A stretch of 42,850 nt of DNA from Acrocarpospora catenulata (GTDB lineage: Bacteria > Actinomycetota > Actinomycetes > Streptosporangiales > Streptosporangiaceae), in assembly GCF_018476525.1 (NCBI RefSeq), contig NZ_JAHCST010000076.1, forward strand, positions 1-42,850, read 5' to 3'. This document shows, piece by piece, positions 1 through 42,850 of this stretch. The translations under genes were made by a program, and so were the position numbers. Numbering within the stretch: position 1 is the stretch's first letter; each line of letters starts with the position of its first letter. The notes beneath the pieces are model-generated. The model did no database searches and was not told where the DNA came from. It was given only the letters and a program-made list of their open reading frames with translations.

Positions 1-114
1 CCCGGGCAGGCTCCAGCGTCAGTCTCTAGCACGGCCTCGCAAGTCCAAGCAAGAACGACGTCGAGCGGGCGGCGCACCCCAAGTTTCACCTATCCGTGGG
101 CGCCACGAAGTGGC

Positions 115-969
115 ATGAGGTCTCTAGTGAGCGAATGGGTCAAAAGCGAGCGCCAGCTCGCGCGTGAGGCGCTGCTGCGCACCCGCGGCCGCCGGTCGCT
201 GTCGGCCGCCACGATCTCCACGATCGTCGTGGTGGTCGTGGTGGTCGTGGGGCTCACCGCCTCGCCGGGCTGGCCACGGGTGCGCGACAAGTTCTTCAGC
301 TGGGAGCACCTGGTCGCCGCGCTGCCGGACGTGCTGCGCGGCTTCCTACTGAACGTGCTGATCTTCCTCATCGCCGAGCCGATCATCCTGGTGCTCGGGC
401 TCGGAGTGGCGCTGGTACGCGGGCTGCGGGCGCCGGTGTTCTTCCCGTTCCGGGCGCTGGCCGTGCTGTACACCGACATCTTCCGCGGCATCCCGGTCGT
501 CCTGCTGATCTACGTGGTCGGCTTCGGAGTGCCGGCGCTCGAGCTCCAGGGCACCCCCAGCGAGCCCGTGGTGCTGGGCACCATCGCGCTGATCCTCGCC
601 TACACCGCGTACGTGGCCGAGGTCTTCCGCTCCGGGATCGACTCGGTGCACCCCAGCCAGCGCGCCGCCGCCCGCTCGCTCGGCCTCAGCCACGGCCAGA
701 CCATGCGGTACGTGGTGGTGCCGCAGGCCGTGCGCCGGGTGGTGCCCCCGCTGCTCAACGACTTCGCCTCGCTCCAGAAGGACACCGCGCTGGTCGCCCT
801 GCTCGGGCCGCTGGAGGCGCTCCGGCAGGCCCAGATTCACGCGGCCAAGAACTTCAACTACACGCCGTACATCGCGACGGTGCTGCTGTTCGTCGCGCTG
901 ATCGTGCCGCTGGCCCGGTTCACCGACCACCTCGCCGCCCGCGCGGCCCGGCAGCGGGGAGGCGGCTGA
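115..969 (+). CDS. Amino-acid ABC transporter permease (His/Glu/Gln/Arg family)
   Basis: A 284-residue inner-membrane subunit of a polar amino-acid importer. After a basic N-terminus there is a membrane segment containing eight consecutive valines (about residues 34-48), then four or more further hydrophobic segments. The EAA loop that docks the ATPase is clear at about residues 178-215 (SGIDSVHPSQRAAARSLGLS, then VVPQAVRRVVPP). The stop overlaps the start of the ATPase gene (TGATG), so the two are translationally coupled. No good ribosome site precedes the ATG; a GTG at 127, preceded by GAGG, is an alternative start. No substrate-binding gene is seen; it may lie left of the window. The exact substrate cannot be read from the sequence. 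Confidence 0.9.
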   Translation: MRSLVSEWVKSERQLAREALLRTRGRRSLSAATISTIVVVVVVVVGLTASPGWPRVRDKFFSWEHLVAALPDVLRGFLLNVLIFLIAEPIILVLGLGVALVRGLRAPVFFPFRALAVLYTDIFRGIPVVLLIYVVGFGVPALELQGTPSEPVVLGTIALILAYTAYVAEVFRSGIDSVHPSQRAAARSLGLSHGQTMRYVVVPQAVRRVVPPLLNDFASLQKDTALVALLGPLEALRQAQIHAAKNFNYTPYIATVLLFVALIVPLARFTDHLAARAARQRGGG

Positions 970-1691
970 TGACGCTGCTCACCATCGAGGGCGTCTGGAA
1001 GCGGTACGGCGGGCACGCCGTGCTCCGCGGCATCGACCTGGAGGTGCGGGCGCACGAGGTGGTCTGCCTGATCGGGGCCTCCGGGTCCGGCAAGTCCACC
1101 CTGCTGCGCTGCGTCAACCTGCTGGAGACGGTGGACGACGGCGCCATCCACCTGGACGGGCAGGAACTCACCGACGTCCGGGTGGACGTGGACGACGTGC
1201 GCAAACGCATCGGGATCGTGTTCCAGGCGTACAACCTCTTCCCGCACATGACGGTGCTGGAGAACGTCACGCTCGCCCCGCGCAAGGTGCACGGCGTCAG
1301 CCGTACCGAGGCGGAGGAACGGGCCAGGGAACTGCTGGACCGGTTCGGGCTCGCGGACAAGGCCGGCGCCTACCCCGACCGGCTCTCCGGCGGGCAGCAG
1401 CAGCGGGTGGCGATCATCCGGGCCATCGCCACCCAGCCCCGGCTGCTGCTGCTCGACGAGGTCACCTCCGCGCTCGACCCCACGCTGGTCAACGAGGTGC
1501 TGGGGGTGATCAGGGAGCTCAAGGAGAGCGGGATGACCATGATCCTGGCCACCCACGAGATGGGCTTCGCCCGGGACATCGCCGACACCGTCTGCTTCCT
1601 CGCCGACGGCGTGCTGCTGGAACGCGGCCACCCGGACCAGATCTTCGGCTCCCCGAAAGACCCCAGAACCCGCCAGTTCCTGTACGGCTAG
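969..1691 (+). CDS. Amino-acid ABC transporter ATP-binding protein
   Basis: A 240-residue cytoplasmic ATPase that energises the upstream permease. All motifs are present: Walker A GASGSGKST (about 36-44), Q-loop in VFQAYNLFPHMT, signature LSGGQQQRVAIIRA, Walker B LLLLDEVTSALDP and the switch histidine in ATHEMGF. The Gln-rich signature and the FQxYNLFPH stretch are typical of GlnQ/HisP-like polar amino-acid importers. In Walker B the catalytic residue reads DEVTSALD rather than the commoner DEPTSALD, which is normal in this subgroup. The ATG overlaps the permease stop by one base. It ends about 115 bases before the universal stress protein gene. Confidence 0.93.
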   Translation: MTLLTIEGVWKRYGGHAVLRGIDLEVRAHEVVCLIGASGSGKSTLLRCVNLLETVDDGAIHLDGQELTDVRVDVDDVRKRIGIVFQAYNLFPHMTVLENVTLAPRKVHGVSRTEAEERARELLDRFGLADKAGAYPDRLSGGQQQRVAIIRAIATQPRLLLLDEVTSALDPTLVNEVLGVIRELKESGMTMILATHEMGFARDIADTVCFLADGVLLERGHPDQIFGSPKDPRTRQFLYG

Positions 1692-1805
1692 GCTCGGGGT
1701 AGCGGCGCTGACCAGGGATGACGCGCCGGTACGTGAGCGTTGCTCAGGATGGGGCCTTTCGGGGGGCCGCGGGGGCCGCCGGGTCATCCGGGGGAGGGGA
1801 TCATC

Positions 1806-2675
1806 ATGGCGGGACTTGTCGCCGTCGGCGTGGACGGCTCGGAGGCCGCGACGCTGGCCGTGGACTACGCGATGGACGACGCGGTGCGCCGGAGGGCCGC
1901 CCTCAAGATCATTCACGTCCGTGAGCCGTGGATCGGCGACCTGGCCTTCCAGGACGCGGGCGCCCTCTCCGACGCCGTCAACCAGCACAGCCGCGCGGTG
2001 CTCGCCGCCGCGGAACGCCGCGCCAGGGAGCGCGCCCCCGGCGTGCCGGTGATCACCTCGCTGGTCACCGGCCGGGTCACCGAGGGACTCAGAGCCGAGG
2101 CGGAGGGCGCCGACGTGCTGGTCATCGGCGGGCGCGGCCTCGGCGGCTTCGCCGGCCTCGCGGTCGGCTCGGCCGGACTCGGCCTGGCCGGGCACTTCCC
2201 TGGCCCGGTCGTGGTGGTCCGGCAGCTCGCCGCGGTGTCGTACGGGCAGGTCGTGGTCGGGTACGACGGCTCCTACCCGTCCGAGGCCGCCCTGGACTAC
2301 GCCTTCGGCGAGGCGGAACGGCGCAACGCCCGGCTCAAGGTGATCTACGCCTGGCAGCAGCCGGTGTTCGCGCCGTACGCGGAAGGGTACGGTCCCGTCC
2401 TCAGCCGGCTCTTCGACGAGCGCACGGCGGAGATCCGGCGTTACCTCGCCCCCTGGCGGGAGAAGAACGCCCGGATCAACGTGGACGAGACCTCGTTCGC
2501 CGGGCATCCCATCATCGCGCTGACCGAGAACTCGCGGACGGCTGACCTGGTGGTGGTCGGATCGCGGGGGATGGGAGCGTTGGGCTCCGCCGTACTCGGC
2601 TCGGTGAGCCACGGGGTGCTGCACCGGGCGTTCTGTCCGGTCGCGGTGGTTCGCCCGCCTGGGGAGGGTCGCTGA
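1806..2675 (+). CDS. Tandem-domain universal stress protein
   Basis: A 289-residue protein with two UspA domains (about 1-140 and 148-289). Each ends in the nucleotide-binding signature G-x2-G-x(8-9)-G-S (GGRGLGGFAGLAVGS and GSRGMGALGSAVLGS), so both halves probably bind ATP. The ATG at 1806 follows a purine-rich GGGGGAGGGGA site; an upstream in-frame ATG at 1740 would add a low-complexity Gly/Pro stretch and is rejected. Tandem Usp proteins of this kind are members of the DosR dormancy regulon in mycobacteria (such as Rv1996), and an HspX-like gene lies next door, convergently. No convincing DevR palindrome precedes this gene. A strong hairpin follows its stop. Confidence 0.92.
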   Translation: MAGLVAVGVDGSEAATLAVDYAMDDAVRRRAALKIIHVREPWIGDLAFQDAGALSDAVNQHSRAVLAAAERRARERAPGVPVITSLVTGRVTEGLRAEAEGADVLVIGGRGLGGFAGLAVGSAGLGLAGHFPGPVVVVRQLAAVSYGQVVVGYDGSYPSEAALDYAFGEAERRNARLKVIYAWQQPVFAPYAEGYGPVLSRLFDERTAEIRRYLAPWREKNARINVDETSFAGHPIIALTENSRTADLVVVGSRGMGALGSAVLGSVSHGVLHRAFCPVAVVRPPGEGR

Positions 2676-2685
2676 AGAAATGAAT

Positions 2686-2719
2686 GACCCAGGCCCGTGA
2701 TCGTCACGGTGCCTGGGTC
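2686..2719. terminator. Bidirectional hairpin between usp and hspX-like genes
   Basis: GACCCAGGC (2686-2694) pairs with GCCTGGGTC (2711-2719), and CCGTGA (2695-2700) with TCACGG (2704-2709), leaving a 3-base loop and one bulged T. It lies between the two convergent stop codons and can serve both transcripts. There is no long T-tract. Confidence 0.75.
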
Positions 2720-2732
2720 GACAGATGCCGGG

Positions 2733-3179
2733 TCAGCCTGGCTGGCCCTGTTCGGGGCTTTCCTTCATGGCTGTGCTGATCGGAACACGCATGCCGGGCT
2801 GCTTGCCCTCCGACAGCTTGACGTGCACCTCCAGGATGCCCTTGTCGTAGAACGCCTTGATGTCGCGCTCGTCCGCCAGCTCCGGCAGGGCCACCGAGCG
2901 GGTCACGCTGCCGTAGCGGAACTCGCTGCGCTGGGCGTCCTTCTCCTCCTGGTGCCGCTCCGCGTGGATGGTCAGCATGCCGCCGCTGACCGTTACCTCG
3001 ACATCCCGGTCCGGGTCCACGCCGGGCAACTCCGCGCGCAGGACGTACTCCCCGTTCTCGAGGTAGTCCTCGAAGCGGAGGGGCTGCTGGCTCATCTGGC
3101 GCATGCCCATCAACGGCATGTCCAGCAGGTCGAACACGTCAGGGAGGAACCCCCGATCACGTCTCATCAGTGTGCTCAT
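2733..3179 (-). CDS. hspX: HspX/Acr-like small heat-shock protein (Hsp20)
   Basis: A 148-residue alpha-crystallin-domain chaperone. The domain begins near residue 40 (EDYLENGEYVLRAELPGVDP) and contains RSEFRYGS, the ADERDIKA..DKGILEV segment and a short C-terminal tail. These blocks match the mycobacterial HspX/Acr (Rv2031c) pattern closely, which is the hallmark DosR-induced chaperone; assignment to that subfamily is by motif memory. A strong GGAGGTGAGCC ribosome site precedes the ATG. It starts only 34 bases after the TetR stop on the same strand, so it may be read through from the SRPBCC-TetR transcript. I found no DevR-type palindrome in the short gap. Confidence 0.9.
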   Translation of the reverse strand: MSTLMRRDRGFLPDVFDLLDMPLMGMRQMSQQPLRFEDYLENGEYVLRAELPGVDPDRDVEVTVSGGMLTIHAERHQEEKDAQRSEFRYGSVTRSVALPELADERDIKAFYDKGILEVHVKLSEGKQPGMRVPISTAMKESPEQGQPG

Positions 3180-3213
3180 GGCTCACCTCCGTGTGACCTT
3201 TCCCTACTACCCA

Positions 3214-3852
3214 TTAAACGCCTGGCTGGTCGGTCTCCTGAGTGGCGGTATGGTCCGTGACCAGGGCTTTGTGTAGGCGGTCCAGCAGTATGAGGGCTTC
3301 GTCCACGCCTTTGCGGTCGCCGGTCAGCAGCAGGTCGAAGAGGAGGCCTCGGGAGGCGGCCAGGCTCAGCCGGGCGTACGCGGGGGCCTCGGCGGGGTCC
3401 ACCCCGCTGCGTAGGCAGATCTCGGTCAGTGGGGGGAGCCAGACGCCGATGAGGTCGTTGCGGAGGCCCTGGGCATATGGGCGGTCGTGCATGGCGTGGG
3501 CGGAGAGTTCGAAGAACAGGCGCCCGTAGATCAGGGTGGCTTCCACCAGGTTGTCCCAGAAACGTACCCAGCTCTCCTGCGGGGGTAGCTCGTTTCTGGT
3601 CAGGTCCGCGATGGCGGCGCGTTGTTGTGCCTCGACCGCGCGGACGACCTCGGCCAGCAGGCCCTCTCGGGAGCCGAAGTGGTGGATGAGCATGCGGTGG
3701 CTGGTGCCGAGGCCGGCCGCGATCGAGCGGAGGCTCGCGTCTCCGATTCCGTTGGCGGCGAAGTACTCGATCGCCTGGGCCAGCCACTTCTCCTTGGGCG
3801 TCACGCCTGAATTCTCTCTGGGCGGCGGGCCCGTCTTCTCCTTGGGCGTCAC
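3214..3852 (-). CDS. TetR/AcrR-family transcriptional regulator
   Basis: A 212-residue repressor with an N-terminal helix-turn-helix (IGDASLRSIAAGLGTSHRMLIHHFGSRE, read in two parts, about residues 33-62) and a helical ligand-binding domain. The GTG at 3852 overlaps the SRPBCC stop (GTGA), giving translational coupling. The N-terminus is odd: VTPKEK occurs twice, 16 codons apart, because a 23-base sequence is repeated at 3787-3809 and 3835-3857. The second GTG at 3804 is a possible start and has a better purine-rich site (AGAGAG). The palindrome at 4266-4285 over the SRPBCC start codon is its likely operator, implying autoregulation of the pair. Ligand unknown. Confidence 0.88.
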   Translation of the reverse strand: MTPKEKTGPPPRENSGVTPKEKWLAQAIEYFAANGIGDASLRSIAAGLGTSHRMLIHHFGSREGLLAEVVRAVEAQQRAAIADLTRNELPPQESWVRFWDNLVEATLIYGRLFFELSAHAMHDRPYAQGLRNDLIGVWLPPLTEICLRSGVDPAEAPAYARLSLAASRGLLFDLLLTGDRKGVDEALILLDRLHKALVTDHTATQETDQPGV

Positions 3853-3857
3853 GCCTG
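3787..3857. repeat. 23-bp direct repeat duplicating the TetR start region
   Basis: The same 23 bases occur at 3787-3809 and 3835-3857, exactly 48 bases apart. Each copy carries the GTG-ACG-CCC-AAG-GAG-AAG start block of the TetR gene on the minus strand, so the reading frame is kept and there are two candidate starts. Confidence 0.9.
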
Positions 3858-4268
3858 CTCGATGCGGGCCTTCAGGCCTTGGGCCTCCAGCGTGAGGTAG
3901 CGGCTGGTGAGCTTGCCGGTCAGTCGGCTCAGCAGTGGGCTGAACAGCCCTTCCTGGTCGATGGTCGAGCGGGCCACCGTGCCGTCTGGGGTGACCTCCA
4001 CCCGGTGTCCTCCGGTTACTCGCATGCCCGGGCTCCTGCTGACCCAGACGAAGTACTCCCCGTCCACCAGTTCGGTCACCTCCCAGACGGACGCCGGTAG
4101 CTTCGGCTGCTTGATCTTCGCTCGGGAGCCGACCTTCAGCGGTCCCGGCTCGGTGAGCTCCACTGACTCGAACGTCTCGGCCCATTCGGGCCAGCGCTCC
4201 ACGTCGCTGAACACCTCCCACACACGCTGCGGGCTGGCGTCGATGGTGATGGCAGATTCAAATCGCAT
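3849..4268 (-). CDS. SRPBCC (START-like) family protein
   Basis: A 139-residue protein of the polyketide-cyclase/SRPBCC fold: N-terminal strand MRFESAITIDASPQRVWEVF, the VERWPEWAE motif typical of the family, a beta-rich middle and a C-terminal amphipathic helix (SRYLTLEAQGLKARIEQA). Such proteins bind a hydrophobic ligand in a helix-grip cavity; no substrate can be inferred. The start codon lies inside a palindrome and there is no Shine-Dalgarno site, so the mRNA may be leaderless. It overlaps the TetR gene by four bases; the pair looks like a repressor plus its controlled target. Confidence 0.85.
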   Translation of the reverse strand: MRFESAITIDASPQRVWEVFSDVERWPEWAETFESVELTEPGPLKVGSRAKIKQPKLPASVWEVTELVDGEYFVWVSRSPGMRVTGGHRVEVTPDGTVARSTIDQEGLFSPLLSRLTGKLTSRYLTLEAQGLKARIEQA

Positions 4269-4285
4269 GTACCAAATGGTACATG
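4266..4285. promoter_or_regulatory. Probable TetR operator overlapping the SRPBCC start codon
   Basis: Inverted repeat CATGTACC-AAAT-GGTACATG with perfect 8-base arms. The left arm contains the ATG of the minus-strand SRPBCC gene. A repressor bound here would block initiation of an SRPBCC-TetR transcript, which fits negative autoregulation by the TetR protein encoded next to it. Confidence 0.7.
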
Positions 4286-4305
4286 CCTGCCTGTGTCGCC
4301 GTAAG

Positions 4306-5142
4306 TCACCTGTCCACAGCCGGACGCCTTCCCATCCGCACCCGCAGCAGAAGCCCAGCCCCCGCTCCGAACGTCAGCGCCAGCCCTATCGCCACCAACC
4401 CCCGCGCATCAGGCCCTGCCTCCCCACCCCCACCGGTCGCCACCCCACCCAACGGGGTCTCCATCACCGTGTACGCCTCCGTCGCGGTCGCCGTGGCGGT
4501 TTCGGTGGCGGTCGCCGTCTCCGTCGCCGTCTCGGTGGCCGTTTCGGTCTCGGTGACCGTGTGGCTCGGTTTTGGGCTCGGGCTCGTCTGGCTGCCCGTG
4601 CCGATGACGAGCGAATAGGTCGTGAGCGCGTCCGGGTTCTTCACCTCACACTGGATCAGCGGCTGCTGCGGAGATGTCCCGAAGTTGATGGCCCCCGGCC
4701 GGATCGTCGCCGTCCCTGCGTTGCTCGGCCTGGACAACATCTGGGTCTGCCCCGATGGGAGCGAAACCGTCTGATTCGCGCCAACCGGCCCGACCGTGTC
4801 CCCGACACCGGTGGCGGAAGTGAATCCGGAAACCCCGCTGATCGACGCGTACGCGTAGAGCTTGGCCCCGGCGGGCAATCCGGCCGAGCCCGCCCGTATC
4901 GACGTCCCTTCCGCGTAGGAGGCCCGATGCCCGATCGCCAACTGTCGGTCGACCACCGCCTCAGCTGGCATCGTGAGTTCCACCTGCACCTTGACGACCT
5001 GAGCGTCGCCCCCGACCGGGGTGCACGCATACTCCACGACGGTCGTAAGCCGTTTTCCGACCGCCCGCGCTGAAGCAGGTACGCAGAGCAGGACAACCAA
5101 AGACACCAAGACCGCACCGAATAAGCCGTGGCGACCGCGCAT
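4306..5142 (-). CDS. Secreted, membrane-tethered protein with Thr/Glu repeat stalk
   Basis: A 278-residue exported protein of unknown function. It has a signal peptide (MRGRHGLFGAVLVSLVVLLC, cleavage after ASARA), a globular domain of about 150 residues with two cysteines (YACTP and IQCEV), then a low-complexity Thr/Glu/Ala stalk (TETETATETATETATATE), a Gly-rich spacer and a C-terminal transmembrane helix followed by RVRMGRR. That tail resembles a sortase-type anchor, but no clear LPxTG or LAxTG motif is present. The domain recalls small secreted actinomycete DUF domains (DUF6801-like); this is a weak guess. The start at 5142 has a good CAGGAG site; the longer frame upstream is rejected. Confidence 0.75.
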   Translation of the reverse strand: MRGRHGLFGAVLVSLVVLLCVPASARAVGKRLTTVVEYACTPVGGDAQVVKVQVELTMPAEAVVDRQLAIGHRASYAEGTSIRAGSAGLPAGAKLYAYASISGVSGFTSATGVGDTVGPVGANQTVSLPSGQTQMLSRPSNAGTATIRPGAINFGTSPQQPLIQCEVKNPDALTTYSLVIGTGSQTSPSPKPSHTVTETETATETATETATATETATATATEAYTVMETPLGGVATGGGGEAGPDARGLVAIGLALTFGAGAGLLLRVRMGRRPAVDR

Positions 5143-5230
5143 GGCAACTCCTGGGAATAGAACGTCCCAAAGAAGACGGCAGAAAAGGACCACCGGTTGA
5201 CACAACCGCCCCACCAGTCCCACACAAATG

Positions 5231-5348
5231 AGAGAAGCGCCACTGAGCGAGGCTCTCTCCCGCAAACGTGAAGACCCCCGAGCGAGGCTCTCCCGCGCAA
5301 ATGACCCGCGCAAATGAGAAGAGCCCCGCTGAGCGAGGCTCTTCTCAT
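5231..5348. repeat. Cluster of related hairpins in the leader of the secreted-protein gene
   Basis: The 12-mer GAGCGAGGCTCT occurs at 5245-5256, 5280-5291 and 5331-5342. The third copy is the right arm of a perfect 12-bp stem (ATGAGAAGAGCC 5314-5325 with GGCTCTTCTCAT 5337-5348, 11-base loop). The first forms an imperfect version of the same stem. They lie in the 570-base gap between the divergent secreted-protein gene (minus, start 5142) and the SDR gene (plus, start 5715); no gene is seen in the rest of that gap. They could be attenuators in the minus-strand leader or decayed terminators. Confidence 0.65.
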
Positions 5349-5714
5349 GACCCGTTTCCTTTTCTGACCGACCAGGAGTTCCCCCGTCTGGTCTTCGGCT
5401 GCGCGACCGAAGGGCTTCCCCCCTTGATTGAATGTCCGGTGCCCGGCCCTTGATCTGCGATGTTGTGGTGTCCGTCGGTCTGAATATGTTGAACCCCCGT
5501 CGGGGTGATGAACCATTGATACGGGCGGTCACCTGCAGGAGTCTTTCAACGCGCTAGACAACAGCCTTCAGGCGTCGCCCGGGGAGGAAGCCGGTGGGTT
5601 GGCCCCGTTCGCAGATGTCTCAAATGTGCTGAAAAGTTGTTCAAACCCCGTTTGGGAAGGTCGGCAGGGGAAGGTGCAAGGCGTACCAGAGGGACCGGAG
5701 AGAGGGGATGTGTG

Positions 5715-6737
5715 ATGCCTGCCCCACGCGGACCGAGGACGGTTGTAGTCACCGGAGCCAGTGCGGGAGTCGGCCGGGCCGTGGCGCGGATGTTCGGGCG
5801 GCGGGGGGATTCGGTCGGGCTGCTCGCGCGGGGAGAGGCGGGTCTGGCGGCTGCGGCCGAGGAGATTCGCGCGGAGGGCGGGCGTGCGTTGCCCCTCTCG
5901 GTCGACGTGGCGGACGCGGGGCAGGTCGAGGCCGCCGCGCAGCGGGTCGAGGAGGAGTTCGGGCCAATCGACGTCTGGGTGAACGTGGCGTTCAGTACGG
6001 TCTTCGCTCCCGTCACCGAGATCGATGTCGAGGAGTACCGGCGGATCACCGAGGTGAGCTACCTCGGGTACGTGTACGGCACCAAGGCCGCGCTGGCCCG
6101 GATGCTGCCCCGGGACAGCGGCACCATCGTGCAGGCGGGATCGGCACTGGCTCACCGGGCGATTCCGCTGCAGTCCGGGTACTGCGCCGCCAAGCACGCG
6201 ATCAAGGGGTTCACCGAGTCACTCCGCTGCGAACTGCTGCACACCGGCAGCCGGGTCAAGGTCACGATGGTCCAGTTGCCGGCGTTGAACACACCGCAGT
6301 TCGACTGGGTTGTGACGCGGCTGCCCAAACGCCCGCAACCGGTGCCGCCGATCTACCAACCGGAGGTGGCCGCCCGTGCGCTCCTGTACGCGGCCGACCA
6401 TCCCGAGCGCAAAGAATTCTGGATCGGAGGCATGACGGTCGCGAGCATCCTGGCCGACCGAATCGCCCCCGCCCTGGTCGACCGCTACCTGGCTCGCACC
6501 GGCTACCGCTCCCAGCAGACCACCGAGGACCCCGACCCAAACGAGCCGGTCAACCTGTGGAAACCCGCCGACGCCGCCCCCGGAACCGACTTCGGAGCCC
6601 ACGGCCGTTTCGACACCCGCGCCCACACCACCAGCCCACAGTCCTGGCTCTCCCGCCACCGCCGCCTACTCACCCTGGCCGGAGCAGCAGCCACCGCCGC
6701 CCTCGGCACCCGCCTCGCCCGCACCGCCATGCACTGA
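5715..6737 (+). CDS. SDR family oxidoreductase with C-terminal membrane segment
   Basis: A 340-residue short-chain dehydrogenase/reductase. The cofactor motif [10 protein letters not shown] (about 12-21) and the catalytic S...YxxxK (QAGSALAHR, then [13 protein letters not shown] near 150-167) are present. The usual NNAG motif reads NVAF. After the Rossmann domain (to about residue 250) comes a proline-rich stretch and a hydrophobic C-terminal segment ([18 protein letters not shown]), so the enzyme may sit on the membrane. The ATG at 5715 has a GAGAGGGG site 7 bases upstream; the upstream extension in the same frame is rejected. Substrate unknown. Convergent with the small membrane protein gene to its right. 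Confidence 0.87.
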
Positions 6738-6807
6738 TTCCCGTCGGCCTATTTGCCGCAGGGGAACAGAGACGGGTCGGAGGGCGAACGGTTGACGCTC
6801 ATTTTCG

Positions 6808-7212
6808 TCATGCGTTCTTTACCGGGGTCGTGACCTCCTCAGGTTCAACGTCAACGGATTGGTAGTCCGCCGCCGTCGCCGTCAGGATGTCGGCGGTGAC
6901 GCGGGTCAGCAGGGTCACGAGTGCCAGGCTCAGGCCGGCTATGACCACGCCGCGGACAAAGGCGACGTCCGGCACGACATTGGCCAGCACGAGTACGCAC
7001 AGGGCGAGGTCGGCGATGATGACTGCGCTGACGGTCAGCGCGTAGACGCGGATCCGTCCCTTGGTCCAGAACATGACATCGCCGGCGACGCCCTGCCGGC
7101 GCAGGACACGCTGCTGGGAGTGGAGCCGGGCCAGGTATCCGGAGTCCCACACGAAGGCGAGCAGGACCACCGGGAGAACCTGGGCCACGGTGGCGTACAA
7201 GTCACGAACCAT
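6808..7212 (-). CDS. Small membrane protein of unknown function
   Basis: A 134-residue protein with about three membrane segments: VAQVLPVVLLAFVWDSGYL near the N-terminus, VYALTVSAVIIADLALCVLV in the middle, and VRGVVIAGLSLALVTLL near the C-terminus. A basic loop lies between the first two. The C-terminal tail is acidic (DVEPEEV). The ATG at 7212 follows a GGAGAA site at good spacing; the longer frame to 7287 lacks one. I do not recognise the family and make no functional call. Confidence 0.65.
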   Translation of the reverse strand: MVRDLYATVAQVLPVVLLAFVWDSGYLARLHSQQRVLRRQGVAGDVMFWTKGRIRVYALTVSAVIIADLALCVLVLANVVPDVAFVRGVVIAGLSLALVTLLTRVTADILTATAADYQSVDVEPEEVTTPVKNA

Positions 7213-7312
7213 CAGTTGTTCTCCGGGGGGAATGACGGCTTGGCGGGGCGAATCCCTTACACAGTTCCATAGCGGATTCACGCCCACGCATTACCGGAGG
7301 CGCCTGTTCTGG

Positions 7313-8371
7313 TCAGGGTCGAACGAGGACCTTGAGCGCCTCACGGGCGTCCATGGCCCGATACCCGTCCGGCACCTCGTCCAGAGACACCATCCGATCG
7401 AACACCTTCCCGGGCTCGATCCGCCCTTCCAGCACATCCGGCATGAGCCTCTCGATGTAGGCCCGCGCGGGGGCGGGCCCACCGGTGAGAGTGATGTTCG
7501 GTCCGAACAGGCTGCCGAACCCGATCGGACCCTCGTCGTACTGCGGCAACCCGACTCGGCTGATCACCCCGCCTGGCCGCACCACCCCGAGGGCCTGCTC
7601 GTACGCCTCCCGATACCCGACCGCCTCGATCACCGCGTGTGTGCCGTCGCCACGAGTGAGCTCCCGCACCCGGGCGATGCCCTCCTCACCCCGCTCAGCC
7701 ACGACATCGGTCGCCCCGAACTCCACGCCCAGGTCGGTACGGGCCTTGTGGCGTCCCATCAGAATGATCCGCCCGGCTCCGAGCCGCTTCGCCACCAGCA
7801 CCGCCATCAGACCCACGGCGCCATCGCCGATCACGGTGACCGTGGTGTCGGCGCCGACCCTGGCCGTCAGCGCCGCGTGGTAGCCCGTCCCCAGCACATC
7901 GGACAGGGTCAGCAGCGCCGGAAGCAGCGCAGAGTCGGCCGCTACCGGCGCCTTCACCAGGGTCCCGTCAGCCAGGGGCACTCGCACCGCCTCGGCCTGG
8001 CCGCCCCCGACCCCTTTCTGCCCCCAGAAGCCGCCGTTACGGCAGGAGGTCTGCAGCCCTTCGCGGCAGAAGTCGCAGGTGTTGTCCGACCAGGCGAAGG
8101 GGGCGATCACCACGTCCCCTTTACGCAGGGTCGCGACCTCTCCGCCGACGTCCTCGACGACTCCGACGAACTCGTGGCCCATCGGCGCGCCCTGCGTGGA
8201 AACCGGCATGCCGTGGTACGGATGCAGGTCACTGCCACAGATACACGCCCGCAGAACCCGCACCACGGCATCGGTCGGCTGCCGCAACACCGGATCGGGC
8301 ACGTGCTCCACGCGCACGTCGCCCGCGCCGTACAGGAAAGTCGCCCGCATATACGCGAGTATCAGGTTCAC
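7313..8371 (-). CDS. Zinc-dependent alcohol dehydrogenase
   Basis: A 352-residue medium-chain dehydrogenase. Catalytic-zinc residues are in CICGSDLHPYHG and GHEFVGVVEDVG. The structural-zinc lobe reads SDNTCDFCREGLQTSC, with three of the usual four cysteines (the first replaced by Asp), as in one common actinobacterial subgroup. The Rossmann motif is GDGAVGLMAV. Start: a GTG at 8371 lies 13 bases after a perfect AGGAGGTG (8385-8392); an ATG at 8350 is the alternative. It follows the MFS gene on the same strand with a 33-base gap, so they probably form an operon controlled by the divergent MarR gene. Substrate unknown. Confidence 0.9.
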   Translation of the reverse strand: MNLILAYMRATFLYGAGDVRVEHVPDPVLRQPTDAVVRVLRACICGSDLHPYHGMPVSTQGAPMGHEFVGVVEDVGGEVATLRKGDVVIAPFAWSDNTCDFCREGLQTSCRNGGFWGQKGVGGGQAEAVRVPLADGTLVKAPVAADSALLPALLTLSDVLGTGYHAALTARVGADTTVTVIGDGAVGLMAVLVAKRLGAGRIILMGRHKARTDLGVEFGATDVVAERGEEGIARVRELTRGDGTHAVIEAVGYREAYEQALGVVRPGGVISRVGLPQYDEGPIGFGSLFGPNITLTGGPAPARAYIERLMPDVLEGRIEPGKVFDRMVSLDEVPDGYRAMDAREALKVLVRP

Positions 8372-8404
8372 GCCAGGGTCGCGGCACCTCCTGTCGTGCG
8401 GTGG

Positions 8405-9847
8405 TCAGGCGCGGGCCAGGTCCAGGTCGGCGGGCGGGTCGGCCAGGCGGGACGCGGCGGCACGGCGGCCGGGGATGGTCAGGATGATGAGCGCGGCGGC
8501 CAATGCGGCCCCGCCGCCGATGAGCATGCCGGTGCGGAAGCCGTCCTCGGAGGGCAGTGAGACCGCGCCGAGTTTGATGGTCATGGTGCCCAGGACCGCA
8601 CCGACGACCGCGCTGGCGGTGGAGGTGCCGATGGAGCGCATCAGGGCGTTGAGGCCGTTGGCGGCGGCCGTCTCGGTCTGCGGCACCGCGTTCATGATGA
8701 GGGTGGGCATGGCCGCGTACGCCAGGCCGAGCCCGCCGCTGATGAACGCGGAGAACATCACGACCCCCCAGATGGTGCCCATCAGCGCCAGGGCCAGGAC
8801 GTAACCGGCGGCGATGACCAGCGTGCCGAGCAGCAGGGAGACCTTGGGGCCCCGGGCGGCGGACAGGCGCGCGGCCATCGGGGAGACGGCCATCATGACC
8901 AGCCCGCCCGGCGCCAGCCACAGCCCGGCCTGGAGCATCGTCTGGCCCAGGCCGTACCCGGTGGCGACGGGCAGTTGCAGGAGTTGCGGGGTGATCAGCG
9001 ACATCGCGTACATGGCGAAGCCGAGCACGACGGAGGCCAGGTTGGTCAGCAGGACCTGGCGGCGGACGCTGGTGCGCAGGTCGACCAAGGGGGCGGAGGA
9101 GCGCAGCTCCCACCATCCCCACAGCAGCAGGATCACGGCGGAGGCGCCGAACATGCCCAGGGTGAGGCCGCTCGTCCAGCCCCAGTCGGCTCCCTTGGAG
9201 ACGGGCAGCAGGAATAGCACCAGGCCTGCGGTCAGCGCGGCCGCGCCGACGAAGTCGAACCGGCTCGGCGAGGTGACCGGGGACTCCGGCACGACCAGCA
9301 GGATCAGCACGGTCAGCAGCAGGCCGAGGACGGCCGCACCCCAGAACAGCGCGTGCCAGCTCACCTTCTGCGCGATGAGCGCGCCGGCGGGCAGGCCGAG
9401 CGCGCCGCCCACGCCGAGCGAGGAGCTCATCAGGGCGATGGCCGAGCCGAGGCGCTGTGGCGGGAGGAGGTCACGCATGATGGCGATGCCCAGCGGGATC
9501 ACGCCCAGGCCCAGGCCCTGGAGGGCGCGGCCGACGACCATCGGGACCAGCGAGTTGGCGGGCGCGCAGACCAGGGAGCCGATGGCGATCAGGAGTGCGC
9601 TGGCGACGATGACGCGGCGTTTGCCGTACAGGTCGCCGAGGCGGCCGGCTACGGGGGTGGCGACCGCGCCCGCCAGGAGGGTGGCGGTGATCGCCCAGGA
9701 GGCGTTGGCGGCGGTGGTGTGCAGCAGGGTGGGCAGGGTGGCGATCAGTGGCACGATCAGCGTCTGCATGAGGGAGACGGTGATGCCCGCCGCCGCCAGC
9801 ACACTGACGAGGGCTCCGTAGCGCGGCGTGGCGCGCGATGAGCTCAT
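8405..9847 (-). CDS. MFS drug-efflux transporter (DHA2/EmrB-QacA type)
   Basis: A 480-residue proton-coupled exporter with about 14 membrane helices, the size and topology of DHA2 permeases. Motif A is seen as AGRLGDLYGKRRVI (about 66-79), and the motif C-like segment is in the fifth helix region (GSAIALMSSSLGVGGALGLP). The start has a GGAGAA site at proper distance. It is divergent from a MarR regulator across a 99-base gap with repeated GTGCA boxes, the classic layout of a ligand-inducible multidrug or antibiotic exporter. Confidence 0.92.
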   Translation of the reverse strand: MSSSRATPRYGALVSVLAAAGITVSLMQTLIVPLIATLPTLLHTTAANASWAITATLLAGAVATPVAGRLGDLYGKRRVIVASALLIAIGSLVCAPANSLVPMVVGRALQGLGLGVIPLGIAIMRDLLPPQRLGSAIALMSSSLGVGGALGLPAGALIAQKVSWHALFWGAAVLGLLLTVLILLVVPESPVTSPSRFDFVGAAALTAGLVLFLLPVSKGADWGWTSGLTLGMFGASAVILLLWGWWELRSSAPLVDLRTSVRRQVLLTNLASVVLGFAMYAMSLITPQLLQLPVATGYGLGQTMLQAGLWLAPGGLVMMAVSPMAARLSAARGPKVSLLLGTLVIAAGYVLALALMGTIWGVVMFSAFISGGLGLAYAAMPTLIMNAVPQTETAAANGLNALMRSIGTSTASAVVGAVLGTMTIKLGAVSLPSEDGFRTGMLIGGGAALAAALIILTIPGRRAAASRLADPPADLDLARA

Positions 9848-9869
9848 GAGTTCTCCACATCCTCAGCTT

Positions 9870-9910
9870 GTGCACCATACACAGAATGTGCATCCTACAT
9901 ATCGGTGCAT
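9870..9910. promoter_or_regulatory. Repeated GTGCA(C/T) boxes between mfs and marR
   Basis: GTGCAC at 9870-9875 (itself palindromic), GTGCAT at 9888-9893 and GTGCAT at 9905-9910 are spaced 18 and 17 bases apart in the divergent promoter region. They are the best candidates for the MarR binding site, but no single long palindrome is present. Confidence 0.45.
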
Positions 9911-9946
9911 AGCGGGATATCATGAGCCCCCCGATTGGAGGTTTCC

Positions 9947-10381
9947 GTGCGCAAGGAGATCGCCGACATCGAGCGCGAGTTCATGCTGATCGGCCGGTAC
10001 AAGGAACTGGCCGCGACCGGCGCCGAGGAGCGGCGGCTGGAGCGCAGCAGCTACATCCTGCTGCGGCGGCTCGAAGACGAGGGCCCCATGTCCATCGGCC
10101 AGCTCGCGCAGGCATTCAGCCTCGACACGTCCACCGTCAACCGCCAGACCGCCGTCCTGCTCCGGGGCGGCCTGGCCGAGCGCATCCCCGACCCGGAGGG
10201 CGGCATGGCGCGCAAGCTCCGCATCACCGAGGAGGGCCTGCGCCGGGTCGACGAGGAACGCCAGTGCCGGCTCACCAACTACGCCCGGGTCCTGGAGAAC
10301 TGGACCGCGGAGGAACTCGCCTCGCTCGCCGAGGGCCTGGCCCATTTCAACGCCAGCATCGAACGGGGCCCCCAGCACTGA
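9947..10381 (+). CDS. MarR-family transcriptional regulator
   Basis: A 144-residue winged-helix repressor. The DNA-binding part is MSIGQLAQAFSLDTSTVNRQ (about residues 46-65), followed by the wing LAERIPDPEGGMARKLRITEEG with the typical basic tip. N- and C-terminal helices form the dimer interface. The GTG start at 9947 has GGAGG 5 bases upstream; a TTG at 9935 in the same frame is less likely. It is divergent from the MFS exporter and probably represses both itself and the mfs-adh operon until an exporter substrate binds. Confidence 0.9.
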   Translation: MRKEIADIEREFMLIGRYKELAATGAEERRLERSSYILLRRLEDEGPMSIGQLAQAFSLDTSTVNRQTAVLLRGGLAERIPDPEGGMARKLRITEEGLRRVDEERQCRLTNYARVLENWTAEELASLAEGLAHFNASIERGPQH

Positions 10382-10502
10382 GGTGTCCCGGGGCAAAAAA
10401 CGATCGCATGTGAACGAGGTTCCTGATTAACCTCTGAGGCACTGGAACCGGTCAAGTCAGCGGCGTACCGGCATCGCCGGCCACGTTCCGCACATCGCGG
10501 CC

Positions 10503-10553
10503 GCTCCAGCTGGCAGAGTCTCCAAACTCTTGGGTTCGATTCCCAAAAGGACG
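10503..10553 (+). other. tRNA-like remnant (D-arm and T-arm signatures)
   Basis: In the 300-base gap between marR and the SPFH gene a stretch looks like a broken tRNA. It has a D-arm-like GCTC-CAGCTGGCA-GAGT (10503-10519) and a textbook T-arm TTGGG-TTCGATT-CCCAA (10530-10546) followed by AAGGACGA. Between them only a short AGAGT-CTCCAA-ACTCT hairpin fits, too small for a normal anticodon arm, and no upstream sequence properly pairs with the 3' acceptor strand. It may be a decayed tRNA or an old attachment-site fragment. The rest of the gap shows nothing else. Confidence 0.35.
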
Positions 10554-10681
10554 ATCCCGGGTGTCGCACATGACGGTGGCAGGGCCCTGCGGGCTCCTGG
10601 GAACGGGCAGCTCCCGCCGTGCCGCCGGTGCCGCCTGGGATCGTTCCTCAATGCGGCAAGCGGTCAGGGAGGTGACGCGTG

Positions 10682-11338
10682 ATGGCGAAGATCACGGTGA
10701 TGGAATGGCAGCGGGTGTTGGTGTACGTGGACGGACGGTTCAGCCGGGTCCTGGAGCCGGGGCGGCACTCCTACCGCACGGGGCGCACCGACCTGGTGAC
10801 CGTGGACATGAGAACCCGGCAGCGGATCGTACCCGGGCAGGAGCTGATCACCGCTGACGGGGTGACGGTGCGGGTCAGCGTGATGGCGCGCTGGCGGGTC
10901 AGCGACCCGGTGGCGTACACGGGCTCGGACGAGAATCCGCAGTCGGTGCTCTACTCGGCGGTTCAGGACGCGGTACGCGCGCTGGTCGCCACGGTGACGC
11001 TGGACAGCGCGCTCGCGGACCGGGCGGCGCTCAGGATCGAGCCCGCCGCGCTTCAGGACGTGACGGCCGAGCTGGGGATCACCGTCACCTCCCTCGCGGT
11101 GCGCGACCTCATGCTGCCCGGTGAGCTGCGCCGGGCGGCGATGGACGTGGTGGTCGCGCGGGAGCGCGGGAAGGCGGCGCTGGAGGAGGCCCGGGCGGAG
11201 GCGGCACGGCTGCGTTCGCTGGCCAACACCGCTCGGCTCCTGGAGGAGCATCCCGCGCTGCTCCAGCTCCGTACCCTGCAGGTCGCGGCGGAGCGGAGCA
11301 CGACGCTCGTCATCGACCCGCGCCCCGGGTCGGCCTGA
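10682..11338 (+). CDS. SPFH/band-7 domain protein
   Basis: A 218-residue stomatin/prohibitin-like protein. The band-7 core runs from about residue 8 (VLVYVDGRFSRVLEPGRH) through TADGVTVRVSVMARWRVSDP to the helix MLPGELRRAAMDVVVARERG; a coiled coil (GKAALEEARAEAARLRSLAN) follows. Unlike most band-7 proteins there is no N-terminal membrane anchor, so it may be cytoplasmic or peripheral. The ATG at 10682 follows GGGAGGTGA. It is shorter than typical family members (about 250-300). A hairpin follows the stop. Confidence 0.85.
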   Translation: MAKITVMEWQRVLVYVDGRFSRVLEPGRHSYRTGRTDLVTVDMRTRQRIVPGQELITADGVTVRVSVMARWRVSDPVAYTGSDENPQSVLYSAVQDAVRALVATVTLDSALADRAALRIEPAALQDVTAELGITVTSLAVRDLMLPGELRRAAMDVVVARERGKAALEEARAEAARLRSLANTARLLEEHPALLQLRTLQVAAERSTTLVIDPRPGSA

Positions 11339-11344
11339 CTCTCG

Positions 11345-11381
11345 GCCCTGGTGCGCCCATAGCGGAAAGGGCGCCCAGGGC
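11345..11381 (+). terminator. Hairpin after the SPFH gene
   Basis: GCCCTGG-t-GCGCCC (11345-11358) pairs with GGGCGC-CCAGGGC (11369-11381), 13 base pairs with one bulge, a few bases after the SPFH stop. There is no T-tract, as is common in actinomycetes. Confidence 0.6.
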
Positions 11382-11434
11382 GAGGTAAACGCGGCAGCCT
11401 TGCCGAAAAGCCCGAAACGGGATGGAGGCGGGGC

Positions 11435-11818
11435 ATGAGCGAGTCGGCGCTGGTGGTGGAGCTTCGGGACGCGGAGCGGCGGTTGCAGCGCGCTCAGCTG
11501 GCGAGCGACGTGGACGAGCTCGATCGGCTGCTCGACGACCGGCTGGTGTTCACGCTTGGAGTAGACGGCAATCTCTACTCCAAAGCGGACGACCTGCACA
11601 ACCACCGCACCCGCGCACAGATCCTCACCAAGGTCGAGGAGGAAGAACTCGACGTACTGGTCGACGGCCGCGTCGGCATCACCTGGTTCCTCGGCTCACT
11701 GGCAGGCACCTTCCAGGGCAGCGAATTCGAGGCCCGCATGCGCTACACCCGCACCTGGATCCACGACGACGAGCACGGCTGGCGCATCCTGACCGCCCAC
11801 GCAAGCCCAATGCCGTAA
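11435..11818 (+). CDS. NTF2-like (SnoaL/DUF4440-type) protein
   Basis: A 127-residue cone-shaped alpha+beta protein. A first helix (LRDAERRLQRAQLASDVDEL) is followed by LDRLLDDRLVFTLGVDG, and the C-terminal strands include RYTRTWIHDDEHGWRILTAH, the pattern of the DUF4440/SnoaL group. Members bind small ligands or act as isomerases or hydrolases; nothing here identifies the ligand. GGAGGCGGGGC is a good ribosome site. Convergent with the large FAD/Fe-S gene, 14 bases apart. Confidence 0.82.
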   Translation: MSESALVVELRDAERRLQRAQLASDVDELDRLLDDRLVFTLGVDGNLYSKADDLHNHRTRAQILTKVEEEELDVLVDGRVGITWFLGSLAGTFQGSEFEARMRYTRTWIHDDEHGWRILTAHASPMP

Positions 11819-11832
11819 CCGGCCGACGCGGG

Positions 11833-14793
11833 TCATCGCGGTGGGGCGATCGCCGCCCTTTCCGGTGGGGCCGCGACGGCCTCCGGGGTGGGGACGCCGC
11901 CTCCGGCTGCCAGGGCCTGGGCGCGGAGTTCGGCGAGCGGTGGGGTCTTTGCGGACCGGGGTGGGGCGGGGCGCCGGGCCACCCGTTCTGGGTAGGTGGT
12001 GGGGAGGCGGTCGTGTAGGGCGGCGTCCAGGGCCTCGGCCAGATGGATGGCCTGGCGGCCGATGCCGGCGTGTTCGATCTGGGTGCGGCAGCTGAAGCCG
12101 TCGGCCAGGATGAGGGCATCCGCGGGGGCCTGGCGCAACGCCGGTAGCAGCGCGTACTCGGCGCAGGCCATGGAGACCGCGAAGTGCTCCGCGGTGAAGC
12201 CGAAGTCGCCCGCCAGGCCGCAGCAGCCCGCGTCGAGCATCGTCAGGTCGGCCCCGGTGGCGCGCAGCAGGCGGGCGTCGGCGTCGGTGCCCAGGATGGC
12301 GTGGTGGTGGCAGTGCGGCTGGACGAGCACCGGCCGGTCGATGCGCGGCGGCGGCACCGAGTGGCGTTCCAGCAGTTCGGCGAGGGTGACCGTCTGGGCA
12401 CGGAGCCGGGCCACGTCCTCGTCGTGCGGGAAGAGCTCAGCGGCGTCGGAGCGGAGCACGGCCGTACAGGAGGGCTCAAGCCCGACCACGGGCAGCCCGG
12501 CCCTGATCTCGTCCCGAAGCACCCGCACCGTACGCTGGATCACCTGCTTGGCGGTGTGCAGCTGACCGGTGGAAATCCAGGTGAGCCCGCAGCAAACGGG
12601 CGCCCTCGGCAACCGTACGGTGAACCCGGCCTGTTCCAGCACCCGTACGGCGGCAGCCCCGACCCCCGGATGGAAGTTGTCGGTGAAGGTGTCGGGCCAC
12701 AGGACGACCTCGCCCAACTGCCCGTCACCAGCAGGGCCGCGACGACGGTAGGAGTCACTGAACCGGACCGGAGCGAACACGGGCGCCGGACGTTCCCCGG
12801 CGATCCCGCCCAGCCGTTTCACCAGCCGGGAGCCGGCCAGCCGGTTGGCCAGACCGGGCGCCACCCCCGCCAGGCGCGCCAGCAGCGGCAACCAGCCCAT
12901 CGAGTAGTGCGCGAGCGGGCGCGGCCGATGCCGGTAGTGGTGGAACAGGAACTCCGCCTTGTAGGTCGCCATGTCCACGTCCACCGGACAGTCGCTCCGG
13001 CAGCCCTTGCAGGCCAGGCAGAGGTCGAGCGCGTCTCGTACCTCGGGGGAGTGCCAGCCGCCCCGGACCACCTCACCGCGGAGCATCTCGAACAACAGCC
13101 GGGCCCGGCCCCGGGTGGAGTGCTTCTCCTCGCGGGTGACCCGGTAACTGGGGCACATCACACCGCCCTCGTCCCGGCGGCACTCCCCGACTCCGACACA
13201 GCGCAGCGCCGCCCGGGCGAAGGAGTCCTCGTCGTCGGGGTAGGCGAAGACCGTCGGCGGGTCGGGCGGGCGGTAGTCCGTACCCAGCCGGAGGTGGTCA
13301 TCGAGCCGGTCGGGGTAGACCAGGCGGTCCGGGTTCATCCGGCCGCGCGGGTCGAAGAGTGCCTTGAACTCGGCGAAGGCCGTCATCAGGACCGGGCCGA
13401 ACATGCGCGGCCAGAGCTCGCCCCTGGCCAGGCCGTCGCCGTGCTCGCCCGACAGCGAGCCGCCGTACCGGACCACCAGGTCGGCGGCCTGCTCGACGAA
13501 GGAGCGGTAGTTGTCCAGGCCTGCCCGGGTGGTCAGGTCGAACGGGATGCGGGTGTGCACGCAGCCGTGGCCGAAGTGGCCGTAGAGCGAGGCCTTGTAG
13601 CCGTGCTCCTGCTGCAGTTCGTTCAGGTCGCGCAGGTAGCCCCCGAGCCGTTCCGGCGACACGGCGGAGTCCTCCCAGCCAGGCCAGGCGTCCGGGGCCA
13701 TCGGCACCCAGGCGGTCGCGCCGAGCCCGGACTCCCGGATCTTCCAGATCTCCTCGGCCTTTCGCCGGTCGTCGAAGAAGGTGGTTCGGAGTCCTAGCTC
13801 TTTGCTCATCCGGCGGGCGCGGGCGTCGGCCGCCTCGTCCGACTCCGCCCCGAACTTGACGATCAGCCAGCCCCCGCCTGGCGGGAGCAGGTCGAGAAAT
13901 GCCTGGTTGAGGTGCTTGCGCCGTTCGAAGTCGATCAGGTTGTCGTCGATGCCCTCCAGCGCGAGCGGCCGGTACCTGGCGACGCTCGCGGCGGCGTCGG
14001 CGGCGTCGAAGACGCTCGCGAACGGGATGACCGCCAGGCAACTGCCGGGCGGCTCCCGGACCAGTTGGAGCTGGGCCCGCAGGATGGTGACCAGCGTGGA
14101 CTCCGAGCCGACCAGGGCTTTGGCGAGGTGGAAGCCGTGCTCAGGCAGCAGCGCGTCCAGGCCGTAGCCGGAGACCAGGCGCGGGATGTCCGGAAAGCGG
14201 CGGCGGATCTCGTCCGCGTACCGGTCGGTCAGGGTACGCAGCGAGCGGGCCAGCTCGGGCGGAGGCTGGCTGGTCCAGAACCGGCGCCCGTCGTAGGTCA
14301 CCACCTCCAGGTCGACCACGTTGTCGGCGGTCCTCCCGTACGCCTGGGCGGTCGAGCCGCACGAGTCGTTGCCCAGCATGCCACCGAGCGTGCAGTGGCT
14401 GTGGGTGGCAGGTCGGGGTCCGAAGATCAGGCCGTGCGCGCGGGTGCGGGCGTTGAGCTGGTCGAGCACGATGCCCGGTTCCACCAGCACCGTCCCGTCC
14501 TGGACGGGACCGGCCGCGTTGCAGTACTTGGACCAGTCGATGACCACGGCGGTGTTGCAGCACTGCCCGGCCAGGCTGGTGCCGCCGCCGCGGGACAGCA
14601 GCGGCACGTCGTGCTCCCGGCAGACCGCCACGGCCGCCGCGCCGTCCTCCACCGAGAGCGGGGCCACCACTCCGATCGGGACCTGCCGGTAGTTTGAGGC
14701 GTCGGTGGCGTACATCGCCCTGCTGCCCGTGTCGAACCGGACCTCTCCCGCCACCCGGTTCCTGAGGGCGCGTTCCAGCTGCTCGAACAGCAT
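11833..14793 (-). CDS. FAD-linked oxidase / Fe-S dehydrogenase fusion (D-lactate dehydrogenase-like)
   Basis: A 986-residue fused dehydrogenase. Residues about 35-240 form the FAD-binding PCMH domain (LLSRGGGTSLAGQ), and about 250-500 the FAD-oxidase C-terminal domain (GHFGHGCVHTRI, SGEHGDG). Two 4Fe-4S clusters follow: C532/C538/C547 with a nearby Pro, and CLACKGCRSDCP (C592, C595, C598, C602). The last third carries two Cys-Cys-Gly motifs (VCCGLTW and DAGCCGLAGDFG) typical of the CCG domain of GlpC/LldE/Dld-type proteins. It likely oxidises a 2-hydroxy acid such as D-lactate or glycolate and passes electrons to the quinone pool. It starts 2 bases after the ThDP-enzyme stop, so they form one operon. 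Confidence 0.9.
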   Translation of the reverse strand: MLFEQLERALRNRVAGEVRFDTGSRAMYATDASNYRQVPIGVVAPLSVEDGAAAVAVCREHDVPLLSRGGGTSLAGQCCNTAVVIDWSKYCNAAGPVQDGTVLVEPGIVLDQLNARTRAHGLIFGPRPATHSHCTLGGMLGNDSCGSTAQAYGRTADNVVDLEVVTYDGRRFWTSQPPPELARSLRTLTDRYADEIRRRFPDIPRLVSGYGLDALLPEHGFHLAKALVGSESTLVTILRAQLQLVREPPGSCLAVIPFASVFDAADAAASVARYRPLALEGIDDNLIDFERRKHLNQAFLDLLPPGGGWLIVKFGAESDEAADARARRMSKELGLRTTFFDDRRKAEEIWKIRESGLGATAWVPMAPDAWPGWEDSAVSPERLGGYLRDLNELQQEHGYKASLYGHFGHGCVHTRIPFDLTTRAGLDNYRSFVEQAADLVVRYGGSLSGEHGDGLARGELWPRMFGPVLMTAFAEFKALFDPRGRMNPDRLVYPDRLDDHLRLGTDYRPPDPPTVFAYPDDEDSFARAALRCVGVGECRRDEGGVMCPSYRVTREEKHSTRGRARLLFEMLRGEVVRGGWHSPEVRDALDLCLACKGCRSDCPVDVDMATYKAEFLFHHYRHRPRPLAHYSMGWLPLLARLAGVAPGLANRLAGSRLVKRLGGIAGERPAPVFAPVRFSDSYRRRGPAGDGQLGEVVLWPDTFTDNFHPGVGAAAVRVLEQAGFTVRLPRAPVCCGLTWISTGQLHTAKQVIQRTVRVLRDEIRAGLPVVGLEPSCTAVLRSDAAELFPHDEDVARLRAQTVTLAELLERHSVPPPRIDRPVLVQPHCHHHAILGTDADARLLRATGADLTMLDAGCCGLAGDFGFTAEHFAVSMACAEYALLPALRQAPADALILADGFSCRTQIEHAGIGRQAIHLAEALDAALHDRLPTTYPERVARRPAPPRSAKTPPLAELRAQALAAGGGVPTPEAVAAPPERAAIAPPR

Positions 14794-14795
14794 GG

Positions 14796-16562
14796 TCAGT
14801 CTCCCAGTTTCGAGATCTGGTCCTTGAACAGGGTGGTCGCGATGGACACCCGGCGTGGCTGGCCGCGTAGGAAGGCCTCTGCGAACTTCTTGGCCTGCTG
14901 GTACTCGACGCGGCCGGGCATGGGCGGTTCATCCGGGTCCACATCCACGTCGACGAGGGCGGGACCGTCGTAGGCCAGCGCCTCGGCCAGTGCCGGGGGC
15001 AGGTCCCCGGATTTGCTGATCTTGGCGCCGAAGCCGCCGCAGGCACGGGCCCAGGCGGAGTAGTCGGTCGGCGGCTCGGGGAAGCGGATGCCGTGTTCCG
15101 GGTAGCCGAGCACCATCTGTTCCCAGAGGATCTGGCCGAGCGAGTTGTTGTTGTTGATCACGACCTTGATCGGCAGATGGTGCTGGGCGGCGGTCAGGAA
15201 CTCGGCCATGAGCATGGCGAAACCGCCGTCGCCCACGTACGCGATGACCTGGCGTCCCAGGAAGGCGTGCCGGATGGCGATCGCGTAGGGCAGGCCCGGG
15301 GCCATCGAGGCGAGGTTGCCCGACAGGTAGAAGCCGCGGTCGCCGCGGATCGTCCAGTACCGGGCCGCCCAGGTGGCGATGGTGCCGCTGTCGCAGGTCA
15401 GAATGGCGTCGTCGGTGGCCAGGTCGTCGATGACCGAGACCACGTACTGCGGGGCGATCGGGTCGCGCTCCGGGTTGGCCAGCGCGGCCAGATCCGCCCG
15501 CCACTCATCCATTTTGTCCCGATATTTCGTGAGATGGCGGTGTTCGGTGCGTGGGGTGAGCAGCGGTAGCAGCGCGGCCAGCCCCTCCTTGGCGTCGCCG
15601 ATCACCGGCACGTCGGTGGGGACCCGGACCCCCGCCCGCGTCGGGTCGGCCTCCAGTTGCACGAACCTGGTGTGGTTCGGATCCGGCAGGTGCTTGGTGT
15701 ACGGGAAGTTGGTGCCCACCATGAACAGCACGTCCACGTCGTCGATCAACTCCGCCGTCGGCCGGGTGCCCAGCAGGCCGATCCCGCCCGTCGTGTACGG
15801 GGAGTCGTCCGGGACGACGGCCTTGCCCGGCAGGGTCTTGATGATCGGGGAGGCCAGCGCCTCGGCCACCGCGAGCACCTCGGCCCTGGCGTGCAGCGCG
15901 CCCGCGCCGACCAGCATGGCCGGGCGTTTGGCCTTGTTGAGGACCTCCGCGGCGGCCTCCAGGTCTGGCTGGCGGGGGCGGCCGGGCGGCCGGAGGTAGA
16001 TCGGCGCGGTGCGCGGCGGGCGGGCCGGGGCGACGTGCTGCCACGGGTCGGTGCCCGCGTCGGCGACCTGGACGTCGTTGGGGATGGTCAGGTGGGCGAC
16101 CCCGCTCCTGGCGTACGCGGTGCGTACGGCCACGTCCACCAGGGACGGTAGCTGGACCGGGTTGGTGACCATCATCGTGTACTCGGCGACGTCCCCGTAC
16201 AGGCGGTCGAGGTTGACCTCCTGTTGGTAGCCCGTGCCGAGGACGGAGGTCTCCTGCATGCCCGTGATAGCCAGGACCGGGACGTGGTCGAGTTTGGCGT
16301 CGTACAAACCGTTGAGCAGGTGGATGCCGCCCGGGCCCGAGGTGGCGAGGCAGACGCCGAGACGACCGGTCGCCTTGGCATGGGCGGTGGCCATGAAGGC
16401 CGCCGCCTCCTCATGATGAACCAGGAAGAACCGCACCCGATCCTGGTGCCTCCGCAGCCCCTCCATGATCCCGTTGATGCCGTCACCGGGGATCCCGAAG
16501 ACCGTATCCACTCCCCAGTCGGCAAGCCGCTCCACCAGCGCTTCTGAAACCATGCGTGCCAT
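14796..16562 (-). CDS. Thiamine-diphosphate enzyme, pyruvate oxidase/PoxB-like
   Basis: A 588-residue ThDP-dependent enzyme of the POX/acetolactate synthase superfamily. The catalytic glutamate lies in FFLVHHEEAAAFMATAHAK (E51), the FAD/ADP middle domain follows, and the ThDP motif begins GDGGFAMLMAEF and ends VVINNNN. Sequence style fits PoxB-like pyruvate oxidase (quinone-linked, giving acetate and CO2) better than biosynthetic acetolactate synthase: it stands alone without a regulatory subunit and next to a quinone-type dehydrogenase. The ATG at 16562 (MARMVSE) begins the conserved N-terminus; the long upstream extension of the frame has no family similarity. First gene of a two-gene operon. 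Confidence 0.87.
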   Translation of the reverse strand: MARMVSEALVERLADWGVDTVFGIPGDGINGIMEGLRRHQDRVRFFLVHHEEAAAFMATAHAKATGRLGVCLATSGPGGIHLLNGLYDAKLDHVPVLAITGMQETSVLGTGYQQEVNLDRLYGDVAEYTMMVTNPVQLPSLVDVAVRTAYARSGVAHLTIPNDVQVADAGTDPWQHVAPARPPRTAPIYLRPPGRPRQPDLEAAAEVLNKAKRPAMLVGAGALHARAEVLAVAEALASPIIKTLPGKAVVPDDSPYTTGGIGLLGTRPTAELIDDVDVLFMVGTNFPYTKHLPDPNHTRFVQLEADPTRAGVRVPTDVPVIGDAKEGLAALLPLLTPRTEHRHLTKYRDKMDEWRADLAALANPERDPIAPQYVVSVIDDLATDDAILTCDSGTIATWAARYWTIRGDRGFYLSGNLASMAPGLPYAIAIRHAFLGRQVIAYVGDGGFAMLMAEFLTAAQHHLPIKVVINNNNSLGQILWEQMVLGYPEHGIRFPEPPTDYSAWARACGGFGAKISKSGDLPPALAEALAYDGPALVDVDVDPDEPPMPGRVEYQQAKKFAEAFLRGQPRRVSIATTLFKDQISKLGD

Positions 16563-16672
16563 GTGTCCCGCCCTTCCCCTCACCACCCAACCCAAAAGAC
16601 CCAGAACCCCAAAAACCCGGATAAATCGCCACAATCGACATTTGACGTGGGTGGCAACCCAGGGCCATCTGG

Positions 16673-16688
16673 CCGAACCGCGGTTCGG
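16673..16688. promoter_or_regulatory. Perfect 16-bp palindrome upstream of the ThDP operon
   Basis: CCGAACCG-CGGTTCGG is a perfect palindrome in the 262-base divergent gap between the ThDP enzyme (start 16562) and the CYTH gene (start about 16825). It is a candidate operator for either gene; no regulator gene lies adjacent. Confidence 0.4.
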
Positions 16689-16824
16689 GTCGCCTCTTAC
16701 CCGCCAAGGGCAGTCCAGCGAGGCGTTTCCTGCTCGTGGGGGCGCCGTGATTTCCCCGGCCCGGACGATTGATTCTCCGGTGCGGAGAGCACAGCCCCGT
16801 TTAAGCTCCACGTGACAAAAGCGG

Positions 16825-17391
16825 GTGGCGGTGAAGGGGTGGCAAGAGGTGCAGGAGATCGAGGTCAAGTATCGGCTGCGCGACCTGCCCGCCCTGGAGC
16901 AAGCCCTCGCCGAACGTGGGCTGGTTCTCTCTGCTCCGATAACCCAGGATGATCAAGCCTATGCACACCCGGACTGGGCCTACGGCCAGTCCAAGGTGGG
17001 TGTGCCGTTTGCGCGCCTGCGTACCCAAGGCGACCAGCACGTGTTCACGGTGAAAACGCCGCTGGAGAACGAAATGAGCTGCCTGGAACACGAATCGGAG
17101 GTGGCCGATCGTGATCAAATGCACCGGGCGATAACTCAAATGGGTTTCCGCCCGACCGTACGGATCGTGAAGATCCGCCGGGTCGCCCGGATGGGCGGGA
17201 TGGCCTTGTGCGTGGACCAGGTTGAGCACGCCGGAGTCTTCTTGGAGATCGAGACCGTTCTTGACATGAACGAGTCCGGCACCGCTGCTCAGGAGCGACT
17301 GGACACCTTCGCCCGGTCCCTGGGCGTAGAACTGGAGCGAACCACGGACACCTACGACTCCCTGGTCCGTGCCGCCTTGATTTCCGCCTAG
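16825..17391 (+). CDS. CYTH-domain protein (class IV adenylate cyclase / thiamine-triphosphatase-like)
   Basis: A 188-residue CYTH protein with the family signature ExExK in EIEVKYRLRD (near residue 11) and alternating basic and acidic strands (FARLRTQGDQHVFTVKTPLE, then RIVKIRRVARM, then VFLEIETVLD) that form the triphosphate tunnel. Members hydrolyse or cyclise nucleoside or inorganic triphosphates with two metal ions; the exact substrate cannot be predicted. The start is uncertain: GTG codons at 16825, 16831 and 16849 are all in frame before the ExExK strand. Its stop overlaps the end of the methyltransferase remnant on the other strand. Confidence 0.8.
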   Translation: MAVKGWQEVQEIEVKYRLRDLPALEQALAERGLVLSAPITQDDQAYAHPDWAYGQSKVGVPFARLRTQGDQHVFTVKTPLENEMSCLEHESEVADRDQMHRAITQMGFRPTVRIVKIRRVARMGGMALCVDQVEHAGVFLEIETVLDMNESGTAAQERLDTFARSLGVELERTTDTYDSLVRAALISA

Positions 17392-17736
17392 AACAACGCG
17401 ATCTCCTCTGGCTCGGCTAGCGTCCGGCTGTCGAGAAGGGTTCCATCCACGTGGAGGCTGAGGGTGGGCCGCGAGACGGCCACCGGCCCGGTCGCGTCCT
17501 CGGCCATAACCCCGTCGATCTGGGTCACCCACGTCTTGTCGGTATAGGTGAGGGCGAGCCAGTCGCCGGCACTCATCTCCGATCGGCGTACCGGGATCCA
17601 TCCGCGCCCGTGTTCGTGCCGATAGACGGCCTCGTCCGAGGAACAGTTCCCGTGGCACCGTCGCCAACGCCGCGTGCCAGTCCGGAGAGCCGATCGCATC
17701 GGCCATCCGGTGGCGGAGTTTGCCCGCCAGGCTCAT
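17388..17736 (-). pseudogene. Frameshifted, truncated protein-isoaspartate-type methyltransferase remnant
   Basis: The N-terminus of a PCMT-like methyltransferase is spread over two frames. MSLAGKLRHRMADAIG..PRELFL is read from the ATG at 17736, which still has a GGAGGGAC site. After about 17637 the similarity continues one frame over as DEAVYRHEHGRGWIPVRR and later TWVTQIDGVMAEDATGP. The frame stops at 17388 before any S-adenosylmethionine-binding domain. Such N-terminal modules occur in methyltransferases of actinobacterial peptide (FxLD-type) systems; no peptide gene is seen here. A frameshift plus loss of the catalytic domain marks it as dead. Confidence 0.65.
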
Positions 17737-17816
17737 GTGCACGTCCCTCCAGACGGGAGCCGACCTGCTTGCGCAAATCTTTCAGCCGGGCGCATGCCGC
17801 CCCTCCCATTCCGGCT

Positions 17817-18245
17817 TCACGCTTGCGGACCATTTGCCGGCTCCTGGCCGGTCGGGCACGGGTAGTTGAGAGCATGCGCGTCGGGGCAGCCGACCACCGC
17901 TGTGTGGCTGTAACGCTCTCCCTTCAGCCAATGGCCCCATGCCATGCTGCCGCAATTCTCCAGCGCGGCACGGGCGCCCAGGAGGCGTCCATCACCACCC
18001 CCCAAAAGCTCTTCTTGATCCGGGTAGGCAAAGGACGGAGCGAGTTGCCGCCATTGTTCCTCCAGCCAGGATAGAACCGTTTTAAGATTTCCCGTTGCTT
18101 TGATGTGCGTTCGGGGCTTGAGAAGCCAGTCGCACATACGGAAGGGCGGTAGCGGAGAATTACGGAATTCGTCTGGGGGTGTAGGTGGGAGCGGTGGTCT
18201 ACGGACCCCGTCCGTCTCTCCAGAGAAGAGGTTTGACCAATCCAT
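17817..18245 (-). CDS. Hypothetical protein, unrecognised
   Basis: A 142-residue open frame with a protein-like composition and lower GC than its surroundings. It has a proline-rich N-terminus, then MCDWLLKPRTHIKATGN, a helical Trp-rich stretch (KTVLSWLEEQWRQLAPSF) and four further cysteines toward the C-terminus. The start at 18245 lacks a clear ribosome site; internal starts such as the Met near residue 37 are possible. It lies in the decayed zone next to the methyltransferase remnant and may itself be degenerate. No function assigned. Confidence 0.45.
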   Translation of the reverse strand: MDWSNLFSGETDGVRRPPLPPTPPDEFRNSPLPPFRMCDWLLKPRTHIKATGNLKTVLSWLEEQWRQLAPSFAYPDQEELLGGGDGRLLGARAALENCGSMAWGHWLKGERYSHTAVVGCPDAHALNYPCPTGQEPANGPQA

Positions 18246-18292
18246 TGGTAGGCGTGGAAGTGCTGCGGCATCTCATCTCCACTATGAGCGGC

Positions 18293-18324
18293 GGCCCCCG
18301 CGTGAGGACGCGCGGGGGCCTTTT
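18293..18324 (+). terminator. Strong hairpin with T-tract
   Basis: GGCCCCCGCG (18293-18302) pairs perfectly with CGCGGGGGCC (18311-18320), followed by TTTT on the plus strand. It lies just beyond the stop of the DUF397 gene (minus strand), but the T-tract orientation suits a plus-strand transcript, for which no upstream gene survives. Confidence 0.7.
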
Positions 18325-18331
18325 CCGGTGT

Positions 18332-18550
18332 TTAGAGCGTCCCTACGCCGGCGGCGAAGCCGACCAGCTCATCATGCGTGAACCGCAGCGTTCCGGCTGC
18401 GGGGTTCTTGCTGTCCCGCAGCGCGAACGCGCCCGGCTGTTCCGGAATGGGCGCGATTTCCACGCAGGTTTCCTGGTCTTCTTCCTGCTGGTTTCCGCCG
18501 CAGAGACGGCGGAAGGCCGCCCCCGTCAAATCTGCGTCATAGATGTCCAT
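18332..18550 (-). CDS. DUF397-domain protein
   Basis: A 72-residue protein. After a short N-terminal helix, a Cys-containing strand (ETCVEIAPIPEQPGAFALRD), SKNPAAG and LRFTHDELVGFAAGV match the DUF397 pattern. DUF397 proteins are usually small partners of XRE-DUF5753 regulators in actinomycetes (the AbaA/WhiJ type). Here no XRE gene is adjacent; the nearest upstream gene on this strand is the triple-GntR regulator, 230 bases away. The ATG at 18550 is 5 bases after a perfect AGGAGG. The gap 18551-18780 shows no other gene. Confidence 0.82.
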   Translation of the reverse strand: MDIYDADLTGAAFRRLCGGNQQEEDQETCVEIAPIPEQPGAFALRDSKNPAAGTLRFTHDELVGFAAGVGTL

Positions 18551-18780
18551 GTACACCTCCTCTCACAATGTCGAATTGATTTCCCGATCCGAGGCACTGG
18601 AAATGGTGACCGGCCGGGAGGTCTGGGCGATCCGCAGAGGGATCTGGTTTGTCGTTTTAAGAAGTCACAAACGGCTGTTAATGAAGGTGTGCGGACGGCT
18701 GAATTCGGCGCCTATGCCGATTCATGTCGGTGCGAGACGGACCGGTAGGAGAGCTGTCCCTCCTCACCGGCTCGGCGATC

Positions 18781-19857
18781 TCATCGGTCAGGGGCCGGGG
18801 AGCCGTCTCGGAACACCGGCCAAAGCTTGGGAGGTGCGGCGATGGGCCGGCGGTTGTCGATGCGCATGATCCAGCCGAGGGATTCCAGCAGCCGTATCGC
18901 TTCGTCGATGGTTCGGAAACTGACGTCGTACTGTGCCTTCAGTTGCTCGCGCAGGGGGATGACGTGGAGGATCGGGAGACTGCCGGTGAAGATCTCGGCG
19001 GCCAGGTCGGCGGCGATCTGCTGGTATAGCGGGAGGGGATGTCCGGCTGTGGCCGGGCCGGTGAAGCAGGCCCAGCCGGAGACGTTGTGGATCAGGCCGC
19101 GGTCGATCAACTCGCGCAGGGCCCGCCGGGCGGTGGCGTCGGAGATCGCGAATTCCCGCCGTAGTCCTCCGACGCTGGCGAATTGCTGCCCGGGGCGGTA
19201 CCGTCCGGTGGCGATCCGGCCGGCCATGATGTTGGCGACCTGCGCATAGAGGTATGTCGGGGCTCCACGTTTGATCGCGTCGGGGCCGGTCAGGGCGCTG
19301 TCCGCAGGGTCTGCGGTGCGTATGGGGGTGTAGCTGGTCGGGCTGTTGTCGCCGCCGGCCTGCCGCTGTGCCAGGAGTACGTCCACGCCGGGAATCGGGA
19401 GGTTGCCGCATGGGGCGGCGTACAGCGTGCCTGTGTTCGGATCCTCGCGCGGCAGGAGGGGGGTGACGCCGGGCACGCCGACGACGTAGCCCAGGCCCGG
19501 TACCAGGCGGATGAAATGCCGGTCGGCCAGTTGGCGCAGGATGCGGCGGGCGGCCCAGGCCGGAAGGTCGTGGGTGTGGGTCAGTTTCTGGACGCTGGGC
19601 ATCCGGGTGCCCTGGGCGAGCCTGCCGTCGGAGATCTGGTGGGCCAGGTGCTCGGTGATGTCGCGGCAGCGGCTGCGCAGGATGGCCCAGCCCGGCCCGC
19701 CCTTCGGCTCCAACCTGGGCCTGGCCTGGGACGGGGGCTGCGACGGGGGGCGGGTTTCCCTGTCGGGCAATGCTGCCATGGCCTGCTGTTTCCCGCCTCC
19801 CCCTGATACGGCGACCAGGCGCGGGCGCTGGGACATGGTGTCGGTCATGTCACTCAC
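18781..19857 (-). CDS. Protein with three tandem GntR-type winged-helix domains
   Basis: A 358-residue putative DNA-binding protein. After a disordered Pro-rich N-terminus, three GntR-like winged helices follow at about 55-127 (ITEHLAHQISDGRLAQGTRM), 200-268 (YLYAQVANIMAGRIATGRYR, then ISDATARRALRELIDRGLI) and 274-345 (PLYQQIAADLAAEIFTGSLP, then VSFRTIDEAIRLLESLGWI). Ordinary GntR regulators have one such domain plus a ligand domain; no effector domain is visible here. The GTG at 19857 overlaps the stop of the TPR gene (GTGA), so the two are coupled; ATG 19848 is an alternative. Function unknown; perhaps it binds an extended or multi-half-site operator. Confidence 0.78.
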   Translation of the reverse strand: MSDMTDTMSQRPRLVAVSGGGGKQQAMAALPDRETRPPSQPPSQARPRLEPKGGPGWAILRSRCRDITEHLAHQISDGRLAQGTRMPSVQKLTHTHDLPAWAARRILRQLADRHFIRLVPGLGYVVGVPGVTPLLPREDPNTGTLYAAPCGNLPIPGVDVLLAQRQAGGDNSPTSYTPIRTADPADSALTGPDAIKRGAPTYLYAQVANIMAGRIATGRYRPGQQFASVGGLRREFAISDATARRALRELIDRGLIHNVSGWACFTGPATAGHPLPLYQQIAADLAAEIFTGSLPILHVIPLREQLKAQYDVSFRTIDEAIRLLESLGWIMRIDNRRPIAAPPKLWPVFRDGSPAPDR

Positions 19858-21368
19858 CGGCCCCGGAGACGGTCGAGTGTGAGTGTGATCTGCCGCCGCA
19901 GTTGGGTGGCCAGCGGGTCGTCGAACCCGTTCAGGGCCGTCAGTGCCTGTTCCCAGCAGGTCCGGGCCTGCGGCGATCGCCCCAAGGAATCCAGGGATGT
20001 GGCCGTGGAGTGCAGGTTGATGGCCTGATGCCAATGGTTGCCGGACTCCCGGTGGGCGGGTTCGGCGGCCTGGTGGAGGGCGAGGGCTTCCTCCGGATGT
20101 CCCTGGTCCTGGCAGGTCTGCCCGGCGCCGTCCAACGCCAGAGCCTCCCGGCTGCGGTCTCCGAGCTCGCGGTTGATGGCGGCAGCCTCCTGGAAGCTGT
20201 GCAGCGCGTCTTCGTGCTGCCCGGCCGCGCGCTGAAGGCGGCCCAACTCCAGCAGCCCATAGCCTCGCCACATCGGGTTGCGGGCATCGGCGGCGATGGC
20301 CAGCGCGGCGTCGATCGAGGTGCGGGCGGCGGTCAGGTCACCGCCTGCCCGCTGCGCCCGGCTGAGCAAAGCCAGCGCGTTGCCTTGGGACGAGCGGTCA
20401 CCCAGAGCGGCGAACACCTCCGCGGTTTTGGTCAGGGTCTGCGCCGCCTCGGTGTGCCCGCCGAGTCCGATGAGGGCTTCGGCGGTGTTGGCGCGGGCCA
20501 CGGCCACCCAGCGGGTCATGCCGAGTTCGGCGAAGACGGCCGAGCTGTCCTGGAAATGCGTACGGGCCTGCCGCAGCTGCCGGTGGCGCAAGGCGAGCAG
20601 GCCCAAGGCGTTGTGGCAACGGGCCTGGCCGAAGCGGTCAGCCAGGCGGCCGAAGATGGCCAGCGCGGCGCGGTGGCTGAGCCGTGCCTCCTCCAGGCGG
20701 CCGGTCTGGGCGTACAGCTTGGCGAGGTTCTCGGTCGTCAGCGCCTGCCCGGCCAGATCACCCTCGGCCACGGCGGAGTCGGCGGCGATGGTCGCGGTGG
20801 ACTCCCAGTCGGCGAAGACGCCCCGCTGGGCGTAGACGGACCGCAGTGTGACGGCCAGCCGCCAGGCCAGCCCGTGCACCCCCGCCTCGGCGGCCACCCG
20901 CACGACGGAGACGAGGTTGATCCGTTCGCTCCCCCACCAGGCCAGCGCCGCTTCCGGTTGGTCGAAGGGCAGGGGTCGCACCCCGGCCGGGACCTCGATC
21001 TTCAGATCGTAGGAGTCGTAGGGGGTCAGGGTGTGCCCGAGCCAATCGGCTGTATGCAGGTACCAGGAGACCAGCCGCAGGCGTGCTTGATCGGCCTCCG
21101 AGTCGTCCCTGCGGGCCTGCTCTGCCGCAGCGGTGCGGAAGGACTCCGGGAGCAGGAAACGGCCGGGCGCAGTCTGCGTGATCATGCCCGCCTTGGCCAG
21201 CAGTTCCAACTGCTGCCGGACCGGTCCGGTCCGCTCCCCGGCCAGCGCGGCGGCCGACTCCAGCGAGAACTCCACCCCGGGATGCAGACCGAGCAGCCGG
21301 AACAACCGCGCAGCGCCCTCCGGCAGCGCCGATTCCCCTTCCCGCTCACGATCTTTCTGGTCTTCCAT
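19854..21368 (-). CDS. TPR protein resembling the C-terminal part of an NB-ARC/AfsR-type regulator
   Basis: A 504-residue cytoplasmic protein. Residues about 18-80 (AARLFRLLGLHPGVEFSLES, then LLAKAGMITQTAPGRFLLP) look like the winged-helix domain that follows the NTPase in STAND proteins. Residues about 180-490 are a superhelix of roughly seven tetratricopeptide repeats (for example GQALTTENLAKLYAQTGRLE and RNPMWRGYGLLELGRLQRAA). The NB-ARC NTPase (P-loop) and the SARP DNA-binding domain found in AfsR relatives are absent. The ATG has a GGGAGAG site, so the gene appears designed, not cut, at this end. It is coupled to the triple-GntR gene, which could supply the DNA binding. Confidence 0.82.
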   Translation of the reverse strand: MEDQKDREREGESALPEGAARLFRLLGLHPGVEFSLESAAALAGERTGPVRQQLELLAKAGMITQTAPGRFLLPESFRTAAAEQARRDDSEADQARLRLVSWYLHTADWLGHTLTPYDSYDLKIEVPAGVRPLPFDQPEAALAWWGSERINLVSVVRVAAEAGVHGLAWRLAVTLRSVYAQRGVFADWESTATIAADSAVAEGDLAGQALTTENLAKLYAQTGRLEEARLSHRAALAIFGRLADRFGQARCHNALGLLALRHRQLRQARTHFQDSSAVFAELGMTRWVAVARANTAEALIGLGGHTEAAQTLTKTAEVFAALGDRSSQGNALALLSRAQRAGGDLTAARTSIDAALAIAADARNPMWRGYGLLELGRLQRAAGQHEDALHSFQEAAAINRELGDRSREALALDGAGQTCQDQGHPEEALALHQAAEPAHRESGNHWHQAINLHSTATSLDSLGRSPQARTCWEQALTALNGFDDPLATQLRRQITLTLDRLRGR

Positions 21369-21588
21369 TTCTCTCCCTACCCTGTGGACGGCTGATCGGG
21401 GGAAATTCCTAAGCGCGAATCAGTGCATTCAGAAGGCGTGCGAAAAGAACGGCACGGTGGGATTGGGAAATGGGGAACCGAAAGGAAGATGCTGCGGCGA
21501 ATGAATGAAGCTTCGTTGATGGCATGGTTCAAACAGTAGGAACGCGCGCTTTCAGTGCTCAACAAACTTGTACGAACTTGTACGCCGA

Positions 21589-21702
21589 TTACTCCAGAGC
21601 CTTGATGGCTGCGGCGACAAGGTGGCGCGCCTGTCCTCTGTAGACAGCAGATTTCGCCAGTTGCGTGAAGTGCCTAACGTAGGTGCGATTTCGCAGGGCA
21701 AC
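21589..21702 (-). pseudogene. Duplicated C-terminal remnant of an XRE-DUF5753 gene
   Basis: Reading the minus strand, this stretch encodes a tail ending SAVYRGQARHLVAAAIKALE before a TAA. It lines up with the last residues of the adjacent intact regulator (SDAVYGERARALITTAIEPFE, TAA). The DNA after both stop codons is also similar (GAGTAATCGGCGTACAAG against GAGTAACCGACGTAGAGA). It is therefore a decayed second copy of the gene's 3' end in tandem. The remainder of the 21369-21588 gap up to the TPR gene shows no gene. Confidence 0.7.
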
Positions 21703-21727
21703 GAGTTTGTGCGAGTCTCTACGTCGG

Positions 21728-22576
21728 TTACTCAAAGGGTTCGATAGCTGTGGTGATCAGCGCTCGTGCTCTTTCGCCGTAGACCGCATCACTGGCCAGG
21801 TTGTTGAAGCACCTCACGTAGAGGGCGACCTCGCGCGGTTGAGTGATGGTGATGATGGCGGAGGTCAGTTCGATGGATACGGTATTATCCCCGTAGATGT
21901 GGAAGGTCTCCGTCAGCTTCTGCTTACGTCTCGCAGCCAGGGGAATAACACCGAGGGAGAGGTTCGGCTGACGCATGCCACTCAGCAGGCAATCTAGCTG
22001 CTCACGCATCACATCGTCATCGAAAGGTCGGTTGTACAAGACCGATTCCTCGATGATCATTGCGCAGTTTCGGGCGGGGTCTCGCAGGAAGCGGCGACGA
22101 GCCACTCGCGCTCTTACCGCCTCATCGATATCGTTTGCTGAGGCTTGATGGAACTCATTGAAGCGGACCATAATTGCCCGCATGTAAGCCGGAACCTGCA
22201 AAGGCCAAGGAATTAGGTTAGAGCTGTAGAAACGATAGTTGAGATTATCGCTGTATAGCTTCAGTCCCAGATCCTGCATGTGCCTCTGGCTGCGATTGAC
22301 ACGCCGCCACTCTACGTAAGCATTCTCTGCATTGCGGCTGGCCGCGATCAGGTTGGGAATCTCCTGTGGGACACCACAAATCTGACACCATATGCGGATG
22401 TCTTCGTCTGACGGCGGTGTTCGGCCATTAATTAGCCGGGAGCACTTCGACTCCTCCCAGCCGGCGTGCCTGGCCAACGCCCGAGAAGTCAGTCCCGCAT
22501 CGCGGAGAAGCTCTCGTAATCTATCGGCGATGGCCTGGCGCGCCTGCTGTACACTGCTTGACTGTGAATTAGCCAC
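21728..22576 (-). CDS. XRE-family regulator with DUF5753 domain
   Basis: A 282-residue regulator. The helix-turn-helix is at about 17-55 (RELLRDAGLTSRALARHAGW, then ESKCSRLINGRTPPSDEDI), and the rest is the DUF5753 sensor-like domain (LIPWPLQVPAYMRAIM, then RRRFLRDPARNCAMIIEESV). This is the WhiJ-like architecture common in actinomycetes. The GTG start at 22576 has only a weak ribosome site but follows the DUF6879 stop by 18 bases, so it is probably the last gene of a three-gene operon. Local GC is lower than in the metabolic regions. Confidence 0.88.
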   Translation of the reverse strand: MANSQSSSVQQARQAIADRLRELLRDAGLTSRALARHAGWEESKCSRLINGRTPPSDEDIRIWCQICGVPQEIPNLIAASRNAENAYVEWRRVNRSQRHMQDLGLKLYSDNLNYRFYSSNLIPWPLQVPAYMRAIMVRFNEFHQASANDIDEAVRARVARRRFLRDPARNCAMIIEESVLYNRPFDDDVMREQLDCLLSGMRQPNLSLGVIPLAARRKQKLTETFHIYGDNTVSIELTSAIITITQPREVALYVRCFNNLASDAVYGERARALITTAIEPFE

Positions 22577-22594
22577 TTGCGCTGAATATGCACA

Positions 22595-23122
22595 TCAGGC
22601 TGGCCGGTACTCCCAGTGATCGAGCGCGCGTGCCCATACGACCTCGAAAGCTGTCGTGCACAGCATGGCTTCAGCCCGATCACTGGAGAGTTCATAGCCT
22701 GCCGGGTCGCCGTCGCCTGTTTGGAAGACCCAGCATAGAAGGCTGTCGTCGACCTGCCAGAAGTCACATCCCGGCAATGCAATGGCTTTCGCCAGCGGTC
22801 GAGGCAGCCACCGAACCCGCTCGCCTCCTGCCAGGTTGGAATAAGGAGTCGCCATATGCTCGTAGCGGATGTAGTTGGTGACTGGCTCGGAAATAATCCG
22901 TGCGCGACGAAAGGTAACCCCGCGTGCTGTAGTTTCTCGCACCAGATTCACCCAGGGCCCGATGAAGGACTTGTCAATCTCTGCGGCGACCTCCTCGGAA
23001 GCACCCCCACACCACGCCTTGTAGCCGGGCCCGCCAGCGCCGTAGGTGTCACGCATTTCCAGGTGGGTAACCTGGTGCTGAGCATGTGCGAATAGCTCAG
23101 TCAAAGTGTGGATCATTGCCAC
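22595..23122 (-). CDS. DUF6879-family protein
   Basis: A 175-residue protein of the DUF6879 type, recognised from its layout (LFAHAQHQVTHLEMRDTYG, VRETTARGVTFRRARIISEP, then GCDFWQVDDSLLCWVFQTGD). Biochemical role unknown; these proteins usually accompany XRE-DUF5753 regulators, as here. The GTG at 23122 has GGGAG 7 bases upstream and overlaps the preceding small gene by 26 bases; an ATG at 23116 is the alternative. Middle gene of the small-ORF, DUF6879, XRE operon. Confidence 0.85.
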   Translation of the reverse strand: MAMIHTLTELFAHAQHQVTHLEMRDTYGAGGPGYKAWCGGASEEVAAEIDKSFIGPWVNLVRETTARGVTFRRARIISEPVTNYIRYEHMATPYSNLAGGERVRWLPRPLAKAIALPGCDFWQVDDSLLCWVFQTGDGDPAGYELSSDRAEAMLCTTAFEVVWARALDHWEYRPA

Positions 23123-23336
23123 CGCATGCCTCCCAAAGCGCCTTCTTCAACTCCTTCGGCACCCGGAATGCTCGCTCGTGAGGTTCGATGTGACTCACTG
23201 ACTGAATCGCAGCGAGTACATCCGCGTCTTCCTCCGGGTAGCCAACGATCACGAGGCTGTCGTCGACGTCGTCCAGATGTACCGAGGGGCAACTATCCGT
23301 CTGGCTACCACCCTTGCCGTAGAACCGTAGCGTCAC
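23097..23336 (-). CDS. Small hypothetical protein of the DUF6879/XRE operon
   Basis: A 79-residue acidic protein (VTLRFYGKGGSQTDSCPSVH at the start; VDDSLVIVGYPEEDADVL in the middle). A small partner of this sort commonly precedes DUF6879-XRE pairs in actinomycetes; no function is known to me. The GTG at 23336 follows a perfect AGGAGG by 4 bases, which is why the upstream codons to 23363 are excluded. It overlaps the DUF6879 gene by 26 bases, implying coupled translation. Confidence 0.78.
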   Translation of the reverse strand: MTLRFYGKGGSQTDSCPSVHLDDVDDSLVIVGYPEEDADVLAAIQSVSHIEPHERAFRVPKELKKALWEACGGNDPHFD

Positions 23337-23456
23337 TTCGCCTCCTGAGCTGAGCGCATCCACTGATCTATGTCGCAGCCTGGAGGCGTGGCCAAGGGGT
23401 CGTCAAGACGATCAGTAGGAGCCCTATCCGAGAGCCTTTCGCATAATCACTAGTAG

Positions 23457-23478
23457 GCATTCGGATAGCATTCGGACC
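23457..23478. promoter_or_regulatory. Tandem 11-bp direct repeat upstream of the DUF6879 operon
   Basis: GCATTCGGATA (23457-23467) is followed at once by GCATTCGGACC (23468-23478): two copies one helical turn apart. It lies about 120 bases upstream of the operon start and could be a binding site for one of the local XRE regulators. Confidence 0.4.
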
Positions 23479-23481
23479 TGC

Positions 23482-23508
23482 CTGCTGGGAAGAGACCCTT
23501 CCCAGCAG
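23482..23508. terminator. Terminator hairpin after the DUF397 gene
   Basis: CTGCTGGGAAG (23482-23492) pairs perfectly with CTTCCCAGCAG (23498-23508), 5-base loop. It lies 17 bases beyond the stop of the minus-strand DUF397 gene at 23526. Confidence 0.72.
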
Positions 23509-23525
23509 TGAGGCCCTACGGCACT

Positions 23526-23753
23526 TCAGAAGTCGAACTCGCCGCCTTTTGCGCCGTCGATGAACGCGCGGAATACAGCGCCCCTGACCACATAGGGGGG
23601 CAGATCTGGCCGCTCCGTGTCTCGCATGGCCACAAGGTCGTTGGCCAGCGGTGCGACCTCAATGCAGTTGCCTTGGTTTGCTCCACTCGCGGTCGCCTTG
23701 CGCCAGTCCGCTTCTCGAAGCAGCGAGTCGAGATTGAGCGCACTTAGGTCCAT
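23526..23753 (-). CDS. DUF397-domain protein paired with XRE regulator
   Basis: A 75-residue protein with the complete DUF397 pattern: WRKATASGANQGNCIEVAPL, a VAMRDTERPD strand, and FRAFIDGAKGGEFDF at the C-terminus. Its start overlaps the stop of the upstream XRE gene by 10 bases, so the two are translated together. This is the canonical XRE-DUF397 pairing; with the divergent RsbW-like ATPase it completes the three-part set known from the AbaA/WhiJ loci of Streptomyces. Confidence 0.9.
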   Translation of the reverse strand: MDLSALNLDSLLREADWRKATASGANQGNCIEVAPLANDLVAMRDTERPDLPPYVVRGAVFRAFIDGAKGGEFDF

Positions 23754-24568
23754 TGCTCCAACTTCTCTCTCAATAGTGCGAGGGACACGTGCTGAGGATG
23801 TGCTTCAGATCGGATCGCCTCGTACTGCGTTCGGAGGGCAGTCACGCCTTCGTCGGGCCAGTTCAAGACCTGACCCTTCGAAGCCGACTCAAGGTACACG
23901 GTATCCGGATGACCGTCGGTCTGTGCAAATGCAAAACCGCCTAAGAGCCCCGTGGTCGACTCGGCAGTGTATGGGACGATCTGGATCGAGATAGTCGAGC
24001 GGGAGGCCAGTCCGATCAGGTGTTCAACCTGCCTCCGCATCGTCTCCGCCCCACCAAGCGGGCGGTTCAGGACGCCCTCGTCCAGCAGTGCCCAAACCAT
24101 CGGTGGATGGCTACGCTCCAGCACCTCCTGGCGCACCATGCGCTCGGCTATGGCTCCCTCGATCTCTGCCTCCGACAGGCCCGGCTCACCTCTGATGATG
24201 ACCCTCGCATACTGCTCGATCTGGAAGAGGCCGGGAACGATAAGCGGTTCCCACAGCCATAACCGGGCCGCCTCTTGCTCGGCTTGTAGCCAGGGCCTGA
24301 ACCAGCGCGGCGCGCCCTCACGGGTGATCTTCGGCCAGAGGCGGGCCAGTTCGCCCGACAGTCCAAGTGCTTCCTCGCATCGATCCAGGAAGTCGCGGCT
24401 GGGGCGCTGCCTTCCCGTCTCTATCAGCCCTACCATGCTCGGGCTGTAGGAGATCCGGGAGGCAAGCTCGGCTTGCGTGATACGGGCGAGGTTCCGGTAT
24501 TTCCTCAGCTCAGCGCCGAATTCGGCAAGGGGACCGCTCGTAGGATCAAGCTCCTTTGGGCCAGGCAT
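23744..24568 (-). CDS. XRE-family regulator with DUF5753 domain (WhiJ-like)
   Basis: A 274-residue regulator. The helix-turn-helix lies at about 17-60 (ELRKYRNLARITQAELASRI, then SPSMVGLIETGRQRPSRDF), followed by the DUF5753 domain with its typical WLQAEQEAARLWLWEPLIVP and PGLFQIEQYARVI blocks. The ATG at 24568 has a GGAG site; upstream in-frame codons to 24727 lack similarity to the family and are left out. Its partner DUF397 gene overlaps its 3' end. The 228-base gap to the divergent ATPase gene must carry both promoters; no clear operator was found in it. Confidence 0.9.
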   Translation of the reverse strand: MPGPKELDPTSGPLAEFGAELRKYRNLARITQAELASRISYSPSMVGLIETGRQRPSRDFLDRCEEALGLSGELARLWPKITREGAPRWFRPWLQAEQEAARLWLWEPLIVPGLFQIEQYARVIIRGEPGLSEAEIEGAIAERMVRQEVLERSHPPMVWALLDEGVLNRPLGGAETMRRQVEHLIGLASRSTISIQIVPYTAESTTGLLGGFAFAQTDGHPDTVYLESASKGQVLNWPDEGVTALRTQYEAIRSEAHPQHVSLALLREKLEQWT

Positions 24569-24796
24569 CTCCGCTCCATCGACGTCGCTGTAGGTCCCAG
24601 GAACCAAGAATGCCTCTTCAATGAAAGCTTCGGAAGTCTCTGGAGTAATTCGTATCGTGTGACGCCAAGCGGACAGGCAGTCTGTGAGCTGACCGAAGAC
24701 CAGCATCCTTCTCCCGTTGGCTATCACAACACGAAGGACGGTGATGGTTGGAGTAGAGGTCCTCTATCTCGGTAGGCAGATGGGTTGGGGCGTGCA

Positions 24797-25246
24797 GTGA
24801 ATGACCGTAATGAACTGGGCTCAGTCGTACTTCCGGGAACGCGCAGGGCACCCGCACAGGCGCGGGAACACCTGGCCAAGTGGCTATCGGGACTTCCTGC
24901 GTGCGACGCTGACACCAGAGACACCGTCGTGCTTCTGCTGTCCGAGATCGTCACTAACGCGGTGGTGCACTCGGAGTCCGGCTGTGAGGGCGGGAAGGTG
25001 GCGGTCCGGGCCGAGACCGTTCAGGGCAGCATTCGGGTCGAGGTCACCGATGAGGGGTCGGCCACCAATGCCCCCCACCTGGCACCTATCCACTGTGATG
25101 TTGAGGGTGGGCGAGGGCTTCATCTGGTTGCGGCCATGGCCGAGGACTGGGGGGCTCGAAGTGGGATTCGCGGGCAGACGACGACCTGGTTCAGCGTTCT
25201 GCTCGCTGGTGCGGCCGAGGAGTCTCGTCCTGCTGTCCTCGCGTGA
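24797..25246 (+). CDS. RsbW/SpoIIAB-like ATP-binding (anti-sigma-type) protein
   Basis: A 149-residue GHKL-fold ATPase. The N-box is LLSEIVTNAVVHSES (about 48-62) and the G-boxes are VTDEGS and GGRGLHLVAAMAEDWG. It has no histidine-kinase dimerisation part. Relatives act as anti-sigma factors or serine kinases, and many accompany XRE-DUF397 pairs in actinomycetes with unproven roles. The GTG at 24797 is preferred to the TTG at 24785. Divergent from the XRE gene and convergent with the secreted nuclease. Confidence 0.87.
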   Translation: MNDRNELGSVVLPGTRRAPAQAREHLAKWLSGLPACDADTRDTVVLLLSEIVTNAVVHSESGCEGGKVAVRAETVQGSIRVEVTDEGSATNAPHLAPIHCDVEGGRGLHLVAAMAEDWGARSGIRGQTTTWFSVLLAGAAEESRPAVLA

Positions 25247-25253
25247 ACCAAGA

Positions 25254-25285
25254 ATGGGCGCCCCCGGAAGACCGGGGACGCCCAT
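25254..25285. terminator. Bidirectional hairpin
   Basis: ATGGGCG-c-CCCCG (25254-25266) pairs with CGGGG-a-CGCCCAT (25273-25285) around a 6-base loop, with one opposed mismatch. It lies between the convergent ATPase and nuclease genes. Confidence 0.75.
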
Positions 25286-25305
25286 CAGCTACGTGTGGTG
25301 TTCAG

Positions 25306-27723
25306 TTAGAGCTTCAGGCCGACCAGCAGCGGGTCGTGGTCGGAGGAGCGGTAGGCGTTCGGGGCGTAGAGGTACGGCGGGTTGAACTCGGTGTTGTAGT
25401 CCATGAACCGGCCCTCGTCGGCGTTGATGTGCCAGATGGTGGCGCCGGTCACCAGGCTCTTCGCCTGCTTGTCGGCCAGGACGTGGTCCAGTTCGCCGGA
25501 CAGGCTGTCGAAGACGTAGCTGTAGCGGTCCTCCTTCGAGACGTACTTCTTGCTCAGGCTGGTCAGCCCGGCGTTCTCGAAGGTGTGGATGGGGTCCTCC
25601 TCGCCGTAGGCGTTGATGTCGCCGACGACGAGGGCGTTGCGCAGGTTGAGGGTGTCGATCAGGCTGAGCAGCGCGTTCGCCTGCTTCACGCGCTTGGCGT
25701 TGTAGCAGCTCTGGCCGTCGCCCTGGTCGGCGTCGGGGCCGCTGGCGGTGCTGTCGCCGTCGGTGCAGCCCTTGGACTTGAAGTGGTTGACCAGGATCGT
25801 GAAGATCTCGCCCTTCTTGTCGGCCCGGCCGAAGGCCTGGACCAGCGGCGGCCGGTTGAAGATCGGGTCGGCCGAGGACTGCGCCCCGCCGATCGGGGTG
25901 ACCTTGGCGGGCTTGTAGATCAGCGCGGTCTGGATGAGGTCGGTGCCGGGGTTGGGGTGGGTGATCCCCCGGTAGGTGCCCGGACCCGCCTGCGCGTTCA
26001 GCGCGTCGACCAGGGTGTTGAGCGCCACGTTGTTGTTGCGCTCGACCTCCATCAGGCCGGCCACGTCAGGGTCGAGGGTGAGGATGTTGGCGACCAGCTT
26101 GGCGAGCTGGCGGTCCCGCTCGTTGGCGTTGTTCGCGCCCCGGGAGTTCAGCGTGGTGAACCAGTTCAGCGTGTTGAGGCTGGCCACGCGGACGTTGCCG
26201 CCGACCTTGTCCGGCGCGGCGGGGCGCGGGTTCTTCGCCTTGAACACGACCTGCTGGGTCGGCTGGATCCGGTAGAGGTTGAAGCTGTAGGTGAGCACAC
26301 CGGTCAGCTTCTTGACCTCGTCGCCGAGCCGGACGGTGTTCAGCCCCTCGGAGTGGTACGGCAGGACCGGCGGGTTCTGCACGTTGGAACCGTCGTCGAG
26401 CAGGATCCTGCGCCGGGCGTCCTTGGCGACGTCCACGCCGGGGCGGTCGGTCGGCTGCCAGAGCCGCTCGTTCGCGGCAAGGGTGATCTCGCCGAACCGG
26501 CCGAGGTTGTAGACCTCCGAGGCGACCATGTCGTCGGGGAGGGTGACGAGCATGCTCTCGTACCGCTCGAAGGTGACGCCCTCCTTGAGCGGCAGGCTCA
26601 CCTCAAGCGGCTTGATCGTGCCGGTGCCGCAGATGTTGACCGCGGTGGCGGGGGAGATCTCGGTGAGGCCGCTGAACTCGATCGCCTTGCCGGAGACGAG
26701 CACCCGGTCGCCGACGTTCACCGGCGAGTTGGAGAACACGAACAGACCCTCGGACGTGGCCGGGTCGTTGTCCGGCTTGGGGTCCTGGATGTAGAAGCCG
26801 TTGAACTGGCCGGTCCCCTGGAAGTTACCGGTGACGATGCCCTCGACCCGGACGTTCTGACCGGCGATCGGGCTGACGTCACCGTTGCCCTGCACCTGCG
26901 CGATCCGGTGGGTGATCGGGGTGTCGCAGGTCTCGTCGGAGGTCGGGCTGGGCGACGGCGACGGCGACGGGCTCGGGCTGGGGCTCGCGCTGGGGCTGGG
27001 CGACGGCGAGGCCGAGGGGGACGGCGAGGCCGACGGCGACGGCGACGGCTCGACGGCGCCGCAGGGGGCCGCGGTGGTCGCGCTGTTGCGCGGGGCGGGG
27101 ACGCCGGTCTCGAAGTCGGCGGCGTTGTCGTCGGTGTCGGCGCAGCCGGTGTTCTTGCGGATGGCGGCCGTGCCGTTGGTGAGGGTGGGGGCGGCTGCGG
27201 TGCCCTCGAAGTAGTTCGCGTTACCGAAGCCGACCAGGTCGGCGATGAGCGCGAGCTGCTCCGGGGTGCAGACCACGGTGGAGCCGTTGCAGGCCAGGCC
27301 GTCGGCGGAGCGGACCAGCGCCACCTTGCCGGCGGTGCCACTCATGTTGGTGGTGCCGATGTCGTCAGGAGTGGGCAGCGAACCGCTGGGGGTGGTGCCC
27401 GCCGCCAGCTGGACCAGGTGGTACTGGCCAGGGGCGAGGGTGCCGGTGAGGTTGGTCTTGTTGGAGGCGAAGTTCCCGGTTCCGGTGGCGCTGGTGTACT
27501 GCACCGACCAGCCGTCCAGCGAGACGGTCGCGCCACTGCGGTTGAAGACTTCGACGAAGTCGTTGGTGAGGGGGGCGTTGAGGTTGCCGCCCCCTCCGTA
27601 GACCTGGCTGATGACAACAGTGCCCGGCTCGGCTGCGGCCGGGGCGATGGGAAGAGCGGCGATCGAACCGACGGTGACTCCGGCGGTAACAAAGATCGCG
27701 AGTGCCCTGGGCATGGGACGCAT
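25306..27723 (-). CDS. Secreted ExeM/NucH-family endonuclease with lamin-tail domain
   Basis: An 805-residue extracellular nuclease. A signal peptide (cleavage after IAPAAA, about 31) is followed by a lamin-tail domain (about 34-215: VVISQVYGGGG, NDFVEVFNRSG, SLDGWSVQY), a Ser-Pro linker of about 40 residues (PSPSPSASPSPSA), an OB-fold-like domain (about 270-385) and an endonuclease/exonuclease/phosphatase domain from about 495 (VRVASLNTLNWF, LMEVERNN, VNHFKSKGCTDGD, VVGDINAYGEEDPI, and SSDHDPLLVGL at the end), with the catalytic Asn, Glu, Asp and His in place. It would degrade environmental DNA; the PHO-box match upstream suggests phosphate scavenging. The long plus-strand frame opposite is a shadow. 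Confidence 0.93.
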   Translation of the reverse strand: MRPMPRALAIFVTAGVTVGSIAALPIAPAAAEPGTVVISQVYGGGGNLNAPLTNDFVEVFNRSGATVSLDGWSVQYTSATGTGNFASNKTNLTGTLAPGQYHLVQLAAGTTPSGSLPTPDDIGTTNMSGTAGKVALVRSADGLACNGSTVVCTPEQLALIADLVGFGNANYFEGTAAAPTLTNGTAAIRKNTGCADTDDNAADFETGVPAPRNSATTAAPCGAVEPSPSPSASPSPSASPSPSPSASPSPSPSPSPSPSPTSDETCDTPITHRIAQVQGNGDVSPIAGQNVRVEGIVTGNFQGTGQFNGFYIQDPKPDNDPATSEGLFVFSNSPVNVGDRVLVSGKAIEFSGLTEISPATAVNICGTGTIKPLEVSLPLKEGVTFERYESMLVTLPDDMVASEVYNLGRFGEITLAANERLWQPTDRPGVDVAKDARRRILLDDGSNVQNPPVLPYHSEGLNTVRLGDEVKKLTGVLTYSFNLYRIQPTQQVVFKAKNPRPAAPDKVGGNVRVASLNTLNWFTTLNSRGANNANERDRQLAKLVANILTLDPDVAGLMEVERNNNVALNTLVDALNAQAGPGTYRGITHPNPGTDLIQTALIYKPAKVTPIGGAQSSADPIFNRPPLVQAFGRADKKGEIFTILVNHFKSKGCTDGDSTASGPDADQGDGQSCYNAKRVKQANALLSLIDTLNLRNALVVGDINAYGEEDPIHTFENAGLTSLSKKYVSKEDRYSYVFDSLSGELDHVLADKQAKSLVTGATIWHINADEGRFMDYNTEFNPPYLYAPNAYRSSDHDPLLVGLKL

Positions 27724-27762
27724 GGCTGGAAGGTAAAGCCACTATTGCTAGATATTCCATCC

Positions 27763-27784
27763 ATTTGGTGGACTAACGGTGAAC
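27763..27784 (-). promoter_or_regulatory. PHO-box-like direct repeat upstream of the secreted nuclease
   Basis: On the minus strand GTTCACCGTTA (27784-27774) is followed by GTCCACCAAAT (27773-27763): two 11-base units, the first with a full GTTCACC core and the second with one mismatch. This is the architecture of the actinomycete PhoP-binding PHO box. It ends about 40 bases before the nuclease ATG at 27723, a position suited to activation under phosphate starvation. Confidence 0.6.
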
Positions 27785-27967
27785 TGGGGATATATCGGCA
27801 TGTGGTGCCGATCGGGGTGCCGCTTATCTGGGGAAATGTGACGTTGTCGGTTGGCTGGACTCAGCCCCGGAGAGCGGGAAACCGAACGAGATTCGACCCA
27901 TGAAGTCGATCATGTGTTCGGGCTTTCGTATGCTCGCAGAAAGGGCGTACGCGGCAAGGAGCGAGAC

Positions 27968-28984
27968 ATGTCCGACCAGCATGGTCATGGGCACGGATCA
28001 CGGACGGCGCGCAGGTGGCGGCAGCTCAGGCACCTGGTCACGCCGCACAGTCACGACAGCGTGGGCAGGACCGACGCGGCGCTGGAGACCGGGAACCGCG
28101 GTCTGCGCGTGCTCGGCGTCTCCTTCGGCCTGCTCATGGTCACCGCGATCGCGCAGGCCGTCGTCGTCGCCTACTCCGGTTCGGTGGCCCTGCTCGGCGA
28201 CACCCTGCACAACTTCGCCGACGCGCTGACCGCCGTCCCGCTCGCCATCGCCTTCTCCCTCGGCAGGCGCGCGGCCACCCGCCGCTTCACCTACGGGTAC
28301 GGCCGGGCCGAGGACCTGGCGGGAATCGTCATCGTGCTGCTGATCGCCGCCTCGGCCGGGCTGGCGGGCTACGAGGCCGTCCGTCGCCTGCTCCAGCCCC
28401 AGGACGTGCACGCGCTGGGCTGGGTCGCGGCGGCGGGGCTGATCGGCTTCGCCGGCAACGAGCTGGTCGCCCGGTACCGGATCAGGGTCGGCCGGGAGAT
28501 CGGCTCGGCCGCGCTGGTCGCCGACGGCCTGCACGCCCGTACGGACGGCTTCACCTCGCTGGCCGTGCTTGTCGGCGCGGGCGGAGCCGCGCTCGGCTTC
28601 CCGCTCGCCGACCCGATCGTGGGCCTGCTGATCACGCTGGCCATCTGCTTCGTGCTGCGGGACGCCGCCAGGGAGATCTACCACCGCCTGATGGACGCCG
28701 TGGACCCCGCCCTCCTGGAACAGGCCGAGCAGACCCTGCGCGAGGTGCCGGGCGTGCTGCGCGTCGGTTCGGTACGGCTGCGCTGGATCGGCCACACCCT
28801 CCGCGCGGAGGTGGAGATCCTGGTCGGCCACCGGCTCTCGCTCATCGACGCGCACGCCGTCGCCGTGGAGGCCGAACACCGGCTCATCCACCGCCTGCCC
28901 CGGCTGCGGGCCGCCACCGTACACGCCGACCCCGACGGCCCCGTGGGCGCCGACCACCACGCCGCGCTGCTCTCACACCGCTGA
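27968..28984 (+). CDS. Cation diffusion facilitator (CDF) metal exporter
   Basis: A 338-residue membrane protein with a His-rich N-terminus (DQHGHGHG) and six membrane helices. The metal-site residues are in GDTLHNFADAL (HxxxD, helix 2) and ADGLHARTDGF (HxxxD, helix 5), the pattern of zinc/cobalt/cadmium exporters. The C-terminal ferredoxin-like domain (VPGVLRVGSVRLRWIGHTLR) is complete. The ATG at 27968 follows AAGGAG; the longer frame upstream is rejected. The last 12 bases overlap the end of the convergent P-type ATPase gene. Confidence 0.92.
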   Translation: MSDQHGHGHGSRTARRWRQLRHLVTPHSHDSVGRTDAALETGNRGLRVLGVSFGLLMVTAIAQAVVVAYSGSVALLGDTLHNFADALTAVPLAIAFSLGRRAATRRFTYGYGRAEDLAGIVIVLLIAASAGLAGYEAVRRLLQPQDVHALGWVAAAGLIGFAGNELVARYRIRVGREIGSAALVADGLHARTDGFTSLAVLVGAGGAALGFPLADPIVGLLITLAICFVLRDAAREIYHRLMDAVDPALLEQAEQTLREVPGVLRVGSVRLRWIGHTLRAEVEILVGHRLSLIDAHAVAVEAEHRLIHRLPRLRAATVHADPDGPVGADHHAALLSHR

Positions 28985-31450
28985 CCGGACGAGACGGGGC
29001 ACGCTCAGCAGCAGGACGGTCAGTACGCTCACGCCCGCCGCCATGGCCCAGCCGGTCGCCGGGAGGGGGACGATGGCGAGGGGTTCGCCCAGGATGGGGA
29101 CGAGGGTGACCAGGGCCTGGAGTGTCGCGGTGGCCGTCACCGCCAGGAGGACGGCCCTGCCCCGCCACCAGCCCGACTCGAAGGCCCAAGAGGTGGCGCG
29201 GGAGACGTAGGCCAGTACGAGGCGGGCGAAGACCAGGGACAGCACGGCCTGGGTACGGACCTGGTCCTGGTCCCAGCCGAGGCGGCGGGCGACCTCGACG
29301 GAGGCGAACACCAGGACGGCGACGGCCAGGGAGCGCCACAGGACCCGCCGGAGCGTCGCGCCGCCCAGGAGCGCGTCCTGGCGCGGGGACCGGGCCAGCG
29401 GGTTTCCGGCGGGGCGGTCGACGCCCAGGGCGATGGCGGGGATGCCGTCCAGGACGAGGTTGATCCAGAGCAGTTGGACGGGCAGCAGCGGGACGATCAG
29501 GTCGGGCCAGAGGATCAGGCCGGCCAGCACGAGGAAGATCTCGGCGAGGTTGCCGGTGAGCAGGTAGGCGATCATCGAGGACACGTTGTGGCGCAGGCGG
29601 CGGCCCTCGCCCACGCCCGCGACGATGGTGCCGAGCTCGCCGTTGGTGACCACGACCGAGGCGGCCTCCCTGGCCACGTCGGTGCCCTCGTCGCCGGCCA
29701 TGGCCACCCCGACGTCGGCGTGGCGCAGGGCGGGGGCGTCGTTGACGCCGTCGCCGGTCATCGCCACCACCTCGCCGCCCTGGCGGAGCGCGCGGACCAG
29801 GTCGAGCTTGGTGGCGGGATCGACGCGGGCCACGACGGACGCGCAGCGCAGGCGGTCCGTTGTGACCCGCGGGTCCATGGGGGAATCGGCATGCAGGTCG
29901 GTTCCGGTGACCACCGGGTCCGGCGGGATGCCCACCTCGGCTGCGACGGCCTGGGCCGTGTCGGCGTGGTCTCCGGTGACCATGACGACGCGGATGCCGG
30001 CCTGGCGGCAGTCGGCGACGGCACTGCGGGCCGAGGACCTGATCTCGTCGGACAGCGCGATCAGCCCAAGCGGGCGGAGGCCGTCCATGCCGAGATCGGC
30101 GCCGTCGCCCTCGGCGAAGGCCAGGACGCGCAGGCCCCGTCTGGCGAGCTTGGTGACCTGTTCGGTCAGGGCGTCGGCGGTCGCGCCGGGGGCGCAGCGG
30201 ACGAGGACCACCTCCGGGGCGCCCTTCACGGTCACCAGCGGGTCGCCCCCGGGGCTGCGGGTGATGACGGTCATCGATCGGGTCTCGGCGTCGAAGGGGG
30301 AGATGGCGATGCGTTCCTCGCCGAGCGGTAGCCGTACCTGGTGGTCGGTGGCGGCCGAGAGGAGGGCGACGTCGACCGCGTCGCCCAGGCCGTCGCGCGC
30401 GTCGTTGCAGCGGATCGCGGCCAGCCACAGCGCGTCCTGGCCTGTTCCGTCGGCCGGCACGTGGTCGGCCACGGTCAGGCGGCCGGTGGTCAGGGTGCCG
30501 GTCTTGTCGGTGGCGATGACGGTGGTGGAGCCGAGCGCCTCGATCGCGGGCAGGCGGCGGACGATCACGCCCTGCCGGGCCATGCGCTGGGAGCTCAGCG
30601 CGAGGGCGGTGGTGACCGCCGCCGCCAGGCTCTCCGGCACGGCGGCGATGGCCAGGGCGACGCCGGCCAGGATGATGTCCAGCAGGGCCGTCTCACCGGC
30701 GGCCACCCGGGACAGCCCGATCAGCACCAGGATGCTTCCCGCCGCCACCGCCAGCAGCCCGATCCGGCGGGAGACCTGGCCGAGCTCGACCTCCAGGGGA
30801 CCGGCCGTCCGGCCGGTGAGCGCGGTGGCGATGCGGCCGATCTCGGTGCCGGCGCCGGTCCTGGTCACCACGGCGAGGCCGGTTCCGCCGACCACGAGGG
30901 TGCCGGAGAACAGTTCCCCGTCCCGGTCGCCGAGCGGGACGTGCGCCCCGGTCGCGCCGGCGGCGCGTTTCAGCGCCGAGTGGGACTCGCCGGTGAGCAT
31001 CGCCTCGTCGACCGCGAGCCCGTGCGCGTCGACGAGGGTGGCGTCGGCGGGGACCCTGTCCCCGGCGGCGACCTCCACCAGGTCGCCCCGCACCACCTCG
31101 GCGGCCGGGATGCGCTGGGTGCGTCCGTCCCGCCGCACCTTGGCCATGGGCGCGGTCAGCGAGGCCAGGGCGCGGATGGCCGTTTCGGCCCTGACCTCCT
31201 GGCTGACCCCGATCACCACGTTGACCACCAGGATCGCCACGATGGCCACACCTTCCGGCACCTCGCGCAGCACGACCAGGGTGACGAGCCCGGCCAGCAG
31301 CAGCAGGATCGAGAAGGGGTCGGCCAGCTGGCGGACCGCGCGGGCGGCCAGGCTGGGGGGCCGCGACCGGGGCAGCTCGTTGGGGCCCTGCTCGGCCAGC
31401 GCCCGCGCGGCCTCGGCGCTGGTGAGCTCGCGGTGCTCCGCCACCCGCAT
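28973..31450 (-). CDS. Cation-transporting P-type ATPase (P2A/CtpF-like)
   Basis: An 825-residue P-type ATPase with the full set of motifs: TGES (153-156), VPESL in helix M4 (271-275), the phosphorylation site DKTGT (D315), KGAPE, MVTGDHADTA and TGDGVNDAPAL. There are about ten membrane helices. It has no N-terminal heavy-metal domain and no CPx motif, so it is a P2-type (Ca/Mg/Na-like) pump. The DosR-regulated CtpF (Rv1997) of M. tuberculosis belongs to this group. The ATG at 31450 has GGGAGG 11 bases upstream; GTG codons at 31459 and 31513 are alternatives. Divergent from devR across a perfect DevR-type palindrome. Confidence 0.92.
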   Translation of the reverse strand: MRVAEHRELTSAEAARALAEQGPNELPRSRPPSLAARAVRQLADPFSILLLLAGLVTLVVLREVPEGVAIVAILVVNVVIGVSQEVRAETAIRALASLTAPMAKVRRDGRTQRIPAAEVVRGDLVEVAAGDRVPADATLVDAHGLAVDEAMLTGESHSALKRAAGATGAHVPLGDRDGELFSGTLVVGGTGLAVVTRTGAGTEIGRIATALTGRTAGPLEVELGQVSRRIGLLAVAAGSILVLIGLSRVAAGETALLDIILAGVALAIAAVPESLAAAVTTALALSSQRMARQGVIVRRLPAIEALGSTTVIATDKTGTLTTGRLTVADHVPADGTGQDALWLAAIRCNDARDGLGDAVDVALLSAATDHQVRLPLGEERIAISPFDAETRSMTVITRSPGGDPLVTVKGAPEVVLVRCAPGATADALTEQVTKLARRGLRVLAFAEGDGADLGMDGLRPLGLIALSDEIRSSARSAVADCRQAGIRVVMVTGDHADTAQAVAAEVGIPPDPVVTGTDLHADSPMDPRVTTDRLRCASVVARVDPATKLDLVRALRQGGEVVAMTGDGVNDAPALRHADVGVAMAGDEGTDVAREAASVVVTNGELGTIVAGVGEGRRLRHNVSSMIAYLLTGNLAEIFLVLAGLILWPDLIVPLLPVQLLWINLVLDGIPAIALGVDRPAGNPLARSPRQDALLGGATLRRVLWRSLAVAVLVFASVEVARRLGWDQDQVRTQAVLSLVFARLVLAYVSRATSWAFESGWWRGRAVLLAVTATATLQALVTLVPILGEPLAIVPLPATGWAMAAGVSVLTVLLLSVPRLVRSAV

Positions 31451-31548
31451 CGTGGTCACCGCCTCCCGGTACGGGCCGGCAGGCGGAACCGGCCGGCGCT
31501 TCGAACTACCCACACTGGGATCGTCGCGGCCGGGCGGAAACGCCGATA

Positions 31549-31562
31549 GGGACCAAGGTCCC
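31549..31562. promoter_or_regulatory. DevR/DosR-type box between P-type ATPase and devR
   Basis: GGGACC-AA-GGTCCC, a palindrome matching the half-sites of the mycobacterial DosR box (GGGACTTNNGNCCC type). It lies in the divergent promoter region, 38 bases before the devR ATG and about 100 before the ATPase start. Confidence 0.75.
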
Positions 31563-31599
31563 TTCCCGAATAGGCCGATAGATGCCTACATTTCAGGGC

Positions 31600-32241
31600 A
31601 TGATTCGCGTTTTCCTCCTCGATGACCACGAGGTCGTCCGGCGTGGTGTCGCGGCGTTGCTGGACGCCGAAGACGACATCGAGGTGATCGGCGAGGCCGA
31701 CACCGCCGCGTCCGGCATGGCCCGCATCCCGGCCCTGAAGCCCGACGTCGCGGTGCTGGACGTACGCCTGCCGGACGGCACAGGCCTGGAGGTCTGCCGC
31801 GAGGTCCGCAGCCGCATGCCGGAGCTCGCCTGCCTGATGCTGACCTCCTACGCCGACGAGGAGGCCCTGTTCGAGGCCGTCATGGCGGGCGCCGCCGGTT
31901 ACGTGCTCAAGCAGATCCACGGTTCCGACCTGGTCGGCGCCGTGCGCACGGTCGCCGCCGGGCAGTCCCTGCTGGACCCGCAGACCACCGCCACCATGCT
32001 GGCGCGGCTGCGCGACCAGGCCGTACGGAAGGACCCGCTGGCCGCGCTCTCCCAGCAGGAGCGGCACATCCTGGAGCTGATCGGCGAGGGGCTGACCAAC
32101 CGGCAGATCGGCGAGCGCATGTTCCTGGCCGAGAAGACCGTCAAGAACTACGTGTCCAACCTGCTGAGCAAGCTCGACATGCAGCGCAGGACCCAGGCGG
32201 CGGCGCTGGCCGCCCGGATGAGGGTAGATCGGAGCGATTGA
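31600..32241 (+). CDS. devR: DevR/DosR-like NarL-family response regulator
   Basis: A 213-residue response regulator that matches M. tuberculosis DosR/DevR nearly end to end. It starts MIRVFLLDDHEVVRRG; the phospho-acceptor is D54 (AVLDVRLPDG); the switch region is LTSYADEE; and the LuxR/NarL helix-turn-helix ends in LAEKTVKNYVSNLLSKL, with K179, K182 and N183 at the DosR base-contact positions and T198 conserved. DosR's second threonine, T205, is Ala here. The start at 31600 aligns with DosR; an ATG at 31582 is in frame. It lies with its likely kinase gene two genes away and next to matching DNA boxes, so it probably activates this island when oxygen falls. Confidence 0.92.
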   Translation: MIRVFLLDDHEVVRRGVAALLDAEDDIEVIGEADTAASGMARIPALKPDVAVLDVRLPDGTGLEVCREVRSRMPELACLMLTSYADEEALFEAVMAGAAGYVLKQIHGSDLVGAVRTVAAGQSLLDPQTTATMLARLRDQAVRKDPLAALSQQERHILELIGEGLTNRQIGERMFLAEKTVKNYVSNLLSKLDMQRRTQAAALAARMRVDRSD

Positions 32242-32242
32242 C

Positions 32243-32256
32243 GGGACGTTCGTCCC
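32243..32256. promoter_or_regulatory. DevR/DosR-type box upstream of the PNPOx gene
   Basis: GGGACG-TT-CGTCCC, perfect 6-base arms, immediately after the devR stop codon and 36 bases before the next ATG. The spacing matches the other boxes in this island. Confidence 0.72.
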
Positions 32257-32292
32257 TCGTCGCGGCACCCCCGGATCCGGCAGGTTGGCTGC

Positions 32293-32730
32293 ATGAGAAG
32301 CGAGTCAACCGGCCTGCGGACGCTCTCTCGTCAGGAGTGCCTGCGCCTGCTGGCCGTCACCCCCATCGGGCGGATCGTGTTCACCGACCGCGCGCTGCCC
32401 GCCGTCCAGCCCGTCAACTACCTGCTCGACGGCGAGACCATCGTGATCAGGACGGCTGGTGGTTCCCGGTTGGCCGCGGCCACCCGCGAGGCCATCGTGG
32501 CGTTCGAGGTCGACGACATCGATCCGGTGACGCGCACCGGCTGGTCGGTCACCGTGCTCGGCCTGGCCAGAGGGGTCACCGACCCCGCCGAACGGCGGCG
32601 GCTCGCCGCGCTGCCGCTGCTGCCCTGGGCGCGCGGCGACGCCGACCACTTCATCGTGCTCACCGCCGACCGGGTCTCCGGCGGCGCCTCGGCCGGCCTG
32701 GTGACGGCCGGCCTCGGCAGCTCCCGTTAG
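32293..32730 (+). CDS. Pyridoxamine 5'-phosphate oxidase-fold (flavin-binding split barrel) protein
   Basis: A 145-residue FMN- or F420-type split-barrel protein: LSRQECLRLLAVTPIGRIVF, then LPAVQPVNYLLDGETIVIRT and VAFEVDDIDPVTRTGWSVTV. These three blocks are typical of the PNPOx-like family seen repeatedly in DosR regulons (for example Rv3129). The substrate is unknown; a redox or flavin-linked role is likely. It is preceded by a DevR-type palindrome, and its stop overlaps the stop of the convergent sensor kinase by three bases. Confidence 0.85.
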   Translation: MRSESTGLRTLSRQECLRLLAVTPIGRIVFTDRALPAVQPVNYLLDGETIVIRTAGGSRLAAATREAIVAFEVDDIDPVTRTGWSVTVLGLARGVTDPAERRRLAALPLLPWARGDADHFIVLTADRVSGGASAGLVTAGLGSSR

Positions 32731-34418
32731 CCCGCGGGGACGCTCCAGCACACCCGGGTGCCCCCGCCTGGCGCGGGCTCGGCGAGGAAGCTTCCGCCGA
32801 GCTGGGCGGCGCGCTCCTGCAGGTTGCGCAGGCCGCTGCGGCGCCCGCCGGCCGGCAGGCCGACCCCGTTGTCCTGGACGGTCAGGGTCAGCAGCCCGCC
32901 GCGCACCTCCACCGCCACGTCGGCCGTGGACGCCTTGGCATGCCGTACCACGTTGGACAGCGCCTCGCGCAGGACGGCCAGCAGCTGTACGGCGACCGGC
33001 TCGGTGATCTCGTGGTCGAGCTGGCCCTCCATCCGCAGTCCCGGCATGAAGCCGAGATGGCCGCGGGCCCCTTCGACCAGGTCCACCACGCGGGCGCGCA
33101 GGCTCGGGTCGTCCGGCAGCTTGGGCGACTGGAGGGCGAAGATCGTGGAGCGGATCTGCCGGATGGTCTCGTCCAGCTCGTCGACCGCGTGCCGGACCCG
33201 GGTGCCGGCCTCCGGCTGCTCGATCAGGCGGATGGTGCTCATCAGGGTCATGGCCGTGGCGAACAGGCGCTGGATGACCACGTCGTGCAGGTCCTTGGCG
33301 ATCCGGTCGCGCTCTTCGAGCAGGCCGAGGCGTTCGGCGTGCTGCCGGGTCTCGGCCAGTTCCAGCGCGATGGCCGCCTGGTCGGCGAAGGCGTGCAGCA
33401 TGCGCAGCCCCGAGCGGGTGAAGGGCAGCCGGCCGGGGCGGTTGGCGAGCGCGAGCACTCCGCGTACCGACCCGGGCTTGCCGAGCGGCACGGCGGCGGC
33501 CGCGCCGGTGGGCAGGCCCTCGATGACGTCCAGGTCGCTGGCGGTCAGGTCGCTGACCATCTGCGGTTCGCCGCTGCTGTAGGCGCGGCCGGGCAGCGAG
33601 TCGGCCAGCGGGATCTCCACGCCCTCCAGACCTTCGGCGCCGTCGGCGATCAGCACCCGCAGGTGGTCCGGGTCGCCGGCGGGGAACAGCAGCGTGGCCG
33701 TGTCGGCGTCCACCATCTGCCGGCCCCGCCTGGCCACCTGGGTCAGGACCTCCTCAGGCCCGGCGCCCGACAGCAGGCCCGTGGTGACCTCGGAGGACGC
33801 CTGGAGCCAGCTCTCCCTGCGCCGGGTCTCCTCGTAGAGGCGGGCGTTCTCGATGGCCACGCCGGCCGCGGTGGCCAGGGCGGTGACGACCGCCTCGTCC
33901 TCCTCGTCGAACTCGGCGCCGCCGCGCTTCTCGGTCAGGTAGAGGTTGCCGAACACCTCCTCGCGGACCCGCAGCGGCACCCCGAGGAACGAGCCCATCG
34001 GGGGATGGCCGGGTGGGAAGCCGTAGGAGTCGGGGTGGTCGGAGATCCGCGCCAGCCGGAGCGGGACGGGCTTCTTGATGAGCAGGCCGAGCAGGCCGAG
34101 GCCGTGCGGCCAGTGCTCGATGCGGGCGATCTCCTCCTCGTCGAGTCCCACGGGGATGAACTCCACCAGGGTGCTCTCCTCGCCGACCACCCCGAGCGCG
34201 CCGTAGGTGGCGTCCACGAGGCGGGTGGCGGTCTCGACGATTCGTTGGAGCACCGTCTCCAGTTCCAGGTCGCTGCCGACCAGGACGACCGCCTCCAGCA
34301 GGGCGTGGACACGGTCGCGGGTGGCGAGTACGGCTTCCAGTCGGGTCTGTAGTTCGGCCAGCAGGTCGTCCAACCGCATGCTGGGGAGAAGGGGATGCGG
34401 CTCAGCCATGTTCGCCAT
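32727..34418 (-). CDS. devS: DevS/DosT-like GAF-domain heme sensor histidine kinase
   Basis: A 563-residue kinase with two GAF domains (about 50-195 and 215-355) and a HisKA_3/HATPase module. GAF-A contains GFPPGHPPMGSFLGVPLRV; the histidine (H138) corresponds to the heme-ligating His of mycobacterial DevS/DosT. The phospho-acceptor is H378 in DRIAKDLHDVVIQRLF, and the ATP site is LREALSNVVRHAK, QDNGVGLP and SGLRNLQERA. There are no membrane segments, so it is a soluble gas or redox sensor. It should phosphorylate the DevR protein encoded two genes away. Its own promoter shows no clear palindrome. The long plus-strand frame opposite is a shadow. Confidence 0.92.
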   Translation of the reverse strand: MANMAEPHPLLPSMRLDDLLAELQTRLEAVLATRDRVHALLEAVVLVGSDLELETVLQRIVETATRLVDATYGALGVVGEESTLVEFIPVGLDEEEIARIEHWPHGLGLLGLLIKKPVPLRLARISDHPDSYGFPPGHPPMGSFLGVPLRVREEVFGNLYLTEKRGGAEFDEEDEAVVTALATAAGVAIENARLYEETRRRESWLQASSEVTTGLLSGAGPEEVLTQVARRGRQMVDADTATLLFPAGDPDHLRVLIADGAEGLEGVEIPLADSLPGRAYSSGEPQMVSDLTASDLDVIEGLPTGAAAAVPLGKPGSVRGVLALANRPGRLPFTRSGLRMLHAFADQAAIALELAETRQHAERLGLLEERDRIAKDLHDVVIQRLFATAMTLMSTIRLIEQPEAGTRVRHAVDELDETIRQIRSTIFALQSPKLPDDPSLRARVVDLVEGARGHLGFMPGLRMEGQLDHEITEPVAVQLLAVLREALSNVVRHAKASTADVAVEVRGGLLTLTVQDNGVGLPAGGRRSGLRNLQERAAQLGGSFLAEPAPGGGTRVCWSVPAG

Positions 34419-34450
34419 TCTGCCCTAGCCCGACAATCTGGACCTAGACA

Positions 34451-34487
34451 CCAAGGCGCCCATCCGGGGGCCGGATGGGCGCCTTGG
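34451..34487. terminator. Perfect 17-bp terminator stem
   Basis: Bases 34451-34467 (CCAAGGCGCCCATCCGG) pair perfectly with 34471-34487 around a GGG loop. It lies 9 bases beyond the stop of the minus-strand DoxX gene and 32 bases upstream of the kinase start. Confidence 0.85.
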
Positions 34488-34496
34488 CTAGCTCGG

Positions 34497-35048
34497 CTAC
34501 TTCAGGACCGGGTACTTCTGGACGATGGGGGTCTGGCTCCACCAGCGGCCGATGCCCAGGGTGTTGCCGGCGGCGGCCTGGGCCAGGCCGATCAGGACGA
34601 TCGCGTAGATGATGTGGTCGTCCATGAAGGGGTTGGTGGTCAGGGGCAGTTCGGCGGCCCACATCATGAGCAGCAGGACGGTTCCGGCGGCGGCGATGCG
34701 CAGGCCGGCGCCCAGGACCAGGGCGGTGCCGATGCCCGCCAGGCCGAGCATGAACAGCCAGTCCACCCAGGCCTGTCCGGCCAGGCCGGAGAAGAAGCCG
34801 CCCAGGGCGTTCTCGCCGGTGCCCTTGAGGAAGCCGGTGGTGGGGCTGCCGCCGTTGACCCAGGCCTTGGCGGCGGGGGTGGCGAAGCCGAAGCCGAACA
34901 GCTTGTCCAGGAAGGCCCAGAGGAAGACCCAGCCGAGCGAGATGCGGGCGACGGCCCAGACGTAGTCGACCGGACGGTGTGCCACCGGAGCCGGAGAGGC
35001 GGGGACGTGGGGGGTCGGGACGGTGCGGCGTCCAGCGGTGGTGGCCAT
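34497..35048 (-). CDS. DoxX-family membrane protein
   Basis: A 183-residue membrane protein with four hydrophobic helices (WAVARISLGWVFLWAFLDKL, WVDWLFMLGLAGIGTALVLG, GTVLLLMMWAAELPL and IIYAIVLIGLAQAAA). The first helix carries the R-x3-G-x-(V/I)-F-x(4)-DKL pattern of DoxX/TQO small subunits, which bind quinone or support redox at the membrane. The N-terminal 25 residues are Pro-rich and disordered. The start has an AGGGG site. It is divergent from the flavodoxin gene over a region with DevR-type boxes, so it probably belongs to the hypoxia island. Confidence 0.85.
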   Translation of the reverse strand: MATTAGRRTVPTPHVPASPAPVAHRPVDYVWAVARISLGWVFLWAFLDKLFGFGFATPAAKAWVNGGSPTTGFLKGTGENALGGFFSGLAGQAWVDWLFMLGLAGIGTALVLGAGLRIAAAGTVLLLMMWAAELPLTTNPFMDDHIIYAIVLIGLAQAAAGNTLGIGRWWSQTPIVQKYPVLK

Positions 35049-35145
35049 CGTTAGCCCCTTTCAGAGGGTTTCTTGTCGCGGTGTCACACCTCAATGACAT
35101 CCGTTTCCGTGCTCCCGCGGCAGGGCTCAAATGCTCATCCCACGG

Positions 35146-35182
35146 GGCCCCTAAGGCCCTTCCGCTGTGGGACTTTCGGCCC
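35146..35182. promoter_or_regulatory. Pair of DevR/DosR-type boxes between doxX and flavodoxin genes
   Basis: A good match, GGGACTTTCGGCCC (35169-35182), and a weaker one, GGCCCCTAAGGCCC (35146-35159), lie with centres 23 bases apart in the divergent promoter region. Paired boxes are usual in DosR-controlled promoters. Confidence 0.65.
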
Positions 35183-35253
35183 TGAACGCCCACCGGCCGC
35201 CGACCGACACTGAAACTCCTGCCTGCTTCGTCCGTGGAAGGAGATGGGCGCCC

Positions 35254-35772
35254 ATGCGCGCGCTCGTGGTGTACGAATCCATGTTCGGCAACACCAAGAA
35301 GATCGCCGAGGAGGTGGCGTACGGCCTGATGGCCCGCATCCCCACCGAAGTCCTGGAGGTCGGCTCCGCGCCGGCCGAACTGCCGGAGAACGTGACCCTG
35401 CTGGTCGTGGGCGGCCCCACGCACGTCATGGGCATGTCACGTGCGACCACCCGCAAGTCCGCGGAAGACCAGGCCGAGGACGGCATCCTCTCCCGCGGGG
35501 AGGGGATCCGCGAGTGGCTGGCCACGCTCCGGGCCGGCGCCCCCGCCGAATCGCCCGTCGCCGCCGCGGCCTTCGACACCCGGATCCGCGGTCCCTTCTC
35601 CGGTTCGGCCGCCAAGGGCGCCCACAAGGCGCTGCGCCGGCACCACCTGCGGCTGGTCAGCCCGCCGATGGACTTCCACGTCACCGGGACCAAGGGCCCG
35701 CTGGTGGCCGGCGAGGCCGAACGCGCCCGCGAATGGGGCCGCTCGCTGGCCGAGACGCTGGCGACCGCCTGA
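35254..35772 (+). CDS. Flavodoxin-domain protein
   Basis: A 172-residue flavodoxin-fold protein. The FMN phosphate loop is VVYESMFGNTKKIAEEV (about 5-21), and the isoalloxazine-contacting loop includes VVGGPTHVMGMSRATTRKSA. It is a soluble one-electron carrier candidate. Encoded near pflA and pflB under the same type of box, it could reduce the PFL-activating enzyme, the role flavodoxin plays in E. coli; that is inference. The ATG at 35254 has AAGGAG about 10 bases upstream; the frame upstream overlaps the DevR box and is rejected. Confidence 0.85.
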   Translation: MRALVVYESMFGNTKKIAEEVAYGLMARIPTEVLEVGSAPAELPENVTLLVVGGPTHVMGMSRATTRKSAEDQAEDGILSRGEGIREWLATLRAGAPAESPVAAAAFDTRIRGPFSGSAAKGAHKALRRHHLRLVSPPMDFHVTGTKGPLVAGEAERAREWGRSLAETLATA

Positions 35773-35801
35773 TCGAGCACGTCTGTGTAGGGAGGTGGGT
35801 C

Positions 35802-36362
35802 ATGGCAGCCAAAACCGGCTGGGTCAGGCGGTGCGTACGCCTGTACCGTCCCGACCGCAACCCGCTGCGCCGCCGCTCTGACCGGTGGGAGGCGCTGGTC
35901 GTGGCCTTCGCGATCGGCCTGGTGCTGCTGTCGGTCTGGCCGGTCACGCTGGTGAGCGACGCGGTCTACCGTAACGGCCTGCGCGAGGAGGCAGCCGGGC
36001 CGAAGTCGCGCCAGTTCGTGGTCGTGACGCTGGTGGAGACGGCCACGGGCGTCCAGCAGTGGCAGCGGCAGGACGGCACTCCCGTCACCGGCCACGTCAC
36101 CCCCTTCACCGAGTTGCCGGTCGGCACCATCCAGCGGGTGTGGGTGGACAACCGCAACCAGGTGACCATCCGGCCGCGCGAGCACGTCGAAACCGTCCTG
36201 TCGACCGTCGTCTCCGCCATCGGCCTGGAGCTCAGCGTGATCATCCTGGTGTTCCTCGGCTACCGCGCCGCCCGGTTCTCCCTCGACCGCGGCCGGTACG
36301 CCGAGTGGACGGCCGCCTGGGCGGTGGCCGAGGAGCGCTGGCGCAGGCACCGCCCGACCTGA
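35802..36362 (+). CDS. Rv1733c-like two-helix membrane protein
   Basis: A 186-residue protein with an N-terminal basic segment (LYRPDRNPLRRRSDRWEALV), a first membrane helix (ALVVAFAIGLVLLSVWPVTL), an extracytoplasmic domain of about 90 residues, and a second helix (VVSAIGLELSVIILVFLGYR) followed by a basic cytoplasmic tail. The NPLRRxSDRWE motif and topology match the Rv1733c family, whose founder is a DosR-induced antigen of unknown function. A GGGAGGTGG site precedes the ATG. It follows the flavodoxin gene by 29 bases and is probably cotranscribed with it. Confidence 0.85.
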   Translation: MAAKTGWVRRCVRLYRPDRNPLRRRSDRWEALVVAFAIGLVLLSVWPVTLVSDAVYRNGLREEAAGPKSRQFVVVTLVETATGVQQWQRQDGTPVTGHVTPFTELPVGTIQRVWVDNRNQVTIRPREHVETVLSTVVSAIGLELSVIILVFLGYRAARFSLDRGRYAEWTAAWAVAEERWRRHRPT

Positions 36363-36376
36363 CCCCCAACCGCAGG

Positions 36377-36410
36377 AGAAGAGCCGCGAGCACATGCCCG
36401 CGGCTCTTCT
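36377..36410. terminator. Terminator hairpin after the Rv1733c-like gene
   Basis: AGAAGAGCCGCG (36377-36388) pairs perfectly with CGCGGCTCTTCT (36399-36410), 10-base loop. It lies between convergent genes and can serve both. Confidence 0.8.
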
Positions 36411-36485
36411 GGCATCTTCACCGTGACGGCTCGACCGGCAGCGCGGCGCGGCCGGCCTCCAGGCGGGCGACCGGGTCCCGGGACC

Positions 36486-37155
36486 TCACTCCTTGCCGTA
36501 GAAGGCCGCGCGCATCAGCGCCTCCATGTCCTGGAGCATCGGCATCCGGGGGTTGGCCGGGGCGCACTGGTCCTCGTAGGCGTCGCGGGCCTGCTGGGGG
36601 AGTTGGGCGAGGTAGTCCTCCTCGGCCACGCCCAGGTCACGGAAGCCGGGCTCGATGCCCACCGCGTCCCGCAGCTTCTCGACGGCGGCGGCCAGTTCCT
36701 CGGCGCCGCCGTCGAGGCCCAGCGCCTGGGCCACGCTGGGCTCTGCTTCGACGTCGTCGATGATCTGCAGCGCCACCCGTTCCGGCCGCCTGCCCAGCAC
36801 GGTGATGATCCGGTCGACGTAGCCGAGCCTGGTCATGGTGGCGTCGGTGACCACGGTCACCCGGTGCACGTCCGGCATGTCGGCCAGGTAGCGGATGGCG
36901 TGCGGCTCGAAGTAGATCTTCGCGGGGACCTTGAACCACTGGAGGTTGTTGGTGCGCCGTCCGATCCGCTTGATGTTGAGCAGGTCGGCGGCCGAGACGT
37001 TGTGCGAGACCGAGTTGCGGCCGTAGCTGCCGCAGCCCAGCGTCAGCGAGGGGATGAAGGCGTTGTAGATGTCGCCGAGGCCGCCCTGGGAAGCGGGGGC
37101 GTTCCGCGTACTCGTCCAGGGCGCTGAGGGCGTTCGCCACCAGTAGGTCGATCAT
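36486..37155 (-). pseudogene. adhE: adhE (aldehyde-alcohol dehydrogenase) remnant with two internal deletions
   Basis: The start is intact: GAGGAG site, ATG at 37155, MIDLLVANALSALDEYA, as at an AdhE N-terminus. Within about 60 bases the similarity jumps, one frame over, to the linker that joins the two AdhE domains (NAPASQGGLGDIYNAFIPSL, then LGCGSYGRNSVSHNVSAADL and TNNLQWFKVPAKIYFE). It runs into the start of the iron-alcohol-dehydrogenase domain (HRVTVVTDATMTRLGYVDRI), then jumps in frame to the AdhE C-terminus (ARDAYEDQCAPANPRMP ... AAFYGKE). Nearly all of the aldehyde dehydrogenase domain and the iron-binding core are gone. Full AdhE is about 870 residues; about 220 codons remain. It is the last gene of the pflB-pflA-adhE row. 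Confidence 0.85.
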
Positions 37156-37170
37156 TGCCGATCTCCTCAC

Positions 37171-37962
37171 TCAGACGCTGGGCACCCCGTACGACCGGAA
37201 CTGCGCGTGCACGCGTTCGATCAGCTCGGGGCCGGGGGGCGGCACGTCGGTCAGAGGGAAGGTCAGGCCGAGCCGCTGGTACTTCTCGGTGGCCATGCGG
37301 TGGAAGGGCAGCACGTCCAGGCGGGTCACGTTGCCGAGGGTGGCGACGAAGCGGGCCAGCGCGTCGACGTCGTCCGGGGCGTCGGTGAGGCCGGGCACGA
37401 GCACGAAACGGATCCAGGTCTCCCGGCCCAGGTCGGCCAGGCGGCGGGCGAAGCGCAGGGTGGGCGCCAGGTCGGCGCCGGTCAGGTCGCGGTAGCCGGC
37501 CGGGTCGCCGGACTTGATGTCCAGCAGGACCAGGTCGGTGTCGGCCAGCAGCGCGTCGCTCGCCCGCTCGCCCAGGAAGCCCGAGGTGTCCAGGGCGGTA
37601 TGCAGGCCGCTGTCGTGGCAGCGGCGCAGCAGCTCGCCGGTGAAGCGGTGCTGGAGGAGCGGCTCGCCGCCGCTGATCGTGACGCCGCCCCCGGCCACCG
37701 AGATGAAGCGGCGGTACCTGTCGATCTCGGTCAGCACCTCGTCCACGGTGACCCGGCGCCCGTCGCGCATCCGCCAGGTCTCGGGGTTCTGGCAGTACCG
37801 GCAGCGGAGCGGGCAGCCGCTGGTGAACACCACGAAGCGGGTGCCGGGGCCGTCCACGCCGACCGACAGGTCCCAGGAGTTGATGACGCCGGTGCCCGCC
37901 GGGGGAGGCGGCGAGCGGAGTTCGCCCGCCGCCTCGGCCAGCTGCGCCGCCCGGGTGTTCAC
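37171..37962 (-). CDS. pflA: Pyruvate formate-lyase-activating enzyme (radical SAM)
   Basis: A 263-residue radical-SAM activase. The cluster motif CPLRCRYC (C50, C54, C57) and the GGEPLLQ SAM-binding segment are present, and the N-terminal SVGVDGPGTRFVVFTSGC is the classic PFL-AE opening. It abstracts hydrogen from the PFL glycine using a 4Fe-4S cluster, SAM and an external reductant. The GTG at 37962 follows GGAGG. A TnpB element now separates it from pflB, so its transcription must read through the element or start within it. It ends 15 bases before the adhE remnant. Confidence 0.93.
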   Translation of the reverse strand: MNTRAAQLAEAAGELRSPPPPAGTGVINSWDLSVGVDGPGTRFVVFTSGCPLRCRYCQNPETWRMRDGRRVTVDEVLTEIDRYRRFISVAGGGVTISGGEPLLQHRFTGELLRRCHDSGLHTALDTSGFLGERASDALLADTDLVLLDIKSGDPAGYRDLTGADLAPTLRFARRLADLGRETWIRFVLVPGLTDAPDDVDALARFVATLGNVTRLDVLPFHRMATEKYQRLGLTFPLTDVPPPGPELIERVHAQFRSYGVPSV

Positions 37963-38072
37963 CGAATACCTCCAGCGTGGATGCCCCGCCCTTCAGGGCG
38001 GGGAGGAAACGCGGAACAATGCGGCACTATCGGCTCCGTTTTCTGTCGGTGGGTCTCGGTAAACTCCTGGCC

Positions 38073-39265
38073 ATGTCCCGCTACCGGCTTTCTCCGACGC
38101 CTGCCCAGGAGGCGGCACTGTCGGAGCATTGCGGGCATGCGCGGTTCGTGTGGATTTGGCCGTTGAACAGCACTCTTTCTGGAAGCCGGGCCGTAAATCC
38201 GCTCCCGGGTTCGCCGAACAGTGCAGGCAGCTGACCGAAGCGCGCGCCGAATTCGACTGGCTGCGCGCCGGTTCGATCATCGTCCAGCAGCAGGCACTGA
38301 AGGACTTCGCCCAGGCGATGGCGAACTTCTTCGCCAGAACCCACAAGCGGCCGGCATGGCGGAAGCGTGGCCAGGGTGAAGGGTTCCGAATCGTCGCCGT
38401 AAAGGCCGGTGACGTGCGCCGCCTCTCCCGCAACGTCGGCGAAGTGAGGATCCCCAAGGTCGGCTGGGTCCGCTTCCGCTGGTCCCGGGCCGTCCCCGAA
38501 GGGGCCAAGTCCTTCCGCGTCACCCGCGACCGGGCGGGCCGCTGGTTCGTCGCGTTCGCCGCGATCCCCGAACCCATCCCCGCGCCGGGAACCGGTGAGG
38601 TGGCCGGCGTTGATCGTGGCGTGGCCGTCAGCGCGGCGGTTTCGACCGGGGAGCTGCTGCCCGCGCCCACCCTGCGGGATTCTGAGAAGGCGCGCCTGTT
38701 GCGGTTGCTGCGCAAACTCGCCCGGGCCGGGCGCGGCTCCAACCGGCGCGGCAGGGTCAACGCCGCGATCGCCAAGCTGAAGGCCCGCGAGAGCGACCGG
38801 CGCAAGGACTGGGCCGAGAAGACCTCTACCGGCCTGGCCCGCCGTTTCGACGTCATCGCGGTCGAAGACCTCAAGGTCAGAAACATGACACGTTCGGCCA
38901 GAGGCACCATCGAAGCACCGGGCAGGAACGTCCGCGCCAAAGCGGGCCTGAACCGCGGCATTCTCGCCGCCGGTTGGGGCCTGCTCGTCACCCGGCTGGA
39001 GCAGAAAGCGCCCGGCAGGGTCGTCAAGGTCAGCCCCGCTTACACCTCGCTGCGTTGTTCGGTGTGCGGGATCGTGGATCGGGAGGCGCGCGAGAGCCAA
39101 GCCGTCTTCCGGTGCCGGTCCTGCGGATACGCCGCCAACGCCGACGTGAACGCGGCCAGGAACATCCGGGATATCGCCGCAGGGCATGCGGTGAAGGCGC
39201 GGGGAGGCGACCGGGATGCCGGGCCTGTGAACCGCGAACCTCAACTTGTCCTCCTTTCCGTGTGA
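38073..39265 (+). pseudogene. tnpB: tnpB (RNA-guided nuclease, IS200/IS605) with one-base frameshift
   Basis: From ATG 38073 the usual TnpB N-terminus is read (MSRYRLSPTPAQEAALSEHC GHARFVW, in two parts). At about 38154 one base is missing (GTG TGG AT TTG GCC where AAT is expected), and the protein continues in the next frame as LAVEQHSFWKPGRKSAPGF to the end. Downstream everything is intact: the RuvC residues in VAGVDRGVAVS, VIAVEDLKVRNM and NADVNAARNI, and the four-cysteine zinc ribbon CSVCG...CRSCG. Unless translation slips, no full-length protein is made. Confidence 0.82.
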
Positions 39266-39307
39266 GATGAGTTGGAATCCCCCGCTTTCAAGCGGGGGAG
39301 GATGTCA
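39150..39307 (+). ncRNA. Probable omega-RNA (reRNA) at the 3' end of tnpB
   Basis: In IS200/IS605 elements the guide RNA spans the 3' end of tnpB and the right-end hairpin, with the guide taken from flanking DNA. Here the right-end stem (39279-39298) is intact, and the predicted guide would be the bases after 39307, which belong to the pflB 3' end. The 5' boundary given is approximate. Confidence 0.4.
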
Positions 39308-41566
39308 AAACGATCCGTGGAAGGTGCGGTCGACCACGTCCTGCTGCTGCTCGCGGGTGAGCCGGACGAAGTTCACCGCGTACCCCGAGACCCGGATGGT
39401 CAGCTGCGGGTAGTTCTCCGGGTGCTCCATCGCGTCCAGCAGGACGGCGCGGGTGAGCACGTTGACGTTCATGTGGAAGCCGCCGGCGTCCATGTACCCG
39501 TCCAGCACGCCGACCAGGTTGGTCACCCGCTCGGCCTCGGTACGGCCCAGCCCTTCCGGCGTGACCGTGTTGGTCAGCGAGATGCCGTCGCGTGCCTCGG
39601 CGTAGGGCAGCTTGGCCACCGACAGGGCCGAGGCGATCATGCCGTGCCGGTCGCGGCCGTTCATCGGGTTGGCACCGGGGGCGAACGGCTGCCCGGCCCG
39701 GCGGCCGTCGGGGGTGTTGCCGGTGTGCCTGCCGTACACCACGTTGGAGGTGATCGTCAGCACCGACTGGGTGTGCTCGGCCCCCCGGTACGCGCGATGC
39801 CGGCGCACCTTGGCCATGAACGAGCGGACCAGGTCGGCGGCGATGGCGTCCACCCGGTCGTCGTTGTTGCCGAAGGCCGGGTAGTCGCCCTCGACCACGT
39901 AGTCGACGGCCAGCCCCGACTCGTCGCGGACGACCCGCACCCGGGCGTGCCTGATGGCCGAGAGGCTGTCGGCGGCCACCGACAGGCCGGCGATGCCGCA
40001 GGCCAGGGTGCGCTTGACCGGGTAGTCGTGCAGGGCCATCTCGATGCGCTCGTAGGCGTACTTGTCGTGCATGTAGTGGATGACGTTGAGCGCGTCCACG
40101 TAGGTGCGGGCCAGCCAGTCCATCATCCGGTCGAAGGCGGGGGCGACCTCCTCGTAGGACAGGTAGTCGCCGGTGACGGGCGGCACCGCGGGGCCGACCT
40201 GCTCGCCGGTCATCTCGTCCCGGCCGCCGTTGATCGCGTACAGCAGGGTTTTGGCCAGGTTGACCCTGGCCCCGAAGAACTGCATCTGCCGGCCCACCGG
40301 CGCGGCCGACACGCAGCACGCGATGGCGGTGTCGTCGCCCGTGTAGCGGCGCATCAGCTCGTCGCTCTCGTACTGGAGTGAGCTGGTCTCGATGGACAGC
40401 CGGGCGCAGAACCGCTTGAACGGCTCGGGCAGCCGGGGCGACCAGAACACGGTCAGGTTGGGTTCCGGGGCCGGGCCCAGGTTGCAGAGCGTCTGCAGGT
40501 AGCGGAAGCTCGTGCGGGTCACCAGGGGGCGGCCGTCCGCGCCCAGGCCGCCGATCGACTCGGTCACCCAGGTGGGGTCGCCGGAGAACAGCTGGTCGTA
40601 CTCGGGGGTGCGCAGGAAGCGGACGATCCGCAGTTTGATCACGAAGTCGTCGATCAGCTCCTGGGCCCGCTCCTCGGTCAGCAGGCCGTCGGCCAGGTCG
40701 CGCTCCAGGTAGATGTCCAGGAACGTGGAGGTGCGGCCCAGCGACATCGCGGCGCCGTTCTGCTCCTTGACCGCCGCCAGGTAGCCGAAGTACAGCCACT
40801 GGATCGCCTCCCGGGCGGTGGCGGCCGGCTGGGAGATGTCGTGGCCGTAGGAGGCGGCCATCCGGCGCAATTCGTCCAGGGCGCGGATCTGCTCGGCCAG
40901 CTCCTCCCGGTCGCGGATCACCGCCTCGGAGGAGAACGCACGGTCCAGGCCGCGCAGTTCGTCCTTCTTGGCGTCGATGAGGCGGGTGGTGCCGTAGAGG
41001 GCGACCCGCCGGTAGTCGCCGATGATCCGGCCCCGGCCGTACGCGTCGGGCAGGCCGGTGATGACGCCGGAGCGGCGCGCGGCCCGGATCTCGGGGGTGT
41101 AGGCGTCGAAGACGCCGTCGTTGTGGGTCTTGCGGTACTTGGTGAAGATCTCCTTCACCCGCGGGTCGAGCCGGTAACCGTACGCGGTCAGGCCGGCCTC
41201 CACCATGCGCAGCCCGCCCTGCGGCATGATGGCCCGCTTGAGCGGCGCGTCGGTCTGCAGGCCGACGACCAGCTCGCGGTCCCGGTCGATGTAGCCGGGG
41301 CGGTGCGCGGTGATCGAGGAGGGCGTGGTGGTGTCCACGTCGTAGATGCCGCGCTGCCGCTCCTCCGGGAGCAGCTCGGTGATCTTGCTCCACACGGCGC
41401 GGGTCCGTTCGGTCGCCCCCGCCAGGAAGCTCTCGTCGCCCAGGTACGGGGTGTAGTTCGCCTGGATGAACGCGCGCACGTCGATCTCGGTACGCCAGGC
41501 CGTCCCACGGAACCCGTGCCAGGCGGTGACCGGGGCCATGTGCTCCCGGTCCATGGTGACCGTCAT
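39305..41566 (-). CDS. pflB: Pyruvate formate-lyase
   Basis: A 753-residue glycyl-radical enzyme converting pyruvate and CoA to acetyl-CoA and formate. The active-site cysteines are adjacent (C417-C418 in [20 protein letters not shown]), and the glycyl-radical loop is [13 protein letters not shown] (G728). Length and C-terminus ([11 protein letters not shown] plus four residues) match E. coli PflB. The ATG at 41566 has GAGGGGG; codons up to 41626 are excluded. The stop codon coincides with the right end of the TnpB element. Divergent from GAPDH across two DevR-type boxes, so it is probably induced at low oxygen, when the radical survives. Confidence 0.95.
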
Positions 41567-41648
41567 CGGAAACCCCCTCGAATCGGCCTTCGCCTTTACT
41601 TTCCTCTGGCAGGGGCGGCGGCTCATGGATCAGAGGTCACTGATCAAC

Positions 41649-41692
41649 AGGACCAAGGTCCCTAGGACTGTCCGGTGTGGGCCGCAAGTCCT
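41649..41692. promoter_or_regulatory. Two DevR/DosR-type boxes between pflB and GAPDH
   Basis: AGGACCAAGGTCCC (41649-41662) differs by one base from the box upstream of devR. GGGCCGCAAGTCCT (41679-41692; AGGACTTGCGGCCC on the other strand) resembles the flavodoxin box. Centres are 30 bases apart in the divergent promoter region. Confidence 0.7.
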
Positions 41693-41772
41693 ACGGCGGC
41701 GGCCTTTCGCCTCTAGGCGGGTGCTCCGGCCGGGCCGGACGATCAGCGCGGAGACACCCGGGAGGAATCATG

Positions 41773-42765
41773 ATGAAGATCGGCATCAACGGATTCGGCC
41801 GGATCGGCCGCGCCGTGCTCCGCGCCGGACTGGCCCAGGGACTCGACATCGTCGCGATCAACGATCTGGCCGACGCCGAGATGCTGGCCCACCTGCTCAA
41901 GCACGACTCCACGTACGGCACCTACGACAAACCCGTCGCCGTCGCGCCCGGCGCCCTGGTGGTCGACGGACGGCGCATTCCGGTGACCGGCTACCACGAC
42001 CCGTCCGGCATCGACTGGGCGGGTTACGGCGTGGATCTGGTGATCGAGGCGACCGGTCGCTTCCGCAGCAGGGCCGACGCCGAGCGGCACCTGAAGAACG
42101 GGGCGCGCAAGGTGCTGGTCAGCGCGCCGGGCAAGGGTATGGACGTCACGCTCGTCCCCGGTGTCAACGACAAGGCCTACCGCCCGGAGACGCACCAGAT
42201 CATCTCGATGGCCTCCTGCACCACCAACTGCGTGGCGCCCATGGTCGCCGTGCTGCATGAGACGTTCGGCCTGGTCAAGGGCTTCATGACGACCGTGCAC
42301 GCGTACACGGGCGACCAGCGGCTGCTGGACGCGCCGCACAAGGACCCGCGCCGGGCCCGTTCGGCGGCGGTCAACATCGTTCCCACCACGACCGGCGCCG
42401 CCCGCATGGTCGGCGAGGTCCTGCCCGAGCTGCGCGGCCGGCTGGACGGGATCGCGTTGCGGGTCCCGGTCCCCGACGGATCGCTGACCGACCTGTCGGC
42501 GGTGCTGGCCCGCCGGACCAGCGTCGAGGAGGTCAACCAGGCCTTCGCCCAGGCGGCGCGCGACCAGCTGGAGGGCGTCCTGCGGTACAGCACCGCGCCA
42601 CTGGTCTCCAGCGACATCATCGGCGCCACCGCCTCCTGCGTCTTCGACGCGCCCCTCACCCAGACCGACGGCACGCTGGTCAAGGTCTTCGGCTGGTACG
42701 ACAACGAGTGGGGCTACGCCAGCCGCCTGGCCGAAACCGCCGCCCGGATCGCCGCCGAACGATGA
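41773..42765 (+). CDS. gap: Type I glyceraldehyde-3-phosphate dehydrogenase
   Basis: A 330-residue glycolytic enzyme with the NAD site GINGFGRIGR at the N-terminus, Asp in AINDLADAE (NAD rather than NADP preference), the catalytic SMASCTTNC (C149) and its histidine in TVHAYTGDQ. GGAGGA is 6 bases before the ATG at 41773; the ATG at 41770 is too close. It stands alone, away from the pgk-tpi neighbours usual for the housekeeping gene, and shares a DevR-type promoter region with pflB. It may therefore be a second, hypoxia-induced GAPDH feeding the fermentative route. The last 85 bases of the window show no further gene. Confidence 0.94.
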   Translation: MKIGINGFGRIGRAVLRAGLAQGLDIVAINDLADAEMLAHLLKHDSTYGTYDKPVAVAPGALVVDGRRIPVTGYHDPSGIDWAGYGVDLVIEATGRFRSRADAERHLKNGARKVLVSAPGKGMDVTLVPGVNDKAYRPETHQIISMASCTTNCVAPMVAVLHETFGLVKGFMTTVHAYTGDQRLLDAPHKDPRRARSAAVNIVPTTTGAARMVGEVLPELRGRLDGIALRVPVPDGSLTDLSAVLARRTSVEEVNQAFAQAARDQLEGVLRYSTAPLVSSDIIGATASCVFDAPLTQTDGTLVKVFGWYDNEWGYASRLAETAARIAAER

Positions 42766-42850
42766 CCCATGAGCCGCCCGGCAGATCCCCCGGCTCCGGG
42801 CCCGGCTCCGCTGGGGTGGATGGTTGCGGTGGAACTCCCACCCACCCACC

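Follow-up and report, generated by a model that had tools for sequence, protein, structure and literature searches.

A predicted DevR-type hypoxia regulon in Acrocarpospora catenulata, with a box ahead of pyruvate formate-lyase genes that is conserved in relatives

In Acrocarpospora catenulata, a Streptosporangiaceae actinomycete, a gene island carrying a DevR-type regulator and its kinase is, with a probability of roughly 85% as judged from its sequence, a hypoxia regulon of the DosR/DevR/OsdR type. Predicted boxes that front fermentation genes here and in relatives suggest that anaerobic energy metabolism, too, is under the DosR-type switch and is turned on by it. The gene identities, the boxes, their conservation and the company the genes keep are read directly from the DNA. 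The window, meaning the whole stretch of DNA that was analysed, is 42,850 nt long and corresponds to an entire contig (C156) of the 10.29-Mb genome; because it ends at the contig edge, the island is truncated on its right side. Filamentous soil actinomycetes are usually regarded as strict aerobes, a view that contrasts with the presence of pflB, encoding pyruvate formate-lyase (PFL), in 24 of 150 Streptosporangiaceae genomes, the window's own included. The conserved DevR-type box ahead of pflB points to a probable regulator of this gene and to a trigger that can be tested.

Table 1 Genes and predicted boxes of the island, with positions in the window.
Feature	Position	Strand	Basis
P-type cation ATPase (candidate ctpF)	28973..31513	-	Pfam E1-E2_ATPase; TIGR01494 above cut-off
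DevR-type box, P-type ATPase/devR intergenic	31549..31562	.	best or third-best window site with three motif models
devR, response regulator	31600..32241	+	best PDB match 3c3w DevR
DevR-type box, devR/PNPOx intergenic	32243..32256	.	rank 1 OsdR matrix, rank 3 pflB motif, top four devR motif
PNPOx-like protein	32293..32730	+	Pfam Pyridox_ox_2
devS, GAF-GAF-HisKA_3 kinase, DosS/DosT type	32727..34418	-	Pfam; GAF-A structure matches; H-box
DoxX-like membrane protein	34497..35048	-	weak: Pfam DoxX E 0.022, below cut-off
DevR-type box, DoxX/flavodoxin intergenic	35169..35182	.	rank 2 OsdR matrix, top four devR motif
Flavodoxin	35254..35772	+	Pfam Flavodoxin_1 27.7 bits, just above the cut-off of 25
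Rv1733c family protein	35799..36362	+	NF050032 92.4 bits, cut-off 80
adhE remnant	36486..36878	-	ADH_Fe_C; C-terminus of NF010378, positions 796-867 of 872
pflA, PFL-activating enzyme	37171..37962	-	TIGR02493 above cut-off; CxxxCxxC
TnpB/OrfB-type gene	38129..39265	+	OrfB_IS605, Cas12f1-like_TNB
pflB, pyruvate formate-lyase	39305..41566	-	TIGR01255 1173 bits, cut-off 994
DevR-type box, pflB/gap intergenic	41649..41662	.	rank 2 with pflB and devR motifs
Claimed fifth box, unsupported	41679..41692	.	ranks 364 and 222, scores near zero (two matrices)
gap, type I glyceraldehyde-3-phosphate dehydrogenase	41773..42765	+	TIGR01534 408.7 bits, cut-off 367.2

Three hallmark DosR-regulon target families, Rv1733c, PNPOx and P-type ATPase, are present in the island stretch (Table 1). 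In the profile search the ATPase stays below the cut-off of the SERCA model TIGR01116; a cation efflux protein gene is also found within the window. The devR frame opens at 31582, and the ATG at 31600 is the start that matches DosR; the pflB frame opens at 41626, with the ATG at 41566 as its likely start. USP and Hsp20 genes lie near the left edge of the window (1740-3179), and the sole scoring site there, 1531, is inside an ABC-transporter frame, so that they are not claimed as targets.

By its sequence, the regulator of the window is a close relative of DosR. Among solved structures it matches M. tuberculosis DevR (3c3w) best, at 268 bits, with the runner-up at 157. Numbered from ATG 31600, it carries D54, which we take to be the phospho-acceptor aspartate, and K179, K182 and N183, all three of which the earlier note had rightly described as conserved. 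These three residues are listed as base contacts of DevR in PMC4082495. The GAF-A domain of DevS aligns across the entire solved domains of DosS and DosT and retains the equivalents of their His149 (heme ligand, proximal) and Tyr171 (distal), while position 87 (Glu87) is a DosT-like Gly; the numbering of these residues derives from E87 mutant chains in the structure alignments. The roles of these positions in DosS and DosT follow PMC4082495, which also notes disagreement over what position 87 does. The alignment supports a heme-type sensor kinase, and the earlier description of a DosR-type regulator with its own sensor stands.

The five palindromes reported earlier at 31549, 32243, 35169, 41649 and 41679 each occur once in the window, exactly at these positions. 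Motif models support four of them: taken together, the OsdR matrix and the motifs derived from pflB and devR upstreams pick the boxes at devR/P-type ATPase, PNPOx, flavodoxin/DoxX and pflB/gap. The fifth, at 41679, scores at background with both matrices, lies in an insertion absent from the relatives L050 and L051, and is dropped; box 41649 aligns with boxes in these same two relatives. A second site beside 35169, at 35146, ranks 8 with the OsdR matrix and 227 with the pflB motif and is not claimed either. The OsdR matrix, built from 26 published S. coelicolor sites (Table 1 of PMC5069765), places 32242, 35168 and 31548 at ranks 1-3 in the window and 41648 only at rank 18. The best matrix site per shuffle averages 12.8 bits, compared with 16.2 for 32242, so by score alone only this site stands out clearly. 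Matrix sites of at least 8 bits number 8, no different from shuffles (mean 8.3), and the window holds 296 loose matches to GGGACNNNNGNCCC, fewer than the 502 of shuffles. These two counts would fit a reading in which G+C-rich inverted repeats arose here by chance and the palindromes have no regulatory role, a reading we hold to be very improbable in view of the relatives and of the distribution of boxes described below. The loose consensus scan with GGGACNNNNGNCCC is uninformative.

Motifs learned only from relatives, with the window left out of the training sets, agree on GGGACCWWGGTCCC, whether 27 devR or 19 pflB upstreams are used; pflB neighbourhoods are those of the other 23 genomes. The symmetric de novo motif from the 19 distinct pflB upstreams, GGGACCWWGGTCCC, has a log-likelihood of 108, against 55.9-78.5 in 12 random sets. 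It ranks 31547, 41647 and 32241 as the top three sites of the window, followed by the coding site 1531 at rank 4, with 35167 (box 35169) at rank 15, or 18 under another background. When symmetry is not imposed, the pflB set yields nggtGACctaGGTCCC (log-likelihood 123, with 8 random sets at 71-85), and GGGACCTtgGTCCCTa (163) comes from 27 of 29 devR upstreams. The four best distinct window sites of the devR-derived motif are 31547, 41649, 35169 and 32243, and the coding site 35684 comes next. That motifs from other genomes select the window boxes speaks against chance repeats.

The pflB-derived motif recurs at the regulator gene, reaching a median of 13.2 bits at 29 devR upstreams (window excluded) vs 2.9 in null windows, which are mostly coding, and exceeding the 95% null level at 17 of the 29. 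In 20 of these relatives it sits at -60 to -63, the same place as box 31549, which in the window lies 37 bp ahead of the devR ATG; this fixed position is a further argument against chance. At pflB itself, a strong box (at least 15.8 bits) is present in 13 of the 19 distinct upstreams, which are the motif's own training sequences. The remaining six fall below 12.6 bits, and no strong box is found at pflB in the same-genus relatives L048 and L049, though a PNPOx gene lies 12 bp ahead of pflB there; both observations count against the regulon reading. Also counted against it is the OsdR matrix, which exceeds the 95% null level at just 3 of 22 pflB upstreams of relatives and by itself does not demonstrate conservation. 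The de novo motifs revealed a conservation upstream of pflB that this published matrix missed. In the 23 relatives' islands minus the pflB upstreams, sites of at least 13 bits number 18 in 42,644 intergenic vs 11 in 347,970 coding positions, as partitioned by the gene calls of a rough custom caller. Four of the five claimed boxes have the features of a palindromic operator that stands at the regulator and its targets and recurs in relatives.

The genes themselves keep similar company in the family. devR or devS (at least 66% identity) lies within 8 of the 23 pflB stretches, and in G031, a ninth genome, the distance between pflB and devR is ~9 kb, which puts devR just beyond the stretch taken; pflB is at most about 12 kb from devR or devS in 9 of 23 family genomes. 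The same stretches hold gap (7), DoxX (6), adhE pieces (4) and Hsp20 (3), all neighbour counts being lower bounds because several stretches end at contig ends. A box at every actinobacterial pflB is rejected: among 27 loci selected as actinobacterial from 80 pflB loci, most score with neither the pflB motif nor the OsdR matrix. The former reaches at least 14.7 bits at three (L134, L148 and L162, with L134 probably the same genome as training locus L063) and the latter at least 17 bits at three others (L138, L141 and L142). devR or devS (at least 50%) occurs in the stretch of 4 of these 27 loci, three of the four being among the 12 Streptomyces loci; pflBA also adjoins devR/devS in S. morookaense, S. 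globisporus and Streptomyces sp. OfavH-34-F. Sphaerisporangium melleum (L134) carries pflB, pflA, devR, USP and devS side by side.

Across the genome, the boxes are clustered in the window yet not enriched. In the 10.29-Mb genome the pattern GGACCWWGGTCC occurs 5 times, twice in the window (P about 2e-4), and its reversed control has 27 sites. For GGGACNWWNGKCC, 48 rows represent 39 distinct genome sites, fewer than the reversed control (37+34 rows); five of the 39 fall within the window, 0.4% of the genome (P 6e-7 under even spread), one of them (35686) inside the flavodoxin gene. The strict palindrome GGGACNNNNGTCCC has 24 genome sites, the same count as its reversed control. The rarity of GGGACNWWNGKCC and the equality for GGGACNNNNGTCCC are what chance repeats would give, and the lack of genome-wide enrichment of plain patterns counts against the regulon reading; the clustering in the window argues against chance. 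So does the placement of the 34 GGGACNWWNGKCC sites outside the window, intergenic for 9 of 12 complete 14-mers vs 4 of 22 incomplete ones (Fisher p 0.002). The caller placed the C141 box inside a frame at a place where reading the frames reveals a gene on either side, which would make 10 of 12; the figure of 9 of 12 is retained.

Outside the window, intergenic boxes front seven loci, so the regulon appears dispersed. Its earlier description as compact, with boxes only in the promoters of a 14-kb stretch, does not survive these loci. One box (C35) fronts a second devR-PNPOx-devS module, and another (C102) fronts cydAB and, divergently, adh-hsp20-CBS/BON. At C119 a box fronts a copy of the DoxX gene 98% identical to the window's, at the place matching 35169, and an Acg-family gene. 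Two boxes (C160) front phosphoketolase and an ADP-forming acyl-CoA-synthetase-like protein, and one (C141) lies between PNPOx-like and CBS-BON genes. The box at C138, which passes the OsdR threshold alone, fronts an MgtA-like ATPase downstream of a complex I/hydrogenase-like operon; the box at C148, which matches the pattern only and stays below both matrix thresholds, fronts an Acg-family gene. Acg genes and a further hsp20 gene are thereby hallmark targets fronted by predicted boxes elsewhere in the genome. Although boxes are nearby, none lies directly before the membrane-hydrogenase/complex I-like (C138) or sulfhydrogenase-like (C148) genes, and hydrogenase genes are not claimed as targets. 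Four of the 9 complete intergenic boxes outside the window (L121-L124) front genes without an evident hypoxia role, which counts against the regulon reading; the boxes in L016 and L114 are coding.

The second module bears on which signal and which regulator act at these boxes. The boxes could be real DevR-family operators that answer to NO, CO or redox, or that have the C35 DevRS module as their main regulator, an alternative that we consider unlikely, though it has some weight. The responses of DosS and DosT extend to NO and CO (PMC4082495), and the second devR and devS are 84% and 76% identical to those of the window, with the same heme residues. Set against this, the Tyr171 equivalent and the Gly at position 87 appear to resemble DosT, an O2-binding sensor, and PFL, bd oxidase and phosphoketolase as predicted targets would suit a lack of oxygen.

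In the fermentation genes of the window, a pyruvate formate-lyase system is recognizable from PflB and PflA equivalogs above their cut-offs with catalytic motifs: PflB contains the Cys-Cys pair and the glycyl-radical loop, PflA contains CxxxCxxC, and both frames are intact. The TnpB gene separates pflB from pflA, which in 20 of 23 relatives lies no more than 90 bp from pflB; it is ~3 kb off in L048 and L049, and in L070 it is not found on a stretch that ends at a contig end. The adhE remnant, whose matches extend somewhat upstream of 36878, sits between the Rv1733c gene and pflA. Since two adhE pieces lie ~0.7 kb apart in L050-L053, the middle of adhE is missing in the window. The earlier reading had overlooked the adhE remnant as well as the intervening TnpB gene. 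These two features put in question whether PFL works in this strain, and they count against the regulon reading where its fermentative branch in this strain is concerned. They would also fit a real DevR regulon whose fermentation arm is decaying, with pflA cut off from the pflB promoter and the control of pflB a relic, as does the pflA pseudogene fragment beside osdR in S. lividans (PMC6302529). The intact pflB and pflA frames with their catalytic motifs, and the place of box 41649 among the best of the window, argue against such a decay, and we regard it as rather improbable.

For the preferred reading, a hypoxia regulon under DevR, we infer binding, phosphotransfer, the oxygen signal and activation as follows. 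As oxygen falls, O2 would leave the heme of DevS, which would then phosphorylate DevR, by analogy with DosS and DosT, kinases activated upon loss of oxygen (PMC5069765). Orthology, the retained contact residues and the conserved boxes suggest that phosphorylated DevR binds GGGAC-N4-GKCCC palindromes with an A/T-rich centre. It would raise transcription of devR, the P-type ATPase, PNPOx, flavodoxin and/or DoxX, and the divergent pflB and gap. The predicted output is survival together with fermentation, PFL yielding acetyl-CoA and formate and GAPDH supporting glycolytic flux; phosphoketolase, bd oxidase and alcohol dehydrogenase, whose genes have boxes in front of them at other loci, may contribute too, and the second DevRS module (C35) probably uses the same boxes.

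In conclusion, the analysis yields a model of the box and a list of predicted targets for Streptosporangiaceae and suggests that the tuberculosis dormancy regulon has a fermentative side in harmless relatives. A bolder proposal, which we put forward tentatively and with more doubt than belief, is that in filamentous actinomycetes fermentation is directly controlled by DevR/OsdR as its master switch, a single heme-sensed regulator turning on PFL, GAPDH, alcohol dehydrogenase, bd oxidase, and phosphoketolase with its ADP-forming acyl-CoA-synthetase-like partner. The dormancy regulon would then be fermentative at its root, with mycobacteria having kept mainly the survival part.

Among known systems, the island resembles the OsdR system of Streptomyces (PMC5069765, PMC6302529) in having a DevR-type regulator, with its kinase, in the neighbourhood of PNPOx, USP, nitroreductase and CBS genes, and a palindromic box at the regulator and at targets. 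The S. coelicolor OsdR regulon is defined in PMC5069765, with the consensus AGGGCCGATCGGCCCT. Unlike this GGGCC box of Streptomyces, the window boxes are of the GGGAC type, and the Streptomyces-type pattern GGGCCNWWNGGCCCT has 2 sites in the genome (reversed control 3+5). In S. lividans, the genes following osdR expression include a putative pfl, gap3, cydA, PNPOx, CBS and USP, and the pflA pseudogene fragment is listed in the osdR-correlated set (PMC6302529). This pfl/gap3 precedent was not named in the earlier note. The pflA frame of the window is intact, in contrast to S. lividans, and no nitrate reductase is seen in the island stretch. In open-licence full text, no description of a DevR box at pflB in Streptosporangiaceae was found among the matches listed. 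With the M. tuberculosis DosR regulon the system shares the regulator, the heme GAF sensor, the contact residues and the Rv1733c, Acg (Rv3131), PNPOx-like and P-type ATPase families; the DosR box consensus is of the GGGAC type, as in the window. It differs in the addition of pflB, pflA and gap, M. tuberculosis being, to our knowledge, without PFL. In enteric bacteria, FNR and ArcA exert oxygen-dependent control of pfl, whereas the predicted regulator of pflB in the window is a heme kinase paired with a NarL-type response regulator.

The genome carries a second devR-PNPOx-devS module, on contig C35, whose devR, PNPOx and devS are 84%, 69% and 76% identical to the window genes, respectively. This second devR is preceded by its own predicted box, and its partner devS shares the heme residues of the window's devS. 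The DoxX-like copies of the window and C119 are 98% identical; their flanks diverge, yet a predicted box lies at the matching place in both.

Features in the window and on other contigs of the genome
Feature	Position	Strand	Remark
Second devR-PNPOx-devS module	L126:9787-12557 (C35)		
DoxX-like copies, two	34497-35048; L128:15017-15508 (C119)		
Two strong predicted boxes	L131:10029-10103 (C160)		
Hydrogenase-like gene sets	L129:2648-9735 (C138); L130:1-3767 (C148)		near predicted boxes
USP and Hsp20 genes	1740-3179		window contig, ~25 kb from island
adhE remnant	36486-36878 and just upstream	-	family-model matches; comparison with L050-L053
TnpB/OrfB-type gene	38129-39265		

The C160 boxes are spaced 57 bp apart, flanked by a phosphoketolase gene and an ADP-forming acyl-CoA-synthetase-like gene. 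A GGGACN4GTCCC palindrome pair, 23 bp apart with mirrored centres, occurs at G000:C1:198532 and 198555. The C138 and C148 sets are membrane hydrogenase/complex I-like and sulfhydrogenase-like. The motif scan of the window gave no convincing box at the USP and Hsp20 genes.

The adhE remnant retains fragments of both the aldehyde and alcohol dehydrogenase parts, its middle missing relative to the pflB neighbourhoods of the family relatives L050-L053. pflB and pflA are adjacent in 20 of the 23 relatives; in the window, the TnpB/OrfB-type gene separates them. At three Streptomyces loci (L135, L137, L138), pflBA adjoins devR and devS together with USP and PNPOx genes; these loci also hold pieces of adhE. 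Upstream of pflB in L138 lies a predicted OsdR-type site of 18.6 bits.
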